The position numbers and the translations under genes were made by a program. A DNA stretch of 64,000 nt from Ophiura sarsii (taxonomy: Eukaryota; Echinodermata; Ophiuroidea; Amphilepidida; Ophiuridae): positions 15,190,462 to 15,254,461 of the forward strand of contig CM069448.1 of assembly GCA_035610835.1 (NCBI GenBank), given 5' to 3'. The notes under the pieces are model-generated. The model did not search any database. It saw only the letters and a program-made list of their open reading frames with translations, and was not told the origin of the DNA. This document shows positions 1-64,000 of the stretch, one piece after another (positions within the stretch are counted from its first letter, which is position 1; each line of letters begins with the position of its first letter).

Positions 1-168
1 GCATTGATTTGTCTGATTTCTCTCTATGACCTGTAACTGTGTAATCGTATGTAACATGATTAAAATCCATGGCTTAAAAGTCAAACTAAAGCTCTGTCAA
101 AATAAGCTGCAGGTTTTCTGGAACAGACACCCTGTATAATTGATTAATTATTGGCTTTATTAGTCAAG
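1..168. other. unannotated AT-rich DNA
   Basis: No ORF of note, repeat or RNA signature seen before the hAT-like terminus that starts near 170. Confidence 0.4.
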
Positions 169-170
169 CG

Positions 171-700
171 TGTGCAACCTGCGGCCACATGCGGCCCGCC
201 GGCCTCTAATCTGCGCAGTGCCTGCGAAGCAATCCCAAAATTCCAATTGATGCGGCCCATTTTAACCGGAACTCCCTACCTGTAGGTTACACAAATGGAT
301 TGATTTAGTGGTGTGCTCCCTTATAATTAGTAGGGTGACGCCCTGCATGTAGTAAATATATCTTGCGGCGTGATTGCGTGTTTAAATCCCTGATTAAAAT
401 GGCGCTTGCAGCAGCAACAACGAGTAAAAAAGGGGAAATTACACGAAGAGAAACAGATATTCAATGAGCAATTGGCTGAGGATTATTTCCCTATTGAACA
501 AAACAGTGCGTCTGTATACCTCATTTGTATGGTGTCTATTTCCTGCTTCAAAGAGTACAATCTGATGCGGCATTACAATTCCTAAGCTTCCCCTCCTATT
601 TACCCTCCTCTGGACGTGTTTTGGAATGTTTGACATCACTGCGGCCCGTGAATGGATCTCAAAATCACAATGAGGCCCGGGTGGTAGAAAAGGTTGCACA
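171..700. mobile_element. hAT-like non-autonomous element or remnant
   Basis: The left end reads TGTGCAACCT followed by repeated CGGCC motifs. The right end has the exact inverse, AGGTTGCACA, at 691-700, preceded by GGCCCGGG. Termini of the form GGCAACCTGCGGCC are typical of many animal hAT (Charlie-like) elements. No matching 8-bp target duplication is visible at the two ends, and the only ORFs inside are short and unrecognisable. It could also be two unrelated hAT fragments. Confidence 0.45.
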
Positions 701-759
701 TGTTACGTACGGTACTCAAGTAGAATGGATACCATTCAGGCCTACGGTAAATTGACTGT

Positions 760-1155
760 TTAAGGGGCATTGAGAGATACGTATGGGAGTGCACCCTCAA
801 TTATCCTGGAAATCAGTTTTTTTGCATCAAAGTAATACTTAGGCATACATGTATATACTAACTACTATCTGAAACACTTTACCAACATTTACCATTTATC
901 ATATAAAATTTCATGATTTTCTTAGTTTCGATATGATCATATCGAAACTAAGCTGCTGAATTCGGAAGTTATGCTAAGTTTTACTCATGGACTGTCGCGG
1001 CAAATCTCAACCCGGAAGTGCGGTTATTTGCTTAGTTTGGCATGAAGGCGATGTCGGAATTGCATGATATTTTGGATTTGGGCTATGTTGATGATTATCT
1101 TTACGTTATTTGCTAGTTATTTAGTAAATCGATACATCTCTCAATGCCCCTTTAA
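760..1155. mobile_element. TTAA-flanked MITE, T2/Kolobok-like (family 1, copy A)
   Basis: TTAA at 760-763 and 1152-1155 bracket inverted ends that share GGGGCATTGAGAGAT; the right end has one extra A after the TTAA. The start TTAAGGGG fits the TTAAGGRR end known for T2/Kolobok-type MITEs. A perfect 32-bp palindrome (921-952) sits near the middle. The right half (from about 971) is found again at 60601-60782, which confirms this is a dispersed repeat. No coding capacity. Confidence 0.8.
921..952. repeat. perfect 32-bp palindrome at the centre of the MITE
   Basis: The sequence is its own reverse complement, starting CTTAGTTTCGATATGA and mirrored after the central TGATCA. It lies close to the midpoint of the surrounding TTAA element and would extrude as a cruciform or fold as a 16-bp stem. 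Confidence 0.9.
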
Positions 1156-1156
1156 A

Positions 1157-1604
1157 TAGGCCTATCCAATGTTGCAATCTTAAACATTTTGTATATTGGA
1201 TTGTTTCAATACAATCTGATTTTGTCAGTTGATTGGATTTATAGGCTTATTCTTGAAGTCAATACCAATAATTGTAACCTTGTTCACAACATTTGTTTTG
1301 CACCAATGATAACCTAAAAATGCAAAACAGGTTTGTATTTAATAAAAATAAGAGTTTAACAGAGCACATTCTTCAGTAGCTGATTCTCATGAACCAAAAC
1401 ATAAGTTAACATCATCAATCATTACAGTTTTTATTTAAATAAGATGTATTCATTTGCTACCATGTAGCAAATTGGACAATGGGTGCTCAATGAAAATTCC
1501 AGTGTTTACTGTCTTTTTCCTTAGCCAAAATTCACTGCACTTGATGAATTAGCAGTTGACACAAGGAGGATAGTACTTTTTGGCACAATTTTATCAGTGT
1601 CTTA
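1157..1604. other. unannotated AT-rich DNA
   Basis: No supported gene or repeat boundary seen here. Confidence 0.4.
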
Positions 1605-1677
1605 GAGCGTGTTTCTACTAAGGCACTGGAAAGTTAACGCTATTTGAAATAATGGTAATTTCTGTTAACTTTTTGAA

Positions 1678-1699
1678 CCCCCCCCCCCCCCCCCCCCCC
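1678..1699. repeat. poly(C) tract, 22 bases
   Basis: Uninterrupted run of C followed by G. It is one of many poly(G)/poly(C) tracts in this window, most of them inside transposon-like segments. Length may be unreliable in the assembly. Confidence 0.9.
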
Positions 1700-1772
1700 G
1701 TTTCTACTCGTGCCAAGTTACCACTAAGTTTATATGTGTCGTAATCGTTGGGCCAGGACATTTGACCGCACT

Positions 1773-2524
1773 GTCCGGACAGGGGTCAGACCCCCACCCT
1801 TTTTATTTTTGCCCCACCCTTTTTTGGGGGGGAATGTTCAACCCCCACCCTTTATACCGAAAAGGGGACATTTTGATCATTTTGTGCATTCAAATTTGAA
1901 AAGGCACTCATTGGAAGAAAGTGAAAGAAACATCCCGGGACCCGTTTTGTTTTTCGGGCGGGTCCCAGGATTCCCGAAATTATTCATCAAAAAAAATAAT
2001 TGAAAAACAGGGGGAAAAAGGTTACTTAAAAACCACCTTGTCGGCTAAATCATGATTATTTAATGCAAATTTATAGTCGAGATTCATTTGAAATGGATTT
2101 ATTTCATCAAATCAGTGCATTTTTGGTACTCTTATGCTCCCTAAAATGTGATATTACGCCGCGTACGACACTTTCGTAGCTCGCGGTGAGTTTCCATTTT
2201 GATTAAATGTCATGATTTCAACAATAGATGACGCTATAACAACAAACTCAATCCCTGCTCAATTTAAAGATGGCGACTTTTTAATTTCGAAGTATATCGG
2301 ACCCGATATCAGATACATATTTATGATATAACTAGCGCTAGCGAGCCGACCTCGGCTCGGTATTTTGATTATTTTGATGATCGCCGAGAAACCCCCACCC
2401 TTTTTATTTTATCTCCACGCTTTATACAACTACACCCTTTATATCAGAAATATTCTGACCCCCACCCTTCTGTTGATTTTTTGATTTCTGGAGTCCCACC
2501 CTTTATAAAGTGTGCCGTCCGGAC
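1773..2524. mobile_element. nested dispersed repeat bounded by GTCCGGAC
   Basis: GTCCGGAC occurs at 1773-1780 and 2517-2524, each next to CCCACCCTTT-rich sequence in opposite orientation, which suggests inverted ends of an inserted element. The inner part 2068-2290 resembles 45896-46130 (shared phrases include TACTCTTATGCT and AAAATGTGATATT), so at least that portion is a dispersed repeat. Class unknown. Confidence 0.4.
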
Positions 2525-2803
2525 TATGTGACCTTTCATTATATACCAAAAATGGCGCCCCACTTGACTAAAACTGCCACCGTACATGTAGTTCCTAGTC
2601 TTGTAATGCTACATTTTAACAACATAAACACGATAAATGAACATGAAATATCCAGCGTGTATGTGTATCTTTCGGCTCACAAGAACTTAGCGATGAGATA
2701 TATCATGTTGCTGTTTCTTAAGTTAGCAATAATTACCATTAACAAACCTGGTTTGTGCAGGTTTTTGCCGTTAGAAAACGTATCGGTAATTAGCGTTTGG
2801 CTG

Positions 2804-2853
2804 TTTCTACTGGGCAACTTAACGTTAATTACCGTTAAGTTGCCCAGTAGAAA
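2804..2853. repeat. 21-bp perfect inverted repeat with 8-nt loop
   Basis: Left arm 2804-2824 (TTTCTACTGGGCAACTTAAC plus G) is exactly complementary to right arm 2833-2853. The motif also occurs in looser form near 1613 and 1700, so this is probably a terminal part of the surrounding element and not an independent RNA gene. Confidence 0.85.
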
Positions 2854-2871
2854 AACGCTTTTATAGACCAT

Positions 2872-3600
2872 GTCACCTCTTGTTGATCAACAATGTAAAG
2901 TGCCTGGTTCCATTTCCATGCATGGAGGAACATGCATTGTATTGACTGCTGTTGTTACCGATGACTGGTTTGGTTTAGTGATGGTTTATAATAATGGACA
3001 CCCCCTTCGAATGCGCGCGCATATCAGCAGGCAAGCTTTTGTTTGGCAGGTAATTCACGCACACACAGACAGGCAAGGTGACATCGTCTATAATATTAAT
3101 AAGGCCTAGCATAAACTGACAATGTTTCATCGCTGTGTGTATGGTTTGGAAACACCACAATGAAGTATACAAATAGGTTCAATTCGTAAAATATGATGGC
3201 TATGTTAAACCACAATCAATCAGAAAGGTTAGTATTTGGCCATTGACCTTTACTTTTTACAATTAATCAAAATGTTCATTGTACAAGGTGTTGCATCTAA
3301 AAGATTACCAGTACTATAAAACTATTATATATGCATAATCATTCCTGATATCATACTTATCAGTTTTGTCCACAATGTCAACATTGTTTATTTTAAGAGA
3401 TATTTAATTATGTATCTCTCAATATTCAAATCCTATAAGAATAACATACCTAAAACCCTCCCACATCAAATTAACAACTGGGTCCATATTTTTTAATATG
3501 GTATGAAGCTTTTGACTAGCATTCGATATGTCATATAATGACCATGCACTTTGATGCACTTTGGACGTATAATCAGCGTTTCTGAATTTACTGTGATACT
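2872..3600. other. unannotated DNA
   Basis: Short overlapping ORFs exist on both strands but none shows recognisable protein sequence. No repeat boundary seen. Confidence 0.4.
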
Positions 3601-3609
3601 ATGATACGT

Positions 3610-3760
3610 TCTATTCAACGGGCAAACAGACCTCTCAGGTAGGGTCGGTCGGTTGGTCAGGCGTTTGTTTTTCCCCAAAATTTTCGTGAACATTTTGAAA
3701 TTTTCAAAACAATTAAAAAAAATCAAAACATTTTCACAATATTTCAAAAACCGTTATCTT
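3610..3760. mobile_element. GACCTCTCAGGT repeat family, fragment
   Basis: The phrase CGGGCAAACAGACCTCTCAG followed by GGTCGGTCGGTTGGTCAGG belongs to a family seen again near 11672-11925, 20968-21000, 44118-44200, 56376-56980, 60485-60545 and 63520-63600. Fuller copies have ends of the type AACACCCTGTTGTACGGGC. This copy keeps one end plus poly(A)-rich interior. Confidence 0.6.
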
Positions 3761-3802
3761 GTATATCGTTTACAGTATACAGATAAAAACACACCCACAT
3801 GG

Positions 3803-4230
3803 GCTCTTTCATTTGAAATCTATACACCCTATGGAAGACATGACCTTAATTGTCTACACAGCAGGCCCGTAGGAAGGGGGGGGGCGATGGTGGCGATCGC
3901 CCCCCCTTTGAAAATCTTCCCCGGAAAATTTGTACACAGATGAAAAAATATCGCGCGCTACGCGCGCATTTGTCCTCCCAAAATGCAATATTCTTTGCTA
4001 CAACCTTGTTTAGAGCCAAAATGTACCTCGATCGTGCAAAAAATAGGTGCAAATTTGAAAATTTTTGCGCGCTACGTGCGCATATTTGACTCACAAAAAT
4101 CTTCCCGTGATTTTTTGGGGGAAAACGCCCCCCCCCCCCCCTTTGAAAAAAGTGTCTTACGGCCCTGCGCAGGGAGTGCAGATTTCAAATGGAGTCATCC
4201 ATTTGGTTTGGAATTCATACTCCCTTTGTG
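3803..4230. mobile_element. MITE related to the 11162-11328 copy, interrupted
   Basis: TTTGAAATCTATACACCCTA at about 3810 and the inverted TTTCAAATGGAGTCATCCAT after 4170 match the two halves of the intact MITE at 11162-11328. The join that should read CACAGGGAGTG is split by the insertion at 3862-4167. The outer right boundary is uncertain. Confidence 0.55.
3862..4167. mobile_element. hAT-like MITE nested in another MITE
   Basis: Ends are CAGGCCCGTAGGA on the left and, inverted, TCTTACGGCCCTG on the right, with G-rich and C-rich tracts just inside. CAG...CTG ends and this G-rich start resemble hAT MITEs. It splits a MITE whose intact sequence is known from 11162-11328. CACAG before and CGCAG after may be a decayed duplication. 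Two imperfect internal copies of GCGCGCTACGYGCGCAT occur at about 3953 and 4068. Confidence 0.6.
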
Positions 4231-4259
4231 GGGAAGATTAAACAAGCTTCTAAATAAGT

Positions 4260-4378
4260 AGGGGAGGAAAAAAGCAGAAGCTTCATTTATTTGCTGACAA
4301 GCCTGATTTGTTGACAGATCACCAGAGTACTTAGGATTCAATTTCACTCAATTAAATCAAGTATAAGACCTACCATAG
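4260..4378. other. left flank of a hAT insertion
   Basis: Contains GAGTACTTAGGATTCAATTT, which is imperfectly repeated near 4780 (AAGTACTCAGGATTCCATTT), so the region around the hAT insertion may itself be a duplicated or older repeat. Confidence 0.35.
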
Positions 4379-4584
4379 CAGTGGCGTAGTTAGGTTTTCC
4401 ATATTGGGGGGGGGGGGAGCGGGGCAGGGTCAAGAAATAAAACTGAACGTACAAAACCTTTACCGACAACTAATTTGACAGTCATATTCCATGATTCCCC
4501 TTGTCAACTATCTCAACCGACAAACTCATGATATTGGAGGGGGGGGGGGGGGGGGGGGACATTGTCCCTGTAGCTATGCCAATG
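4379..4584. mobile_element. hAT MITE with 8-bp target duplication
   Basis: The left end CAGTGGCGTAGTTAGG and the right end, inverted as CATTGGCATAGCTACAGGG, form a terminal inverted repeat typical of hAT elements (CAGTGGCGTAGC-type). The flanks are TACCATAG (4371-4378) and AACCATAG (4585-4592), a 7-of-8 match of the size expected for hAT. The interior has two long G runs (4408-4417 and 4539-4558). No coding capacity. Confidence 0.8.
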
Positions 4585-4592
4585 AACCATAG

Positions 4593-5915
4593 TGTTTGTT
4601 GGAATTGCATGGAAATTATGGTAGGGTAAAAATCCTTCCATTTTTCCATTATCAAAGTTATCATTGGTAGAGGAACCAAACAAAACAACTTTGTATCTGG
4701 CCTTATGGATTAGCATCTTACCAATTGTATGTTGACTGGCTGTGCACAAAGTTCTTCCTGTAGTCTACCTACTTGATCAAAGTACTCAGGATTCCATTTC
4801 ATGGGTCTTCAAGTATACCATGGTGGGGCTATAAGGTCAGCTATTATGTGCTATAGGGGCACTATTTCCCCTAATTCTAACTAACTGTCCCATTTTTCAC
4901 CCTCTGCTAACTGGATGACTTTTCTAAGGCATTTTTGGTAAATTTATGGGTCTAAAATCCTTAATGTTGCTGTTTTTCGCCGAAATGTTTGCAAAATCTG
5001 TCAAATCTATAGTAAATTATGGGTCTCCGGTAAACGTATGGGTTCATTTTCCCCCGAAAATTGGTAACTGTTTGGGTCAACTTTCATTTTGCTTGCAGCA
5101 CATCCCTACAAAAAGATATCCGAGTACACCCCCCTCGGGGGACGATTAGGACAGATATTTTGCAATCTTTATTATTAAATTATATTTTTTAGAATTATGA
5201 CTCTTAGATTTTCAAATGTTTGAGTCAGGCAGGATCAAACCATCAAACTTGTTATAGTTTAGGCCTGACTTTTAAATGTGAATTTCAAAACAGTCATGTT
5301 GAAAGCAACTGCGCCATAAAATATTCAGGCGTTATTAAGGAACTGAGTGGAGAGACATGTACCTCAAGCGTATTTATATGAATACTACAGTCGCAGTTGT
5401 TACGGTTGCAGTTTGCAGTTTTGAAGAAGAAAAAAATCTTTGTTGTTCAAATGTAGCGTCATGTTGAATAAAATATGAGATTACACTCTCTACACAGTAG
5501 CCTTCGGCCTTGTCATTTAAACCGTAGTTCAGTAACCATGGTTACTTGGAAAGACCCAGGACAAATCAATATTCCATGTTGGCTGAAGTATCTTCGTCAT
5601 GAGGCTAAACAAAAATAAGTGTGGTTTACGGAACCCCGATTAACTGTAAAACATCCTATATGACTTAAAACAATGAATCCATTGAATTATTTAATTTCAT
5701 TTTAATTGCCCCATTAAATAAGCCTCATGTGACCCACATGTATGTCACTATAGTTATGTTCTATCTTAATTTCTTTATGAGTTGAATAGTAGGACCCATA
5801 GTTATTGCAATTTTAACTTTAAAAAAAGGTTCATCTGCCAGACTGAGTAGTGACCCCATTTTTTCTAGAGTGTAAATGGAAACAAGCAATATTTTTTGTT
5901 TGACCTGACAGTGAA
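4593..5915. other. unannotated DNA
   Basis: No convincing gene or bounded repeat seen; a GCCTTCGGCC-rich hairpin-like phrase near 5500 is too short to interpret. Confidence 0.35.
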
Positions 5916-5916
5916 T

Positions 5917-6154
5917 TAGGCCAACAACAAAAAAAGTTGACTTGTCCTTTCCGACCGACTCGAATTTTCGGAAATCTAGGGTCGCTATTTTTTCTTTTCT
6001 TTCAAAAATCAAAAAGAAAAAACAACAACTTTAAAACGTGTTTTTGTGGAGTAAATTTTCAAAAATTAAAAAAAAAAAATCAAAAAAAAAATCCGACCGT
6101 CCGACCCTGACTTTGATCCTGAAAAGGCAAGTCATTTTTTGTTTGTTTGCCTTA
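5917..6154. mobile_element. poly-A/T MITE, GGCC-AACAAA terminus family
   Basis: Left TTAGGCCAACAACAAAAAAA then GTTGACTTGTCCTTTCC; right, inverted, GTAAGGCAAACAAACAAAAA then TGACTTGCCTTTTC. This matches the terminus style of the copies at 7791-8214 and 13698-14017. TA dinucleotides at both ends could be the target duplication. Internal CCGACCGACTCG and CCGACCGTCCGACCC are also inverted. Confidence 0.55.
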
Positions 6155-6588
6155 CTAGAAATGTATACAACAACTTCTTTTAATTAAAAAGACAACACCA
6201 TACAATATTGTGTCCTACATGCCTTTCCTTCCACATATTTGAGTAAAATGGCCTATTTGTTATATACTTTTCAGCTCTTGATAGACAAATAAGACCAAAT
6301 TTCCCCTGTGTTTGATGATGAATTTATGCGCACAGTTTTACAGATATATACATCATGTATATATATAATGGTGGTATGTATACTGTTCTGCTTTGTGAAG
6401 GGAAATGTAACAAATTTAGATGCATTCCTCAGGCTATTTCATACTTCAATTCATTTTATGTTTTGTATGAGTTAACGTTTAAAATACAGATTGTGTGTGA
6501 ATATAATTGTAAATACATGTAGAACAATTCATTTAAGAAACAACTGGAAGGAGAAATTAACATTTTTGATGTGTTGAGACGGCATAAT
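6155..6588. other. unannotated AT-rich DNA
   Basis: Contains short TATATA tracts (near 6345-6366); nothing else supported. Confidence 0.4.
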
Positions 6589-6589
6589 C

Positions 6590-7106
6590 TTAAAGCGGCA
6601 CTAAGAGATCCTTCATGGAGGGAGCCCTCAATTTTTTCAGAAGTTTGGTATTTCACATTACGTAATGCTTATATACGTACTAACTACCACCTAAAATTAC
6701 AGAGCTTAATTTGCAGTATTTCATGTGAAATTCATGGATTTGATAGCGTTTTGAGTTTTGATGTAAATCACATCGAAATTACCCAAATTCATCTAAAAGG
6801 CCACGGATGGCTTCTTACTTATTTGTTTCATGTTTATTCAAAATAACCTTAAAGACCGCCCATGGCTTGTTGCATGATGTATAGTCATGACCTCCCTGAT
6901 TCAATTGGTAGTAATTTTTAACCAAAATGCAAAAAAGGGAAAGCACTAAATACCTTCGGAAATGCTGAGAAAATGTCTTTATTTTTCATTTTAACTGATT
7001 TTTTTAAAAGAAATCTTACATGAAAGGGTTTCTATGTATCATATATCTAAACAAGGTAAAAAGGTTGAATTTCATTTTTTTAGAAATCTCTCTGTGCCCC
7101 ATTTAA
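6590..7106. mobile_element. TTAA-flanked MITE, diverged T2/Kolobok-like
   Basis: TTAAAGCGGCACTAAGAGAT on the left and, inverted, TTAAATGGGGCACAGAGAGA on the right define imperfect terminal repeats with TTAA at both ends. The next bases on the left (GAGCCCTCAATT) resemble the corresponding part of the element at 760 (TGCACCCTCAATT), suggesting a shared superfamily. The ends have diverged, so boundaries are less certain than for other copies. Confidence 0.55.
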
Positions 7107-7317
7107 TCTTAATCCCCCGCCTCACGGATTCCATTCTGTTTTAGCTTTGTATATTGTGCTGTCATATTTTGTGTAAGGCCCTTTTTACTTTGTACAGTAT
7201 AATAATATGTTGCAGTAAGATATAGTGTTTTTAGCGCTTTGACCACTTTTGATTAGGCGCTCAATAAATGCTGCTTATTAATATGGTTATGAGGCTATTT
7301 AATTGTCTGTAGTGAAA

Positions 7318-7395
7318 TGATGAAACAAAACTGCTGTCTACTGAAGAAAGTAAACAGACTGCTGTCTATTGAAGTCTTTTGTCAACTGAAAATCG
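7318..7395. repeat. degenerate CTATCTACTGAAGATAG motifs
   Basis: GTCTACTGAAGAAAG and GTCTATTGAAG occur here. Together with 7620-7760 and 8225-8245 they look like a decayed array of the palindromic core found intact at 35498-36215, now split by two MITE insertions. Confidence 0.55.
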
Positions 7396-7613
7396 TTAGG
7401 CAAAAAAAAAAGGTTTGTCTCAAATGACATGCGGTCTGCCAATTTTTTTTTCTTTCTTCAATTTAGACCTGATCGTCATTTGTTTGGCCAAAAAGTTGGA
7501 TTTGGCAAGATTTTTTTGAGAAAATTGAAAAAGAAAAAAAAAAACCACTAAAAAAAGGCTAACGCGGGCGAATTCGGGAATGCGTGCGGGTCATTTGAGA
7601 CAAATTTTTTTCT
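7396..7613. mobile_element. poly-A/T MITE, TTTGTCTCAAATGACATG family
   Basis: Ends AAGGTTTGTCTCAAATGACA and, inverted, AAATTTGTCTCAAATGACCC form the terminal repeat. The interior resembles 13244-13557 and 13698-14017 (shared TCAATTTAGACCTGAT, CAAAAAGTTGGAT, GGGAATGCG). No coding capacity. Confidence 0.75.
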
Positions 7614-7760
7614 TCTCCTTATCTATTGAAGATAGCGGTAATTGTCCTAAACAGTGAAATCCATATCTTTTGTCAACTGAAAACCGTTATCTATTAAAGA
7701 TAGCCTATAGCTGTTTCTACCTGGATAGCTATAACTGTTGTCTACTGAAGTTAGTAATCT
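7614..7760. repeat. degenerate CTATCTACTGAAGATAG motifs
   Basis: TATCTATTGAAGATAGCGG, TATCTATTAAAGATAGCC and GTCTACTGAAGTTAG lie at irregular spacing, with TTTTGTCAACTGAAAAYCGT repeated at about 7377 and 7668. This supports a diverged tandem repeat that has been interrupted. Confidence 0.6.
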
Positions 7761-7790
7761 TTTGAACATGGCTATATATTCTTCCTACGA

Positions 7791-8214
7791 TAAGGCCAAA
7801 CAAAATAAAAGGTTCGTCTCAAAGCTTGCGCGCGCATTGGTTTTGAAATGCCAAAATACCGCGTCTGAAATGCAGAAAATTGTCAAATCAATTTTTTTTT
7901 CCCTACAAATTTTTATTTCGAGTTTTTATTAAAAATATCGGCAGATTTTCCTTTTCTCAAACTTTTACATGACTCAGTTCTTCAAAAAACGCTGCACAAT
8001 TGTTCTTATACACAACTACATCACAATATTCATTTCAAATAGAAAAAACAAATATCAGAAAGTGTCAACGGTTGCAAATAGTAAGAGTAAAAATTGCCAC
8101 ACAAATAAAAAAAAATGTAAAAAAAGAAAAAATGGAAGACAAAAACAGCGCGCGTCGCCCGATTTTGAAGCCTTCGCAAGCTTTGAGACAAACTTTTTTG
8201 TTTTGTTTGGCCTA
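7791..8214. mobile_element. GGCCAAACAAA-terminus MITE, 424 bp
   Basis: Left TAAGGCCAAACAAAATAAAA then GGTTCGTCTCAAAGCTTGCG; right, inverted, TAGGCCAAACAAAACAAAAA then GTTTGTCTCAAAGCTTGCG. The terminal repeats exceed 35 bp. TA dinucleotides flank both ends, as for Tc1/mariner-type insertion, though the class is not proven. Overlapping AT-rich ORFs inside have no recognisable protein sequence. Confidence 0.8.
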
Positions 8215-8960
8215 ACAAATCGTCATCCAATGAAGATAGTAAATCTGATGTTACTGATTGTATATTGTAGATTGCTAAAGCTAGTTTTACCACAGATAGC
8301 AAATGTCATCCATTTGTTCTTGTTAAGGGTAATTGAGGATAGGAAGCTTGTTTCTCTGGACCCAAACACTATGCATAAGTTTTTGTTCATGGGAACACCA
8401 TCAAAATAGTGGTATGGACAGTGACAAAATATGCTTTTTTAATCAAATTTACCCCTTGAACAACCACAATAATTGATACACTCCTGGAATTTAAATACCC
8501 ATAATTGAAACGTTTAAGAGTGTAAAGTAAACAGAATACGGATGCTGATGTCTGCGAAGATTTTAATTTTTTAAGTATCATAAAAAATACTGAACAATAT
8601 AAATTTCCCAAAGGGCCTCCTTTTTTACTTTCTAAGAAAAAGTGTGTTTTGTGTGTGTTTTTGGTACACACTGATACACACGCGTTTATTATAGAGAATA
8701 TTAGAATGAAATATTTTCTAATAATAGTGCTGTTTGAAAATATTTAGCATCAACAATTACAGTATGAATTGCATGAAGTTTATGTGTACCTTGACCCTAA
8801 GAACAAGCTAATTAAATACAGTGGTGTGTGCAATGCAATTAAGGGAATGATAATTAGATTGTACTCTGTAATTGTTATATCACTCAGCAATTATAAGCAA
8901 AGTACACATACACGCCTAGCTATAAGCATAATATCTATAGGGGGGAGGGGGGGGGGGGGT
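8215..8960. other. unannotated AT-rich DNA
   Basis: No supported gene. TTTTTGGTACACACTGATACACACGC near 8660 and TAGCTATAAGC near 8910 are unremarkable. A G-rich tract spans 8941-8959. Confidence 0.4.
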
Positions 8961-8965
8961 GAACG

Positions 8966-9010
8966 TTAACACTTTCCACGCTGCTATTGGTGTTACCATA
9001 TTATATTAGA
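8966..9010. mobile_element. TTAACACTTTCCACG MITE, left-end fragment
   Basis: TTAACACTTTCCACGCTGCT through TATTGGTGTTACCATATTAT matches the left end of the copy at 9049. The fragment ends in a G run, and the same left end restarts at 9049, so the terminus is duplicated in tandem. Confidence 0.7.
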
Positions 9011-9048
9011 GGGGGGGGTCACTCACCAAATACTTAAATACTTTAACG

Positions 9049-9225
9049 TTAACACTTTCCACGCTGCTATTGGTGTTACCATATTATACAAATCAGATTT
9101 TTCAGAAACCTTTCCCAACTTTCAAGGTCTATTTCAAGGATTACTGAACCAATACTAAGCACGCTTGTTCTTAATTTAATGCATTTCTGATGGTGATTCC
9201 AAATATATTTCGCTTGATTTTGCAT
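9049..9225. mobile_element. TTAACACTTTCCACG MITE, 3'-truncated copy
   Basis: Starts with TTAACACTTTCCACGCTGCT and follows the family through CAGAAACCTTTC, ACCAATACTAAGCACG and GGTGATTCCAAATAT, then loses similarity near 9220. The right terminal repeat is absent. Confidence 0.75.
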
Positions 9226-9821
9226 TTCCAATAGGCCTTATTTGTCTGTATATTTCACGCAATTGTTTTCCAAATTGTTTCGCCTTTTTCGTCATATAAT
9301 TATATCATAATATAGGTCACACATTTGAGTTGAGTTGTGAGAGCAATGCCTGTAAGGGTCAAGTTTGCATGTGTTATACAACGTTGAGGGGGTATTAAAA
9401 TGGTTTTCAAAATGGTTTTGTGCTTTACAGCATTTAGGGACCATTTCAGAGATGCTTGGACAAGCATGTGATACCTATTTGGTTGGATGGAGAGTGACCT
9501 CCCCCCCCCCCTTGAGGTAATTTTGGGTGTTACTTACTTTACACAATTGTGTGAAAATTAAAATGTGCAATGCAAGCTAGGTTTTTATAGAGGTTATTGA
9601 GTTTGGATTAGCTGCCATCATGTCAAGAATTTAGTGTTTAAGATTTTCAGATGATTATATTTAGTCCAATTTGGTAACATGGTTCATGTGATTGCATTGG
9701 ACGTCATGTACCAATTCAATTGAATGTAGAATAGGCCGGGTGCCATTCCCCTTTTGTGTTGTGCATGAGTATTGACTACATGGATAACCTTTAAAAGGGG
9801 CTTTTGTTGGCGTTATGCATT
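9226..9821. other. unannotated DNA
   Basis: Contains a C run at 9499-9511. No gene or repeat boundary supported. Confidence 0.4.
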
Positions 9822-10058
9822 TTAACACTTTCCACGCGGCTTTTATTTTTACCATACACAAAATAGATTTTCCAGAAACCTTTCACAATTTTCAAAGTAT
9901 ATCTCAAGGATTACTGACCTAATACTAGGCATGTTTGTACTTATGTCAATGCATTTCTCATAAATATGTTAATGAAATTCAATAATTTTGACATTTTTTA
10001 AACATTTGTGAAATTTTGGAATGTCGTCTGCAGCCGCCTGCCGCGTGGAAAGTGTTAA
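9822..10058. mobile_element. TTAACACTTTCCACG MITE, full-length copy
   Basis: TTAACACTTTCCACGCGGCT at 9822 and, inverted, TTAACACTTTCCACGCGGCA ending at 10058. The interior has ACCTAATACTAGGCATG and CAGCCGCCTGCC, shared with 38297-38546 and 42229-42475. TTAA is present at both ends as in piggyBac-type MITEs. Confidence 0.88.
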
Positions 10059-10490
10059 GATATTGAGGTATTGAAGTAAAACATGAATAAACAAGAGAAA
10101 TTAAAAGGGATTTCCGGAGTTCCTTTAGTATACACTACCACTGCATGTCTTCAATGAAGACTTTTAAATAACAACCCATACACTTAAACAGTGAGGAATA
10201 CAAACGGTAGGGTATTCAAAAGCTTACCTAGATTTACACCTAATATTTCACATACAATCTGAATGCATTAACCAAGCGCATCAAGGGAGGAGTCCTTTTA
10301 AAGCTTACTATACATGCACTTGAAAATAAAGAAAACACCATTACAATCAACTTCTAACTCATTTTACCCTGTCACATCAAAACTTGAATAATATCGAGCT
10401 GTGCGCTTGTAAAATAGCCTTCAAAATGCAATTCAAAAATGCTGTACATTTGGCAGAATTTGAATACTAAAATTAATGACATAATGTCAT
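10059..10490. other. unannotated AT-rich DNA
   Basis: Nothing supported. Confidence 0.4.
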
Positions 10491-10866
10491 TTAAAGGTAT
10501 ATTATGCGATCTTTTCCAGGAGATGCCCTCAATCCTCAAATTTCTTTTGGAAGTAGATTTTCTTGCAGATTAATATTTTTATCATAAATCATAAATATAT
10601 TCCGAGTTACAGAGCGATACGATTCCTAATTACCTCAAAATCATGGTTTTAGAGTGAATTTAGAGTGAAATATAAACTGTCAGGTTAACCTGACAGTTTA
10701 TTTTCACTCTAAAACCATGATTTTGAAGTTATAGGAATCGTATCACCCTGTAACTTGGAATGTATTACGATTTATGATCAGAAATGTAAATCTGCAAGAA
10801 AATCTGCTTCTTTTTTTCTTCTCCAGGATTGCGGGGCGTTCCCTGGAAAAGATTGCATACCTTTAA
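10491..10866. mobile_element. fully palindromic TTAA MITE (foldback)
   Basis: TTAAAGGTATATTATGCGAT on the left and, inverted, TTAAAGGTATGCAATCTTTT on the right continue as near-complementary arms across the whole element to a centre at about 10682 (CAGGTTAACCTG). The arms share GATTTTCTTGCAGATT, GAGTTACAGAGCGATACGAT (right: AAGTTACAGGGTGATACGAT) and AAAATCATGGTTTTAGAGTG. RNA from it would fold into a hairpin of about 185 bp. TTAA lies at both ends. Confidence 0.88.
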
Positions 10867-11161
10867 ATACCCATTTCGACAGTAATATGGTTTGTGTAAA
10901 CATCAAGATATTTTACCGAATGTGAAATAAAAAACCTATCATCAAATTAACTGTTCCCATACAACTGCATCTATAGACATGTCACATATTTGTTATTACT
11001 GCTTACAAGAAATGAGGTTAGAGACCTCTATTGAATATGTCCAGGTCAACTCATATGCTGCAAACTGATGCAGCAATTTGATATATGGACATAGCTGTAT
11101 AGAAAGCTAATGATATAGATGGTGTATTGACAGTGCTTGTATCAATCTAGAGATGAGACAT
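10867..11161. other. unannotated DNA
   Basis: Nothing supported. Confidence 0.4.
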
Positions 11162-11328
11162 TGGGCTATTCCAGTTGAAATCCATACACCCCCTATGGAA
11201 GACATAATCGTAATCTTCCACACAGGGAGTGTGTATTTCAAATAGAGTCATACATATGCAGGCAAGTACCCCCATTCGAAACTCCCTGTATTTCATAGGG
11301 TGTACAGATTTCAAATGGAATAGCCCAT
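11162..11328. mobile_element. MITE with TGGGCTATTCCA ends
   Basis: Left TGGGCTATTCCAGTTGAAAT then CCATACACCCCCTATGGAAG; right, inverted, TGGGCTATTCCATTTGAAAT then CTGTACACCCTATGAAATAC. Both halves also show AGGGAGT in inverted orientation. A second, interrupted copy is at 3803-4230. Confidence 0.8.
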
Positions 11329-11671
11329 TATTTCTATTTATTTGAAGATCCTCATGCACTGATAAGAGTGTTTGGCTGCCATAGTTTAGCAATGAAGATT
11401 GCGAGGGTCTTTGACAAAGATTACCCATTTATGATCAAGCGTGGAAAAGGAAGAAAACAATTATGAGAATCCATTTTGATTATTGCGATTGATGAGAAGG
11501 ATTTTTGCAAAAAGGGATTGTGTCAGATTTGTGTTGAATTTTAAACCCTCTATCATTAAAACTTCAGGAAGTACCTACAATTAACTTTTTATATTATACT
11601 GAAAGCCAATATCACTGGGAGATATATTGAAATTTTGTGATAGTATCAGTTGAACAATAAGGATAAGACGA
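11329..11671. other. unannotated DNA
   Basis: Nothing supported. Confidence 0.4.
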
Positions 11672-11925
11672 CAAAAACACCCTGTTCTAATAAGCCTGAC
11701 CGACCCATTTCTTTTTTTTATATTTCAGAATTGTTGAAACAATTTTTGTTGTTGAAATTTTGTGAAAATGTTTGAAAAGTTTTGATTATTTTGGGAAACT
11801 CTTGAAATTCACCAAATAAATTTGAAAACAACAACAAATAAAACCACAAAAAATTCCTGATGAACCAGCCAACCCTACCTGAGAGGTCCGTTCGCCTGTG
11901 TATAACAGGTTTTTTCTTCTTCGCC
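11672..11925. mobile_element. GACCTCTCAGGT repeat family, near-complete copy
   Basis: Begins AAAAACACCCTGTTCTAATA with GCCTGACCGACCC just inside, and ends CTACCTGAGAGGTCCGTTCG then TATAACAGGTTTTTTC. The inverted CCTGTT/AACAGG ends enclose a poly-A/T interior. It is followed by TTCGCCTAAC, which also follows the copies at 44154 and 63585 in the form ATCGCCTA. Confidence 0.6.
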
Positions 11926-12030
11926 TAACTATAATAAATTCCCAAATCTAGGTCCTCAATAAAAACAAATATTGTGAAATATAAAAGAATTCTTCATTCT
12001 GATGATCAATGAAGCCATTGAACACATTAC

Positions 12031-12200
12031 ACAGATGGTGGAAGCAGGGGGATGCGGGGGACGTCCCTAAATTTCATGACCCCCTCTGTGCCCCCACCAA
12101 AATTTGTCAAGCTCCCCATAGCTTTAAATATAGTGTCCAACCTAAATTATCCCCATCACCCCCTCCTCCCTAGATGCGGCCGCTTCTGCCACGGCACTAT
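12031..12200. mobile_element. C-rich dispersed repeat, hAT-like ends
   Basis: GATGGTGGAAGCAGGGGGAT on the left and, inverted, GTGCCGTGGCAGAAGCGGCC on the right. The interior (CATGACCCCCTC, CAAGCTCCCCATAG, TGTCCAACCTAAATTATCCC) resembles 38010-38155 (CATGAACCCCTC, CAAGCTGCCCATAG, GTCCTCGCTAAATTGTCCC). No target duplication identified. Confidence 0.5.
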
Positions 12201-12690
12201 TGACCCATTATGTATGGTATTCCACACATAATCTTTCCATTGTACCCAGTGCACATCCACCTGAGCAGCTGCTGGATTCACATATCTCGCAAAGATTCCC
12301 GAAGGCCCAACAAACGCCCACGACAGACACTAAAATTACCATATAATTCAGATGTATACCTGGAATTCTTTGGTCTGTGCGATTCTAATTTTAAATTTTT
12401 TGGAAGGTCAATGACTGCATATTTATTTATTTTTGTATAGAAAAAGGATATCTCTCGTGCTGAAAGCTTCGGTTTTAAAAATTACCATATTGCTTAGCTT
12501 TTAAAGAAATATATTTACAAAAATATATTTGTAAAGATATAAATAATAAGTAACTAAATAAGAGCACCATGGCCTTAGACAGAACACTAATACCAACCAA
12601 ATGGAAATCCAGTGACTGGACCAGCCATGAATTTCAAGGATTACACAGTAGTGTTGAATAATTATTTTTTGATATAATTTACATGTACTT
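12201..12690. other. unannotated DNA
   Basis: A 76-codon open frame at 12210-12440 (+) has no recognisable domain and is treated as chance. Nothing else seen. Confidence 0.4.
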
Positions 12691-13182
12691 CAGAATTCAA
12701 GATTAACATCAAAGGGCTTATTCATTGATGTGTTGAAAACTGCGCCCTCAATTTTGATAAAAACTGGGATTTGTATATTTTTACAATTATATTACATGGA
12801 TTCCGAAAAATCAGCTCTCTTTGTAGTTGTACAACAAAGCATTGATTCAAATATTCTGATCTAGGGCTAAGACAAGAATTTCACACTAATAGCTGGGGAG
12901 CATGGGTCCATTTTAGGGGTTTTCCGGTTCTGGTCTCTCCTGGCACTGGGAGTTATATTCCAAAAAGGTTCTTGTAAAGTCGGTATAATTACAACCTAGG
13001 TGGACATCCTTGCCAATGTGGATGTTTAATTGACCTTGGATCTTGATTAATGGTAAAATCACATATGTTTCAATGTGTTTCAAAACCATGTGTGCTCCCC
13101 AGCTATAAACAGTCACAATAAAAAATATGCTGGGCATAAGGCTACTTTTGTGTTATTTAAATATTAATCTTGAATTCTGAAA
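12691..13182. mobile_element. two concentric inverted repeats
   Basis: Outer pair: TTCAGAATTCAAGATTAA near 12693-12710 and its inverse TTAATCTTGAATTCTGAA near 13163-13180. Inner pair: TAGCTGGGGAGCA near 12891 and TGCTCCCCAGCTA near 13093. This may be one element inside another or one element with internal repeats. No TSD established. Confidence 0.45.
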
Positions 13183-13243
13183 GAAATTATGGTCAATTTT
13201 GCTGTTGCTATCACGAAATAAGCATTCTGGCAAATCATAGACA

Positions 13244-13557
13244 TATGGCAAAAAAAGAAGAAGGTTTGTCTCAGATGACATGAGAGACTGAAAATCTAAT
13301 GCGGTCTGCGGATTTTTTTTCTTTTTTTTTTCAATTTAGACCTGATCGTAATTTGTTTGGTCAAAAAGTTGGATTTTGCAAGATTTTTTTGAGAAAATTG
13401 AAAAAGAAAAAAAAATTGGGAAAAAAAGTGAAAAAAAATTGGGGAAAAAAAAAAAATTGAAAAAAAAAAAAAAAAAATTGAAAAAAAAAAGCTTACGCTG
13501 GCGGTTTCGGGAATGCGCGCGGGTCATCTGAGACAAACTTTTTTTTTTTTTGGCCTA
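13244..13557. mobile_element. poly-A/T MITE, TTTGTCTCAGATGACATG family
   Basis: Left GGCAAAAAAAGAAGAAGG then TTTGTCTCAGATGACATGAG; right GCGCGGGTCATCTGAGACAA then AC(T)n GGCCTA. The interior is almost the same as 13698-14017, including GAGACTGAAAATCTAATGCG. Long A and T runs make the exact length unreliable. Confidence 0.78.
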
Positions 13558-13697
13558 ACACCTTTTGAAAATTTAAAGCATAATCATTGACTGCAAGCAT
13601 TCCCAACATGCCAAAATGGGCACTAAGGGCAAATAAATTGGACTGATTTATCCCTATTTTATGTGTAATCCAATGGGACATTTATGCTGTGCCCTCT

Positions 13698-14017
13698 TAG
13701 GCCAAACAAAAAAGAAGGTTTGTCTCAGATGACATGAGAGACTGAAAATCTAATGCGGTCTGCGGATTTTTTTTTTTTTTTTTTTTTTCAATTTAGACCT
13801 GATTGTCATTTGTTTGGTCAAAAAGTTGGATTTTGCAAGATTATTTTGAGAAAATTGTAAAAGAAGAAAAAAATTGGAAAAAAATTGAAAAAAAATTGGA
13901 AAAAAAAAAAAAAATTGAAAAAAAAAAAAAAAATCCACTAAAAAAAAAGCTTACGCGGGCGGTTTCGGGAATGCGCGCGGGTCATCTGAGACAAACCTTT
14001 TTTTTTGTTTGGCCTTA
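13698..14017. mobile_element. poly-A/T MITE, second neighbouring copy
   Basis: Left TTAGGCCAAACAAAAAAGAA then GGTTTGTCTCAGATGACATG; right, inverted, TAAGGCCAAACAAAAAAAAA then GGTTTGTCTCAGATGACCCG. It is in the same orientation as the copy 140 bp upstream and nearly the same in sequence, suggesting a recent local duplication or paired insertion. Confidence 0.82.
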
Positions 14018-14018
14018 T

Positions 14019-14102
14019 ATATCGTCGCTGTTCTGACATACCGGCACATCACAACAGAAATAAGTAAAGAGATGTGCCGGTATGTCAGAACAATGACGAT
14101 AT
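14019..14102. repeat. 84-nt near-perfect hairpin
   Basis: Arms 14019-14050 and 14071-14102 are complementary at 30 of 32 positions (core TTCTGACATACCGGCACATC), with a 20-nt loop. It abuts the right end of the preceding MITE. The size resembles a pre-miRNA, but a tiny MITE would look the same. No expression evidence is available. Confidence 0.8.
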
Positions 14103-14402
14103 CTTACAAATCTTGTTATTGGCCTTATGCCAATTGATGATATCTTACAATGATATATCCATCTCAGGGATTTCAGATGCAAAAAATGTCACCTATTTTT
14201 ACAGCATTATTCTGTTATACCCTACACACCAACATCGGTAGTATGCGTCGTTCTTAAAAATCACGTATTATGAATACCACTGTGATTTGGCTTTTAAGCC
14301 ACGATTTTGTATTTTTCAATAAACCAATCTATATAAGGGTATAACAGAATTACTCCATTTTTACTTGTTTGACTCATTACAATTAGTTGTCATCTTTGTT
14401 GT

Positions 14403-14664
14403 TTGTCATCATTTATCGTCATAGTCGTCATCACCATCATCGTCGTCATCATTGTCTTGGTTGTTCATCTTCATCTTTATCTTGATCTTGTTCTTCTTCT
14501 TGATCTTGATCTTGATCTTGATCTTGATCTTGATCTTGATCTTCACCTTCATCTAAATCTTCATCTAAATCTAAATCTAACTTCAAATTTAAATCTAAAT
14601 CTTAATCTAAATCATTGTTGTCTTTGTCATCGTTCATCGTCATTATCATCTTCATCCTCACCTT
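14403..14664. repeat. hexanucleotide and trinucleotide microsatellite
   Basis: Mixed tracts of TCATCG/TCGTCA, then about ten units of TTGATC, then TCTAAA/TCTTCA variants and TCATCA. All are 3- or 6-bp steps, so a 93-codon ORF with repeated Leu-Asp and Leu-Asn pairs is a by-product of the repeat. Confidence 0.85.
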
Positions 14665-14699
14665 CATCATCAAAAATGCTGTAGATGAAAAATAATGAA

Positions 14700-16354
14700 A
14701 GCGATACAGCGATTAATTGAATTGAACTCGCCCATTTAATTACATTTGATGACGGTAATGCCAATAACCTGAAAAGTAGGTCAATATGTCCCAAGTGTAT
14801 TCAACCCAGAGATAACACACTTAATTTCATGGACATGTGCATTTGCATTCAATATTCTCTAATTAGTTTTGTCCATCTTATTTTCTCTCACCGACTAACC
14901 ACTGGTCAAGTGATAGGTAAGATGTATCCATACACTTTCTGACAAGCCTAAGAAATAGTTCACATGTCCAGAATGTAATACTGCCCACTGTGTGTTATGA
15001 GCATACATTTGTATTAATGTATCAATAATAATATGTATTATGGTGTCATTACGAACTTTAAGAAGAAGACACCAATTCATATCAATAGACCTTTTACTGT
15101 CATTAAAATACTGTGACATCTGTTTGATTAAAGAAAGAAAGAAAATATGTCCTAATACGTGCCCACCTGCTGCTTGATGCACGCTACAGCTACACAATCC
15201 GGTTTGTTTTTGTCTAATCCCTAAATGTCTTTGAGCAAATGCTCATTATAAATGTAATGTCACTATATTAGATGTTTTAGTGAACCAAATTTAAATGATC
15301 TATATACACCAAATTGTTCAGAAATAGATGAAGATCATATAGACACAAAATATGATAAAGACTGTCAAGAATTCACCAGGAAAATGGAATGACCCCTGTT
15401 TTTCTGCTGATGGGCAATTCTCCACGAAAATGTCTGGCGTTGAAGTTCCATGTTTTCTCTATCTGATGCATCAATGATCCAAGCTCTATGATTGGTGAAT
15501 CATCTAATTAAATGTAATTGCCTTCATTGTTTTGATCAACCAAGTGGTCTATGGCGTATATTGCGTATATTAATGAATTATGTCACAACTTAAAGCTCAA
15601 TTTGAGAGCATAAAAGAATGACAGAAGGTGCTACATGTAGATATAAAGTCCCGAATTTCAAGACACAGTAAAAATAGATACTATGATACAATGATTGAAA
15701 TCAAATTTGAAAGTTCAATTTAACTACCCCCACCCCTAATTGGTATCTTACTGAATTAATACAGTAGCCACAATGGATGTTTGAAGCAACCTGCATACCA
15801 TCATGTTGACCTTACAAATGACCTACTTAAATGGAACGACTCATGTCAGAACAAATTTCTGCCATCACAAATATCGCAATAATTGTCTCATTTGAAAGAG
15901 CCAAAAGTCTTGCAATTGCATGGTGATAAAAGGTATGTAGTAAAGAATATAGGTCAATGCATGTAGTTCGATTGCTCAAGTTTGAAATGATGCTATCCCT
16001 GGATGAGCATTTTAAGTACAGAAAATGGTTTGAATTGGGTCTAAATTGTTTATGTTTCATTGTATTCCAATACAGACGTTAAGACCCTGTTAGTTTTTTA
16101 CAACTGTTGATATGTAGGTCATTTGCTGGCATGCTGAATATAGGAATATTTGGTTCTTTGCAGTATTTTATAGATAACTATTCATTAATCACTAAATATT
16201 TTATGTGTTTTTAATGTACCAACACTCCCGTCTCAACATGTGTTAAAATAGAGTTATCTACTCAAGATAGCAAAGTTCTCAGTTCATGAGAATCCAATAG
16301 ATTATCATAATTTTGTTTGGTTGAATCTTTAAATAATATATAGACTAGTGTGAA
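14700..16354. other. unannotated AT-rich DNA
   Basis: About 1.6 kb without a supported gene. One isolated palindromic core variant, TTATCTACTCAAGATAGCAA, lies near 16255. Confidence 0.4.
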
Positions 16355-16472
16355 TTAAGGGTACTGCACCACGGTAGCGACGTGCAGTGCCGCTGGCACT
16401 GTGCCAGCTGATTTTTTGACTCGAAAATGCGAGCGTAGCGTCAAATAAAGGCGCGAGCGTGAATTACTGGCG

Positions 16473-16790
16473 TTGCGTCGCAAGCGCATTTTGACAAAAT
16501 TCAAAATATTCCAAATGCGCGTCGATCGACAAAAAGCGCTATACGCGCATCTTCCCGCTTGTTTCTATTTTGTTCATATGCCGCGAAAACTCAAAATGAA
16601 GCCGAGGAGAAAGAGTGGTCAGTTTGTTTGCAGTAGTTTGCGATATGATTTCACAGTTAAAGACCCATACTCGGTAAAAACTCCGAACCCCCAACCTGTA
16701 TGGCCAGAGTGCTTAGGTAACCGCGTGGTGAATATCGGTTGGATAACGACACAACTGATGCATGTAAGGTTGTCACTCACCGCTGCCTGA
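16473..16790 (+). pseudogene. possible transposase N-terminal remnant
   Basis: A 105-codon open frame lies inside the TTAA element, close to its left end. Residues about 80-95 read GNRVVNIGWITTQLM. As I recall, invertebrate proteins annotated as Mutator-like (Kolobok-type DDE) transposase domain begin with a similar G-N-R-hydrophobic-hydrophobic phrase followed by a cysteine-rich stretch. The frame stops just after this motif and no cysteine-rich or catalytic region follows, so if the assignment is right it is a truncated relic. The upstream part (basic, KPRRKSGQ) is not recognised. The position inside a TTAA element is the main support; chance resemblance is possible. Confidence 0.35.
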
Positions 16791-16849
16791 AAGAGCTGAT
16801 GTTGTCAAGAATCTCAAGATGCTCACGCGAAACACCGCATGACCGGTTG

Positions 16850-16960
16850 GATTGATAATAATTAATAATAATGTTGATTTATAATGCGCACTAATCCACC
16901 AAAATGGTGCTCGAGGCGCGTTACATAAAATATCACACATTACAACATACATTTTCATAA
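16850..16960. repeat. AATAATAAT plus TTTATAATGCGCAC repeat tail
   Basis: An ATAATAATT tract precedes TTGATTTATAATGCGCACTA and GTGCTCGAGGCGCGTTAC. Sequences of this kind (AT-rich triplets, then 'TTTATA-AGCGC ... AAGGCGC') are common in dispersed repeats of marine invertebrates. A related phrase (TTATTGAGCGCCTTACGATG) is at 43255. Confidence 0.45.
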
Positions 16961-17632
16961 TTTAAACTTACACAAAAAATTAAACTACAAATACATGTAT
17001 ACCATTTAAAATTTAAAGAAATATATATTTATAACAAAAACACATTTTTAATAAAAAGCATCCTTTTTCAAATGAGCTTTATTAAAGACGTCTGGAAAAC
17101 TGTGCCAGGGATGTGCATGATCTAACATGAATGGGTAAGGCGTTCCAAAGATTAGCTACAATTCTAGCAATAACTTTTGAAACGTAAGTCACATCGTTGC
17201 TGTAATTTAATTTTAGGAATTTTAATACCATCTAGGGAATACGGAGAAGTGAAAAATAGTTTTAGGTCTATTTGCGCTGGATATGCCCTTTCACCAAAGG
17301 CCAAAGAGCATAAAGTTCTTAAATACTAGGAGGGCGGAACTAGAGGGGTCCCTGCTAAAAGGCTCGCCCCTCGACCTACCACCCCCCAAAAGGCAAACTC
17401 TATTATGTATTGTGCCCGCCCCTGCTGACCCACTCATGCTCCCCCCTGAACACTGCTGAAAGACTCTATAGTTACGATAATTCTTACCGTGCTATTGTTA
17501 TGCCATAATAAGATTTTTGGAATTAATTGAAAAGGCACAGAATCAAACATAATTGAAGCTGTAACATGCTTATTATAGTATTAAAAAGTGAGTGGTGGTG
17601 GGGGGGGGGGGGGGCTAAGGGGATTAAAAGGG

Positions 17633-18032
17633 CAGTGGCGTAGCTACCGGGGGCATGGGGGTGGGAATGCCGCCCCTGACAGAGGTGTTTGTGCTCCCCC
17701 CTTGCCCCACCCACTCTCCGCCGTGATGTAATGCATATGCGTTATAACCATTTAAAAAAAACATTTTTCGCCTGTGTTTCGGAGATAACATGCCCTAACC
17801 CCCCCCCCACATCATAAAGATGATCCGATATTGTCCACACGAAAAGAATTCTTAACAACCATCTACATAGCCTATAGTATCAAGAAAAACCATTAGAACT
17901 GACCGAACCAGTGATCGTAATTGTCTATTTTTTTCTAATTTTAACTAAATTGAATTGGGGGAGCAATCTTTGTGTGTGTGTGTGTGTGGGGGGGGGGGGG
18001 ATTCCCCCTTGCCCCCTGTAGTACCGCCACTG
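17633..18032. mobile_element. hAT-like inverted ends
   Basis: CAGTGGCGTAGCTACCGGGG at 17633 and, inverted, CAGTGGCGGTACTACAGGGG ending at 18032 could be the two ends of a G-rich hAT MITE. The adjoining 8-mers (TAAAAGGG and CGTATATT) do not match, so the ends may belong to two separate insertions. Confidence 0.45.
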
Positions 18033-18860
18033 CGTATATTTTCCTAAAGGTCAGTGTCATACGCTTTGCATTAGCTTAGAATACATTAAAGATTGCTAGC
18101 TGATCAATTTTTCATATACTATCAATTGTGTTCCCCTGTGTACAAGGGACCATGGTCGGACGTACGCGTAAGCTAATAAATTCAGCAGATGGAAAAATAC
18201 ATTAAAGTCGGGATTTACTAGCGAACATTTCTTGACTTGGGGCCCACAGTCCCCCCCCCCCTTCCACACCCACCCCCTCCAATTGTCGGCAGTGCCCGTT
18301 TGCCCGATCCTTTAAAAGTCGAGGCGCTAGCCATGTGTGAAGAAAGTCATGGCCGTGCGTAAAGACACAGTGACAGTGCGTCTGTTATGACGCGAGTACG
18401 CGACTCAGACCAGTTTTGCGCTCGTGCCGCGTTGTTTTGCAATGCGTTCTACGCCTTACAATAACGCGCTTCTCCTTTTCCAACATTGTTGACCCCAAAA
18501 TATCGGCCTTTTTATGGAATTATCTCAAAATATAAGCTGGTGACCCTATTTTTTTATTTCATTAATCTATAGTGCCTATTAATGCGCAACTTTTATTAAA
18601 ATTACAAAAAAATTGGAGGAGCGTTTTTTTTTTTAAATACAGAAATGTTCGACCTAAAAATTCTATTTCCATAGGATTGTGTACTAAATAGTAGTCAAAA
18701 ATGGCTAAAAACACGTGTTTTGAAATGGCTGTAGCTCAAAAAGTAAGCTGGTGACCCCCATTTTTTATTCGAGATTCGTTCTTATAATCGTTCAAACTTT
18801 GTTCACAGTGAATATAAAAAAAATTGTAGGAGGAATTCTACCGTGGTGCAGTACCCTTAA

Positions 18861-21660
18861 ATGAACAAATACCTTAAAAATACATGGTCTTGAACCCGGT
18901 CCCTCTTCCCTATCGCAGCAAAAGATTACCCACCTACTGGACCGTTTGTGATTACATGGGCACCAGATGAATGAGCACTAATACAAAGTCTTTGTTGAGT
19001 GTCTCAAGCGGCCAAAATACATGTTGTACATATTAACTATATAGTTGTTATTCGTAGTTGGCGCACTTACATCAAACAGGGGCCGTGCTATCTAACTGAG
19101 CATGCTCAGAGCAATTAGTGCTCCGAAAACAAGGCTAGCGATGTAGCCGAGACGAGAGTGATGTAGTTTTCAATGTGGTGAAATTCTTCATACTTCTGAG
19201 CTGTTCAATATTTGACCATATTACATTCGTGAAATAAACTTGAACGTATAAACTATCTATTCCACTAGTTTGAAATGAAATGTTTGCTGGTAACCGACAC
19301 TATCTAGGAAAATGTAGACGTTCACAGTTAATTATATTGCAGTAAAAGTATGAGATTGTATGTTAATCGCCGTGACATCGAGTATGTCTCCCTCTTTAGA
19401 CATGAAATCGCCAATTATGAATAACGTCTATAACGTCTATAGTTCTAGCAGAGCCACTGACTATCGAATCTGAATTAAATCCATAAGAGGATTAAGCAAG
19501 CATTACAAGCCGAGTTAAGTGAAATGAATAAATAAAATAGGCCTACATGTAGACTCGAACAAACTGGCATGAATTAAATTTACAGAGACCTGGTACAATC
19601 TGTGTTAGAATTCTCACCCACTGTCTTGGAACTGACCTTAAAATAATTGGATGGACAAGTTAAATTGTTAACCCTTGGCTAATTAATGTGAGTTGAAGCA
19701 CAGTGACCAGCCTCTGGAAGGCAGTCAGTGTAGTTCATCGATAACCCGAGGCTTTAATTATTATACATGCAGTGTAGATTAGTGCATCTTTATGTTACCT
19801 GCAGAAATCCAATGCTATTACAGGTAGGTAAATAGGCAAGACAAAATTGGAATAATCAAATTGGCTGGCAAATTTTCTTCTCTTAAATTTGAGCTATTTA
19901 ATGTGAAAATTGATAGTGATAATGGAGTTATGGATAAAATGACATTGCAAAGTATATATGTAATTTGTATGTTTGAAATATGTTTAGAAATGTACATTGT
20001 ACATGCCATATCTCCCAAATTTACAAGTTTCGTCGGAAACAATTTGTTAACAAAAAGTGCCTATTTTTGGTTTATGCAACAATTTAAAAACTTTCATAGC
20101 ACATTTTGAAATAATACTGATACTATTACAAACAATGAAGTAAATTATACAATGCATAGATGCATACTTTAATAGGAGCCCAGATTGAATAGAATCGATT
20201 AAATATGAAATTTACAAGTAAAACAAGGTAATTTTTGCATCCCCTTTCAGTGCCTTTCCCCTGCAAAATAAATGTGTGTTATATTTTCAAACAATTTTAA
20301 AGCATTTTATTTTGGTGTAGTGATGATGATAAAATGGTCGACCTTTAGACTTAAAACGCATTATCATAGCAATTCCTTTTTATATGTAGCCATGTATATC
20401 AACCAGCTAGATCTCAGACAGATTATGTTGAAATCCATCATTCCATTAAGCTGATTGAGCGGAAACCTATAAATGATGAATACCCAAATGTTGCAAAACC
20501 TGTAATTTTGCTCCCATAAATGTTCACATTATTTGCAAATTTCACGCAAGTCATGTGTTGATTATTTCATGATTTTCTGTTCCTTTACGTTAATGATATA
20601 CAGTGCATAAAATAACTTGCCAGGTAATAATTATGCTTTTATTATAACTAAAGAAAAAAGCTCCTATGTCAAATTATAAGTTCAAGAAGTTGAGGAGAAA
20701 TATAATTTCTTTAATTTGAGACATTGCGCATGAAGATTAGCTGAATATTATCAAAGCTATATGTCAAAGTGTCTGTGTATGGTTCTTAAATGTTAACCGA
20801 TCTTCGTAAACAATATCTCAAATTTAAGAGGAGAAATTAATCCATAATGTTATAACTTGATATTATTTTTAATGTGCATATTTATTACCTGGTAAGTTAC
20901 CCTTTAGAGCGTTGTATATTTGCTAAAGAAACATTAGGTGATGAAAAAATGACCTGCTGTATGGGCAAGTGAACCTCTCAGGTCAGGCTGGTTCTGGCTT
21001 TTTAGGTCGTCTATTCCTTGGGTGCATCCCCTCCACGCCTTGTATCCGCGCAATATTGCAATGAAATAGACAATTTGGGCTCCATTCTGGGGGCTTACAT
21101 GTACTTCTCACTTGTGGCATACTCGTTAAATTGGGTGGTTAATTAAACACAAATTCTAACTCGATTCTGAATAAAGACTCTCTCGGACAATACATACCAA
21201 ATGATTAATTAGCATACTGATATTTTAGATTCATGATCTGATCTCCTTTGCGATGGTCATGTGACAGTGAGACATAGATGGCAGGCAGGTGTATAACAAA
21301 CAAATCAATATTTCTTTATGTTAACCCTAGCACTCTTGAGTACTACGAATTACTACAATGCGGTGTGCTTGTGTCACCCGACTCCGCAGTTTTTCGATGA
21401 AATAATGGCCCTGGGATATATACATGGCGAAAGTATACTTTGCCATGTATGGTTTCCTCCTGTGGCCTAGCGGTATATCATCTGCCTCTGCACCCAGAGG
21501 CCTGGGGTTCCTCTGAGCCCCAGGGGTGTGGGGGCCCTTTTTCCCCTCGCTATTGGCTGCGAAAAAATTTCTTTGGAAAATGTGCCTCAAGGGTTAGGGA
21601 TTTATAATAACTTCCATAGCGTGGAAAATTTCAAGAAGTCATTCTTATTTTTTTAAATCT
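18861..21660. other. unannotated DNA
   Basis: About 2.8 kb without a supported gene. A 14-bp palindrome CTGAGCATGCTCAG lies near 19098, and a GACCTCTCAGGT-family fragment (GAACCTCTCAGGTCAGGCTG) near 20971. ORFs at 19818-20109 and 21327-21590 show no recognised domain. Confidence 0.4.
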
Positions 21661-21765
21661 CATCATGCTATCTTCAGAAGATAGCACAATACCTGACTGT
21701 TTGTCTTAGCACAATATCTGACTGTTTGTCTTAGCACAATATCTGACTGTTTGCCTTCATAGTAC
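21660..21765. repeat. 25-bp tandem repeat, three copies, after a core palindrome
   Basis: CACAATATCTGACTGTTTGT then CTTAG repeats about three times. It is preceded by GCTATCTTCAGAAGATAGCA, an isolated perfect copy of the palindromic core seen in the large arrays. Confidence 0.75.
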
Positions 21766-21862
21766 TTGCTCATCTGAATCTGTGCAGTGATATCAGAGTG
21801 TATTCTAGAGATTCACATAACATTTGAGTGCAAGTGATGGAATTCATCTTTGTGTGTATGCA

Positions 21863-22183
21863 TACCGTATTATCCCTATTAAGCGCCCAGGGCGGTTAGC
21901 AAAGTCAATTTGGGTGGGCGCTTATTATGTTACCTTTTTAAACTCATTTACCGTACTAAATAAAATGTACAAGTGGTCATTTGAAGATGCTGACCATTTG
22001 ATGGTCATTTGAGGAGGCTGACCATTTCATGTACTAAATGAAATATATGTACAAGTGGTCAATTGAGGATGCTGACCATTTGAGAAGGTGGGCGCTTATA
22101 AGGGATTGTTTGTTGGTAGTCATTGAGAAAAACAGGGGTGGGCGCTTATAAGGTCCTGGGCGCTTAATAGGGATAATACGGTA
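21863..22183. mobile_element. TA-flanked MITE with CCGTATTATCCC ends
   Basis: TACCGTATTATCCCTATTAA then GCGCCCAGG at the left, and the exact inverse at the right, give a terminal repeat of about 29 bp including TA. GGGCGCTTATAAG-type phrases recur internally, and a block of about 80 bp (ACTAAATRAAAT...GTACAAGTGGTC) is duplicated in tandem. A 62-codon ORF inside is not meaningful. Confidence 0.85.
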
Positions 22184-22332
22184 CTTTACGCCAGCACTTA
22201 TAATCACACTGATTATTATTTATGTGGGATTATTGAAATACGCTCTGACGTCACTGTAGGGTTGAATAAAATTGCGGACAAGCCAATTGTTTTGGCAAAA
22301 CTTAGAATTTATATTGTTTACAGAATGCAGTG

Positions 22333-22589
22333 TATGTGACCAGTCCCGTCAAAAAGGACATGTTGTCGGCAAACACAGTTTTGAGATAGAGGCCACTATA
22401 TTTGGTGAAATATTAGGAAAATAATAGAAAAAAATATGCTTCTTCAAATCATATCTTGTGATTTCAAAGTCCTATTACCTTTAACATGGTGTCATTTCAA
22501 AGCTTAAAATTTGCTCTTACAAGTCATACCAATAATTCGGAATTGACTCAGGCCTCCAACATGTCCATTTTGATGTGAGGGGTCACATA
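22333..22589. mobile_element. TA-flanked MITE with TATGTGACC ends
   Basis: Left TATGTGACCAGTCCCGTCAA then AAAGGACATGTTG; right, inverted, TATGTGACCCCTCACATCAA then AATGGACATGTTG. TA at both ends fits Tc1/mariner-type targets. No ORF of note inside. Confidence 0.8.
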
Positions 22590-23266
22590 TTCAATCTGAT
22601 ATTTTCAATTTGGAAGTCTAAATTTCCAAAGGGAGCTTAATGTAAAGACGATACAACATCAAATATATTACAAATAGGAAATTTTTTTATAGATCAAATA
22701 TGCATCTTTCCCAGTACGTATCATTCCGTGACATCTTTCATTTTTGTATTGCCAATGAAGTCTACATATCTATATATAAATACTTGTGTGAACATGTGTC
22801 ACTCTACAACAGGCACGTTCAACCAATTATCACAGTTGTTATTATTATTTGCTGCCATTCCGCGCATTCATATGAGATATTTCAACTACTGCACTGAATG
22901 AGGCGACTGCATGCTCAGTGCAATCTAGATCTTAAGGAAATAATGTTAGACGGAATAAGGCGTATGTTTAGATTGCTTTTTGATTACTTTAAAAAACCAC
23001 CAATGTAGGGTAATGGTGTGGTTCTTTAAGACTGAAAATTACAGGGTGGAGAGGGGGACATGGATTCTGGTTATATAGATACGCGGATTATTTTAATTTA
23101 CTTGGATAATAAAATTAAAATTAAAAAAACCCCTGAAAAATCAAGCAAATGATTCTAATGGATTGGCTCCATAATACGTGGTCCAAACATGAGTTGTGGG
23201 TTTTTTTGCCTTTTCGATTATATTTTAGGCTATTGCCTCACTTTCCCAGCCACAGAAGAGCGAGGG
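22590..23266. other. unannotated DNA
   Basis: Nothing supported. Confidence 0.4.
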
Positions 23267-23765
23267 TTAACACTTTCCATGCGGCAGGCATCTGCAGACG
23301 ACATTCTAAAATTTCACAAAATGTTTCAAAAATGTCACAATTATTGGATATCATTTCCATATGTGACGCGATCAAGAGGAATGAGTCGGATGTCGACCCT
23401 GGTCGAAAATGAGTTTTTAATATAGTTTTAAAGAAGACACCTAGAGCTTTCAGAAACTGAAAACCCCATGTCGATACGACGTTTTGTTCCAAAGTTATGT
23501 CAAATTGTATACATGAATTTCCATCAAAACGTATGTAAGCCGCCATTTTGAATTGGCCATATCTCAATTTGGGATTCCCCGACATCCGACTCATTCCTCT
23601 TGATCGCGTCACATATTTGGAATCACCATAAGAAATGTGTTGAAGTAGGTACAAACATACCTAGTTTTGGTTCTGTAATCCTTGAGATAGACCTTATAAG
23701 TTGTGATAGGTTTCTGACAAATCTGTTTTTGTACGTGGTAAAACTAATAGCCACATGGAAAGTAC
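23267..23765. mobile_element. TTAACACTTTCCACG MITE split by another insertion
   Basis: TTAACACTTTCCATGCGGCA at 23267 and the family interior (CTGCAGACGACATTCTAAAA) run to about 23361, then resume at 23614 (TATTTGGAATCACCATAAGA, GAAGTAGGTACAAACATACC) to AGCCACATGGAAAGTACAG. The right TTAA is lost. The 252-bp interruption is described separately. Confidence 0.82.
23362..23613. mobile_element. 252-bp MITE nested in the TTAA MITE
   Basis: TGTGACGCGATCAAGAGGAA then TGAGTCGGATGTCG at the left is exactly inverted at the right. Comparison with the uninterrupted sequence (CCATATTTGG, as at 38440 reversed) shows a TA duplication at the insertion point. A related left end lies at 63707 (ATGTGATGTGATCAAGCAAA). 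Confidence 0.88.
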
Positions 23766-24180
23766 AGTGGACCAATGCAAGTGTTGCACTGCCAAATTCT
23801 CACTTCTATTGTGCATATATTATTTATATCTGTTAAGTACATGGCTTTGACAACATTTGAAGCACGCTTGACTTATCATATGGGAAGATTACAAATTGTA
23901 CTGAATTCAAGATTATAGAAGAGTTTCATTCTTGGCATCTACTGTAATCCCATTGATTAAATATTGCAAAGTTTTCAGAAAATTAAATATTTCACATTGA
24001 ACACTTTGTGATTAAGTGATCATGTTAATGAAACCAAGTAAGCCAGGCCTATAATGTTAAATTTTGATACAAGTATTCTTGTATCGCCAAGGGAATTTTG
24101 GACTTATCAAAGGGGGTCATCTTAGAATCATGGCAATTTCTTTTGTATTTACTTTTCTAGATATACATTCTGGATATGTG
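23766..24180. other. unannotated AT-rich DNA
   Basis: Nothing supported before the hairpin at 24181. Confidence 0.4.
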
Positions 24181-24222
24181 GGCCATCCACAAGCAATATG
24201 TGACTTTTGCTTGTGGATGGCC
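24181..24222. repeat. 42-nt hairpin, 16-bp perfect stem
   Basis: GGCCATCCACAAGCAA (24181-24196) pairs exactly with 24207-24222 across a 10-nt loop. It stands alone in otherwise plain AT-rich DNA. A transposon end or small structured RNA are both possible. Confidence 0.85.
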
Positions 24223-24562
24223 TAATGCCTTGTTTATGTTGAAATTAATTATTTTTCATTTAATTTGTTTGTTTTTTTATATAAATAACACATGTTGATA
24301 ATAGCCCAATATATTAAAAAGGTTAAAGAAACTGAGTGATAAGAAATCAATCTGATGACTCTACAAAAGAGCTCTGATGGGCCAATTAAGTGGTTCATTA
24401 CTACTCAGAGAACAGAAAGATAAAACCTGTACATATTTTCAATGGTTGATAGCTTGTCACGCTATGATCTAAATCGCTATGCCACAAAACTTTCACATCT
24501 TTTCCTGTCAAAAATGTTCCTTTTCCTTCCCCATCCATGTGAAGCTTTAATAGCTATTAAAA

Positions 24563-25691
24563 ACATCTCACAATGCTCTCTTCTGAAAAGAGTATCATAG
24601 GCTATCTTCTGAAGATAATATGAATTATCTTCTAAAGATAGCATTATGAGATATCTCCTGAAGATATCATTGTGAGATATCTTCTGAAGATAGTATAATG
24701 AGCTATCTCCGGAAAATAGCATTATGAGCTATCTCCGGAAAATAGCATTATGAGCTATCTTCTAAAAATAGCATAATGAGCTATCTTTTAATGATATCAT
24801 TACGAGCTATCTTCTGAAGATAGCATTATGAGCTATCTTCTGAAGATAGCATTGTGAGCTATCTTTTGAAGATAGCATTGTGAGCTATCTTCTGAAGATA
24901 GCATTATGAGCTATCTTCTGAAGATAGCATTGTGAGCTATCTTTTGAAGATAGCATTGTGAGCTATCTTCTGAAGATAGCATTATGAGCTATCTTCTGAA
25001 GATAGCATTGTGGACTATCTTATGAAGATATCATTATGAAATATCTTCTGAAGATAGCATTATGAGCTATCTTCTGAAGATAGCATTGTGAGCTATCTTT
25101 TGAAGATAGCATTGTGAGCTATCTTCTGAAGATAGCATTATGAGCTATCTTCTGAAGATAGCATTGTGAGCTATCTTTTGAAGATAGCATTGTGAGCTAT
25201 CTTCTGAAGATAGCATTATGAGCTATCTTCTGAAGATAGCATTGTGGACTATCTTATGAAGATATCATTATGAACTATCTTCTGAAGATAGCATTATGAG
25301 CTATCTTATGAAGATATCATTATGAACTATCTTATGAAGATATCATTATGAGCTTTCTTCTGAAGATATCATTATGAGCTATCTTCTGAAGATAGCATTG
25401 TGAGCTCTATCTTCTGAAGATAGCATTGTGAGCTCTATCTTCTAAAGAAAGCATTGTGAGCTCTATCTTCTGAAGATAGCATTGTAAGCTCTATCTTCTG
25501 ACAATAGCATTGTGAGCTATCTTCTGAAGATAGCATTGTGAGCTATCTTCTGAAGATATCATTATGAGCTATCTTTTGAAGATATCATTATGAGCTATCT
25601 TCTGAAGATAGCATTAAGAGCTATCTTCTAAAGATATCATTGTGCGCTATCTTCTAAAGATAGCATTGTGAGCTATCTTCTGAAGATAGCA
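24563..25691. repeat. 26-bp satellite-like array, about 43 copies
   Basis: The unit is GAGCTATCTTCTGAAGATAG plus CATTRT. Each unit holds the palindromic core CTATCTTCTGAAGATAG. Higher-order structure is visible: the variant TGGACTATCTTATGAAGATA recurs at 25011 and 25245, a 234-bp (9 x 26) step, so multi-unit blocks have been duplicated. Units near 25390-25500 carry an extra CT and are 28 bp long. ORFs in it are by-products. Confidence 0.95.
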
Positions 25692-26394
25692 TAAGATGAA
25701 GATCATCATCATTACAGTCATAATTTGTATCAGGTGGTTCATATCTATAGTCTGTGTTGATGTTAGTTTTAGACCTTAAATTGGCCTCATCAGAACCTTA
25801 ATATTGGAAGCATAGGCATGCTAGCCAACGCTGGACAAACTAACTGACATGAGCACCACAGCCCCTGGGTGTGCGAAGCTAGTGCTGTATATCTGTGAAT
25901 ACAATACTTAACCATTATGAAAATGTTAGCATAGGTTTGAGTCTAAAGGAAATGCCAACTGACAAGAAAATGCTCATGTCCCGGCTCATGGATTGTAGAT
26001 ACATGATAACAACACTAGGAGTTCAATGCCGTTCATAAAAGCATTAACGAGGGTATTAAAACACGCCGTTGTATTTGACGGAAATCACCATGGGCCGATT
26101 CTCACAACATCGTGACTTTAACTCATATGCCTTTGGGGAACATGATTGCAATTTAAGCCGTACATTTTGTTGGATAACGATCTAAATCAAATCCATGGTG
26201 GTGATGAAGTAAAAGCTTTGCTCGTGATGTGCTTGCGGTTTGCCTCATAATGTGTCCATATGTTAAGGTGTAAGCACGGAGGGATCGAGATAAAATCCAG
26301 CATGTATAGACATTAACCATCAGAAATGTGCTTAATGGGGATTTAAAGCTGTCTTTCAGCACGTGTACTTAATCCCAGAGGGAATGAAAACCTA
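25692..26394. other. spacer between two arrays, unannotated
   Basis: About 0.7 kb of apparently unique sequence. A 69-codon minus-strand ORF (26153-26362) has no recognised domain. Confidence 0.4.
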
Positions 26395-27305
26395 TAACAC
26401 TGTCTCGCTCACTAACTGGTAACACCAATAACACTGTATGACAGAGTCTTGCTCACTAACTGGTACAGTAACACCAATAACACTGTATGACAGAGTCTCG
26501 CTCACTAACTGGTACAGTAACACCAATAACACTGTATGACAGAGTCTCGTTCACTAACTGGTACAGTAACACCAATAACACTGTATGACAGAGTCTCGCT
26601 CACTAACTGGTACAGTAACATCAATAACACTGTATGACAGAGTCTCGCTCACTAATTGGTACAGTAACACCAATAACACTGTATGACAGAGTCTCGCTCA
26701 CTAACTGGTACAGTAACACCAATAACGCTGTATGACAGAGTCTCGCTCACTAACTGGTACAGTAACACCAATAACACTGTATGACAGAGTCTCGCTCACT
26801 AACTGGTACAGTAACATCAATAACACTGTATGACAGAGTCTCGCTCACTAACTGGTACAGTAACATCAATAACACTGTATGACAGAGTCTCGCTCACTAA
26901 CTGGTACAGTAACACCAATAACACTGTATGACAGAGTCTCGCTCACTAACTGGTACAGTAACACCAATAACACTGTTTGACAGAGTCTCGCTCACTAACT
27001 GGTACAGTAACACCAATAACACTGTATGACAGAGTCTCGCTCACTAACTGGTACAGTAACACCAATAACACCAATAACACTGTATGACAGATTCTCGCTC
27101 ACTAACTGGTACAGTAACACGAATAACACTGTATGACAGAGTCTCGCTCACTAACTGGTACAGTAACACCAATAACACTGTATGACAGAGTCTCGCTCAC
27201 TAACTGGTACAGTAACACCAATAACACTGTATGACAGAGTCTCGCTCACTAACTGGTACAGTAACACCAATAACACTGTATGACAGTCTCGCTCACTAAA
27301 CTTGT
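26395..27305. repeat. 49-bp tandem repeat, about 18 copies
   Basis: The unit contains CAGAGTCTCGCTCACTAACT, GGTACAGTAACACCAATAAC and ACTGTATGA. Copies differ by single bases (ACATCAATAAC, CTGTTTGA); one has an extra ACACCAATA near 27060. The first unit lacks ACAGT. The unit has no GATA palindrome, unlike the arrays on both sides. Confidence 0.95.
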
Positions 27306-27477
27306 ACAGTAAGTATCACCTTTTGACAGATTGTTAGTTCAGAGTAACAATGTTCTTTCACATAATGGTGTAGGCTCTATTGGTTCACTGTATATTAACC
27401 ATTAAATGGTTAACTAAACTAGCACATATACTTTTATTAATGCCATTTACCAAGTTACCAAACTATATATATTTTGT
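27306..27477. other. short spacer between arrays
   Basis: Unique-looking AT-rich sequence; CCATTAAATGG palindrome near 27399. Confidence 0.4.
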
Positions 27478-30450
27478 AACTCTTCATACTATATTCAGAT
27501 GATAACTCTTCATAATATCTTCAGAAGATAACTCTTCATACTATATTCAGATGATAACTCTTCATACTATATTCAGATGATAACTCTTCATAATATCTTC
27601 AGAAGATAACTCTTCATACTATCTTTAGAAGATAACTCTTCATACTATATTCAGAAGATAACTCTTCATACTATCTTCAGAAGATAACTCTTCATACTAT
27701 ATTCAGAAGATAACTCTTCATACTATATTCAGATGATAACTCTTCATAATATCTTCAGAAGATAACTCTTCATAATATATTCAGAAGATAACTCTTCATA
27801 CTATCTTCAGAAGATAACTCTTCATAATATATTCAGAAGATAACTCTTCATACTATATTCAGATGATAACTCTTCATAATATCTTCAGAAGATAACTCTT
27901 CATACTATATTCAGATGATAACTCTTCATAATATCTTCAGAAGATAACTCTTCATACTATATTCAGAAGATAACTCTTCATACTATATTCAGATGATAAC
28001 TCTTCATAATATCTTCAGAAGATAACTCTTCATACTACTCCAGAAGATAACTCTTCATACTATATTCAGATGATAACTCTTCATACTATCTTCAGAAGAT
28101 AACTATTCATACTATCTTCAGACAATAACTCTTCATACTATATTCAGAAGATAACTCTTCATACTACAGTGTTTTCACTCACCCTATACAAAGGGTGAAA
28201 TACCCTTCACTTTTGATTTTCACCCTTCAAAATTTTTCTCAAGAGTGAAAAATGTTGACAATTTCATTGTTTTACTGCCCAAAACACTGCGCGAGCACAC
28301 GGTTTGGCCATCATTACGGTTTTTCACCCTTGAGAAAAAAGCCCAGTGAAATTGCTGTACTATCTTCAGAAGATAACTCTTCATACTATATTCAGAAGAT
28401 AACTCTTCATACTATATTCAGAAGATAACTCTTCATAATATCTTCAGAAGATAATTCTTCATACTCTCTTCAGAAGATAACTCTTCATACTATCTTCAGA
28501 AGATAACTCTTCATACTATCTTCAGAAGATAACTCTTCATACTATCTTCAGAAGATAACTCTTCATACTATATTCAGAAGATAACTAGAAGATAACTCTT
28601 CATACTATATTCAGAAGATAACTCTTCATAATATCTTCAGAAGATAACTCTTCATACTATATTCAGAAAATAACTCTTCATACTATCTTTAGAAGATAAC
28701 TCTTCATACTATCTTCAGAAGATAACTCTTCATACTATATTCAGATGATAACTCTTCATATTATATTCAGATGATAACTCTTCATACTATATTCAGAAGA
28801 TAACTCTTCATACTATCTTCAGAAGATAACTCTTCATAATATCTTTAGAAGATAACTCTTCATACTATCTTCAGAAGATAACTCTTCATACTATATTCAG
28901 ATGATAACTCTTCATACTATATTCAGAAGATAACTCTTCATATTATATTCAGATGATAACTCTTCATATTATATTCAGATGATAACTCTTCATACTATAT
29001 TCAGATGATAACTCTTCATACTATCTTCAGAAGATAACTCTTCATACTATATTCAGAAGATAACTAGAAGATAACTCTTCATACTATATTCAGAAGATAA
29101 CTCTTCATAATATCTTCAGAAGATAACTCTTCATACTATATTCAGAAAATAACTCTTCATACTATCTTCAGAAGATAACTCTTCATACTATATTCAGATG
29201 ATAACTCTTCATATTATATTCAGATGATAACTCTTCATACTATATTCAGAAGATAACTCTTCATAATATCTTCAGAAGATAACTCTTCATACTATATTCA
29301 GAAAATAACTCTTCATACTATCTTTAGAAGATAACTCTTCATACTATCTTCAGAAGATAACTCTTCATACTATATTCAGATGATAACTCTTCATATTATA
29401 TTCAGATGATAACTCTTCATACTATATTCAGAAGATAACTCTTCATACTATCTTCAGAAGATAACTCTTCATAATATCTTTAGAAGATAACTCTTCATAC
29501 TATCTTCAGAAGATAACTCTTCATACTATATTCAGAAGATAACTCTTCATATTATATTCAGATGATAACTCTTCATACTATATTCAGATGATAACTCTTC
29601 ATACTATCTTCAGATGATAACTCTTCATACTATCTTCAGAAGATAACTCTTCATACTATCTTCAGAAGATAACTCTTCATACTATATTCAGATGATAACT
29701 CTTCATAATATCTTCAGAAGATAACTCTTCATACTATATTCAGATGATAACTCTTCATATTATATTCAGATGATAACTCTTCATAATATCTTCAGAAGAT
29801 AACTCTTCATACTATATTCAGATGATAACTCTTCATATTATATTCAGAAGATAACTCTTCATAATATCTTTAGAAGATAACTCTTCATACTATCTTCAGA
29901 AGATAACTCTTCATACTATATTCAGATGATAACTCTTCATACTACTCCAGAAGATAACTCTTCATAATATCTTTAGAAGATAACTCTTCATACTATCTTC
30001 AGAAGATAACTCTTCATACTATCTTCAGAAGATAACTCTTCATACTATATTCAGAAGATAACTCTTCATAATATCTTCAGAAGATAACTCTTCATACTAT
30101 ATTCAGATGATAACTCTTCATATTATATTCAGATGATAACTCTTCATGATATCTTCAGAAGATAACTCTTCATACTATCTTCAGAAGATAACTCTTCATA
30201 ATATCTTCAGAAGATAACTCTTCATACTATATTCAGATGATAACTCTTCATATTATATTCAGATGATAACTCTTCATAATATCTTTAGAAGATAACTCTT
30301 CATACTATCTTCAGAAGATAACTCTTCATACTATCTTCAGAAGATAACTCTTCATACTATATTCAGATGATAACTCTTCATACTATTTTCAGATGATAAC
30401 TTTTCATAATATCTTCAGAAGATAACTCTTCATACTATATTCAGAAGATA
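27478..30450. repeat. 26-bp satellite-like array, over 100 copies
   Basis: The unit is TATCTTCAGAAGATAACTCT plus TCATAC; variants have TATATTCAGATGATAA. The palindromic core TATCTTCAGAAGATA is closely related to that of the 24563 array, though the spacer bases differ. An out-of-phase join (ATAACTAGAAGATAAC) occurs near 28583 and again near 29060, evidence of block duplication. A 191-bp transposon interrupts it at 28167-28357. Confidence 0.95.
28167..28357. mobile_element. 191-bp transposon inside the satellite
   Basis: The ends CAGTGTTTTCACTCACCC and, inverted, CAGCAATTTCACTGGGC are flanked by TACTA on both sides (28162-28166 and 28358-28362). Internal CACCCTT and AAGGGTGAA phrases are inverted. 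CAG...CTG ends suit hAT or CACTA-type elements, but a 5-bp duplication fits neither cleanly, and the array background makes its exact length uncertain. Confidence 0.8.
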
Positions 30451-30588
30451 TCAGAACCATTTTTGGTCATGTGACATTATTTTAACCAATCAAGTCTAAA
30501 CCATGTTTGGTCATGTGATATTATTTTAACCAATCAAGTCAAAATCATGTTTGGTCATGTGACGTTATTTTGACCAATCAATGAAAAT
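30451..30588. repeat. 44-bp tandem repeat, three copies
   Basis: GGTCATGTGAYRTTATTTTR then ACCAATCAAGTC repeats at 30465, 30509 and 30553, exactly 44 bp apart, directly after the satellite. Confidence 0.9.
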
Positions 30589-33364
30589 GAATAATATCGA
30601 TGACATATATCAAATCCACCCTTGTCTGTTTCATCGTCACACGAATGGATCAACTTTCAATCTAGAGATGACACTCCAAATAAACCTAAAGCACAATTTC
30701 CTGAAATTCAAGCTGATAGCCTCGGTGGATCAATCACTCTCCAAACAGCCACATAACATTTAAAAGTTGCCATTTTAAAGTGCTTTTCAGCGATAGCTCT
30801 AAAATTAGCCATCCCAATTCTAAGTGGTTCTACGTTATATTCACTTAGACACAGGTCACACTGAGGACACACGGGTATATCCGTGCTCTCGGCGTCGGCG
30901 TCGCGATCCATCCATCTTAAGAAGATGTGGGTAATTTATTGATTAGCAGATGGGAACTAGTACCGCTGAGTATATGGCATAAATGGTGTAGTTATAATGC
31001 AAAGGTTATTGGGTCATACCGGGGCAGTGGAGTATAAGAATAGATCGGGTAATTGTATGTAATTAGCATGGTTGATACAGTCTGCCCTTCAATATATTTG
31101 TTACTGGACAGGATATGGATACAGGTTGTCTAACAATACAATATGTAAAAGGATGTCACTCAAGAAATCAGGCACTGCCAATCTTCTTTGACAATTTATG
31201 AATAATGAAGATACTGTAAGCAATAAAATATACATTTTGGAAAACAATATTCAAGATATATACAAGGGTGGAAATAAAACCCGCCCGCCCACCCATAGCG
31301 GGTAATTTTCGTGTCGGGCGGGTGAAGATGCAAAGGTACCTGTCCGACTGGCGGGTAACATTTGTGAAGCTCAAAGTTTAAGTAACAGTAAGTTCAGGGT
31401 AATTTCATCATCAGATGTCATGATGATAGAGGAGATCAGGTTGATAGGAGATTAAAGAGAGTATTGGATTAATGAACATGATAAATACGAGGAGCTGTTA
31501 AAAGTAGTCTTGCTCTTACACTGTAAGTGTTTGCTGCAAAATATGATGAAAAACCTTGGGCTGGAGGATTTTTTGTCGGGCAGGTAAATTCTGTGCATTA
31601 CCTGCCTGACTGGCTAGTTGACAAAAAATCTGAAGTTCCACCACTGGATATATACCTTGTCAGAGTTGTTTGTAAAGCAGTACATAGCTTTTGAGACAAT
31701 CACAGCACCTTTTTCAGCATGGTGATGCTGTCCCTCTGGTCACATGACTACATTTCATTGGGGTTTTTCCCGCCTTTATTTTAAGCTGTTAATTTGATTT
31801 CTTATCCAATTGCTTGTTTTTTTGAAACTGTTGGTCCACAAGCAAGTATGCTTCTCTATTTCAAATGATAGAGTGAGTGTGCCTTCAAGGGCATACATGA
31901 AGATGATTTAATCATGTTAATTAAGTAGAATATAAAATGGCAAACATCAATGTAGATAACCTCTTAAACAAGTGACATTTTCAGCACCTAAAGGATTAAA
32001 TATGAGCCAGCATATAATACAGTATCTCATGGGTAAAATATTTGACAGCGTTATAATTGCATTTTTACATTTTCTAGCAGATTTATCTTTATATGTTGTT
32101 TGGATGAAATGGAAGAATAACAAATAAGATGATGAAATGTAATGCTTCATTACACTATAGTTTGATCAGCTCTAAATTGGCGAAGCCTCCTTACAGCGAA
32201 TGAATACAAAAGGACGCTGGGGCGTATGAAAGCGCACTGTGCATCGTATGCGTGATGCGTTAATGCGGCTAAAAAATGTTGTGCGTATGGCAATAATCAT
32301 GCACATACGTTTGGATTAATTGTACGCGCGGAGAGATAAAAACCGACTATTTCTCGCCAATTTGGACCTGATTAAACCGTAGATGATTGCAGCATTATAC
32401 AATCTTTAATCAGAGGGGTGGTGCATAGAAAGAAGCATTGTAGCCGTAGTGTGGTCAGAAATAAAGTGTGCTTCTCGTAGCTAACATTCCGTAACCATTG
32501 GCAGATATTTTTATTTTCGTATGTGGCAGATACGACGTTATTGCAGTGACAAAAACTTGAAAATATACAGGAAAACAGAGTGCAAGAACCGCGTAAGTGG
32601 TAGATACGATGTTATTGCGCTCTGCATACTATAAAAGCAGAGTGCAATTCTAACGTAAGTGGCAGATACGATGTTGTTGCACTCAGATTAATATAAAATA
32701 AAATTGAAGTGCACTTACTAACTTACTACATTGTTTTTTATTAATTACAAAATAATTAATTTGTTTTAGAACTTCATTATTTGCTTAAAATGAGTGCAAT
32801 GGCCTACTCTTTCAAAATATATCAAAAAGTAAATTTTGCCAAAATGTCACTTACGACGTTGTTGCACTCGCACGACGAATTGGAACTGTTTTAAACAGTT
32901 ATAAATGTCATTTTCTACAGATATTTATCATATTTTGTATAATATTAAGCTGCTGTGCAAATGTGAATTTGCAAATACAAATGTTGTTGATTTTTATACA
33001 ATTTACAAAATTGAGTGATCCAAATATTTACTACAATAATGCATGTATGTCAATATTGAATTTTAAAAACCTGCATGTGAAAGCTGCACTACCAGAAAGC
33101 GTCATTATTTGTTCTGCATGACATATGCTAGATAACATTAGTCATGCACAATTTGATCATCATAATCCCTGATCTCACGATTGCCTGGCAGACAATGTGG
33201 GCATAGAATTGCTCCAATTATTCTGTTATCTACTGTACAAGATAGCGTCGTAAATTCGACACAAAATATTCCTTATAACAGATCACTTTATCCCTAGTTG
33301 TACAAATGCATCACCTGAAAAACATGAGTCGAGCGCATATAGAATTGCATACTTAACCTGTTTA
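30589..33364. other. unannotated DNA with weak repeats
   Basis: No gene supported. A minus-strand frame at 30708-30911 begins in a CpG-rich phrase and encodes CPQCDLC, but no domain is recognised. GCGGGTAA/GGGCGGGT phrases near 31275-31350 and 31575-31610 may be ends of a G-rich element. A 37-bp stretch at 32162-32198 (GATCAGCTCTAAATTGGCGA) matches 55893-55929 in reverse. Confidence 0.35.
32515..32870. repeat. irregular repeat of a ~30-bp motif
   Basis: GTRGCAGATACGAYGTTRTT then GCACTC occurs near 32523, 32597 and 32659, with a shorter version (TTACGACGTTGTTGCACTC) near 32849. Spacing is uneven (about 60-190 bp). GCAGAGTGCAA phrases lie between. Confidence 0.65.
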
Positions 33365-33379
33365 TTGTCTCAAGTAGAG

Positions 33380-33450
33380 TATACAGTCAGGCATATCAAG
33401 AGTATACAGGTTAGGCATATCAAGAGTACACAGGTCAGGCATATCAAAAG
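33380..33450. repeat. 24-bp tandem repeat, three copies
   Basis: AGGCATATCAAGAGTAYACA then GGTY repeats three times. The step is a multiple of three, so ORFs with repeated HIKS residues arise on this strand. Confidence 0.85.
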
Positions 33451-35497
33451 GAGGCTTTTGTCAGCAGTCTGCATTTCAAGACTTGAGGAAGTAAAGCATG
33501 AAGAAAAAAACCAGAAAGAAATAACAGAATTTTCACTTGCTATTGTAGCAAGCACAGTGCCATTTTAAAGCTTACTGCATGAAAATAAAATCTCAATGTT
33601 AGGCTATATTAAAACAATATTTTGTCTCAAAGCTCCCTCGCACGTTAGTTAATTGGTGTGCGTTAGAAGAAGGGGGAAAAAGGAAAATTAAAAAAAAAAT
33701 CCTAAAGTTTCACAGATTTTTCAGATTTTCATTGATCACATCATTTTAAATACAAAAGGTCACTTTTACAAGGATTTCAATATTTTATATTTATAAAAAT
33801 AAATAAAAAAAAGATTTTTTTAAATAGCCTTATGTGACATTTCACATATATACATGTAGGTTAGTCATGGTGAAAAGTAATTGATTTTGGAGGATTTTGT
33901 TAAAGATTATTTTCAAGTCTTATTTTCCAGGGTATCTTTTATCAATATTTAATGACAATGAAATATAAATTTGAATTCAACTATTTCAAGAAATGCCTGA
34001 ATTTGAACGAGCGTCTTTCACGAAAAATAAGAATACAGATTTGGATGAACCTTGTGTCTGTATATATATTATATAGAGTGTGAAATATATTTGCTATTTA
34101 TCAAAACAAGAGTCTCCCTTATGTGCCACTCTAATGGGTCACCTTGTTTTTGCAAAAATCTGTAAACATGGGGGTATGGGTTATGTTGAAAACCCCTAAA
34201 TATGGGTCCCAAATCGCAAAAAAATTTGCAAACATGGATCCCAAATCGCAACATCGCAGACAAATCTGTAAAATCTGCCATTTCTTGAGGTAAAACACCC
34301 CTAAGAGTGGGTAAAGATTTCAAACCTCCAGCAGCACTCCAACGTCAAAAAATAATATGAGTATGATCTATTTAGGGCCACTCCGATTTTTTTTTCACAT
34401 TTTTTTTAAACAGTTTAAATGGCATTGAATATTAAATTTAGTGTTTATAACATATATGTGCGACTCTCAGAGTGATTTCAACTTCTTGTTGGCTGAACTT
34501 TGAGCTTCTGCTGGTAAAAGGGAAAAAAAAATCAGAAAAAAATCCGCCCGCCCGCCCCTCCTCTCTGAAAGCTGTGGAGGACAACATAACAAAAAAAATT
34601 TGTTGCCTAATCCAGAGTGCCTGTCCAAACGACAATCTTAGCCTTGAGTCTATCGAAACAACAGCTGTAGCTTCGATACTAGCTCAAGGTCCTACAGTTC
34701 TCCGATTGCCGGAAATATATGTGTTGGCCCTTTGCTAATTTTGAAAATTTCACTCAAGGTTAACATTGTTGAAGGTTACACATGGCATACATGCTCTCGA
34801 CTTACTCTCGGTTAGTGAATCGGGATTAGTTAACCGCTAGATTTCATAGGTTAAAATTCCAGATTTAGACTCGAGGTTAGTTAACCATGACACGATTCTC
34901 ACAGCTGTTAACTGAGAGTTTAGTCTCGGGTCTAGCTAATCTCTAGCTTAGCTCCCATCGTCGGAACGCTCCTATAGTTTCATTTGTGCACTGATAGGCA
35001 AAGAGTTCTATTCAAGATGCTTAAATTATCAACATCTTCACCAATCAAGATGAATGTGCAGTGAGACAAATGAGATTTATCGCCAAGGTTACTGCATCCT
35101 GATGTCTCATCACCTAGGTAACCTGTGTCTCATGGCCAAGGTGATTATGTTGCATTATTGCACTGTGCGTTATATAATGCGATTTAACTTGTGATAAGGT
35201 GTCCATCTTGACCTTCAAGGATGGATAGGTCAAACTCCTATATGAACGTCTTAATCGTAAGCAAAGTAGAAACAGACATCGCAGTACTATTTTTCACATC
35301 AATTTTAACCAAGAAAGATGTTAAAATGGTATTTTTTATTTTGATGCATTTTTTCTGTCATTATAAAGCATGTTTATGATTCTATCACCACCAATAACTG
35401 GTTATTGATGGTGATTGGTGGTGATAATCATAATAATAATTATGAGCAAATGATGAGTGTGATGTTGTAGAAAACTACAAAACAAGAAATCAAACAT
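33451..35497. other. unannotated DNA
   Basis: GTCTCAAAGCTCCCTCGCAC near 33625 resembles the left end of the MITE at 7791 but no right end is clear. Multiple GGTTAGTTAACC-like phrases occur at 34810-34940. AATAACTGGTTATTGATGGT near 35391 forms a short inverted repeat. Nothing else supported. Confidence 0.35.
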
Positions 35498-36215
35498 AGC
35501 ACATAAAATGCTATCTACTGAAGATAGCAAAGGGCGGCATATTTCAAACTATGACACATACAATGCTATCTACTAAAGATAGTGAGGAGTTGTATATTGC
35601 AAACAAGACTCATAAAATGCTATCTACTGAAGATAGCAAAGGGCGGCATATTCCAAACTATGACACAAAATGCTATCTACTGAAGATAGTGAGGAGTTGT
35701 ATATTGCAAACATGGCACATAAAATGCTATCTACTAAAGATAGCAAAGAGCGGCATATTCCAAACTATGACACATAAAATGCTATCTACTGAAGATAGTG
35801 AGGAGTTGTATATTGCAAACAAGACACATAAAATGCTATCTACTGAAGATAGCAAAGGGCGGCATATTCCAAACTATGACACATAAAATGCTATCTACTG
35901 AAGATAGTGAGGAGTTGTATATTGCAAACAAGACACATAAAATGCTATCTACTGAAGATAGCAAAGGGCGGCATATTCCAAACTATGACACATAAAATGC
36001 TATCTACTGAAGATAGTGAGGAGTTGTATATTGCAAACATGGCACATAAAATGCTATCTACTGAAGATAGCAAAGGGCGGCATATTCCAAACTATGACAC
36101 ATAAAATGCTATCTACTGAAGATAGTGAGGAGTTGTATATTGCAAACATGGCACATAAAAAGCTATCTACTTAAGATAGCAAAGGGCGGCATTTTCAAAA
36201 CTATGGAACATGAAA
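35498..36215. repeat. dimeric ~109-bp satellite-like array
   Basis: Alternating half-units share CATAAAATGCTATCTACTGA then AGATAG. One continues TGAGGAGTTGTATATTGCAA, the other CAAAGGGCGGCATATTCCAA. The dimer step is 109 bp (107 in one case), with about six dimers. The core CTATCTACTGAAGATAG is in every half-unit. ORFs up to 111 codons are by-products. Confidence 0.95.
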
Positions 36216-37328
36216 TTAAATTTATTTTAAACTAGCAATGGGTATACTCATTGGAAAGTAAAGCACATCAATGCTATCTTCAGTGATAGCATTTTTTAAT
36301 TAATTAGTCTCAGTATTTTGGTGTGTTTGTTATAAGATGTGATTGATTGAACATTGGTTTATGATCCCTCCCATTTGCTAGGAAATGTACATGTATGTTG
36401 ATTCTGTTACCATAGTGGGTTCCTGACGAATTGTGTGGATATATAACAACGGAGATGAGTTTTTTGTTTGCAGGTGAATTGACCAGACTTAATTACTATC
36501 TTATCGTGACTATGATGGATGTATGCCAGTATGCTAGGGTAATTTTGCTATTTTTATATGAGGTTAACCAGGAGTGTGAAGTGAATTACAATATGTTGTT
36601 TGGCATCTGAAAGGAGAATTGATAGCTATGTCTTGTCCTAGAATCCTAAAATCCTTGGATACATTTTTAACTGACATACGTGTATTAAAGTTTAGCTCTT
36701 GATTAAAATGGACATTTTTTTGTATCAGAACTTGTCAATAGTTGGAATTTGGAATTTGACTTGAAATTGGAAAAAGGGATATTTTATGGAAAGGAACCAT
36801 AACTTATTATAAATTACCCTTATATAAAGCTCTTCAGTATCACTTATTACTACAGAAACCCTATGCTGGTAGCCCTTGCTTTCTTATTGTACATAATGGC
36901 AAGCTATGTACGTATGCACTCACAAAAACTTTGCTGTTCATAGCAAACCCATGTGACATAGTGGTCAGGGACTGGAACTCCCTTACCACCTGCCCATGTT
37001 GATTCCATTATAAGAGATCCCCCAGTATTATAGGCCATGTTTTTCCCCTGATAGATTAATTCCCAACACAACAGTGGTCTGTGTAATTGTTGGAGCATTA
37101 TTTTTCAATTGGACAATAATTGTGCTGGTTTAATAGATGATGTTACAACAAGGTTACAATGTTTATTCCATATTGAAAAACATGTTCCAACAATTCTCAA
37201 ACCACAGTATGTGAGTTAAAGGGGAAGCTTGGGATGTTTAGTTGATTTTTGCGTAAAAATGAGTTTGTGTCTTCCAGATCTAAATGTGGTCTACTTGGAG
37301 ACTAAATTGAACAATTGCATACACTATA
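36216..37328. other. unannotated DNA
   Basis: A small hairpin with a related core lies near 36269 (AATGCTATCTTCAGTGATAG). Otherwise nothing supported. Confidence 0.4.
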
Positions 37329-37998
37329 CAGTGTGGTTCAATAAAACGTTGACAGTTTTTTGAAGCCATTTTTTTAAAAAGATTCCGTAGATTTAAAAAA
37401 ATCTTTTTCAATATTCATCAACTATATGATCTTGACCATCTATGCTGAAAATATCGTTACAAATAACATTACGGTTGCAAAATAACAGCTTTTTGAACAA
37501 AGTCCCATTTCACTCTGTCCACGGGTACTAATTTCGCAACGTTACATTGTATACCGAATGATGTATTGCATGCAAGTAATCTAAGATTTGAAGATCCTGC
37601 CCCACCAGGTGAAACCAGTGTTATTGTTAACATCCTAACTATCTATTCAGGTGTGAAATCAATTCGTAATAATAATACCATGAGTGATCCTAATTAGAAT
37701 TATTGATTTTCATAGATTGGAAGTGTAATTGTCTACACTCTATGCCTTCAAAGTGACGATGTCATTTAATGTTATCTTGCTGGTCATTTCCCATAGACTT
37801 ACCTGTGGACAAAGAGATTTTGGAGAGATTCTCTTCAAATAGCTATAATTTTGCCGCCATAGTATTATTAACATTGGGATTTTCAGCATAGATGGCCAAG
37901 ATGATATTTTTGAGGAATATGTAAAAAAATAAAACAAATCCCACAATTTTGAAAAATATGGCTTTGAAAAACTGTCAACATTTTATTGAACCACACTG
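37329..37998. mobile_element. TA-flanked 670-bp element, Tc1/mariner-like ends
   Basis: CAGTGTGGTTCAATAAAACG then TTGACAGTTTTTTGAAGCCA at the left; the inverted right end reads CAGTGTGGTTCAATAAAATG then TTGACAGTTTTTCAAAGCCA. TA precedes and follows. Terminal repeats are about 45 bp. The interior has no transposase-like ORF, so this is non-autonomous. Confidence 0.85.
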
Positions 37999-38009
37999 TA
38001 CAGCCTAGA

Positions 38010-38155
38010 ATATGGAGAATTTCCCCGCTAAACTTCATGAACCCCTCCTGCATCCCCCTAAAATGTGCCAAGCTGCCCATAGAACATGTGTATTGGATGT
38101 CCTAGTCCTCGCTAAATTGTCCCATCCCAAATTCTGATACTTCCACTGCCACCAA
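38010..38155. repeat. C-rich dispersed repeat, related to 12031-12200
   Basis: CATGAACCCCTCCTGCATCC, CAAGCTGCCCATAG and TTCCACTGCCACCAATAG correspond in order to phrases in the 12031-12200 repeat. It abuts the right end of the mariner-like element. Confidence 0.55.
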
Positions 38156-38296
38156 TAGCCATGTAAACATTCTCTTAATACCACTTGGTGTTAATAATTT
38201 ATGATGTCTGTATGGGCATTAATGTACAGTTTCAGCTGGATTAAAAACTCATTTCACATGAATTTAGATCAAGTAGATCTAGTCTATGTATTTGTC

Positions 38297-38546
38297 TTAA
38301 CACTTTCCATGCGGCTATTAATTTTACCATATACAAAAAAGATTTTTCAGAAACCTTTTATAAATTCAAAGTCTATATCAAGGATTAATGAACCAATACT
38401 AGGCACGTTTGTACTTATTTCAATGCATTTCTCATGGTGATTCCAAATATGGTAATAATATTCAATAAATTTGACATTTTTGAAACATTTTGGGTAATTT
38501 TGGAATGTTGGCTGCAGATCGACGCCTGCCGCGTGGAAAGTGTTAA
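38297..38546. mobile_element. TTAACACTTTCCACG MITE, full-length copy
   Basis: TTAACACTTTCCATGCGGCT at 38297 and inverted TTAACACTTTCCACGCGGCA ending 38546. The interior matches the copies at 9822 and (reversed) 42229: CCAATACTAGGCACG, TCATGGTGATTCCAAATATG. Confidence 0.9.
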
Positions 38547-41207
38547 TAAATGCGCAGGAGGTTGCATCGGAAATATGTCAAGTTGTTTTTAGAGATGTTG
38601 ATTTCAAGTGTAGGAAGCTGAAACGGCATTTGTTTAAGCAATAAAAACGTACTGGAATTAAGCGTGAATGGCCGATGGCTCTGAGAGGTTTTACATGTTG
38701 TTTGTTTTATGGGGCATCTAGAGTTACACAATGTCCGATGTCCTTTTTACTTGACACTGTTCTGTTAGCATCACATCATTGGATTGCTCCAAGCAAGCAA
38801 ATTAGGCCAAACAGAAGAGATTGTATATTGATATTTGGTTAAAGAATAAAGGGAAGACTTCCATCTCACCCACCACCACCTCCACCAAAAAAAAAAGAGA
38901 AAAAAAGAATAAAAATACAATCTATGCTGTAATGTTTGTTTGTTTGTTTTTTCCTTTTTTCCCTCTCTCAAAACAGCACAAGATTGCTCTATTGTAATGC
39001 TATCTTTATCAACTCTGCTGATAAAAAATGTAATTGCATGAGCTCAACTCCTTTATTCATTTGTGCAGAAACTTAATGTTTGATAAACACTCGAGAACTA
39101 AAGTTAGTTTTAAAATTGCATTACATTGATGGTATTTTCTCTTATCTTTAAATGTCTAGTGCCACAAAATGGGGAGTTTGTTATTCAATATTAGAACTCT
39201 TAAACAATCAAATAAATGAATGAATAATAAATATGGCGGCTTGATACATACAGGCAAAGAGCATTAATTTATATTTAGGTCAGTGAACAAGATATGTGCC
39301 AATTCACCTGGGCATAATTGTAAATATAAAGTAATATATTCTCTTTCTTGTCTAGCCGCTATATAGAAATGTTTTATGCATCTGCTTTTATTGGTCGCAT
39401 AAACAGTGTACTTAATATGTGGAAACTTTAAAGTACTCAAAGCCAGGACCGTACATCAAGTGTGAAATTGGGCAGAGTTGGGTTATGAAATTATTAATAC
39501 GCGTGGTCCAGGCCATAAACAAATTATTACAAGAAGTAGGCCTTCTTAGACAAGAAGTGAAAAGCAATCTATAACAGTGTTTTTGTATTTCTAGTAAACT
39601 AATTTGTACACAGTTGGATGTGAAACTGTAACACAAATGACAAACACAAAATAGATGGATTTAAAAAAACCCACTAAAAAACAAATAATCACTTCTCTCA
39701 TAGACTAACCATTTTAAAGGATAGAACATATGTGGTTACACCACCACCATCTCAACAAAACCAGCGGGCATACATAAAGTTCCAACATAAAACCATTAAA
39801 AGGTTCAGTTTAGAGTTAAACTACATCTCAGGGACTATATAAAGCACTTCAACATGATACAAATCTCACTAGCCTCACCTTCCCTCATAACTAATACTAA
39901 GCCTATACAAGTGTGAAATTGAACAAGTGAATCTAGTGTGAAATTGATATGCCTTATTTCTTGTCACTTGCTTTCCGATAGCGTTCATTTTCAGACCAGA
40001 TAATTACTTTTTAAAAGAAATTTGCAATTATATATAGCCCTCGAGGGTTTCGTCTCCTGAAATTTAATTTTAATGGCTAAACCATTTTTTATTAATATTT
40101 CAAATGAAGTCTAATATTAATCAGAGCTAATGACAAAAGGGGTATACCCATAGGATATTCACAAAATAGAGCATTGCATGTTGATGCTTTATAACTGTTA
40201 ACGATAAATGCCACCACCCTCATGGAAATCAGGTCAATAAGATCCCATTTCATAAAGGGATAAGAAATGCATTCTGGATGGTCAGGAAATGATCCTGGGG
40301 AGGGGGGGGGGGCGGCGGTTCTCACATTGATATGGTATACATATGTGCTTTTTCGCAAAAATTGGTATAGAGATGGGGTGTTTTCATCACAGACCAAAGC
40401 GCCCAATATTGGCATAAATTGGGTGTATGTTGAGGAATATTTTTGTAAAAAGCACCCAATTTGTGCAAAATTGGGTGCTTTTCTAACAAAATTGGTATAT
40501 TGATGGACGGGAAATTGGCCCGAAAATAGTTATAGAGAAAGTCAAATTTTAGAAGTCCGGCAGGTACGATTTTGGGGAAAGTACCCCCCTCCAGGGGAAA
40601 TGATACATATACCTGTGTCAGAGACGTCCACAGTTGATTCAGTTCCAAATTGGTTCCAGAATATGCGCTTTTATCACTCCGGGAATATGATACACAGTGC
40701 GCCCAATTGCGTTATACCAGCCTTGTGTGCATCCTCACTCTTCTGTACTAATTTGCTACTACACAGTTCAACAATTTTGGAACTACTAGATTATCAAACC
40801 CTTCACTAACATGTCATATGGGATAACCTCTTGAGTATGACCAGTGTACACTGACCAGCTTCCATGTTGTTTCGCTCAGTCCTCCAGCGAGCCAGCAAGC
40901 CAGCAAGCCCAGGGGTGTGTGGGGGGGGGGGGGGGGGGGGGGGGGGGGAAGGAGGTTTGGGTGTGGGGGGGGGGGGGGAGTCAACCATTAGGCCTACACA
41001 CTGTAAGCAGGTGTGATCCAATAAATGTGTAATAAGGGGTGAGTTATGTGCATAACGAGTTTCTAAAGTGGTGTAACATCGACCATTTTCTGTTGATATT
41101 TTAATCATTTACGCGGTCACATTGAGGAGAAAAACATGCAAAAACGTCATTTTATGGTGAATTTTGGCTTCAGAGAAAATATGCGTTTAGGGGGTGTCTG
41201 GAAAATC
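38547..41207. other. unannotated DNA
   Basis: About 2.7 kb without a supported gene. G-rich tracts lie at 40299-40313 and 40918-40979. AATTGGTATA/AATTGGGTG phrases recur at 40360-40500. A short ORF rich in proline or glycine at 40806-41108 is a by-product of the G runs. Confidence 0.35.
40920..40979. repeat. poly(G) tracts
   Basis: A G run of about 29 bases (40920-40948) and a second of about 12 (40967-40979), separated by AAGGAGGTTTGGGTGT. Could form G-quadruplexes; lengths may be unreliable. Confidence 0.85.
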
Positions 41208-41518
41208 TTAACCCTATGAATCTCACTAAATCTCACTGCCAGAAACTATCTCCAGGCCAGAAACTATCTCCAGGCACGTGCTGCTGCATTGCCGCGATGA
41301 CGTCACCTACCGCAGGCATATGTGGTCACGGAGTTTGTGGCCGCATATGCGCTAGGGAGTTAGCTCAGTTGGTAGAGGGACAGACTTGGGTGCGGATGGT
41401 CCCGCGATCGAATCCCGGGGGGGGGGGTGCTGGGTGATTTTTCAGGGTAAAAAAAATAGTACATTTTCCCCCCTCCCCCCGATACGCACAAAAAACTAGC
41501 TTTACTGGTTAGGGTTAA
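41208..41518. mobile_element. possible TTAACCCTA MITE carrying a tRNA-like sequence
   Basis: TTAACCCTA at 41208 is inverted as TAGGGTTAA ending 41518. Such ends resemble piggyBac-type MITEs, but a 9-bp match could be chance. A direct duplication (CCAGAAACTATCTCCAGG) lies at 41239 and 41257, and the tRNA-like segment is in the middle. Confidence 0.35.
41354..41421 (+). pseudogene. tRNA-like sequence, degenerate (SINE head or tRNA relic)
   Basis: TTAGCTCAGTTGGTAGAGG is a good RNA polymerase III A box and D arm, and GATCGAATCCC about 35 bases on is a near-consensus B box. The acceptor stem does not close (a G run follows the T arm), and the anticodon stem is not regular, so it is unlikely to be a working tRNA. 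It may be the head of a tRNA-derived SINE; no clear SINE tail is seen. Confidence 0.6.
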
Positions 41519-42228
41519 AGCATGCTAGTTGACTGACCGCATTCCCATATATCGCCTTTATACCAGTAGTTATGCAACATTATTGTCCATTTATGGTTCT
41601 TACACCAGGCAGAACCAAAGAAGATTTTAATGTCTTCCCACAATGCATTGCGCAAATGCCAGCCAACTAAAGTTTTTTTTCACAAGATGCATTAGAAATA
41701 AGAAAAGGGAACACTGATAACTAATTAATTCATTGATATAAACTAGAACCTAAGAGCTCCAACTATGAACATGCTATGAAGCCATGATTGTATGCATATG
41801 TCTATGGGAACCGAGACAAATTGGAGACCAGAACACAGTGCATTGTGGTGGTGTCCTTAAAATCTTCTATGAGGCAGAACAATAATTATGGCTGAAATAT
41901 TGCACTCTCTTAAAACACCATCATAAAATGGCCGCCCATAAAATATATTGAAATACTAAACAGCTTTATTTTTAATTGAATTTCAGTAACCTTAAATCTT
42001 TAGACAAGCATCTATATTACCATTCTGAAAAGCATTATAATTCGTTTTTGAAAACAGGGTAAAATTTATTAAACAAATTTATTGAATAACATATAACAAA
42101 TTTGATTTATTTTATAAATCAAATCAATCAAAATTGATTTTATTTAATCACATCACACAACGAGTTCAGGTCAATCGTTATGAGTACGTATAGTTCAGAT
42201 ACAACATTTGAAAGGCACTTTTCAGTCA
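41519..42228. other. unannotated DNA
   Basis: Nothing supported; AT-rich near 42060-42150 with ATCAAATCAATC-type phrases. Confidence 0.4.
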
Positions 42229-42475
42229 TTAACACTTTCCACGCGGCAGGCGGCTGCAGACGACATTCCAAAATTTCACAAAATGTTTAAAAAAAGTCAA
42301 AATTATTGAATTTCATAACCATATTTAGAATCACCATGAGAAATGCATTGAAATAAGTACAAACATGCCTAGTACTGGGTCAGTAATCATTGAGATAGAC
42401 TTTGAAAATTGAGAAAGGTTCCTGAAAAATCTGTTTTGTGTATGCTAGAAATAATAGCCGCGTGGAAAGTGTTAA
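42229..42475. mobile_element. TTAACACTTTCCACG MITE, full-length, opposite orientation
   Basis: TTAACACTTTCCACGCGGCA then GGCGGCTGCAGACGACATTC at the left; the right end is GCCGCGTGGAAAGTGTTAA. This is the reverse orientation relative to 9822 and 38297, with the same internal phrases reversed (AATCACCATGAGAAATGCAT). Confidence 0.9.
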
Positions 42476-43560
42476 AATGGTGTTTTGTGCTTTTTGTAAT
42501 GTTTGCTATGCAATAACTCAAAGGGCTACATTTTGAGTTGTTTTGTAAATAAATGACTTTGTTAATATTAATGTGTAATACCCAACACTTTCAATACGTT
42601 TCTCGACCAAATTTGGTGAGTAAACCATTGTATTTCCAACGCAAATGATCAAATATACTACATGCGGGCTTGCATACAACTCTATATACTCAATCTTAAT
42701 CAAGGATTAAGGATTTCCTTTTCTTTTGTCATAATATATTTAGAATTTGGTTAAATTTGGATGCCCCCCCCTACCTTTGATTTCAAATTTTGGATTTTAT
42801 AGATCATTATCAATTTCTTAGTATGGTTTTCAAAAAAAACACCTGAAGATACAAATCTTGTTTTGAAATCACTAAATGCATCTTGAAGGTGACTTGATTG
42901 GATTACGCGCGAAAGTCTTAACCGGCAAGCCTTTATTTCAAATAAAAATGACAAGATGATGACATTTGAAGACAATGTGAGAGTCACCGTCTTATCGTAG
43001 CTGGCATTGTTTGACGAAGGCTTGTTCATTACACGAAATGGCAGGTTTGCAGTGCATTTCCGATGATACAGTAGATTCAAAGCAAATATGCATAGCAAAT
43101 GATGAACAGAACCTTGTACAAACATGAGGGGGTGAATGGGGACACCGGAATGAATAACAATTAGATTTATTAAAAAATATATTTCAAGGGTTGATAAACA
43201 GAAAGACGTTATTCACTTTATGGTCATTTTGAGATGATAATAATAATAATACTTGGAACTTATTGAGCGCCTTACGATGTAAACATCTTCAAGACTCTGC
43301 TAATCTTAAAACTACAGAAATATATATAAAAACCACAAAAGGAAAATGCAGAAATACACACAATCAATATTGGTACCTTCCTAAAAGCCCACCTTATGTC
43401 AACCAAAGTTGACCAAAGGATCACTGAAAGAGACTTAACCAGTACTCTAAAGTGGTCCCTATAAAAGTCAATGCCAAATTCATTTTAGCACAACTTCAAG
43501 GAGCAAAAAATATTAAAACTCATTTTTCTCAGAATATTTGAGTAACATCTTTCTGGTTGA
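42476..43560. other. unannotated DNA
   Basis: A 124-codon minus-strand frame (42751-43125) has no recognised domain. GATAATAATAATAATACTTG then TTATTGAGCGCCTTACGATG at 43236-43280 resembles the repeat tail at 16850. Confidence 0.35.
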
Positions 43561-43569
43561 CAACCCTCA

Positions 43570-43720
43570 ATTTGATTATATCACATACTTAAAATGTGAT
43601 TATATCACATACTTAAAATATGATTATATCACATACTTAAAATGTGATCATATCACATACTTAAAATGTGATCATATCACATACTTAAAATGTGATTATA
43701 TCTCATACATTGTACTTAAG
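43570..43720. repeat. 24-bp tandem repeat, about six copies
   Basis: GATTATATCACATACTTAAA then ATGT. Variants have GATCATATC or AAAATATG. A 62-codon frame repeating ITYLK residues is a by-product of the 3n step. Confidence 0.92.
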
Positions 43721-43726
43721 AGATAA

Positions 43727-44541
43727 TAAAGAATACCTTTCACATTGCATAAATGGAGACTTATGACTTGAAATGAAAACTGATTGACCCAACACAAATG
43801 GACAGGGGCGCAATGACCGAGAATTAGACAGCGATCATCGGGAGCCGATTGGCTGCAAAAGTCATGCACAAAATTAAGCGCATGAATTTAAAGTTAGTAT
43901 ATCACGCTGCCCGTGTACTAACAACATGGGGCACCATAAAAAAGGACAGCCAAAATCATGAATGGCGGCATTAATGAAATTAGGCACGCCGCGGACGGAG
44001 CATAAAAACTGGCAAATGCTGGTAAACTCAAGTTTGATATAAAATTGGATGGATTGAGCATGATACACAAACAGTTTTTGGTGACATTTTAGGTTAAAAT
44101 AAAAAATATTAAAAAAAGCCCCGACTGACCGATCCTACTTGACAGGTCCATCCGCCGATAAAACAAGTGTGTGTTTTTTCATCGCCTACATTTTTTTAAA
44201 AACAAATCCCAACAATTTCTCAAAAAATTGCAGAATAAATGTTTACCAAAAAAATCCAACAAAAGGTCTCAAAAAAATCTCAAAATATTTCAAAAATAAA
44301 AAAGGACAAAATAAAAGGTCTCTACTGCTTTTTGTGACGGCTACACATACACTCCGCATATTAATACACGCTTTAAGTGTATTCTTGCAGTGTAAGCTGC
44401 AATGTGTTAAAGAGACCTCCAAGTGTTGAAAATATTGGTCGACCAATATCGCTCCAGTGACGCAGAATAATAGGTTTTTACAAATGCATTGAAAGAATAA
44501 AACGGAAGATTCTCAATGCATAATAATGTTTATACTTGGAC
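43727..44541. other. mostly unannotated; GACCTCTCAGGT-family fragment
   Basis: CCCCGACTGACCGATCCTAC then TTGACAGGTCCATCCGCCG at 44118-44157, then TTTTTTCATCGCCTAC, matches the family near 63520-63600. A/T-rich afterwards. No gene supported. Confidence 0.45.
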
Positions 44542-45644
44542 TTAAGGGAAGTGTCAACCCTATTATTTTGATGATCAATTTTTGCTTCTAAGTTTGAGAA
44601 TATTGAATAAAAGTACATAAAAGTATACATTTATAGAAAGGAAATTTGATAAAATCCGATGGTGATATCAATGTGATACCAAATAAACTAAATTTTGAGA
44701 AATGAACCATAAAGCGATTTTTCTACCCCAAATTTTTCAGACAGCATAACTATAAAATAAAAAATGGTAATTTGTTCTAATATACATTTTTGTAAACAAG
44801 ACAATTTTGTCTAGGAGGCAATTTTTTCTTTTTCCAAAATAAGGCTTGGTTTTGGAAATATTGCTAAAAACATCGGAAAAGTGTAAAAGTCGTGTTTTTT
44901 TGCATACATTTCGCTAGAAATGGATGCATATCTCGAGTTTAAAATCCATAATCGAAAAAATAAAAATTTGCCTCCTAGCGCCGAAAGTCCTCTACACAAT
45001 GGTAGTAAAAGCTTACCTGATAGTTTGATATATTTTTAGTTATGTTGTCTGAAAATTCGTAAAATTCCTTTAAATTTGAAGTTCTAGAAAACATCGATTT
45101 AGTAAAAATATTGACATTTTCCACCATTTAAAGCTAAATGTTCACGGAATACAGGGGCGTGTGACCTAAAAAGCGTGTATACTATTATGAACAATCATAA
45201 TAAACTATCAGATTCAATTTATATTGTCACAATGTGAAGAAATTGGAAGAAAACTGAAATTTAAATGATCGTAACATTGGCCTTTGTTTACATTTTTAGA
45301 TATTGTTTTGCGCTCTTTTGTTTTTCGCGTCTACGTCGCGGATATTAAGCGCCGCGTCTAGTATTACGCGCGGTAAGTTTCAGCGCGCGACGCAATGATC
45401 GAACAGCTGTCGCAGCATTAGAAAAGCGCGGAACTCCGCTTAAATTCCCGCCGAATAACCATGCGCCTTTTCCTGACTCAAACTTGCCAAAATAACAATT
45501 TAAAATCACCCAAAAGAACGGAAAATAATCGCTTCCGATTAGTAACTTATGATGGTAATGATAGAATGCATATAAAAGTATTAAATAATAGAGAAATATG
45601 AAATTCAATTTTTGAAACAAGTGCCGGGTTGACACTGCCCTTAA
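44542..45644. mobile_element. 1.1-kb TTAA element, T2/Kolobok-like ends
   Basis: TTAAGGGAAGTGTCAACCCT at the left and, inverted, TTAAGGGCAGTGTCAACCCG at the right, with TTAA at both ends. The start TTAAGGGA fits TTAAGGRR. The right third (45300-45440) is rich in CG dinucleotides (GCGCGCGACGC and similar), unlike its surroundings. No recognisable transposase. Confidence 0.82.
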
Positions 45645-47392
45645 CAAATCATCATTATATGACATTCTTTTAACAAAGTCAGGTGCATCAGTATTGTTTT
45701 AAAGAAATCACTATAAAATCAATGTCAATGGTAGTTGTATTATGAGAAGAGAGCAATATATTTAATTATGCACCTTACTGCAACAAATATTATGCTTCTG
45801 CCCATAATATGAAGTAGCTAGAAGGCAAAAAAGGTTGTTTCTAGTACGTAGTAACCCTGAAAAGTCATGCGAAATGCGGGTTTTTGTTGTTGGTTTTTTT
45901 GCTCAAATTCATAGTGGAGATTCACTTGAAATGGTTTTATTTAGTCAAATCTGAGCATTTTGTTACTCTTATGCTGGCATTTTTGTATTCTTATGCTGGT
46001 TAAAATGTGATATTCGCCGTGCGGATTTTCACTCTTTTTTTATTGCCATATGTGGCTAATCGCCATCTTGAAACATGTTGAGCACAATTTCGACAAAAGA
46101 TGGTGCCCTAACAACAAATGTTTCCATTTTTTCTATAAAAAAGAAATCAATAACCAAGCGTCTTGGTGAAATGCTCGCGCACTACTGGTAACAAACTTGT
46201 TTTTTTCTTTGGCCTAATATTCTTTCTGTGACATTTGGAACCGTCAAAGAATGAAGCGTATCCACGGTGAACGTTCTCTACCGAGTGTCTTCTATAATTA
46301 AGCAAGTCAGATATAGTTAGGAAAACTTGAATGACATGAAGACAAGCGTGTGTATTGTCTGGAGACAACAGGTGATATGTCGTACTTAGTGGATATACTT
46401 ATACAGGAACGTACCTGGGAGTCCACAGGCCATTCACTCTGTTTCCCTTCAACGAGACAGTAATGTCACTTCATAGATGCGCTGTCGTGCACACATGCAC
46501 TCATATCAAAACTAGAACTGGAATCGGTCTCTGATTTCGAACGGCGAAGCCGTGTGGACCTGGATAATCCACTGTATGTTTTATGACACCTAAGGGAGCC
46601 TCCATGCAAAGAAAAAGTTGCCAAACAAAGAAATCTAATGCTATACATACAAATACTCTTCGTATAATAAATTGTAATACTGTTATGACTTTTTTAAAAT
46701 AGTTTTCTCTTAATTAACAATTTCTGGTCAATAAGTATTCACAGTTTAATTATTCAACACTTCTATAATACTTAAAAATAGTATAACTATTGCTGCGAAT
46801 ATTTGTGCACAAGTTTACCAGCAAGGAATGCCACATGCTGATAGCACGCGTTAGTTGACTGCTGTGTCGGTTGAGGTTGAGATTGGCACTGTCGGTTCAT
46901 TTGACAAGAGGATTTATGGAATTATCATGGTCAAAAGGGCACAGATGATGACAATTGTTTGCTCGCTATGCGCGCATGTGCCCCCAACATTGAGTGTGTT
47001 TTGGTATAAGCTCATTTAAAGCCCAAATGTACCTCAATATAGCGAAAATAAGTATAAAATTACAAATATTTGCGAACTACATGCACATTTTCTAGTAAGA
47101 AAAATCTTGTCGGTTCACTTTCATTTCTTGCCCCCCAATATGAAAAACTTATATATATATAAGATAAAAAATACATGTTTGTTTCCTTAGTTTTTGTGAT
47201 AAGGTCAACTTTTTTTTCTTTCTTTTCAATGTTCAGAAATTATTGGAGTTTCTAATACTAAAATACCTACATACAAAATGAATATATTCATACGTTTTTA
47301 TTTTCGCCTCTGCTGATTTTTGCGGGAAATGTGCGGAAATAAATGTATCGCAAAAATGTCCCCTTTTTACAGTGCATGCATACAGACCGACC
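45645..47392. other. unannotated DNA; possible decayed exon on minus strand
   Basis: 45896-46130 repeats part of the element at 2068-2290. 46168-46218 resembles a GGCC-AAACAAA MITE end. On the minus strand, 46650-46147 has two short open frames and splice-like signals (CAGGTACGT near 46416, TTGTCTCCAG near 46370), but the implied intron would be about 46 bp and no domain is recognised. Confidence 0.3.
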
Positions 47393-47772
47393 TTCCAGCA
47401 CCCGTGTATTCACATCATAGTCACCGGATACTGACTACTAATCAACATACATCGTTCTTGTCATATGCAGCAAATCAAACCACCTTTGCATATTTGATTT
47501 GTGTTCTGTCGTGTAAATTCAATCGCAATTTTATGTCAAAGGTTTCAAAAATGTAATCACTCTTCTAAAACTCAGGAGTTGTTTGTAAAACACTTACCAC
47601 GTTCCAGCACCCAATATGCATTTAAATCACCTAGTCACCCGATACACAACCAATCAACATGTGAAACGGATTTATCTATCGTTTGATGTACATGTCTAAT
47701 GCAGCAATTCAACCCATTGATTTGTGTGCTGTGCAAATTCAATCGCAATTTTATGTCGAAGGTGTCAAAATC
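47393..47772. repeat. imperfect tandem duplication, about 210-220 bp
   Basis: TTCCAGCACCC at 47393 and 47602, and CAATCGCAATTTTATGTC at 47520 and 47740, together with GATTTGTGT and CACCGGATAC/CACCCGATAC between, show two diverged copies of one block. Confidence 0.75.
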
Positions 47773-47913
47773 AGCTCCTAAACTGAAAGTTTGTTTCTTA
47801 AGGACATTTCAATTATAAAGTTCCGGTGTATGTCTCCTCTTATTTATGTGTGTTTTATTTCAAACGTGTATATCAAGAAACAGATAATTGTTTATTTGAT
47901 TGGCCTCCAGATA

Positions 47914-48579
47914 TACCGGGTGGTTCAAAAAAAAGTTGACCCAAGTTCAAAGTAATTTTTCAACCACATGTAAAGTTTCAGAGAATTTATGTTTACTTTG
48001 TCTTAATCAGCAGTTAGTTATGAAATTATCCTGAAAAGATGGCACGTTTAGCTTGTTTGGTTCTTCAGATATGGTTCATTACAGAAAACATGTACAAAAC
48101 TGACTTGTCCACGGGAGCGTCATTTAGTTTTTGTCTTAAACAAAACAGCATGCTCTAGTTTCAGAATTGAAAAGCCCGCCCTGACAAAGTATCCCAATCT
48201 CTATGTTTATGTGCCATTCACATTCAACAAAGAAACGTAGATACGTATAGCTAGGTAATGTCAAGCACCAGACAGATGTTTCAGATGTCTCCTTTTTTCT
48301 TTTTCACCTATTTTTACAATTTGTGACCAATCGTGTGTAAGTCCACTTTGTGCATTCCATCTCCACTAAAGGACGCTCCCGTGGCCAAGGCAGTTTTGTG
48401 CATGCTTTCTGTAATGAACCATATCTGAAGAACCAATCAAGATAAATGTACCATTTTATCAGGATCATTTCAAAACTTACTGTTGATCAAGACTAAGTTA
48501 ACAGAATTTCTCTGAAACTTTAAATGTGGTTGAAAAATTACCTTGAACTTGGGTCAACTTTTTTTTGAACCACCCGGTA
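47914..48579. mobile_element. TA-flanked long-inverted-repeat element
   Basis: TACCGGGTGGTTCAAAAAAA then AGTTGACCCAAGTTCAA at the left is inverted at the right. The complementarity continues for over 200 bp per arm (GGTTCTTCAGATATGGTTCA and CCACGGGAGCGTC appear in both), with an unpaired middle of about 230 bp. TA lies at both ends, as in Tc1/mariner-type elements. It lacks coding capacity, and transcripts would form a long hairpin. Confidence 0.88.
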
Positions 48580-48684
48580 TTTGAAATTCAAGGTAAAGTT
48601 TCATTGGTTATTGCAGGAAGGCTCCATGTGCTCTTGTTGTCTTCATGTTATTTTGTGAAATTTAAAAAGTGTCTTCCATAGTTA

Positions 48685-48775
48685 CGGCTAGGAAAAAATG
48701 CAATCTAATTATTTTCCTACCCTATGTTCTACATAGGGCTAGGAAAAAATGCAATCTCGTTATTTTCCTACCCCT
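48685..48775. repeat. direct duplication of a 37-bp self-complementary block
   Basis: GGCTAGGAAAAAATGCAATC then TMRTTATTTTCCTACCC occurs twice. TAGGAAAA and TTTTCCTA within each block are inverted, and CCTATGT/ACATAGG sit between the blocks. Confidence 0.75.
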
Positions 48776-49680
48776 AGGAATAGGCTTCCAAGTATATTAA
48801 ATAAATGGCAGATTGTATATATAGATATGTTGTTACTAAAACTGGATGAGATGAAAAAGTCTTGTCCGATGGAAATGTCATGCCTGGTGTAAAATTTGGC
48901 CAACAGTATCCAACTAATATCAGACAGGAGAGTGTACAATTTTGCTTAATTCATTTTTCGTTTTTATATTAAAGCCTGTCTGTCCTTTTTAATCCAATTT
49001 CACACTTGTTTTTGTCAGTGTTTTCCCCCTTTTCATTGCTCATTTTTACAACTTCACAAATGTTACATCTTTATTTCCTTTCATAATGTTATTTTCTGTC
49101 ATTGACTATGGAATTGCTATGGCAACCATAAGCTAGTAAATATGATTCAGAAACGACCGGAGGCTATAAGTGTTTGTTGTTTTTTGTTCAGATATTTCCA
49201 ATTCGCTTTTGGGTAGATATGTTCCAACTTTTAATCAAGCAATGTATCTAAAGGATGTGCGTAGTTATTGCCGAAGATGTATTTGGGAAGTAATTCTATA
49301 AAGGGTGAATCAAAGAAATTGTGCATGTATTGTATTGAAACGACCATTTTACCTTGATGTGTGCAATAAACCATGAAATTGGTGTTGTTTTTATAAAGCA
49401 TATTTGATATATTTCATCTTCCGAAAAATGAAAGAAATCTACTGAAAATTAAGCAAAGTGTGACAAGCTTTTTTAAGCTGACCTCTTTTTCACAATTCCA
49501 ATGGGATTTACCCAGTTAAGACATAGCATGATGAAATGGAGTGAGTGCTCACTTCATGCATTTATTGTGATACTGGCAGAGTAAATGAGGTACAATTCAC
49601 ACAAAAGTGTTTAAAATGTTGCATAATTTAATAGTTATGAGAATGTACCATAGCAATAGCATATCAACATATTGCACACA
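48776..49680. other. unannotated AT-rich DNA
   Basis: Left flank of the large palindrome; nothing supported. Confidence 0.4.
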
Positions 49681-50429
49681 TTAAGAGTGACTTTTTTCTA
49701 GATTGACAAACTTTTGGACACACATTTTTTAGATTTTGCTTAAAGTTGGGGAGATGAAAGACATTTAGTAGTTATTTAAAAATATGGTATTAAAAAATTC
49801 AGCAACCCTCTGTTGCCATGGTTACGAGCCTATCTTGTTTTAGGTCATTTTAGGGGGAAATTCTCCTAATTATACTGATTTCAGCAACGAAAAGAGTCAA
49901 AGTTTGGCAGAACCGTACACCAAGGTGGTACATGTTTTGCCCAAACTGACTTCATGAATGAGTTGCCCTATCTCTGGTCTAACAATCAACCGATTTAAAT
50001 AAGTCAGTGTTGCCATATTGATACCCTGTTGCCATGTTCAAATATCACATTTTGAGGACGTTGAAAAAGTCAGATATTACTAACCGACTTCGGGTTGCTA
50101 CAGTTCCTCTCGAGGTGATTTGTTTTTCTTCATGTTTTGTTTTTATAACAAGGACCTATTACCCTTTGAGTTAATTCAAGAAAAAAAATGGGGAAACCCA
50201 GCACTAACGTATCACGTGACCTGAAGTCACATGATCCAATTTACGGGAAATTGCATAGCCGGGTATATATGGGGGGTTACCGTGCACCACCAGTACTCCC
50301 CTAAACAACTTTTTTTTAACTTCCTTTCATTGTCTGTAAACATATTTAGTATATTACCAAAATAATTTTGGTATGCTAAGGGGTTATTCAACATGGCGTC
50401 GAAAATGGCCGCCAAATGGTCAAATTTCC

Positions 50430-51050
50430 TAAAATGACATTATATCAATCAAACTCGGGATCAAAATGTACGGTAAAAGTATAGTTTTAATAGTGGGACG
50501 TATGTATTAGACCACTAGACACTCATATCGAGTACTTTTGCTTTGTTAACATACCTAAATTCAAGATGGCCGCCAAAATGGCTGCCAAAAATGCTAAAAT
50601 TCCATACATTCAGCATATATCAGCCCTACATGTATGATCAGAGTATAGTTTTAACAATGGGATATAAGTGTTAGACTCCTAAAAGCTCATATGCGGCATT
50701 TTTGTTTTGCTTACTAATCTTAAATCCAAAATGGCCGCCAGAATGATGGCCAAAATTGGTCAAAAGTCCATAAAATGACATAATATTAACAAAATGAATG
50801 ATGAAAATAGTTTTTAACAATGGGATGTATTTATTATATCACTAGTAACTCATATTCAGTATTTTTGCTTTGTTAACATACTTTAAATCCAAAATGGCTG
50901 CCAAAATGAGTCCCAAAATGGCTGCTAAAATTGCCAAATTCCATAAGATAGGATAATAACAACCAGAATGTATGATGAAAATATATTAACAATGGGATGT
51001 ATGTATTATAGTACTATCTATTTTTGCTTTGTAATAACTTCTGGATGATA
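50430..51050. repeat. 165-bp tandem subrepeats in the left arm
   Basis: TGGGAYGTATGTATTA-type phrases at 50494, 50659, 50822 and 50994 (steps of 165, 163 and 172) each precede TTTTGCTTTGTTAACATAC and AAAATGGCYGCCAAAATG. About four diverged copies. CAAGATGGCCGCC-like phrases are common in animal repeats. Confidence 0.85.
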
Positions 51051-51126
51051 CATCACATTTAGCCATCTACTTCATATCGAACTTATATCCAACACTATTT
51101 AATGGAAGCAACTAATAACTATCCCA

Positions 51127-51691
51127 TTACAAGCTACAGGGACATTTCTCAAGGTAGTCTTTCAGTTTCATTGAGTAGGTATTTTTCTGTCGTTTATCCG
51201 CTGACAGAGATATCTCGATGCCAAGGCTTTCACAACATGATCTAAGAAGCTGCAACTTAGCCTTTTGCAAGTTGCCACTTCTATTAAGCTCACACAAAAA
51301 TTGGCTCCACTGCAAATAACTGGATGATCGATGGGTATACTACTGTCCATAGCGGCACTTATTTCTGATACAATAATATCATGCGTACTTTCAAATGCCG
51401 CTGCCTTTAGATCATTCTCATCATCGACGCTCAGTTTACGCTTGGATGCCAGTCGGGAAAAATAGCCAGAAATTTGCTGGAACGTGAGGAATTCGTTAAG
51501 TTGAAACAATTGTGTCCCATCTGGGCCTCTGACAAACTGCATCTGCTTTGCAACCAGGTTTGCATCCGCTTTAGCACTTTTGTTAATTTCTCCCTCCCTG
51601 AACCTTTCGTTAAGGTATGGTGTTTGCTTGTTAGAAAAGCGTGCTGATTTTTTTTTTTTTCAGTGCCCAACCTTTTGGGCAGCTTGGATAT
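51127..51691 (-). pseudogene. captured homeodomain-like gene fragment, left-arm copy
   Basis: Minus-strand coding-like sequence with the same order as the right-arm copy: RFSNKQ, YLNERFREGE, VAKQMQFVRG, LFQLNEFLTFQQI, YFSRLASKRKL, then an acidic stretch. Relative to the right copy it has two extra bases in a T run near 51296-51303, which shifts the frame after SGAN and destroys the C-terminal part. An A/T run at 51649-51661 also differs between the arms. No initiation codon is preserved. It cannot encode the same C-terminus as its partner. Confidence 0.7.
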
Positions 51692-51738
51692 GATTTAGAT
51701 ATGTTTGATGGAGCAAATGCCACTTTATTAGTGACACA
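51692..51738. other. unique spacer at the palindrome centre
   Basis: The only part of the element present once. Read on the plus strand it is open and continuous with the right-arm gene fragment (MFDGANATLLVTQ then PSCPKGWALK), so it is probably the 5' part of the captured coding sequence left unduplicated when the palindrome formed. Confidence 0.7.
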
Positions 51739-52305
51739 ATATCCAAGCTGCCCAAAAGGTTGGGCACTGAAACAAAAACAAAAAAATCAGCACGCTTTTC
51801 TAACAAGCAAACACAATACCTTAATGAAAGGTTCAGGGAGGGAGAAATTAACAAAAGTGCTAAAGCGGATGCAAACCTGGTTGCAAAGCAGATGCAGTTT
51901 GTCAGAGGCCCAGATGGGACACAATTGTTTCAACTTAACGAATTCCTCACGTTCCAGCAAATTTCTGGCTATTTTTCCCGACTGGCATCCAAGCGTAAAC
52001 TGAGCGTCGATGATGAGAATGATCTAAAGGCAGCGGCATTTAAAAGTACGCATGATATTATTGTATCAGAAATAAGTGCCGCTATGGACAGTAGTATACC
52101 CATCGATCATCCAGTTATTTGCAGTGGAGCCAATTTGTGTGAGCTTAATAGAAGTGGCAACTTGCAAAAGGCTAAGTTGCAGCTTCTTAGATCATGTTGT
52201 GAAAGCCTTGGCATCGAGATATCTCTGTCAGCGGATAAACGACAGAAAAATACCTACTCAATGAAACTGAAAGACTACCTTGAGAAATGTCCCTGTAGCT
52301 TGTAA
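51693..52305 (+). pseudogene. captured homeodomain-like gene fragment, right-arm copy
   Basis: A plus-strand reading contains CPKGWALK, then after a frame change in an A-rich run (51770-51788) KSARFSNKQTQYLNERF, REGEINKSAKADANLVAKQM, FLTFQQISGYFSRLASKRKL, an acidic stretch, and a final part LQLLRSCCESLGIEISLSA to a stop at 52303-52305. From memory, a module with GWALK followed by RF..Q..YL...F..GE, VA..M, L...QI..FFSRLA.K occurs at the C-terminus of large zinc-finger proteins of cnidarians, molluscs and echinoderms, and its helices look homeodomain-like. No start codon is seen and one frame change is present, so this is a retained gene piece and not a complete gene. The C-terminal ~50 residues are not recognised. 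Identical order in both arms shows capture came before, or with, palindrome formation. Confidence 0.65.
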
Positions 52306-52384
52306 TGGGATAGTTATTAGTTGCTTCCATTAAATAGTGTTGGATATAAGTTCGTTATGAAGTAGATGGCTAAATGTGATGTAT

Positions 52385-53000
52385 CATCCAGAAGTTTTTA
52401 CAAAGCAAAAATAGATAGTACTATAATACATACATCCCATTGTTAATATATTTTCATCATACATTCTGGTTGTTATTATCCTATCTTATGGAATTTGGCA
52501 ATTTTAGAAGCCATTTTGGGACTCATTTTGGCAGCCATTTTGGATTTAAAGTATGTTAACAAAGCAAAAATACTGAATATGAGTTACTAGTGATATAATA
52601 AATACATCCCATTGTTAAAAACTATTTTCATCATTCATTTTGTTAATATTATGTCATTTTATGGACTTTTGACCAATTTTGGCCATCATTCTGGCGGCCA
52701 TTTTGGATTTAAGATTAGTAAGCAAAACAAAAATGCCGCATATGAGCTTTTAGGAGTCTAACACATATATCCCATTGTTAAAACTATACTCTGATCATAC
52801 ATGTAGGGCTGATATATGCTGAATGTATGGAATTTTAGCATTTTTGGCAGCCATTTTGGCGGCCATCTTGAATTTAGGTATGTTAACAAAGCAAAAGTAC
52901 TCGATATGAGTGTCTAGTGGTCTAATACATACGTCCCACTATTAAAACTATACTTTCACCGTACATTTTGATCCCGAGTTTGATTGATATAATGTCATTT
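52385..53000. repeat. 165-bp tandem subrepeats in the right arm
   Basis: Mirror image of the left-arm subrepeats: CATACATCCCATTGTTAA, AATACATCCCATTGTTAAAA, ATATATCCCATTGTTAAAAC and CATACGTCCCACTATTAAAA, with GGCGGCCATTTTGGATTTAA between. Confidence 0.85.
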
Positions 53001-53751
53001 TAGGAAATTTGACCATTTGGCGGCCATTTTCGACGCCATGTTGAATAACCCCTTAGCATACCAAAATTATTTTGGTAATATACTAAATATGTTTACAGAC
53101 AATGAAAGGAAGTTAAAAAAAAGTTGTTTAGGGGAGTACTGGTGGTGCACGGTAACCCCCCATATATACCCGGCTATGCAATTTCCCGTAAATTGGATCA
53201 TGTGACTTCAGGTCACGTGATACGCTAGTGCTGGGTTTCCCCATTTTTTTTCTTGAATTAACTCAAAGGGTAATAGGACCTTGTTATAAAAACAAAACAT
53301 GAAGAAAAACAAATCACCTCGAGAGGAACTGTAGCAACCCGAAGTCGGTTAGTAATATCTGACTTTTTCAACGTCCTGAAAATGTGATATTTGAACATGG
53401 CAACAGGGTATCAATATGGCAACACTGACTTATTTAAATCGGTTGATTGTTAGACCAGAGATAGGGCAACTCATTCATGAAGTCAGTTTGGGCAAAACAT
53501 GTACCACCTTGGTGTACGGTTCTGCCAAACTTTGACTCTTTTCGTTGCTGAAATCAGTATAATTAGGAGAATTTCCCCCTAAAATGACCTAAAACAAGAT
53601 AGGCTCGTAACCATGGCAACAGAGGGTTGCTGAATTTTTTAATACCATATTTTTAAATAACTACTAAATGTCTTTCATCTCCCCAACTTTAAGCAAAATC
53701 TAAAAAATGTGTGTCCAAAAGTTTGTCAATCTAGAAAAAAGTCACTCTTAA

Positions 53752-53854
53752 AATGTTGGGAAGAGAATAGTTTCTTGATATATTGCAGTTTAATACGAAA
53801 GTCAGTCATTTGTGAAAAATACTTGACAGGTTCACAACTTATAAGTTCTGAGGC
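53752..53854. other. short spacer
   Basis: Unique-looking DNA between the large palindrome and the CpG-dense repeat. Confidence 0.4.
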
Positions 53855-54190
53855 CAATGCTACGAAGCTTTATTGGTATCATTTCGTGTCGCGCCTTCGT
53901 CTCGCGTATCGCGGCCCGAAATCTCGTATCGCGTGTTTCGTATCGCGACCCCGAAATTTCGCGTAAAAGATTTATACCACGAAATCTCGGGTCGCGATAC
54001 GAACACGCGACACGAGATTTCGGGCCGCGATACGAGATTTCGCATTGCGGCCCGAAATCTCGCGTAAGAGATTTGCCGCGTATCGCGGCCCGAAATCTCG
54101 CGTCGCGTGTTCGTGGCGCGGCCCGAGATTTCGTGGTATAAATCTTTTACGCGAAATTTCGGGTCGCAATACGAACACGAAATTTCGACC
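53855..54190. repeat. CpG-dense inverted-repeat block (CGAAATCTCGGG family), copy 1
   Basis: Dozens of CGCGATACG, CGAGATTTCGGG and CCCGAAATCTCG phrases in both orientations. A long inverted repeat pairs CGCGTAAAAGATTTATACCA (then CGAAATCTCGGG) near 53962 with its exact inverse ending near 54154. The left edge CGAAGCTTTATTGGTATCAT then TTCGTGTCGCG is shared, reversed, with the copy at 61960-62175. ORFs in all frames here are by-products of RDFGPRYE-like repetition. Confidence 0.85.
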
Positions 54191-54505
54191 ACTTTCTTAA
54201 GATCGCCCATGTCTAAACGGGATACCGGCTGTCAATACCATAAACTCGAGCTGATCACAAATTTAGACAGCACAACTGGAATAAACTTGTTCGAGCTGAT
54301 AAAAAGCCTGATATATCATATTAGACAGCACAAATGGATGGAGTATCAGGGACAACATGGACACAAAGACCAATCCAATGATAATGGTATGTCTAATAAG
54401 TATAACTTGAACGAACATTATATTTATTTATTTTAAAATTCATGCCACGCATGATGATGGTCATGAATGATACTGATAGTGATAGATAGATGGTCACACA
54501 TTCAC
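54191..54505. other. unannotated DNA
   Basis: ACAGCACAACTGGAATAAAC and ACAGCACAAATGGATGGAGT at 54269 and 54326, each near GAGCTGAT, hint at a weak duplication. Nothing else. Confidence 0.35.
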
Positions 54506-54664
54506 AGTCCTAGAGAAGGTGGACAAATTTGGCCACCTATTTGGGGGCAAAATTTGCAAACCAAAACAAATTGCGTAATAAATTCATTATTTAAATACTG
54601 GGAAATATTTGCCAGTGCACTGGCAAATTTGCCAGGCTGGCAAATTTGTCCACCTTCTAGGACT
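54506..54664. mobile_element. 159-bp MITE with AGTCCTAGA ends
   Basis: AGTCCTAGAGAAGGTGGACA then AATTTGGCCA at the left and the inverse (AGTCCTAGAAGGTGGACAAA) at the right. TTGCCAGTGCACTGGCAAA inside is a further near-perfect palindrome. No target duplication is established because the right flank is a CTATCTAT microsatellite. Confidence 0.8.
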
Positions 54665-54717
54665 ATCTATATATCTATCTATCTATTCGATATAGTGCAG
54701 AATTCATTTATGTATGA

Positions 54718-54932
54718 ATATTGTGGCAATATCCTCAAATAGGTCTTACACACGGAATAAAGAACAAGGCAGCTATCAGTTTTACAATGTATATAAAACA
54801 ACTGCAAGTGCAAAACAATTGCCGCCTTATCAGTTTTACAATGTAAAACAACTGCAAGTGCAAAACAATTGCTGCCTTGTGTTTTATTCCGTGTGTAAGA
54901 CCTATTTGAGGATATTGCCAATATTGTCGCAC
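54718..54932. mobile_element. MITE with ~50-bp terminal repeats and internal duplication
   Basis: GGCAATATCCTCAAATAGGT then CTTACACACGGAATAAA is present at both ends in inverted orientation. The inside holds two copies of TCAGTTTTACAATGT then AAAACAACTGCAAGTGCAAA and ACAATTGC, in the same orientation. Confidence 0.85.
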
Positions 54933-55161
54933 TGCGTATTTCCTGAAACCTAGGAATACTTGTGTACAGGTAACAGACCCAGGATGATCCCCTACATTGT
55001 ACTCTTTACGATGAGGCTTGTAACTATTTAACGTATTCAGTCTGGAATTGTCTGAATACACGGGACCAACGGACGGCTTAACGTAACTCTCCGAATCATG
55101 GCGAACTGACACTCACTGTATAGACCTGCACGTTGTAGGCCTACACAGTGAATGGGGTAGA

Positions 55162-55262
55162 GGAGAAATTCTACAATTAAATTTGATTATCAGCTTAAAC
55201 CATGGAAAGAGACTCCGATAACTAACCCTCACTGAATTAAAATTTGATTGTAGAATTTCCGA
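55162..55262. repeat. inverted repeat with ~25-bp arms
   Basis: GAAATTCTACAATTAAATTT near 55165 and AAATTTGATTGTAGAATTTC near 55240 are complementary with few mismatches, 50 bp apart. Confidence 0.7.
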
Positions 55263-56375
55263 CCTAGATAGGAACTTTTTGGGGTGAACAAAGAATCCTG
55301 GTTTCAAGGCGACTCGAACCCACGATTGATAGAAAACTCCCGAACGATGAATTTTCAACCCCTAATATCGAGGACTTTACATTTAATTATTTTCCAAGTA
55401 TTAATTTAATTGATACCTATTTAGTATTGTAATGCAATCATGTTCTATATAATTATGTTTGTACCATCTCTGATAGTATTAAAGTCAGAAAGTATCAAAT
55501 GAAGTTTATTGAAAGTCATTTTAAAGCCTGTGAAAATCCTAAATAAAAATAAAATAATAACATATTTTGTTATCTCAATTTCGACATGGGCGGCAACAAG
55601 AAACTCAAAATTAATTGTGAACGGCCTAATCCTAACGCCAAGTTAAATTTTAAAAAGGTTTCACTCGCGTCCGAGTTTTGGAAAAATAGGAGGGGCTTTT
55701 TAATTTTTAAATTCCCCTATTTAACAGCGTTTTATCCCATATTTGGCATACAAAATGGTGTCTGCTAAAACTTAGAGGAGGGCAGGCCCTTTTTATTTAT
55801 TTTTATTTTGAGAACTAGGCCCCTCTAATGATCACAAAACTCTGCACCAGGGGTGGGCAACCTACGGCCCACCAATGTTATTTTTGTGCTGCTGTAAGGA
55901 GGCTTCGCCAATTTGGAGCTGATCAAATTATAGAAAGAAAATTAATTCACTTCACTATTTTTGTTTTTGTCTTTATATATACAGGGAATGATGGTTTACG
56001 AGATCTACATCTTTATGGCGCACCGCACACTTGTCGCTAGCTACAACAGGGAATTTGTGATACCATGATTAGGGCATCTGATAGGACTAAACACATCCTA
56101 AAAAGCTTCTTAAATAGTAACTCATAAACAATACTGTTACACTGTACATCACTGTTACATGTCAAGCAAATTATAAGGAAAAAGACAATGCATTTCAAGT
56201 GTGATCTAAATAAGAAAAGGAATGAGTTGAACTCTGGAACAGGACCGATGTTTTATTAGTTACATGATATTGATATTCTATATATTTTGAGTGGCACCGC
56301 AGAGCCTCAGACTAACTATTACAATCATTTAGTAGGCCTATTAAGAAAAAAAACACACCTGTTTTACCTGTCATG
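55263..56375. other. unannotated DNA with a hAT-like start
   Basis: CCAGGGGTGGGCAACCTACG then GCCC at 55847 is a hAT-type terminus, but no partner end is clear. 55893-55929 matches 32162-32198 in reverse. No gene supported. Confidence 0.4.
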
Positions 56376-56980
56376 TAGAGTCGGTCAGTCAGGTGGGGGT
56401 TTTTTTTGGGGGGGGGGGGGGGTTACCTCAAATGTCACCAAAATCTGCATAAATCGGAAATTTTTGTACAAATTTGTGAAAACACCCATTTTGGCCCAAA
56501 ACGGTTGATTTTACATAATTTGTGAAAACAATTCTAAAAAACCCCAGAATATCGTGAAAAACACAAAAAGTGGGTGTGTCGATCCCGTAAAACAGGGTGT
56601 TTTATCCTCGACTAATACTATAGCACATTTTCCTTGTCAGGCGATGCAAAAAACACACCCTGTTGTACGGGCCTGACAAATTTTCCCATGGCCGGGCCAT
56701 CATACTCAATGACTGGGCCACCAAACTCTATGGGTGCAAGGCCACCAAACACTATGGGTGCAAGGCCACCAAACTCTATGGGTGCAAGGCCACCAAACTC
56801 TATGGGTGCAAGGCCACCATACTCAGGACCTGGTTTCTATTTATTTTTAGATCAATTTTGAAAATGTTGGATTAAAAATAAACCACTTTTGATTTTTTTT
56901 TAAATTTTGAAACATTTGACAATTTATTTTTGACAATTGGAAATTCAATAAAAAACCTGACCGACCCCGACCAAATATAT
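56376..56980. mobile_element. element with GGTCGGTCAGG ends
   Basis: GTAGAGTCGGTCAGTCAGGT at 56376 and the inverse CCTGACCGACCCCGACC near 56956 suggest ends of a GACCGACC-family element. It contains a G run (56408-56421), CACACCCTGTTGTACGGGCC at 56655 (the family's usual outer end), and a 24-bp minisatellite. The mixed order suggests rearrangement. Confidence 0.45.
56695..56825. repeat. 24-bp tandem repeat, about five copies
   Basis: GGCCACCAAACTCTATGGGT then GCAA. Flanking units read TACTCAATGACTG and TACTCAGGACCTG. The 3n step gives ORFs with repeated ARPPNSMG or YGCKATKL residues; these are by-products. Confidence 0.9.
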
Positions 56981-57544
56981 GCCGAGTGCAAATTCCCGCT
57001 GGTTAAGTTCCGAGAATCCAAGTTGATTCTCGTAGTGATTTCTGTCTACACATAAGGGATGCACCATTTGATTTTGAAACATGCACAGGTACAATGCAGA
57101 CCTGATTTTTATTCATTCAGGGTAAAATGTGTGTATATTTAAAAAATCTGGTTTTGCCAAATATTTGGATGTACCTTATTATCATGTATTTCAATAACAT
57201 TCATATTAAAATTGTATGATTCAAACATGAAATGGATGAATAAAATAACCTTAAAATAACTGCATGTATTTGTTGTTTGGTTGTTGGCCTTATTTTGATA
57301 TCACAATTGATTGCCATACATATTCACTGGTGATGAGAGTAAGGGCGGAGATTACCGCTCCCAAGTTGCCCTAGCATACCTGACCAGCCGGCCTAGTACT
57401 CTCACCCCTGGCTCTGCCTCAGGGTGGTGGTAGCCCATGTATGCTAGATTAACGAGGGAACAATAATCTCCGTTCATCCCCCTATTTAAGGACCAGTCAA
57501 TATTCATTCTTTGTCATTGAGTTAAATTATACAACACACACGCA
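56981..57544. other. unannotated; weak inverted repeat
   Basis: GGCGGAGATTACCGCTCCCA near 57346 and, inverted, ACGGAGATTATTGTTCCCTC near 57474, with CTAGCATAC/CTAGCATACATGGG inside, may be decayed ends of a MITE spanning about 57340-57480. Confidence 0.35.
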
Positions 57545-58906
57545 CACTGTCTACTGAAGATAGTAACATGTTACTGCAGTTGGATATTGATATCTTCAGT
57601 AGATAGTAACATGTCACTGCATTGGGATATTGTTATCTTTGTTACTGAAGATACCAATATCCCAATGCAGTGACATGTTACTGTCTACTGAAGATAGTAA
57701 CATGTCACTGCATTGTGACATTTATATCCTCAGTAGATAGTAACATGTCACTGCATTGGTATATGGCTATCTATTGAAGATAACAATATCCCAATGCAGT
57801 GACATATTACTTTCTACTGATTATAGTAAAAATGTCCACTGCATTGTAACATTTATATCCTCAGTAGTAACATGTCACACTGCATTGGTATATGGCTATC
57901 TATTGAAGATAACAATATCCCAATGCAGTGACATGCTACGGTCTACTGATGATTGTAACATGTCACTGCATTGTGACATTTATATCTTCAGTAGATAGTA
58001 AGATGTCATTACTTTGGTATGGCCATCTACTGAAGATACCAATATCCGAATGCAGTGACATGTTACTGTCTACTGAAGATAGTAACATGTCACTGCATTG
58101 TGACATTTATATCTTCAGTAGATAGCCATATACCAATAAAGTGACATATTAATATCTACTGAAGATAACAATATCCAATGTAGTGACATGTTACTGTCTA
58201 CTTAAGATAGTAAAATGTCACTGCATTGTGACAATTATATCATCAGTAGATAGCCATATACCAATGCAATGACATGTTACTATCTACTGAAGATAACAAT
58301 ATCCCAATGCAGTGACATGTTACTATCTTCTGAAGATTTCAATGTCCCAATGCAGTGACATGTTACTATCTACTAAATATATTAATATCCTACTGCAGTC
58401 ACAAGTGACATGTAACTATCTACTGAAGATACCAAAGCCCAAATGCAGTGACTACTGTCTACTGAAGATAGTAACATGTCACTGCATTGTGACATTTATA
58501 TCCTCAGTAGATCATGTCACTGCATTGGTATATGGCTATCTATTGAAGATAACAATATCCCAATGCAGTGACATGCTACTGTCTACTGATGATTGTAACA
58601 TGTCACTGCATTGTGACATTTATATCTTCAGTAAGATGTCATTGCATTTGTCATTGCATTGGTATGGCCATCTACTGAAAATACCAATATCCGAATGCAG
58701 TGACATGTTACTGTCTACTGAAGATAGTAACATGTCACTGCATTGTGACATTTATATCTTCAGTAGATAGCCATATACCAATAAAGTGACATGTTAATAT
58801 CTACTGAAGATAACAATATCCAATGTAGTGACATGTTACTGTCTACTGCAGATAGTAAAATGTCACTGCATTGTGACAATTATATCATCAGTAGATAGCC
58901 ATATCT
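57545..58906. repeat. array of alternating inverted ~30-60-bp units
   Basis: Units of the form CTACTGAAGATAGTAACATG then TCACTGCATTG alternate with inverse units (CAATGCAGTGACATGTTACT). TATCTTCAGTAGATAG and CTACTGAAGATAG are the related palindromic core. Larger blocks recur (57896-58135 resembles 58520-58775). ORFs up to 152 codons are by-products. Confidence 0.9.
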
Positions 58907-60600
58907 GACGGGAAAAACCCATTTGTGCCCCCGCCCCCAAAACCCATTTGTGCCCCCGCCCCCCCCCCCCACTCCCTCTAAAAAAAATAATAAGGGAAAA
59001 AAAGAAAATATGGAAAAAAATGATAAAAGACCGAGATTGCGTGCGAGGTACTGGTTATGTGTGGGCATATTCAGCCCAAATAGTCAAATATAAGGCAAAA
59101 TTGTACATATAGTACATGTACTGTGCGATTTTTTTTGACCGTGCGAATTTTTTTGACCTCACCCCCAAACCTCCCGCAGCACATTTAAGTACCACCTCCC
59201 CCTTGAGGATTAATGCATTATTTAAAAGCATGGTGTAAATGCTACATTTTGGTCTAATAAACTCAAACATTTGAATTCTAGTTTTCAAGTTACAAACAAT
59301 ATAACCAACTGTAAAACATAATAAAGCACACATTTGTCACCTCTTTTTAATCACACTACTTTTAATTAAAATGATACATGACTCAAATCCAATTCTTTCT
59401 TTTTCAACTGGATTGTATAATTTTAATTAATATAGTTTTCAAAATCTTTGATTTATTCAGTCTGAAGTTTCTTGATGAAATTGCATCATATATTATGGTA
59501 AATCCATGTGGCAGTTCACCTGTTCTTAACCATTTTTAAATATCTGAGTACATCATGATGCCCAACAACAATGAGTGAAGTCTTAACCCACAGGATCATG
59601 TATCCTTATGCTTCCAGTGGCACTTGCTTGGCATGATTGTAAAAAAGAACTTGACACTGGTGCGGCGAGTTGTGAGGAAAATAAAAATAAATTATGATGC
59701 TATATCATTACCCCCCCCCCTAATAAATGTTACTTCCTTTAAATGTTTGGTTAAGTATTAAAGCAACTGTGTTATTATCTGTCTCATTTGCTGTCACCTT
59801 TCTCAATTTATGAGTTGTCATCATCACTATATCATCCATTTGTTGTCAACTTTATTTTGGAACTGTGTCGACAAGCCTTTTCTTATAATTCAATCAGAAT
59901 TGATTTGATGCATCAAATATTCAATTCTGAAGTATGTTGTAAAGAGTTAACTATTATAATTATTATAGCAGTGGAAGGTAAGGAGGTAATGTTGAGTGCC
60001 TGCAGCCTTACACATATACATGTACCCCCTGAAAAAGGAAATGGATTGTCCCTGAAATGAATTACTTTCATTGATTCAGTCAGTAAAATATCCTTGTGTG
60101 ATGATCAATCTGATGTTCTTCTTATGATGTGACAGGTAAAAATAAAATGACACACTTTTATAAAGAACTTGTTGGTTGTGACTTTAAATTAATTACAAGG
60201 TCATTGATGTAGAGCAAGAACTGCATCGGTCCAGACTGAAGCAGAAGCTATGTTTGCGACACATCAGATGACACCTTGGCTTGGCTAGACTTAGACCTCA
60301 ATCAGACCATGCACCATGTTTGAGTTACCTGAAAAACAGAGCAAGAGGAAGAAGAACAACATTAGATTAGATCTTATTATTAGTCATGTCTAAATCGAAA
60401 TTATTACTTTTTATCCCAGCAAATTTAATTGTTGTTATTATCTGTACCAAATTAATGATTAATTATATAAGGTGAAGAAAAAACCCCTGTTCAAACGAAC
60501 CTCTCCGGTGGGTCGGTCGGGCGTTTGTTTTTCCTAAAACAATCTGGGAAATGTGCTGCCGAGTCAGAAATTTGAGTGGGGGTGTAGGGCAAACAATATT
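58907..60600. other. unannotated DNA
   Basis: ACCCATTTGTGCCCCCGCCC is duplicated at 58917 and 58943. A GACCTCTC-family start (CGAACCTCTCCGGTGGGTCG) lies near 60498. A C run lies at 59711-59720. No gene supported. Confidence 0.4.
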
Positions 60601-60782
60601 ATGCTAAGTTTTACACACATACTTTCGCGGCAAATCTCAACCCGGAAGTGCCGTTATTTGCTTAGTTTGGCATGAAGCGGATGTCGGAATTATATGATAT
60701 TTTGGATTTGGGCTATGTTGATGATTATCTTTACCTTATTTGCTCATTTAGTATATCGATACATCTCTCAATGCCCCTTTAA
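60601..60782. mobile_element. TTAA MITE family 1, right-half copy
   Basis: Begins ATGCTAAGTTTTACACACAT and follows the element at 760-1155 through AACCCGGAAGTGCCGTTATT and GATTTGGGCTATGTTGATGA to CATCTCTCAATGCCCCTTTA and A. TTAA is at the right end; the left half is missing. Confidence 0.85.
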
Positions 60783-61959
60783 TCTTGTAGAGGGCTATAC
60801 ATGAAGTATAATTATAATACCTATTGTCATGTAAGGGAGCACTGTACCAAATCAATGCGCAATTCGTGTAATCCTATAATAGTTCCGGAAAAGCACGAAG
60901 ACAAGGCTTGTAAATGTGAGGTTTTCGGGCAATTTGTTTCTCCGGGGATGGTATGTTTGTATTTAAATGAACGAATGGGACCTACCCGTTGCACCTACAA
61001 TGATAAAATACGCCATTTTTTTTATTTATCAACCTAAATAGTGCCCAGGGCGTAAGCACATGCCTAAATGGTGAACAGGCTTGCCAGAAAACGTGAACAA
61101 GTGAGGGCGCTATGTGCAGGTCCGTAGCGGAAAATTTAGCTTAATAACCCCTCATGAAACAAGGCTTAAATTAAAGTTGAGATGTTACTGAAAATGGTCA
61201 TAGGTGACAAGTATGCCATAAATGTAACCGGAGGGTAGAAAAGGTGTCTTGAAATATGGCACTTTACACGTATTTCAATGAGAGAGATATTTGGTGTGGT
61301 GCTCCCGTAAGGAAGGTGCAGACATAGGCCTACGGGAACTTTGAGTTATTTTTAGCAAATTTGCTTGGCAACCAGTGTTTCATTAACAAAACATTCCATG
61401 CACGCACTCAACGCTGAGCGTTACTGTGTACTGTGCGGTTGCCTTAATTAATTGATTGATCTGCGCAAGTTGTTTTTGTTTTTGTTTTCACCGGCGTTTG
61501 ATTTGTTTTCACCGGCGTGACGTAGGTCCGCCCCAACCAATACCAGTTGGGTCATCCTACATGTTTAACCCCATGGGTATGAGTAGGACCAAATGTGTTG
61601 TCTTTTTTACCACTATCTATAAACCTACTAGTTCTACTGTCTAAAAAAAGTAATATAATTAGGCATGATAATAAGCTTACTTACTTTCATCCCAGCCCGG
61701 GTACATACATGTACATCGATGTCTTACTCTGAAGCAGTGAGTTACTCAATTTCCAGATGTTATTATACCATGGCATTGACTTGAGCTAAAGATTATACCA
61801 TTCCCTGACTAGATTATTCCCTAAAAGATATCGTTGACTCACTTAACTGCAATAATTTGAGTTTTAAATTACCAAAACACCGACGTAACGAATACGGAAA
61901 GCCTGTATCCCTAGCATACTAGTAGTGATGAGCGATCACGGTATAACGATTTTCTGAGG
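60783..61959. other. unannotated DNA
   Basis: TTTGTTTTCACCGGCGT is directly repeated at 61481 and 61504. Nothing else supported. Confidence 0.4.
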
Positions 61960-62175
61960 ACGAGATTTCGCTATTCAAAATGCGAAATTTCGTGATACAA
62001 AAACTCGAGATTTCGGGGCGAAACACGAAATTTCGGGGCGAGATTTCGGGGTCGCGATACGAGATTTCGGGTCGCGATACGAAATTTCGGGGCGCGAGAC
62101 GAAATACGCGACACGAGATTTCGGGTCGCGACACGAAATACGCGACACGAAATGATACCAATAAAGCTTCGTACA
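61960..62175. repeat. CpG-dense CGAGATTTCGGG block, copy 2 (reverse orientation)
   Basis: Repeated CGAGATTTCGGGGCG, CGCGATACGA and CGCGACACGAAA phrases; the right edge (CGCGACACGAAATGATACCA then ATAAAGCTTCG) is the reverse of the left edge of the 53855 block. It sits in AT-rich surroundings. Confidence 0.85.
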
Positions 62176-62293
62176 TTGCTTCTTCTGCTAAAGTTTCGTA
62201 ACATATAAAATGAAATTTTAGCTTCCTTGCAATTTTAAAAAGCCCACCACTGATATGGCTACCATTTTCACTGAATTTAGTCAATATACAGTA
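62176..62293. other. spacer
   Basis: Nothing seen. Confidence 0.4.
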
Positions 62294-62361
62294 ACGCTTA
62301 ACACCTTTTAAGGTGTTAAGCGTAACACCTTTTAAGGTGTTGAGACATTTAAATGTCTCAA
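62294..62361. repeat. three back-to-back palindromes
   Basis: ACGCTTAACACCTT/TT/AAGGTGTTAAGCGT (62294-62323), AACACCTT/TT/AAGGTGTT (62324-62341) and a perfect 22-bp palindrome (62340-62361, half TTGAGACATTT) follow with no gap. The middle one repeats the core of the first. Confidence 0.92.
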
Positions 62362-63519
62362 CCTTGTTAACTGTGTAAATCAGGGGTCAGGTGACAAAAA
62401 CCGTCACATTCTTCTTATTTTTCAGTCGATTACTTTAATTTTTTTGGAAGATAAAAAAGATTAAATATGCTTTATATAACCAACATCTATTTCTTAGTTC
62501 AATGCACACATCAAGGTCAAAGAGCTGTTTCAATACAGGCACAATTTGTTTGATTCACCCTGTAGAGAAGTATGACAAATATTGAGAATTGGATTTGCAT
62601 GATGTAACAAAGAATAGAGTGAAAATATGAGAGCTGACATGAATAGATAATAATAATAATTGGTTAATTATTTGTATATAATAGTTTGTTTTGGTCAACC
62701 AATGTTTAATATAATGAATAGTTGAATGAATAGTTTGCCTCATTAACTATATGCCAAGAAACGATTGTCTATTTTGATATGCTATGATACATTCTTATAA
62801 CTATTAATTTATGCAATGTTTTAAACATTTTTCTGTGAATTTTACGTTTACTATGCCAGTAATGATTTTGAGTGAAATTCACAATTTTGGCTGTCTCCCG
62901 CCCCGGGCCCTTTGTTAAAGTTGTATATTTGCATTGTAAATTAGTTCACAAAACCTACATTTGAACACCAAACTATAGTAGGGTAACATTTCATCACAGA
63001 CTGTATGTAGCCGCTCTCTCTATGACTCCCATCGGCGCCTCACATACCCATCCAAAAAAAAGTTGAGTGCCCCTAGGCACACACCTTCCCCATACTCATA
63101 CTTAAAACTTTCCATTTTTTCTCTTTTTTGAACTTGATGTTTAAAAGCATTATTTTTCCTTTGATGCACCGAACACAAATGATGCCGGCGGCCGACAAAG
63201 CCGGGCCAATTACATCAATTTTGTTGGGATATAAATCAAATCCCCACTTAGAGTAGTTTCTTCTTTCTCTTGTGAGACAGAGCATTGGTATTGAACGTGA
63301 TAAGCAATGTCAAGTAGGGCAAGGTAGGGCAAAAATAAGAAAAATAATAGTTTGTCGGGAAAAAAAGATACCCTGTTGGAAATTGGTGAAAAACAATTTC
63401 ACATGCAAATGAATACCGACCCATTTTTTTTTTTTTTTTGCTTGTCAAAAAACAGCAAAATGTTTACAGATATTTTGGATTTTTTATGGTCATTTTCAAA
63501 GGAAAATAATAATAAGAAA
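62362..63519. other. unannotated AT-rich DNA
   Basis: No supported gene or bounded repeat; poly-T at 63423-63439. Confidence 0.4.
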
Positions 63520-63600
63520 AAGCTAGACCGACCGACTCGACCTGAGAGGTCTGTTTGCCCGTACAACAGGGTTTTATTTGGTCATCGCCTAAGAGATGTT
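63520..63600. mobile_element. GACCTCTCAGGT repeat family, end fragment
   Basis: CTAGACCGACCGACTCGACC then TGAGAGGTCTGTTTGCCCGT and ACAACAGGGTTTT is the best-preserved right end of this family in the window. Confidence 0.65.
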
Positions 63601-63704
63601 TATTGTTTGATCAAAAAGGAATAGACACACCTGTTTTTTCCTTGAAAACTTGAATCAAAATGTATATGTACAGTAAATGTGTTTAAGTTTGACATACTGA
63701 GGCA

Positions 63705-63745
63705 CATATGTGATGTGATCAAGCAAAATGAGTCGGAAGTCGCAA
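63705..63745. mobile_element. left end of TGTGACGCGATCAAG MITE
   Basis: ATATGTGATGTGATCAAGCA then AAATGAGTCGGAAGTCG is closely related to the end of the nested MITE at 23362. No right end before the window stops. Confidence 0.65.
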
Positions 63746-63941
63746 ATATCGATTGTGAGATATAACCAAATTAATCGTTCATTCTTAATTGGGTTGTCTG
63801 CAAAATGTTGCATTGCAAATGACCAATACAATCATAGAAAACTAAAAATGTGATATTTCGACTTTTTTATGTTTTGTATTATTATTTTTTAAAACTTGTT
63901 TGTACATTGTAGGGGTGGGGTGTACTTAGAATATCGCAGTT

Positions 63942-64000
63942 TGCACCTTGCATTATACCTCACACAGTAAAATGCACCTTGCATTACACCTCACACAGTA
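63942..64000. repeat. 31-bp tandem repeat running off the window
   Basis: TGCACCTTGCATTAYACCTC then ACACAGTAAAA occurs at 63942 and 63973, 31 bp apart, and the second copy is cut by the window edge. Confidence 0.8.

Follow-up and report, generated by a model that had tools for sequence, protein, structure and literature searches.

Palindromes in Ophiura sarsii very probably built from two inverted right ends of a TTAA-inserting DNA transposon

Introduction

Among the described systems closest to the locus analysed here are the foldback elements, represented by Galileo (PMC4168063), Tetris (PMC4079207) and Tm1 (PMC3169594), and the maize locus Mu killer. According to one account of this locus (PMC3440606), Mu killer silences MuDR and contains a segment of mudrA, about 1.3 kb long, that stems from the TIRA side; a hairpin with a length of about 4 kb has been proposed for it. 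With regard to the formation of inverted structures, two yeast studies describe inverted insertions at breaks that arise through a foldback mechanism (PMC11724301) and template switching leading to hairpin-capped intermediates (PMC10766183). Among the open-access papers listed by our searches, we found no TTAA family with amplified one-end palindromes bearing the 3' end of a transposase gene.

Here we analyse a stretch of 64,000 nucleotides from Ophiura sarsii (assembly GCA_035610835.1, contig CM069448.1, positions 15,190,462 to 15,254,461), hereafter the window, for which a palindromic foldback transposon carrying a captured host gene fragment had been proposed. The comparison of this locus with its copies in the genome provides evidence on its parent element, its mode of formation and its spread.

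Results

Structure of the palindrome

Self-alignment of the window identified two inverted arms, at positions 49681-51691 (reverse strand) and 51739-53751 (forward strand). Of the 2009 aligned bases, 1997 are identical and 12 are mismatched, and the alignment contains two small gaps, of 2 and 4 nt. The arm similarity is bounded on both sides by TTAA, and the ends of the arm alignment, which stops before the flanks, define the left (49681-49684) and right (53748-53751) copies of a target-site duplication. In our judgement, an inverted repeat of 2 kb at 99% identity is far beyond what chance would produce. The coordinates given in the original prediction for the palindrome, with its two near-identical arms, 47-bp spacer (51692-51738, reverse strand) and TTAA ends, are exact. 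The two 2.0-kb arms fill most of a 4.07-kb element, which is a foldback-like trait.

Both arms contain a subterminal tandem repeat with a 163-bp unit, present 2.7 times in the left arm (50481-50923) and 2.8 times in the right arm (52513-52967). The open frame of the right arm (n arm), at 51709-52305 on the forward strand, encodes the C-terminal part of a putative transposase, comprising a homeodomain-like part and a tail, the latter weakly resembling SAP in relatives; the term homeodomain-like is a description only, and the frame has no Pfam family. The copy of this coding region in the left arm (s arm), which adjoins the spacer, lies on the reverse strand in two frames (51127-51659). It is split by a 2-nt insertion at 51296-51297, and the frame change is readable in eight of ten s arms. 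No match to Rfam at gathering scores was detected within the window.

Genomic copies and insertion sites

The genome searched comprises 1.57 Gb in 748 contigs. A 301-bp edge query (window positions 49600-49900, in which the outer 220 bp of the arm are preceded by 81 bp of flank) returned 832 candidate places, and all of the 40 that were scored matched, including the window's own two ends; with 40 of 832 scored, copy numbers obtained with this query are lower bounds. Many of the matches are inverted pairs located 3.9-4.4 kb apart. In addition, a 96-base query covering the palindrome junction yielded 15 candidates, all of them scored, and located this junction at 10 loci (eight over 96/96 bases and two over 78/96). 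Further genomic copies, as foreseen in the original prediction, are hence present by both queries. Long-read libraries are known to yield artefactual fold-back reads, and a palindrome could conceivably arise as an assembly or library artefact of this type. The presence of an identical junction at 10 loci in different flanks, together with arm-specific substitutions common to several loci, renders such an origin almost vanishingly improbable.

Twenty stretches were fetched, yielding together with the window 21 copies for examination (designated by L numbers), 18 of them with both ends; L023, L027 and L028, for each of which the fetched stretch contains a single end, were excluded from two-ended counts. 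The 4-bp duplication is TTAA in 17 of these 18 copies. The remaining one, L018, shows ATAA at both sides, indicating that the four bases are duplicated target and lie outside the element.

Uninterrupted sites were found for three copies, in agreement with the empty-site check devised for the original prediction. L010 is inserted within a tandem array that also contains an uninterrupted unit; when the flanks of L010 are fused at a single TTAA, they agree with this unit at 83 of 84 positions. The joined flanks of L022 are identical to an uninterrupted unit (84/84), and those of L014 match all 40 scored loci, out of 1163 candidates, over all 184 bases at 99-100% identity. For L018, no close uninterrupted unit was detected with the joined flanks (50/84). 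For the window copy, 40 of 205 candidates were scored with the joined flanks; two of these are the window's own flanks, and the other 38 are loci that align across the junction at 76-82% identity. Five of these 38 relatives of the window site were fetched; they are continuous and present ATGA (four) or AAGA (one) at the position occupied by TTAA. The element consequently displays terminal inverted repeats, a target duplication of fixed length and empty sites, all of them Class II traits.

A full-length parent element and the origin of the coding region

The arms of the palindrome correspond to the right end of L019, an element of 7.9 kb (681-8587) that is bounded by TTAA on both sides and whose inverted ends of about 0.8 kb are 94% alike. 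Identity between the window arms and this right end (L019 8587-6528 and 6577-8587) is 99.2%, as opposed to 93.5-93.8% with the shared outer part of the L019 left end. The left arm is the parent right end reversed (L019 8587 to 6577), the spacer is a single-copy piece of the parent gene (about L019 6530-6576) and the right arm runs from L019 6577 to 8587; at the breakpoint (51739-51740), parent position 6528 is fused to 6577 with a 2-nt microhomology.

Gene blocks of L019 at 2946-3332, 4001-4732, 5005-5136 and 5249-7138 align to a coral protein, and the same positions, in whole or in part, are matched by proteins from amphioxus, a sea anemone and a second coral. The four exon blocks are free of stops, and GT or AG is present at five exon edges beside the matched blocks. 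L037 represents a second full-length copy, with TTAA ends and about 96% identity, but its gene contains stops, so that among the full-length copies a stop-free gene is seen only in L019. An older broken relative, L038, is 76-93% identical in pieces.

The coding part of the arms constitutes the C-terminal ~190 codons of the L019 gene and is contiguous with the rest of that gene. This bears directly on the proposal that the inner arms are host coding sequence captured by a foldback transposon. In favour of capture, the n-arm frame has no Pfam family and the s-arm frame only a chance-level match, and PMC3169594 discusses gene capture by foldback and Mutator-like elements. However, in L019 this coding sequence belongs to a larger gene, of which it is the 3' end, and that gene lies within a TTAA-ended element; its homologues maintain the order of a conserved D region, a C2H2 finger and a homeodomain-like tail. 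Host-gene capture was dropped once L019 had been read, and we consider it highly improbable. Of the proposed foldback transposon with a captured gene fragment, the TTAA-inserting, foldback-like mobile element is retained, and the captured fragment is replaced by the 3' end of the element's own putative transposase gene.

Features of the putative transposase

Database searches with the L019 protein identified 338 matching proteins at E <= 0.001, and the best 120 of these include proteins from Branchiostoma, corals, anemones and a crinoid. Residues D108, D192, D221 and D233 of P0003 are invariant in 73 homologues. Three invariant D contexts are DWAMK, DNAGC and CDR, with the last two 41 residues apart. 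Judging from the conserved D positions and the layout of the element, the L019 enzyme looks like a DDD transposase.

Domain searches returned limited matches. No Pfam family was detected at E values up to 10 in three L019 ORFs, and Pfam searches with the homologues gave weak matches, with SAP in 9 of 73. DUF7869 matches one of the 73 homologues (E 0.0046) and weakly touches the conserved D region in two named relatives. A profile search against PDB sequences matched a C2H2 finger (best E 3.9e-5) and a further chain at E 0.024, the matched part of which we take to be a SAP domain. With respect to the superfamily, the Pfam and PDB-sequence searches together gave zinc-finger, weak SAP and chance-level matches.

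Among TTAA-inserting groups, Kolobok is defined in PMC9587614 by a TTAA duplication, 5'-RR...YY-3' ends and a C/DxxH motif between the second and third catalytic residues, and a THAP domain is given as usual in its transposase in PMC6004289. The element analysed here shares with Kolobok the TTAA duplication and the RR/YY ends (GA...TC). It differs in that no THAP domain was detected by Pfam in three L019 ORFs, where an unrecognised 5' exon is possible, and in that the third invariant acidic residue is D. The piggyBac transposase domain is absent from the L019 ORFs according to Pfam, and it does not appear among 25 of the 60 Pfam families listed for the 73 homologues. Sola3, as reportedly described by Bao and colleagues in 2009, is said to combine a DDD transposase with a TTAA duplication. 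The TTAA duplication and the apparent DDD residues of the present element would fit this description.

Recurrent formation of palindromes from the right end

Two other palindromes with different breakpoints derive from the same parent end. The arms of L017 are 3.0 kb long and its breakpoint lies at 5537/5555; those of L020 measure 377 bp, and its breakpoint is located at 8183/8211. Both share the right end of the window palindrome, the breakpoint of which (6528/6577) differs from theirs. Read by eye, the overlaps at the joints are 1 nt in L017 and 2 nt in L020 and in the window. Later central deletions were also observed, one of them common to L014 and L015 and another present in L013. The palindrome is, with high confidence, a non-autonomous DNA transposon composed of two inverted right ends of the 7.9-kb TTAA-inserting parent.

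The involvement of a single end, the short loop and the 1-2-nt microhomology suggest fold-back priming at a broken end. Under such a mechanism, a break would occur inside the gene of the parent, the resected strand would fold back at 1-2 nt of inverted microhomology and be copied out to the end, and the outcome would be an inverted dimer with two right ends. We favour this route with some reserve as the probable origin of the palindromes. A full-length copy such as L019 could then supply transposase in trans, cutting at both right ends, and the unit would be pasted into new TTAA sites. Movement by the enzyme of the parent is suggested by the identical ends and target.

A second route to the same structure is gap repair in place after excision, during which a newly copied left end would switch to the inverted right end, so that the right end is copied on both sides. 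The two ends of L019 are nearly alike, with only 4 differences across their outermost 400 bp, and PMC4168063 discusses the origin of defective Galileo copies through repair and template switching. This route predicts a left-type patch at one tip of the palindrome. In the window copy, L009, L017 and L020, both arms agree with the right end at nearly all positions that distinguish it from the left end, in a comparison that covers 60 of 175 differing columns and, for the short L020, four sites only. There are two exceptions, a private letter in the L017_a arm and column 793, where all arms show the left-end letter; the latter is best read as a private change in L019. From 74 bp inward, where the ends of L019 first differ, no left-type patch is hence present in any of the four elements, although a switch within the outer 74 bp would look like fold-back. 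Gap repair appears to be the less probable of the two routes, but a conceivable one.

Single origin and spread of the window palindrome

The gene is present without the window junction in L019, L017, L037 and L038. An alignment of 24 arms revealed that most informative variants sort by arm rather than by copy. Column 528 contains G in all ten n arms and A in all ten s arms, and columns 1960 and 1970 contain G in all nine s arms having the site and in none of the n arms; column 1374 contains A in eight of ten n arms, those of L014 and L015 being the exceptions. Private letters unite L011, L013 and L016 at two further columns, one among their s arms (529) and one among their n arms (1802), a pairing to be expected if the two arms travel together. 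Among the remaining columns, 654 shows a letter common to L015_s and L017_a, 2010 and 2014 fall in a noisy A/T run, and 1764 contains T in both arms of L016, which may reflect conversion. Gene conversion as the process keeping the arms alike was largely rejected, given the predominance of arm-sorted variants.

In a tree of 23 arms, from which L023 was omitted, one branch separates the ten s arms from the ten n arms with support of 88/93, a value below the tool's own mark, in a tree with an unsettled bootstrap and 14 of 20 inner branches weak. The same split was recovered in 200 of 200 bootstrap trees and in none of 500 shuffles. The arm-sorted variants, the tree and the paired private letters indicate a single formation event, after which the palindrome acquired arm-specific changes and was copied as a whole. 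One palindrome, formed a single time, is now at 10 loci and has been inherited as a unit. Singleton substitutions are few, with a mean of 1.7 per arm of ~1990 bp (20 arms), pointing to a recent spread.

In the close class (98% identity or more), 13 copies were found with both ends; 12 of them are right-end palindromes, one is full-length and none is a left-end-derived palindrome. Such an excess of palindromes over full-length copies would be in line with a mobile silencer akin to Mu killer, in which small RNAs from a hairpin, or a dominant-negative C-terminal protein produced from the arms, repress the parent. The same ratio is, however, equally expected of any non-autonomous element. A dominant-negative protein is unlikely, as in the n arm no ATG precedes the homeodomain-like part and in the s arm a frameshift interrupts the frame. 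Furthermore, for Mu killer itself, short antisense transcripts are argued for over the first-proposed read-through hairpin in PMC3440606. Silencing of the parent by the palindromes is regarded as a rather doubtful possibility.

Discussion

The elements described here make the stepwise birth of a foldback-like element visible, from a parent transposon to three one-end palindromes, central deletions and spread as a unit. An older family related to them through the same tips (L021, L022, L024, L025 and L026) comprises elements of 3.7-5.7 kb with internal tandem repeats. Four of the five have 1.4-kb inverted ends that are about 92% alike, and L022 is rearranged. An ORF scan detected no frame of 100 aa in L021 and L024, and two frames of at most 111 aa, located well inside the element, in L022. 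These five elements show the more usual foldback-like state.

As in Galileo and other foldback elements, long and variable inverted ends with internal tandem repeats are present, and non-autonomous copies are thought to be mobilised in trans. The recruitment of internal sequence into the ends has likewise been described for Galileo in PMC4168063. Two differences set the palindromes apart. Galileo, according to the same source, belongs to the P superfamily and generates target duplications of 7-8 bp, whereas the duplication observed here is TTAA. Furthermore, in contrast to Galileo and other foldback elements, the two arms form a near-perfect palindrome around a centre of 47 bp, and each of them includes the 3' end of the gene.

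The comparison with Mu killer concerns the possible effect of such a structure on its parent. Read-through transcription of the palindrome would give a ~2-kb hairpin against the parent mRNA, and, if this reading is correct, the target would be the gene of the transposon itself rather than a host gene. By analogy with maize, it may tentatively be proposed that the family constitutes a self-propagating 'jumping Mu killer', in which an autonomous transposon repeatedly sheds palindromes of its own 3' end; we regard this as an improbable possibility. Were it to hold, the palindromes would travel with the transposase, transcribed copies would generate double-stranded RNA against it, and the family would seed its own silencing while spreading.

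Like Mu killer, the palindrome is an inverted partial duplication of a transposase gene, here a putative one, positioned between two copies of one transposon end. Mu killer is described as one locus, whereas the palindrome is found at 10 loci. The palindrome carries the 3' end of the gene, and any silencing it might exert is hypothetical. The multiple copies nonetheless offer a natural system in which to ask whether a parent element is silenced by its own palindromic derivatives, as happens through the single locus in maize.

Protein family of the putative transposase

Among the 338 database proteins matching the putative transposase of L019, the 7.9-kb full-length parent transposon, at E <= 0.001, the best 120 (P0001-P0120) outline a family that is widespread in marine animals and environmental contigs. 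Pfam has no family dedicated to it, and its features are D residues that are invariant, together with a C2H2 finger and a tail that resembles a homeodomain.

Derivatives and repeats

A further family locus, L023, looks chimeric around 3951-3960, as if a single n-type right arm were attached there to sequence similar to one of the family's more divergent ends. This would make it a derivative that is not a palindrome; within the fetched stretch, only one of its ends was located.

Two different family elements, the palindrome copy L014 (C17:41453829) and the older-subfamily L021 (C19:62853513), occupy an identical TTAA position within two copies of one repeat, their aligned flanks being homologous over 415 bp on the left and 937 bp on the right (94-95%). 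Since this repeat has 1163 candidate places in the genome (40 scored), coincidence is a plausible explanation for the common TTAA.

The window also contains four separate tandem arrays (24575-25692, 27477-30450, 35491-36216 and 57546-58904), with unit sizes of 26, 52/78, 109 and 129 bp; on visual inspection they have in common a self-complementary core resembling CTATCTTCWGAAGATAG. Two regions, 53902-54163 and 61961-62153, hold short CGCGATACGAAATTTCGGG-type repeats, inverted and tandem, one set being 150 bp away from the palindromic element.

Subterminal repeats of 163 bp with a CCAAAATGGC motif were identified at window positions 50481-50923 and 52513-52967, and in L021-L028 and L033-L036. 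They seem to have been amplified in the older subfamily, and they are candidate enzyme-binding sites. Foldback elements likewise harbor internal tandem repeats in their ends.
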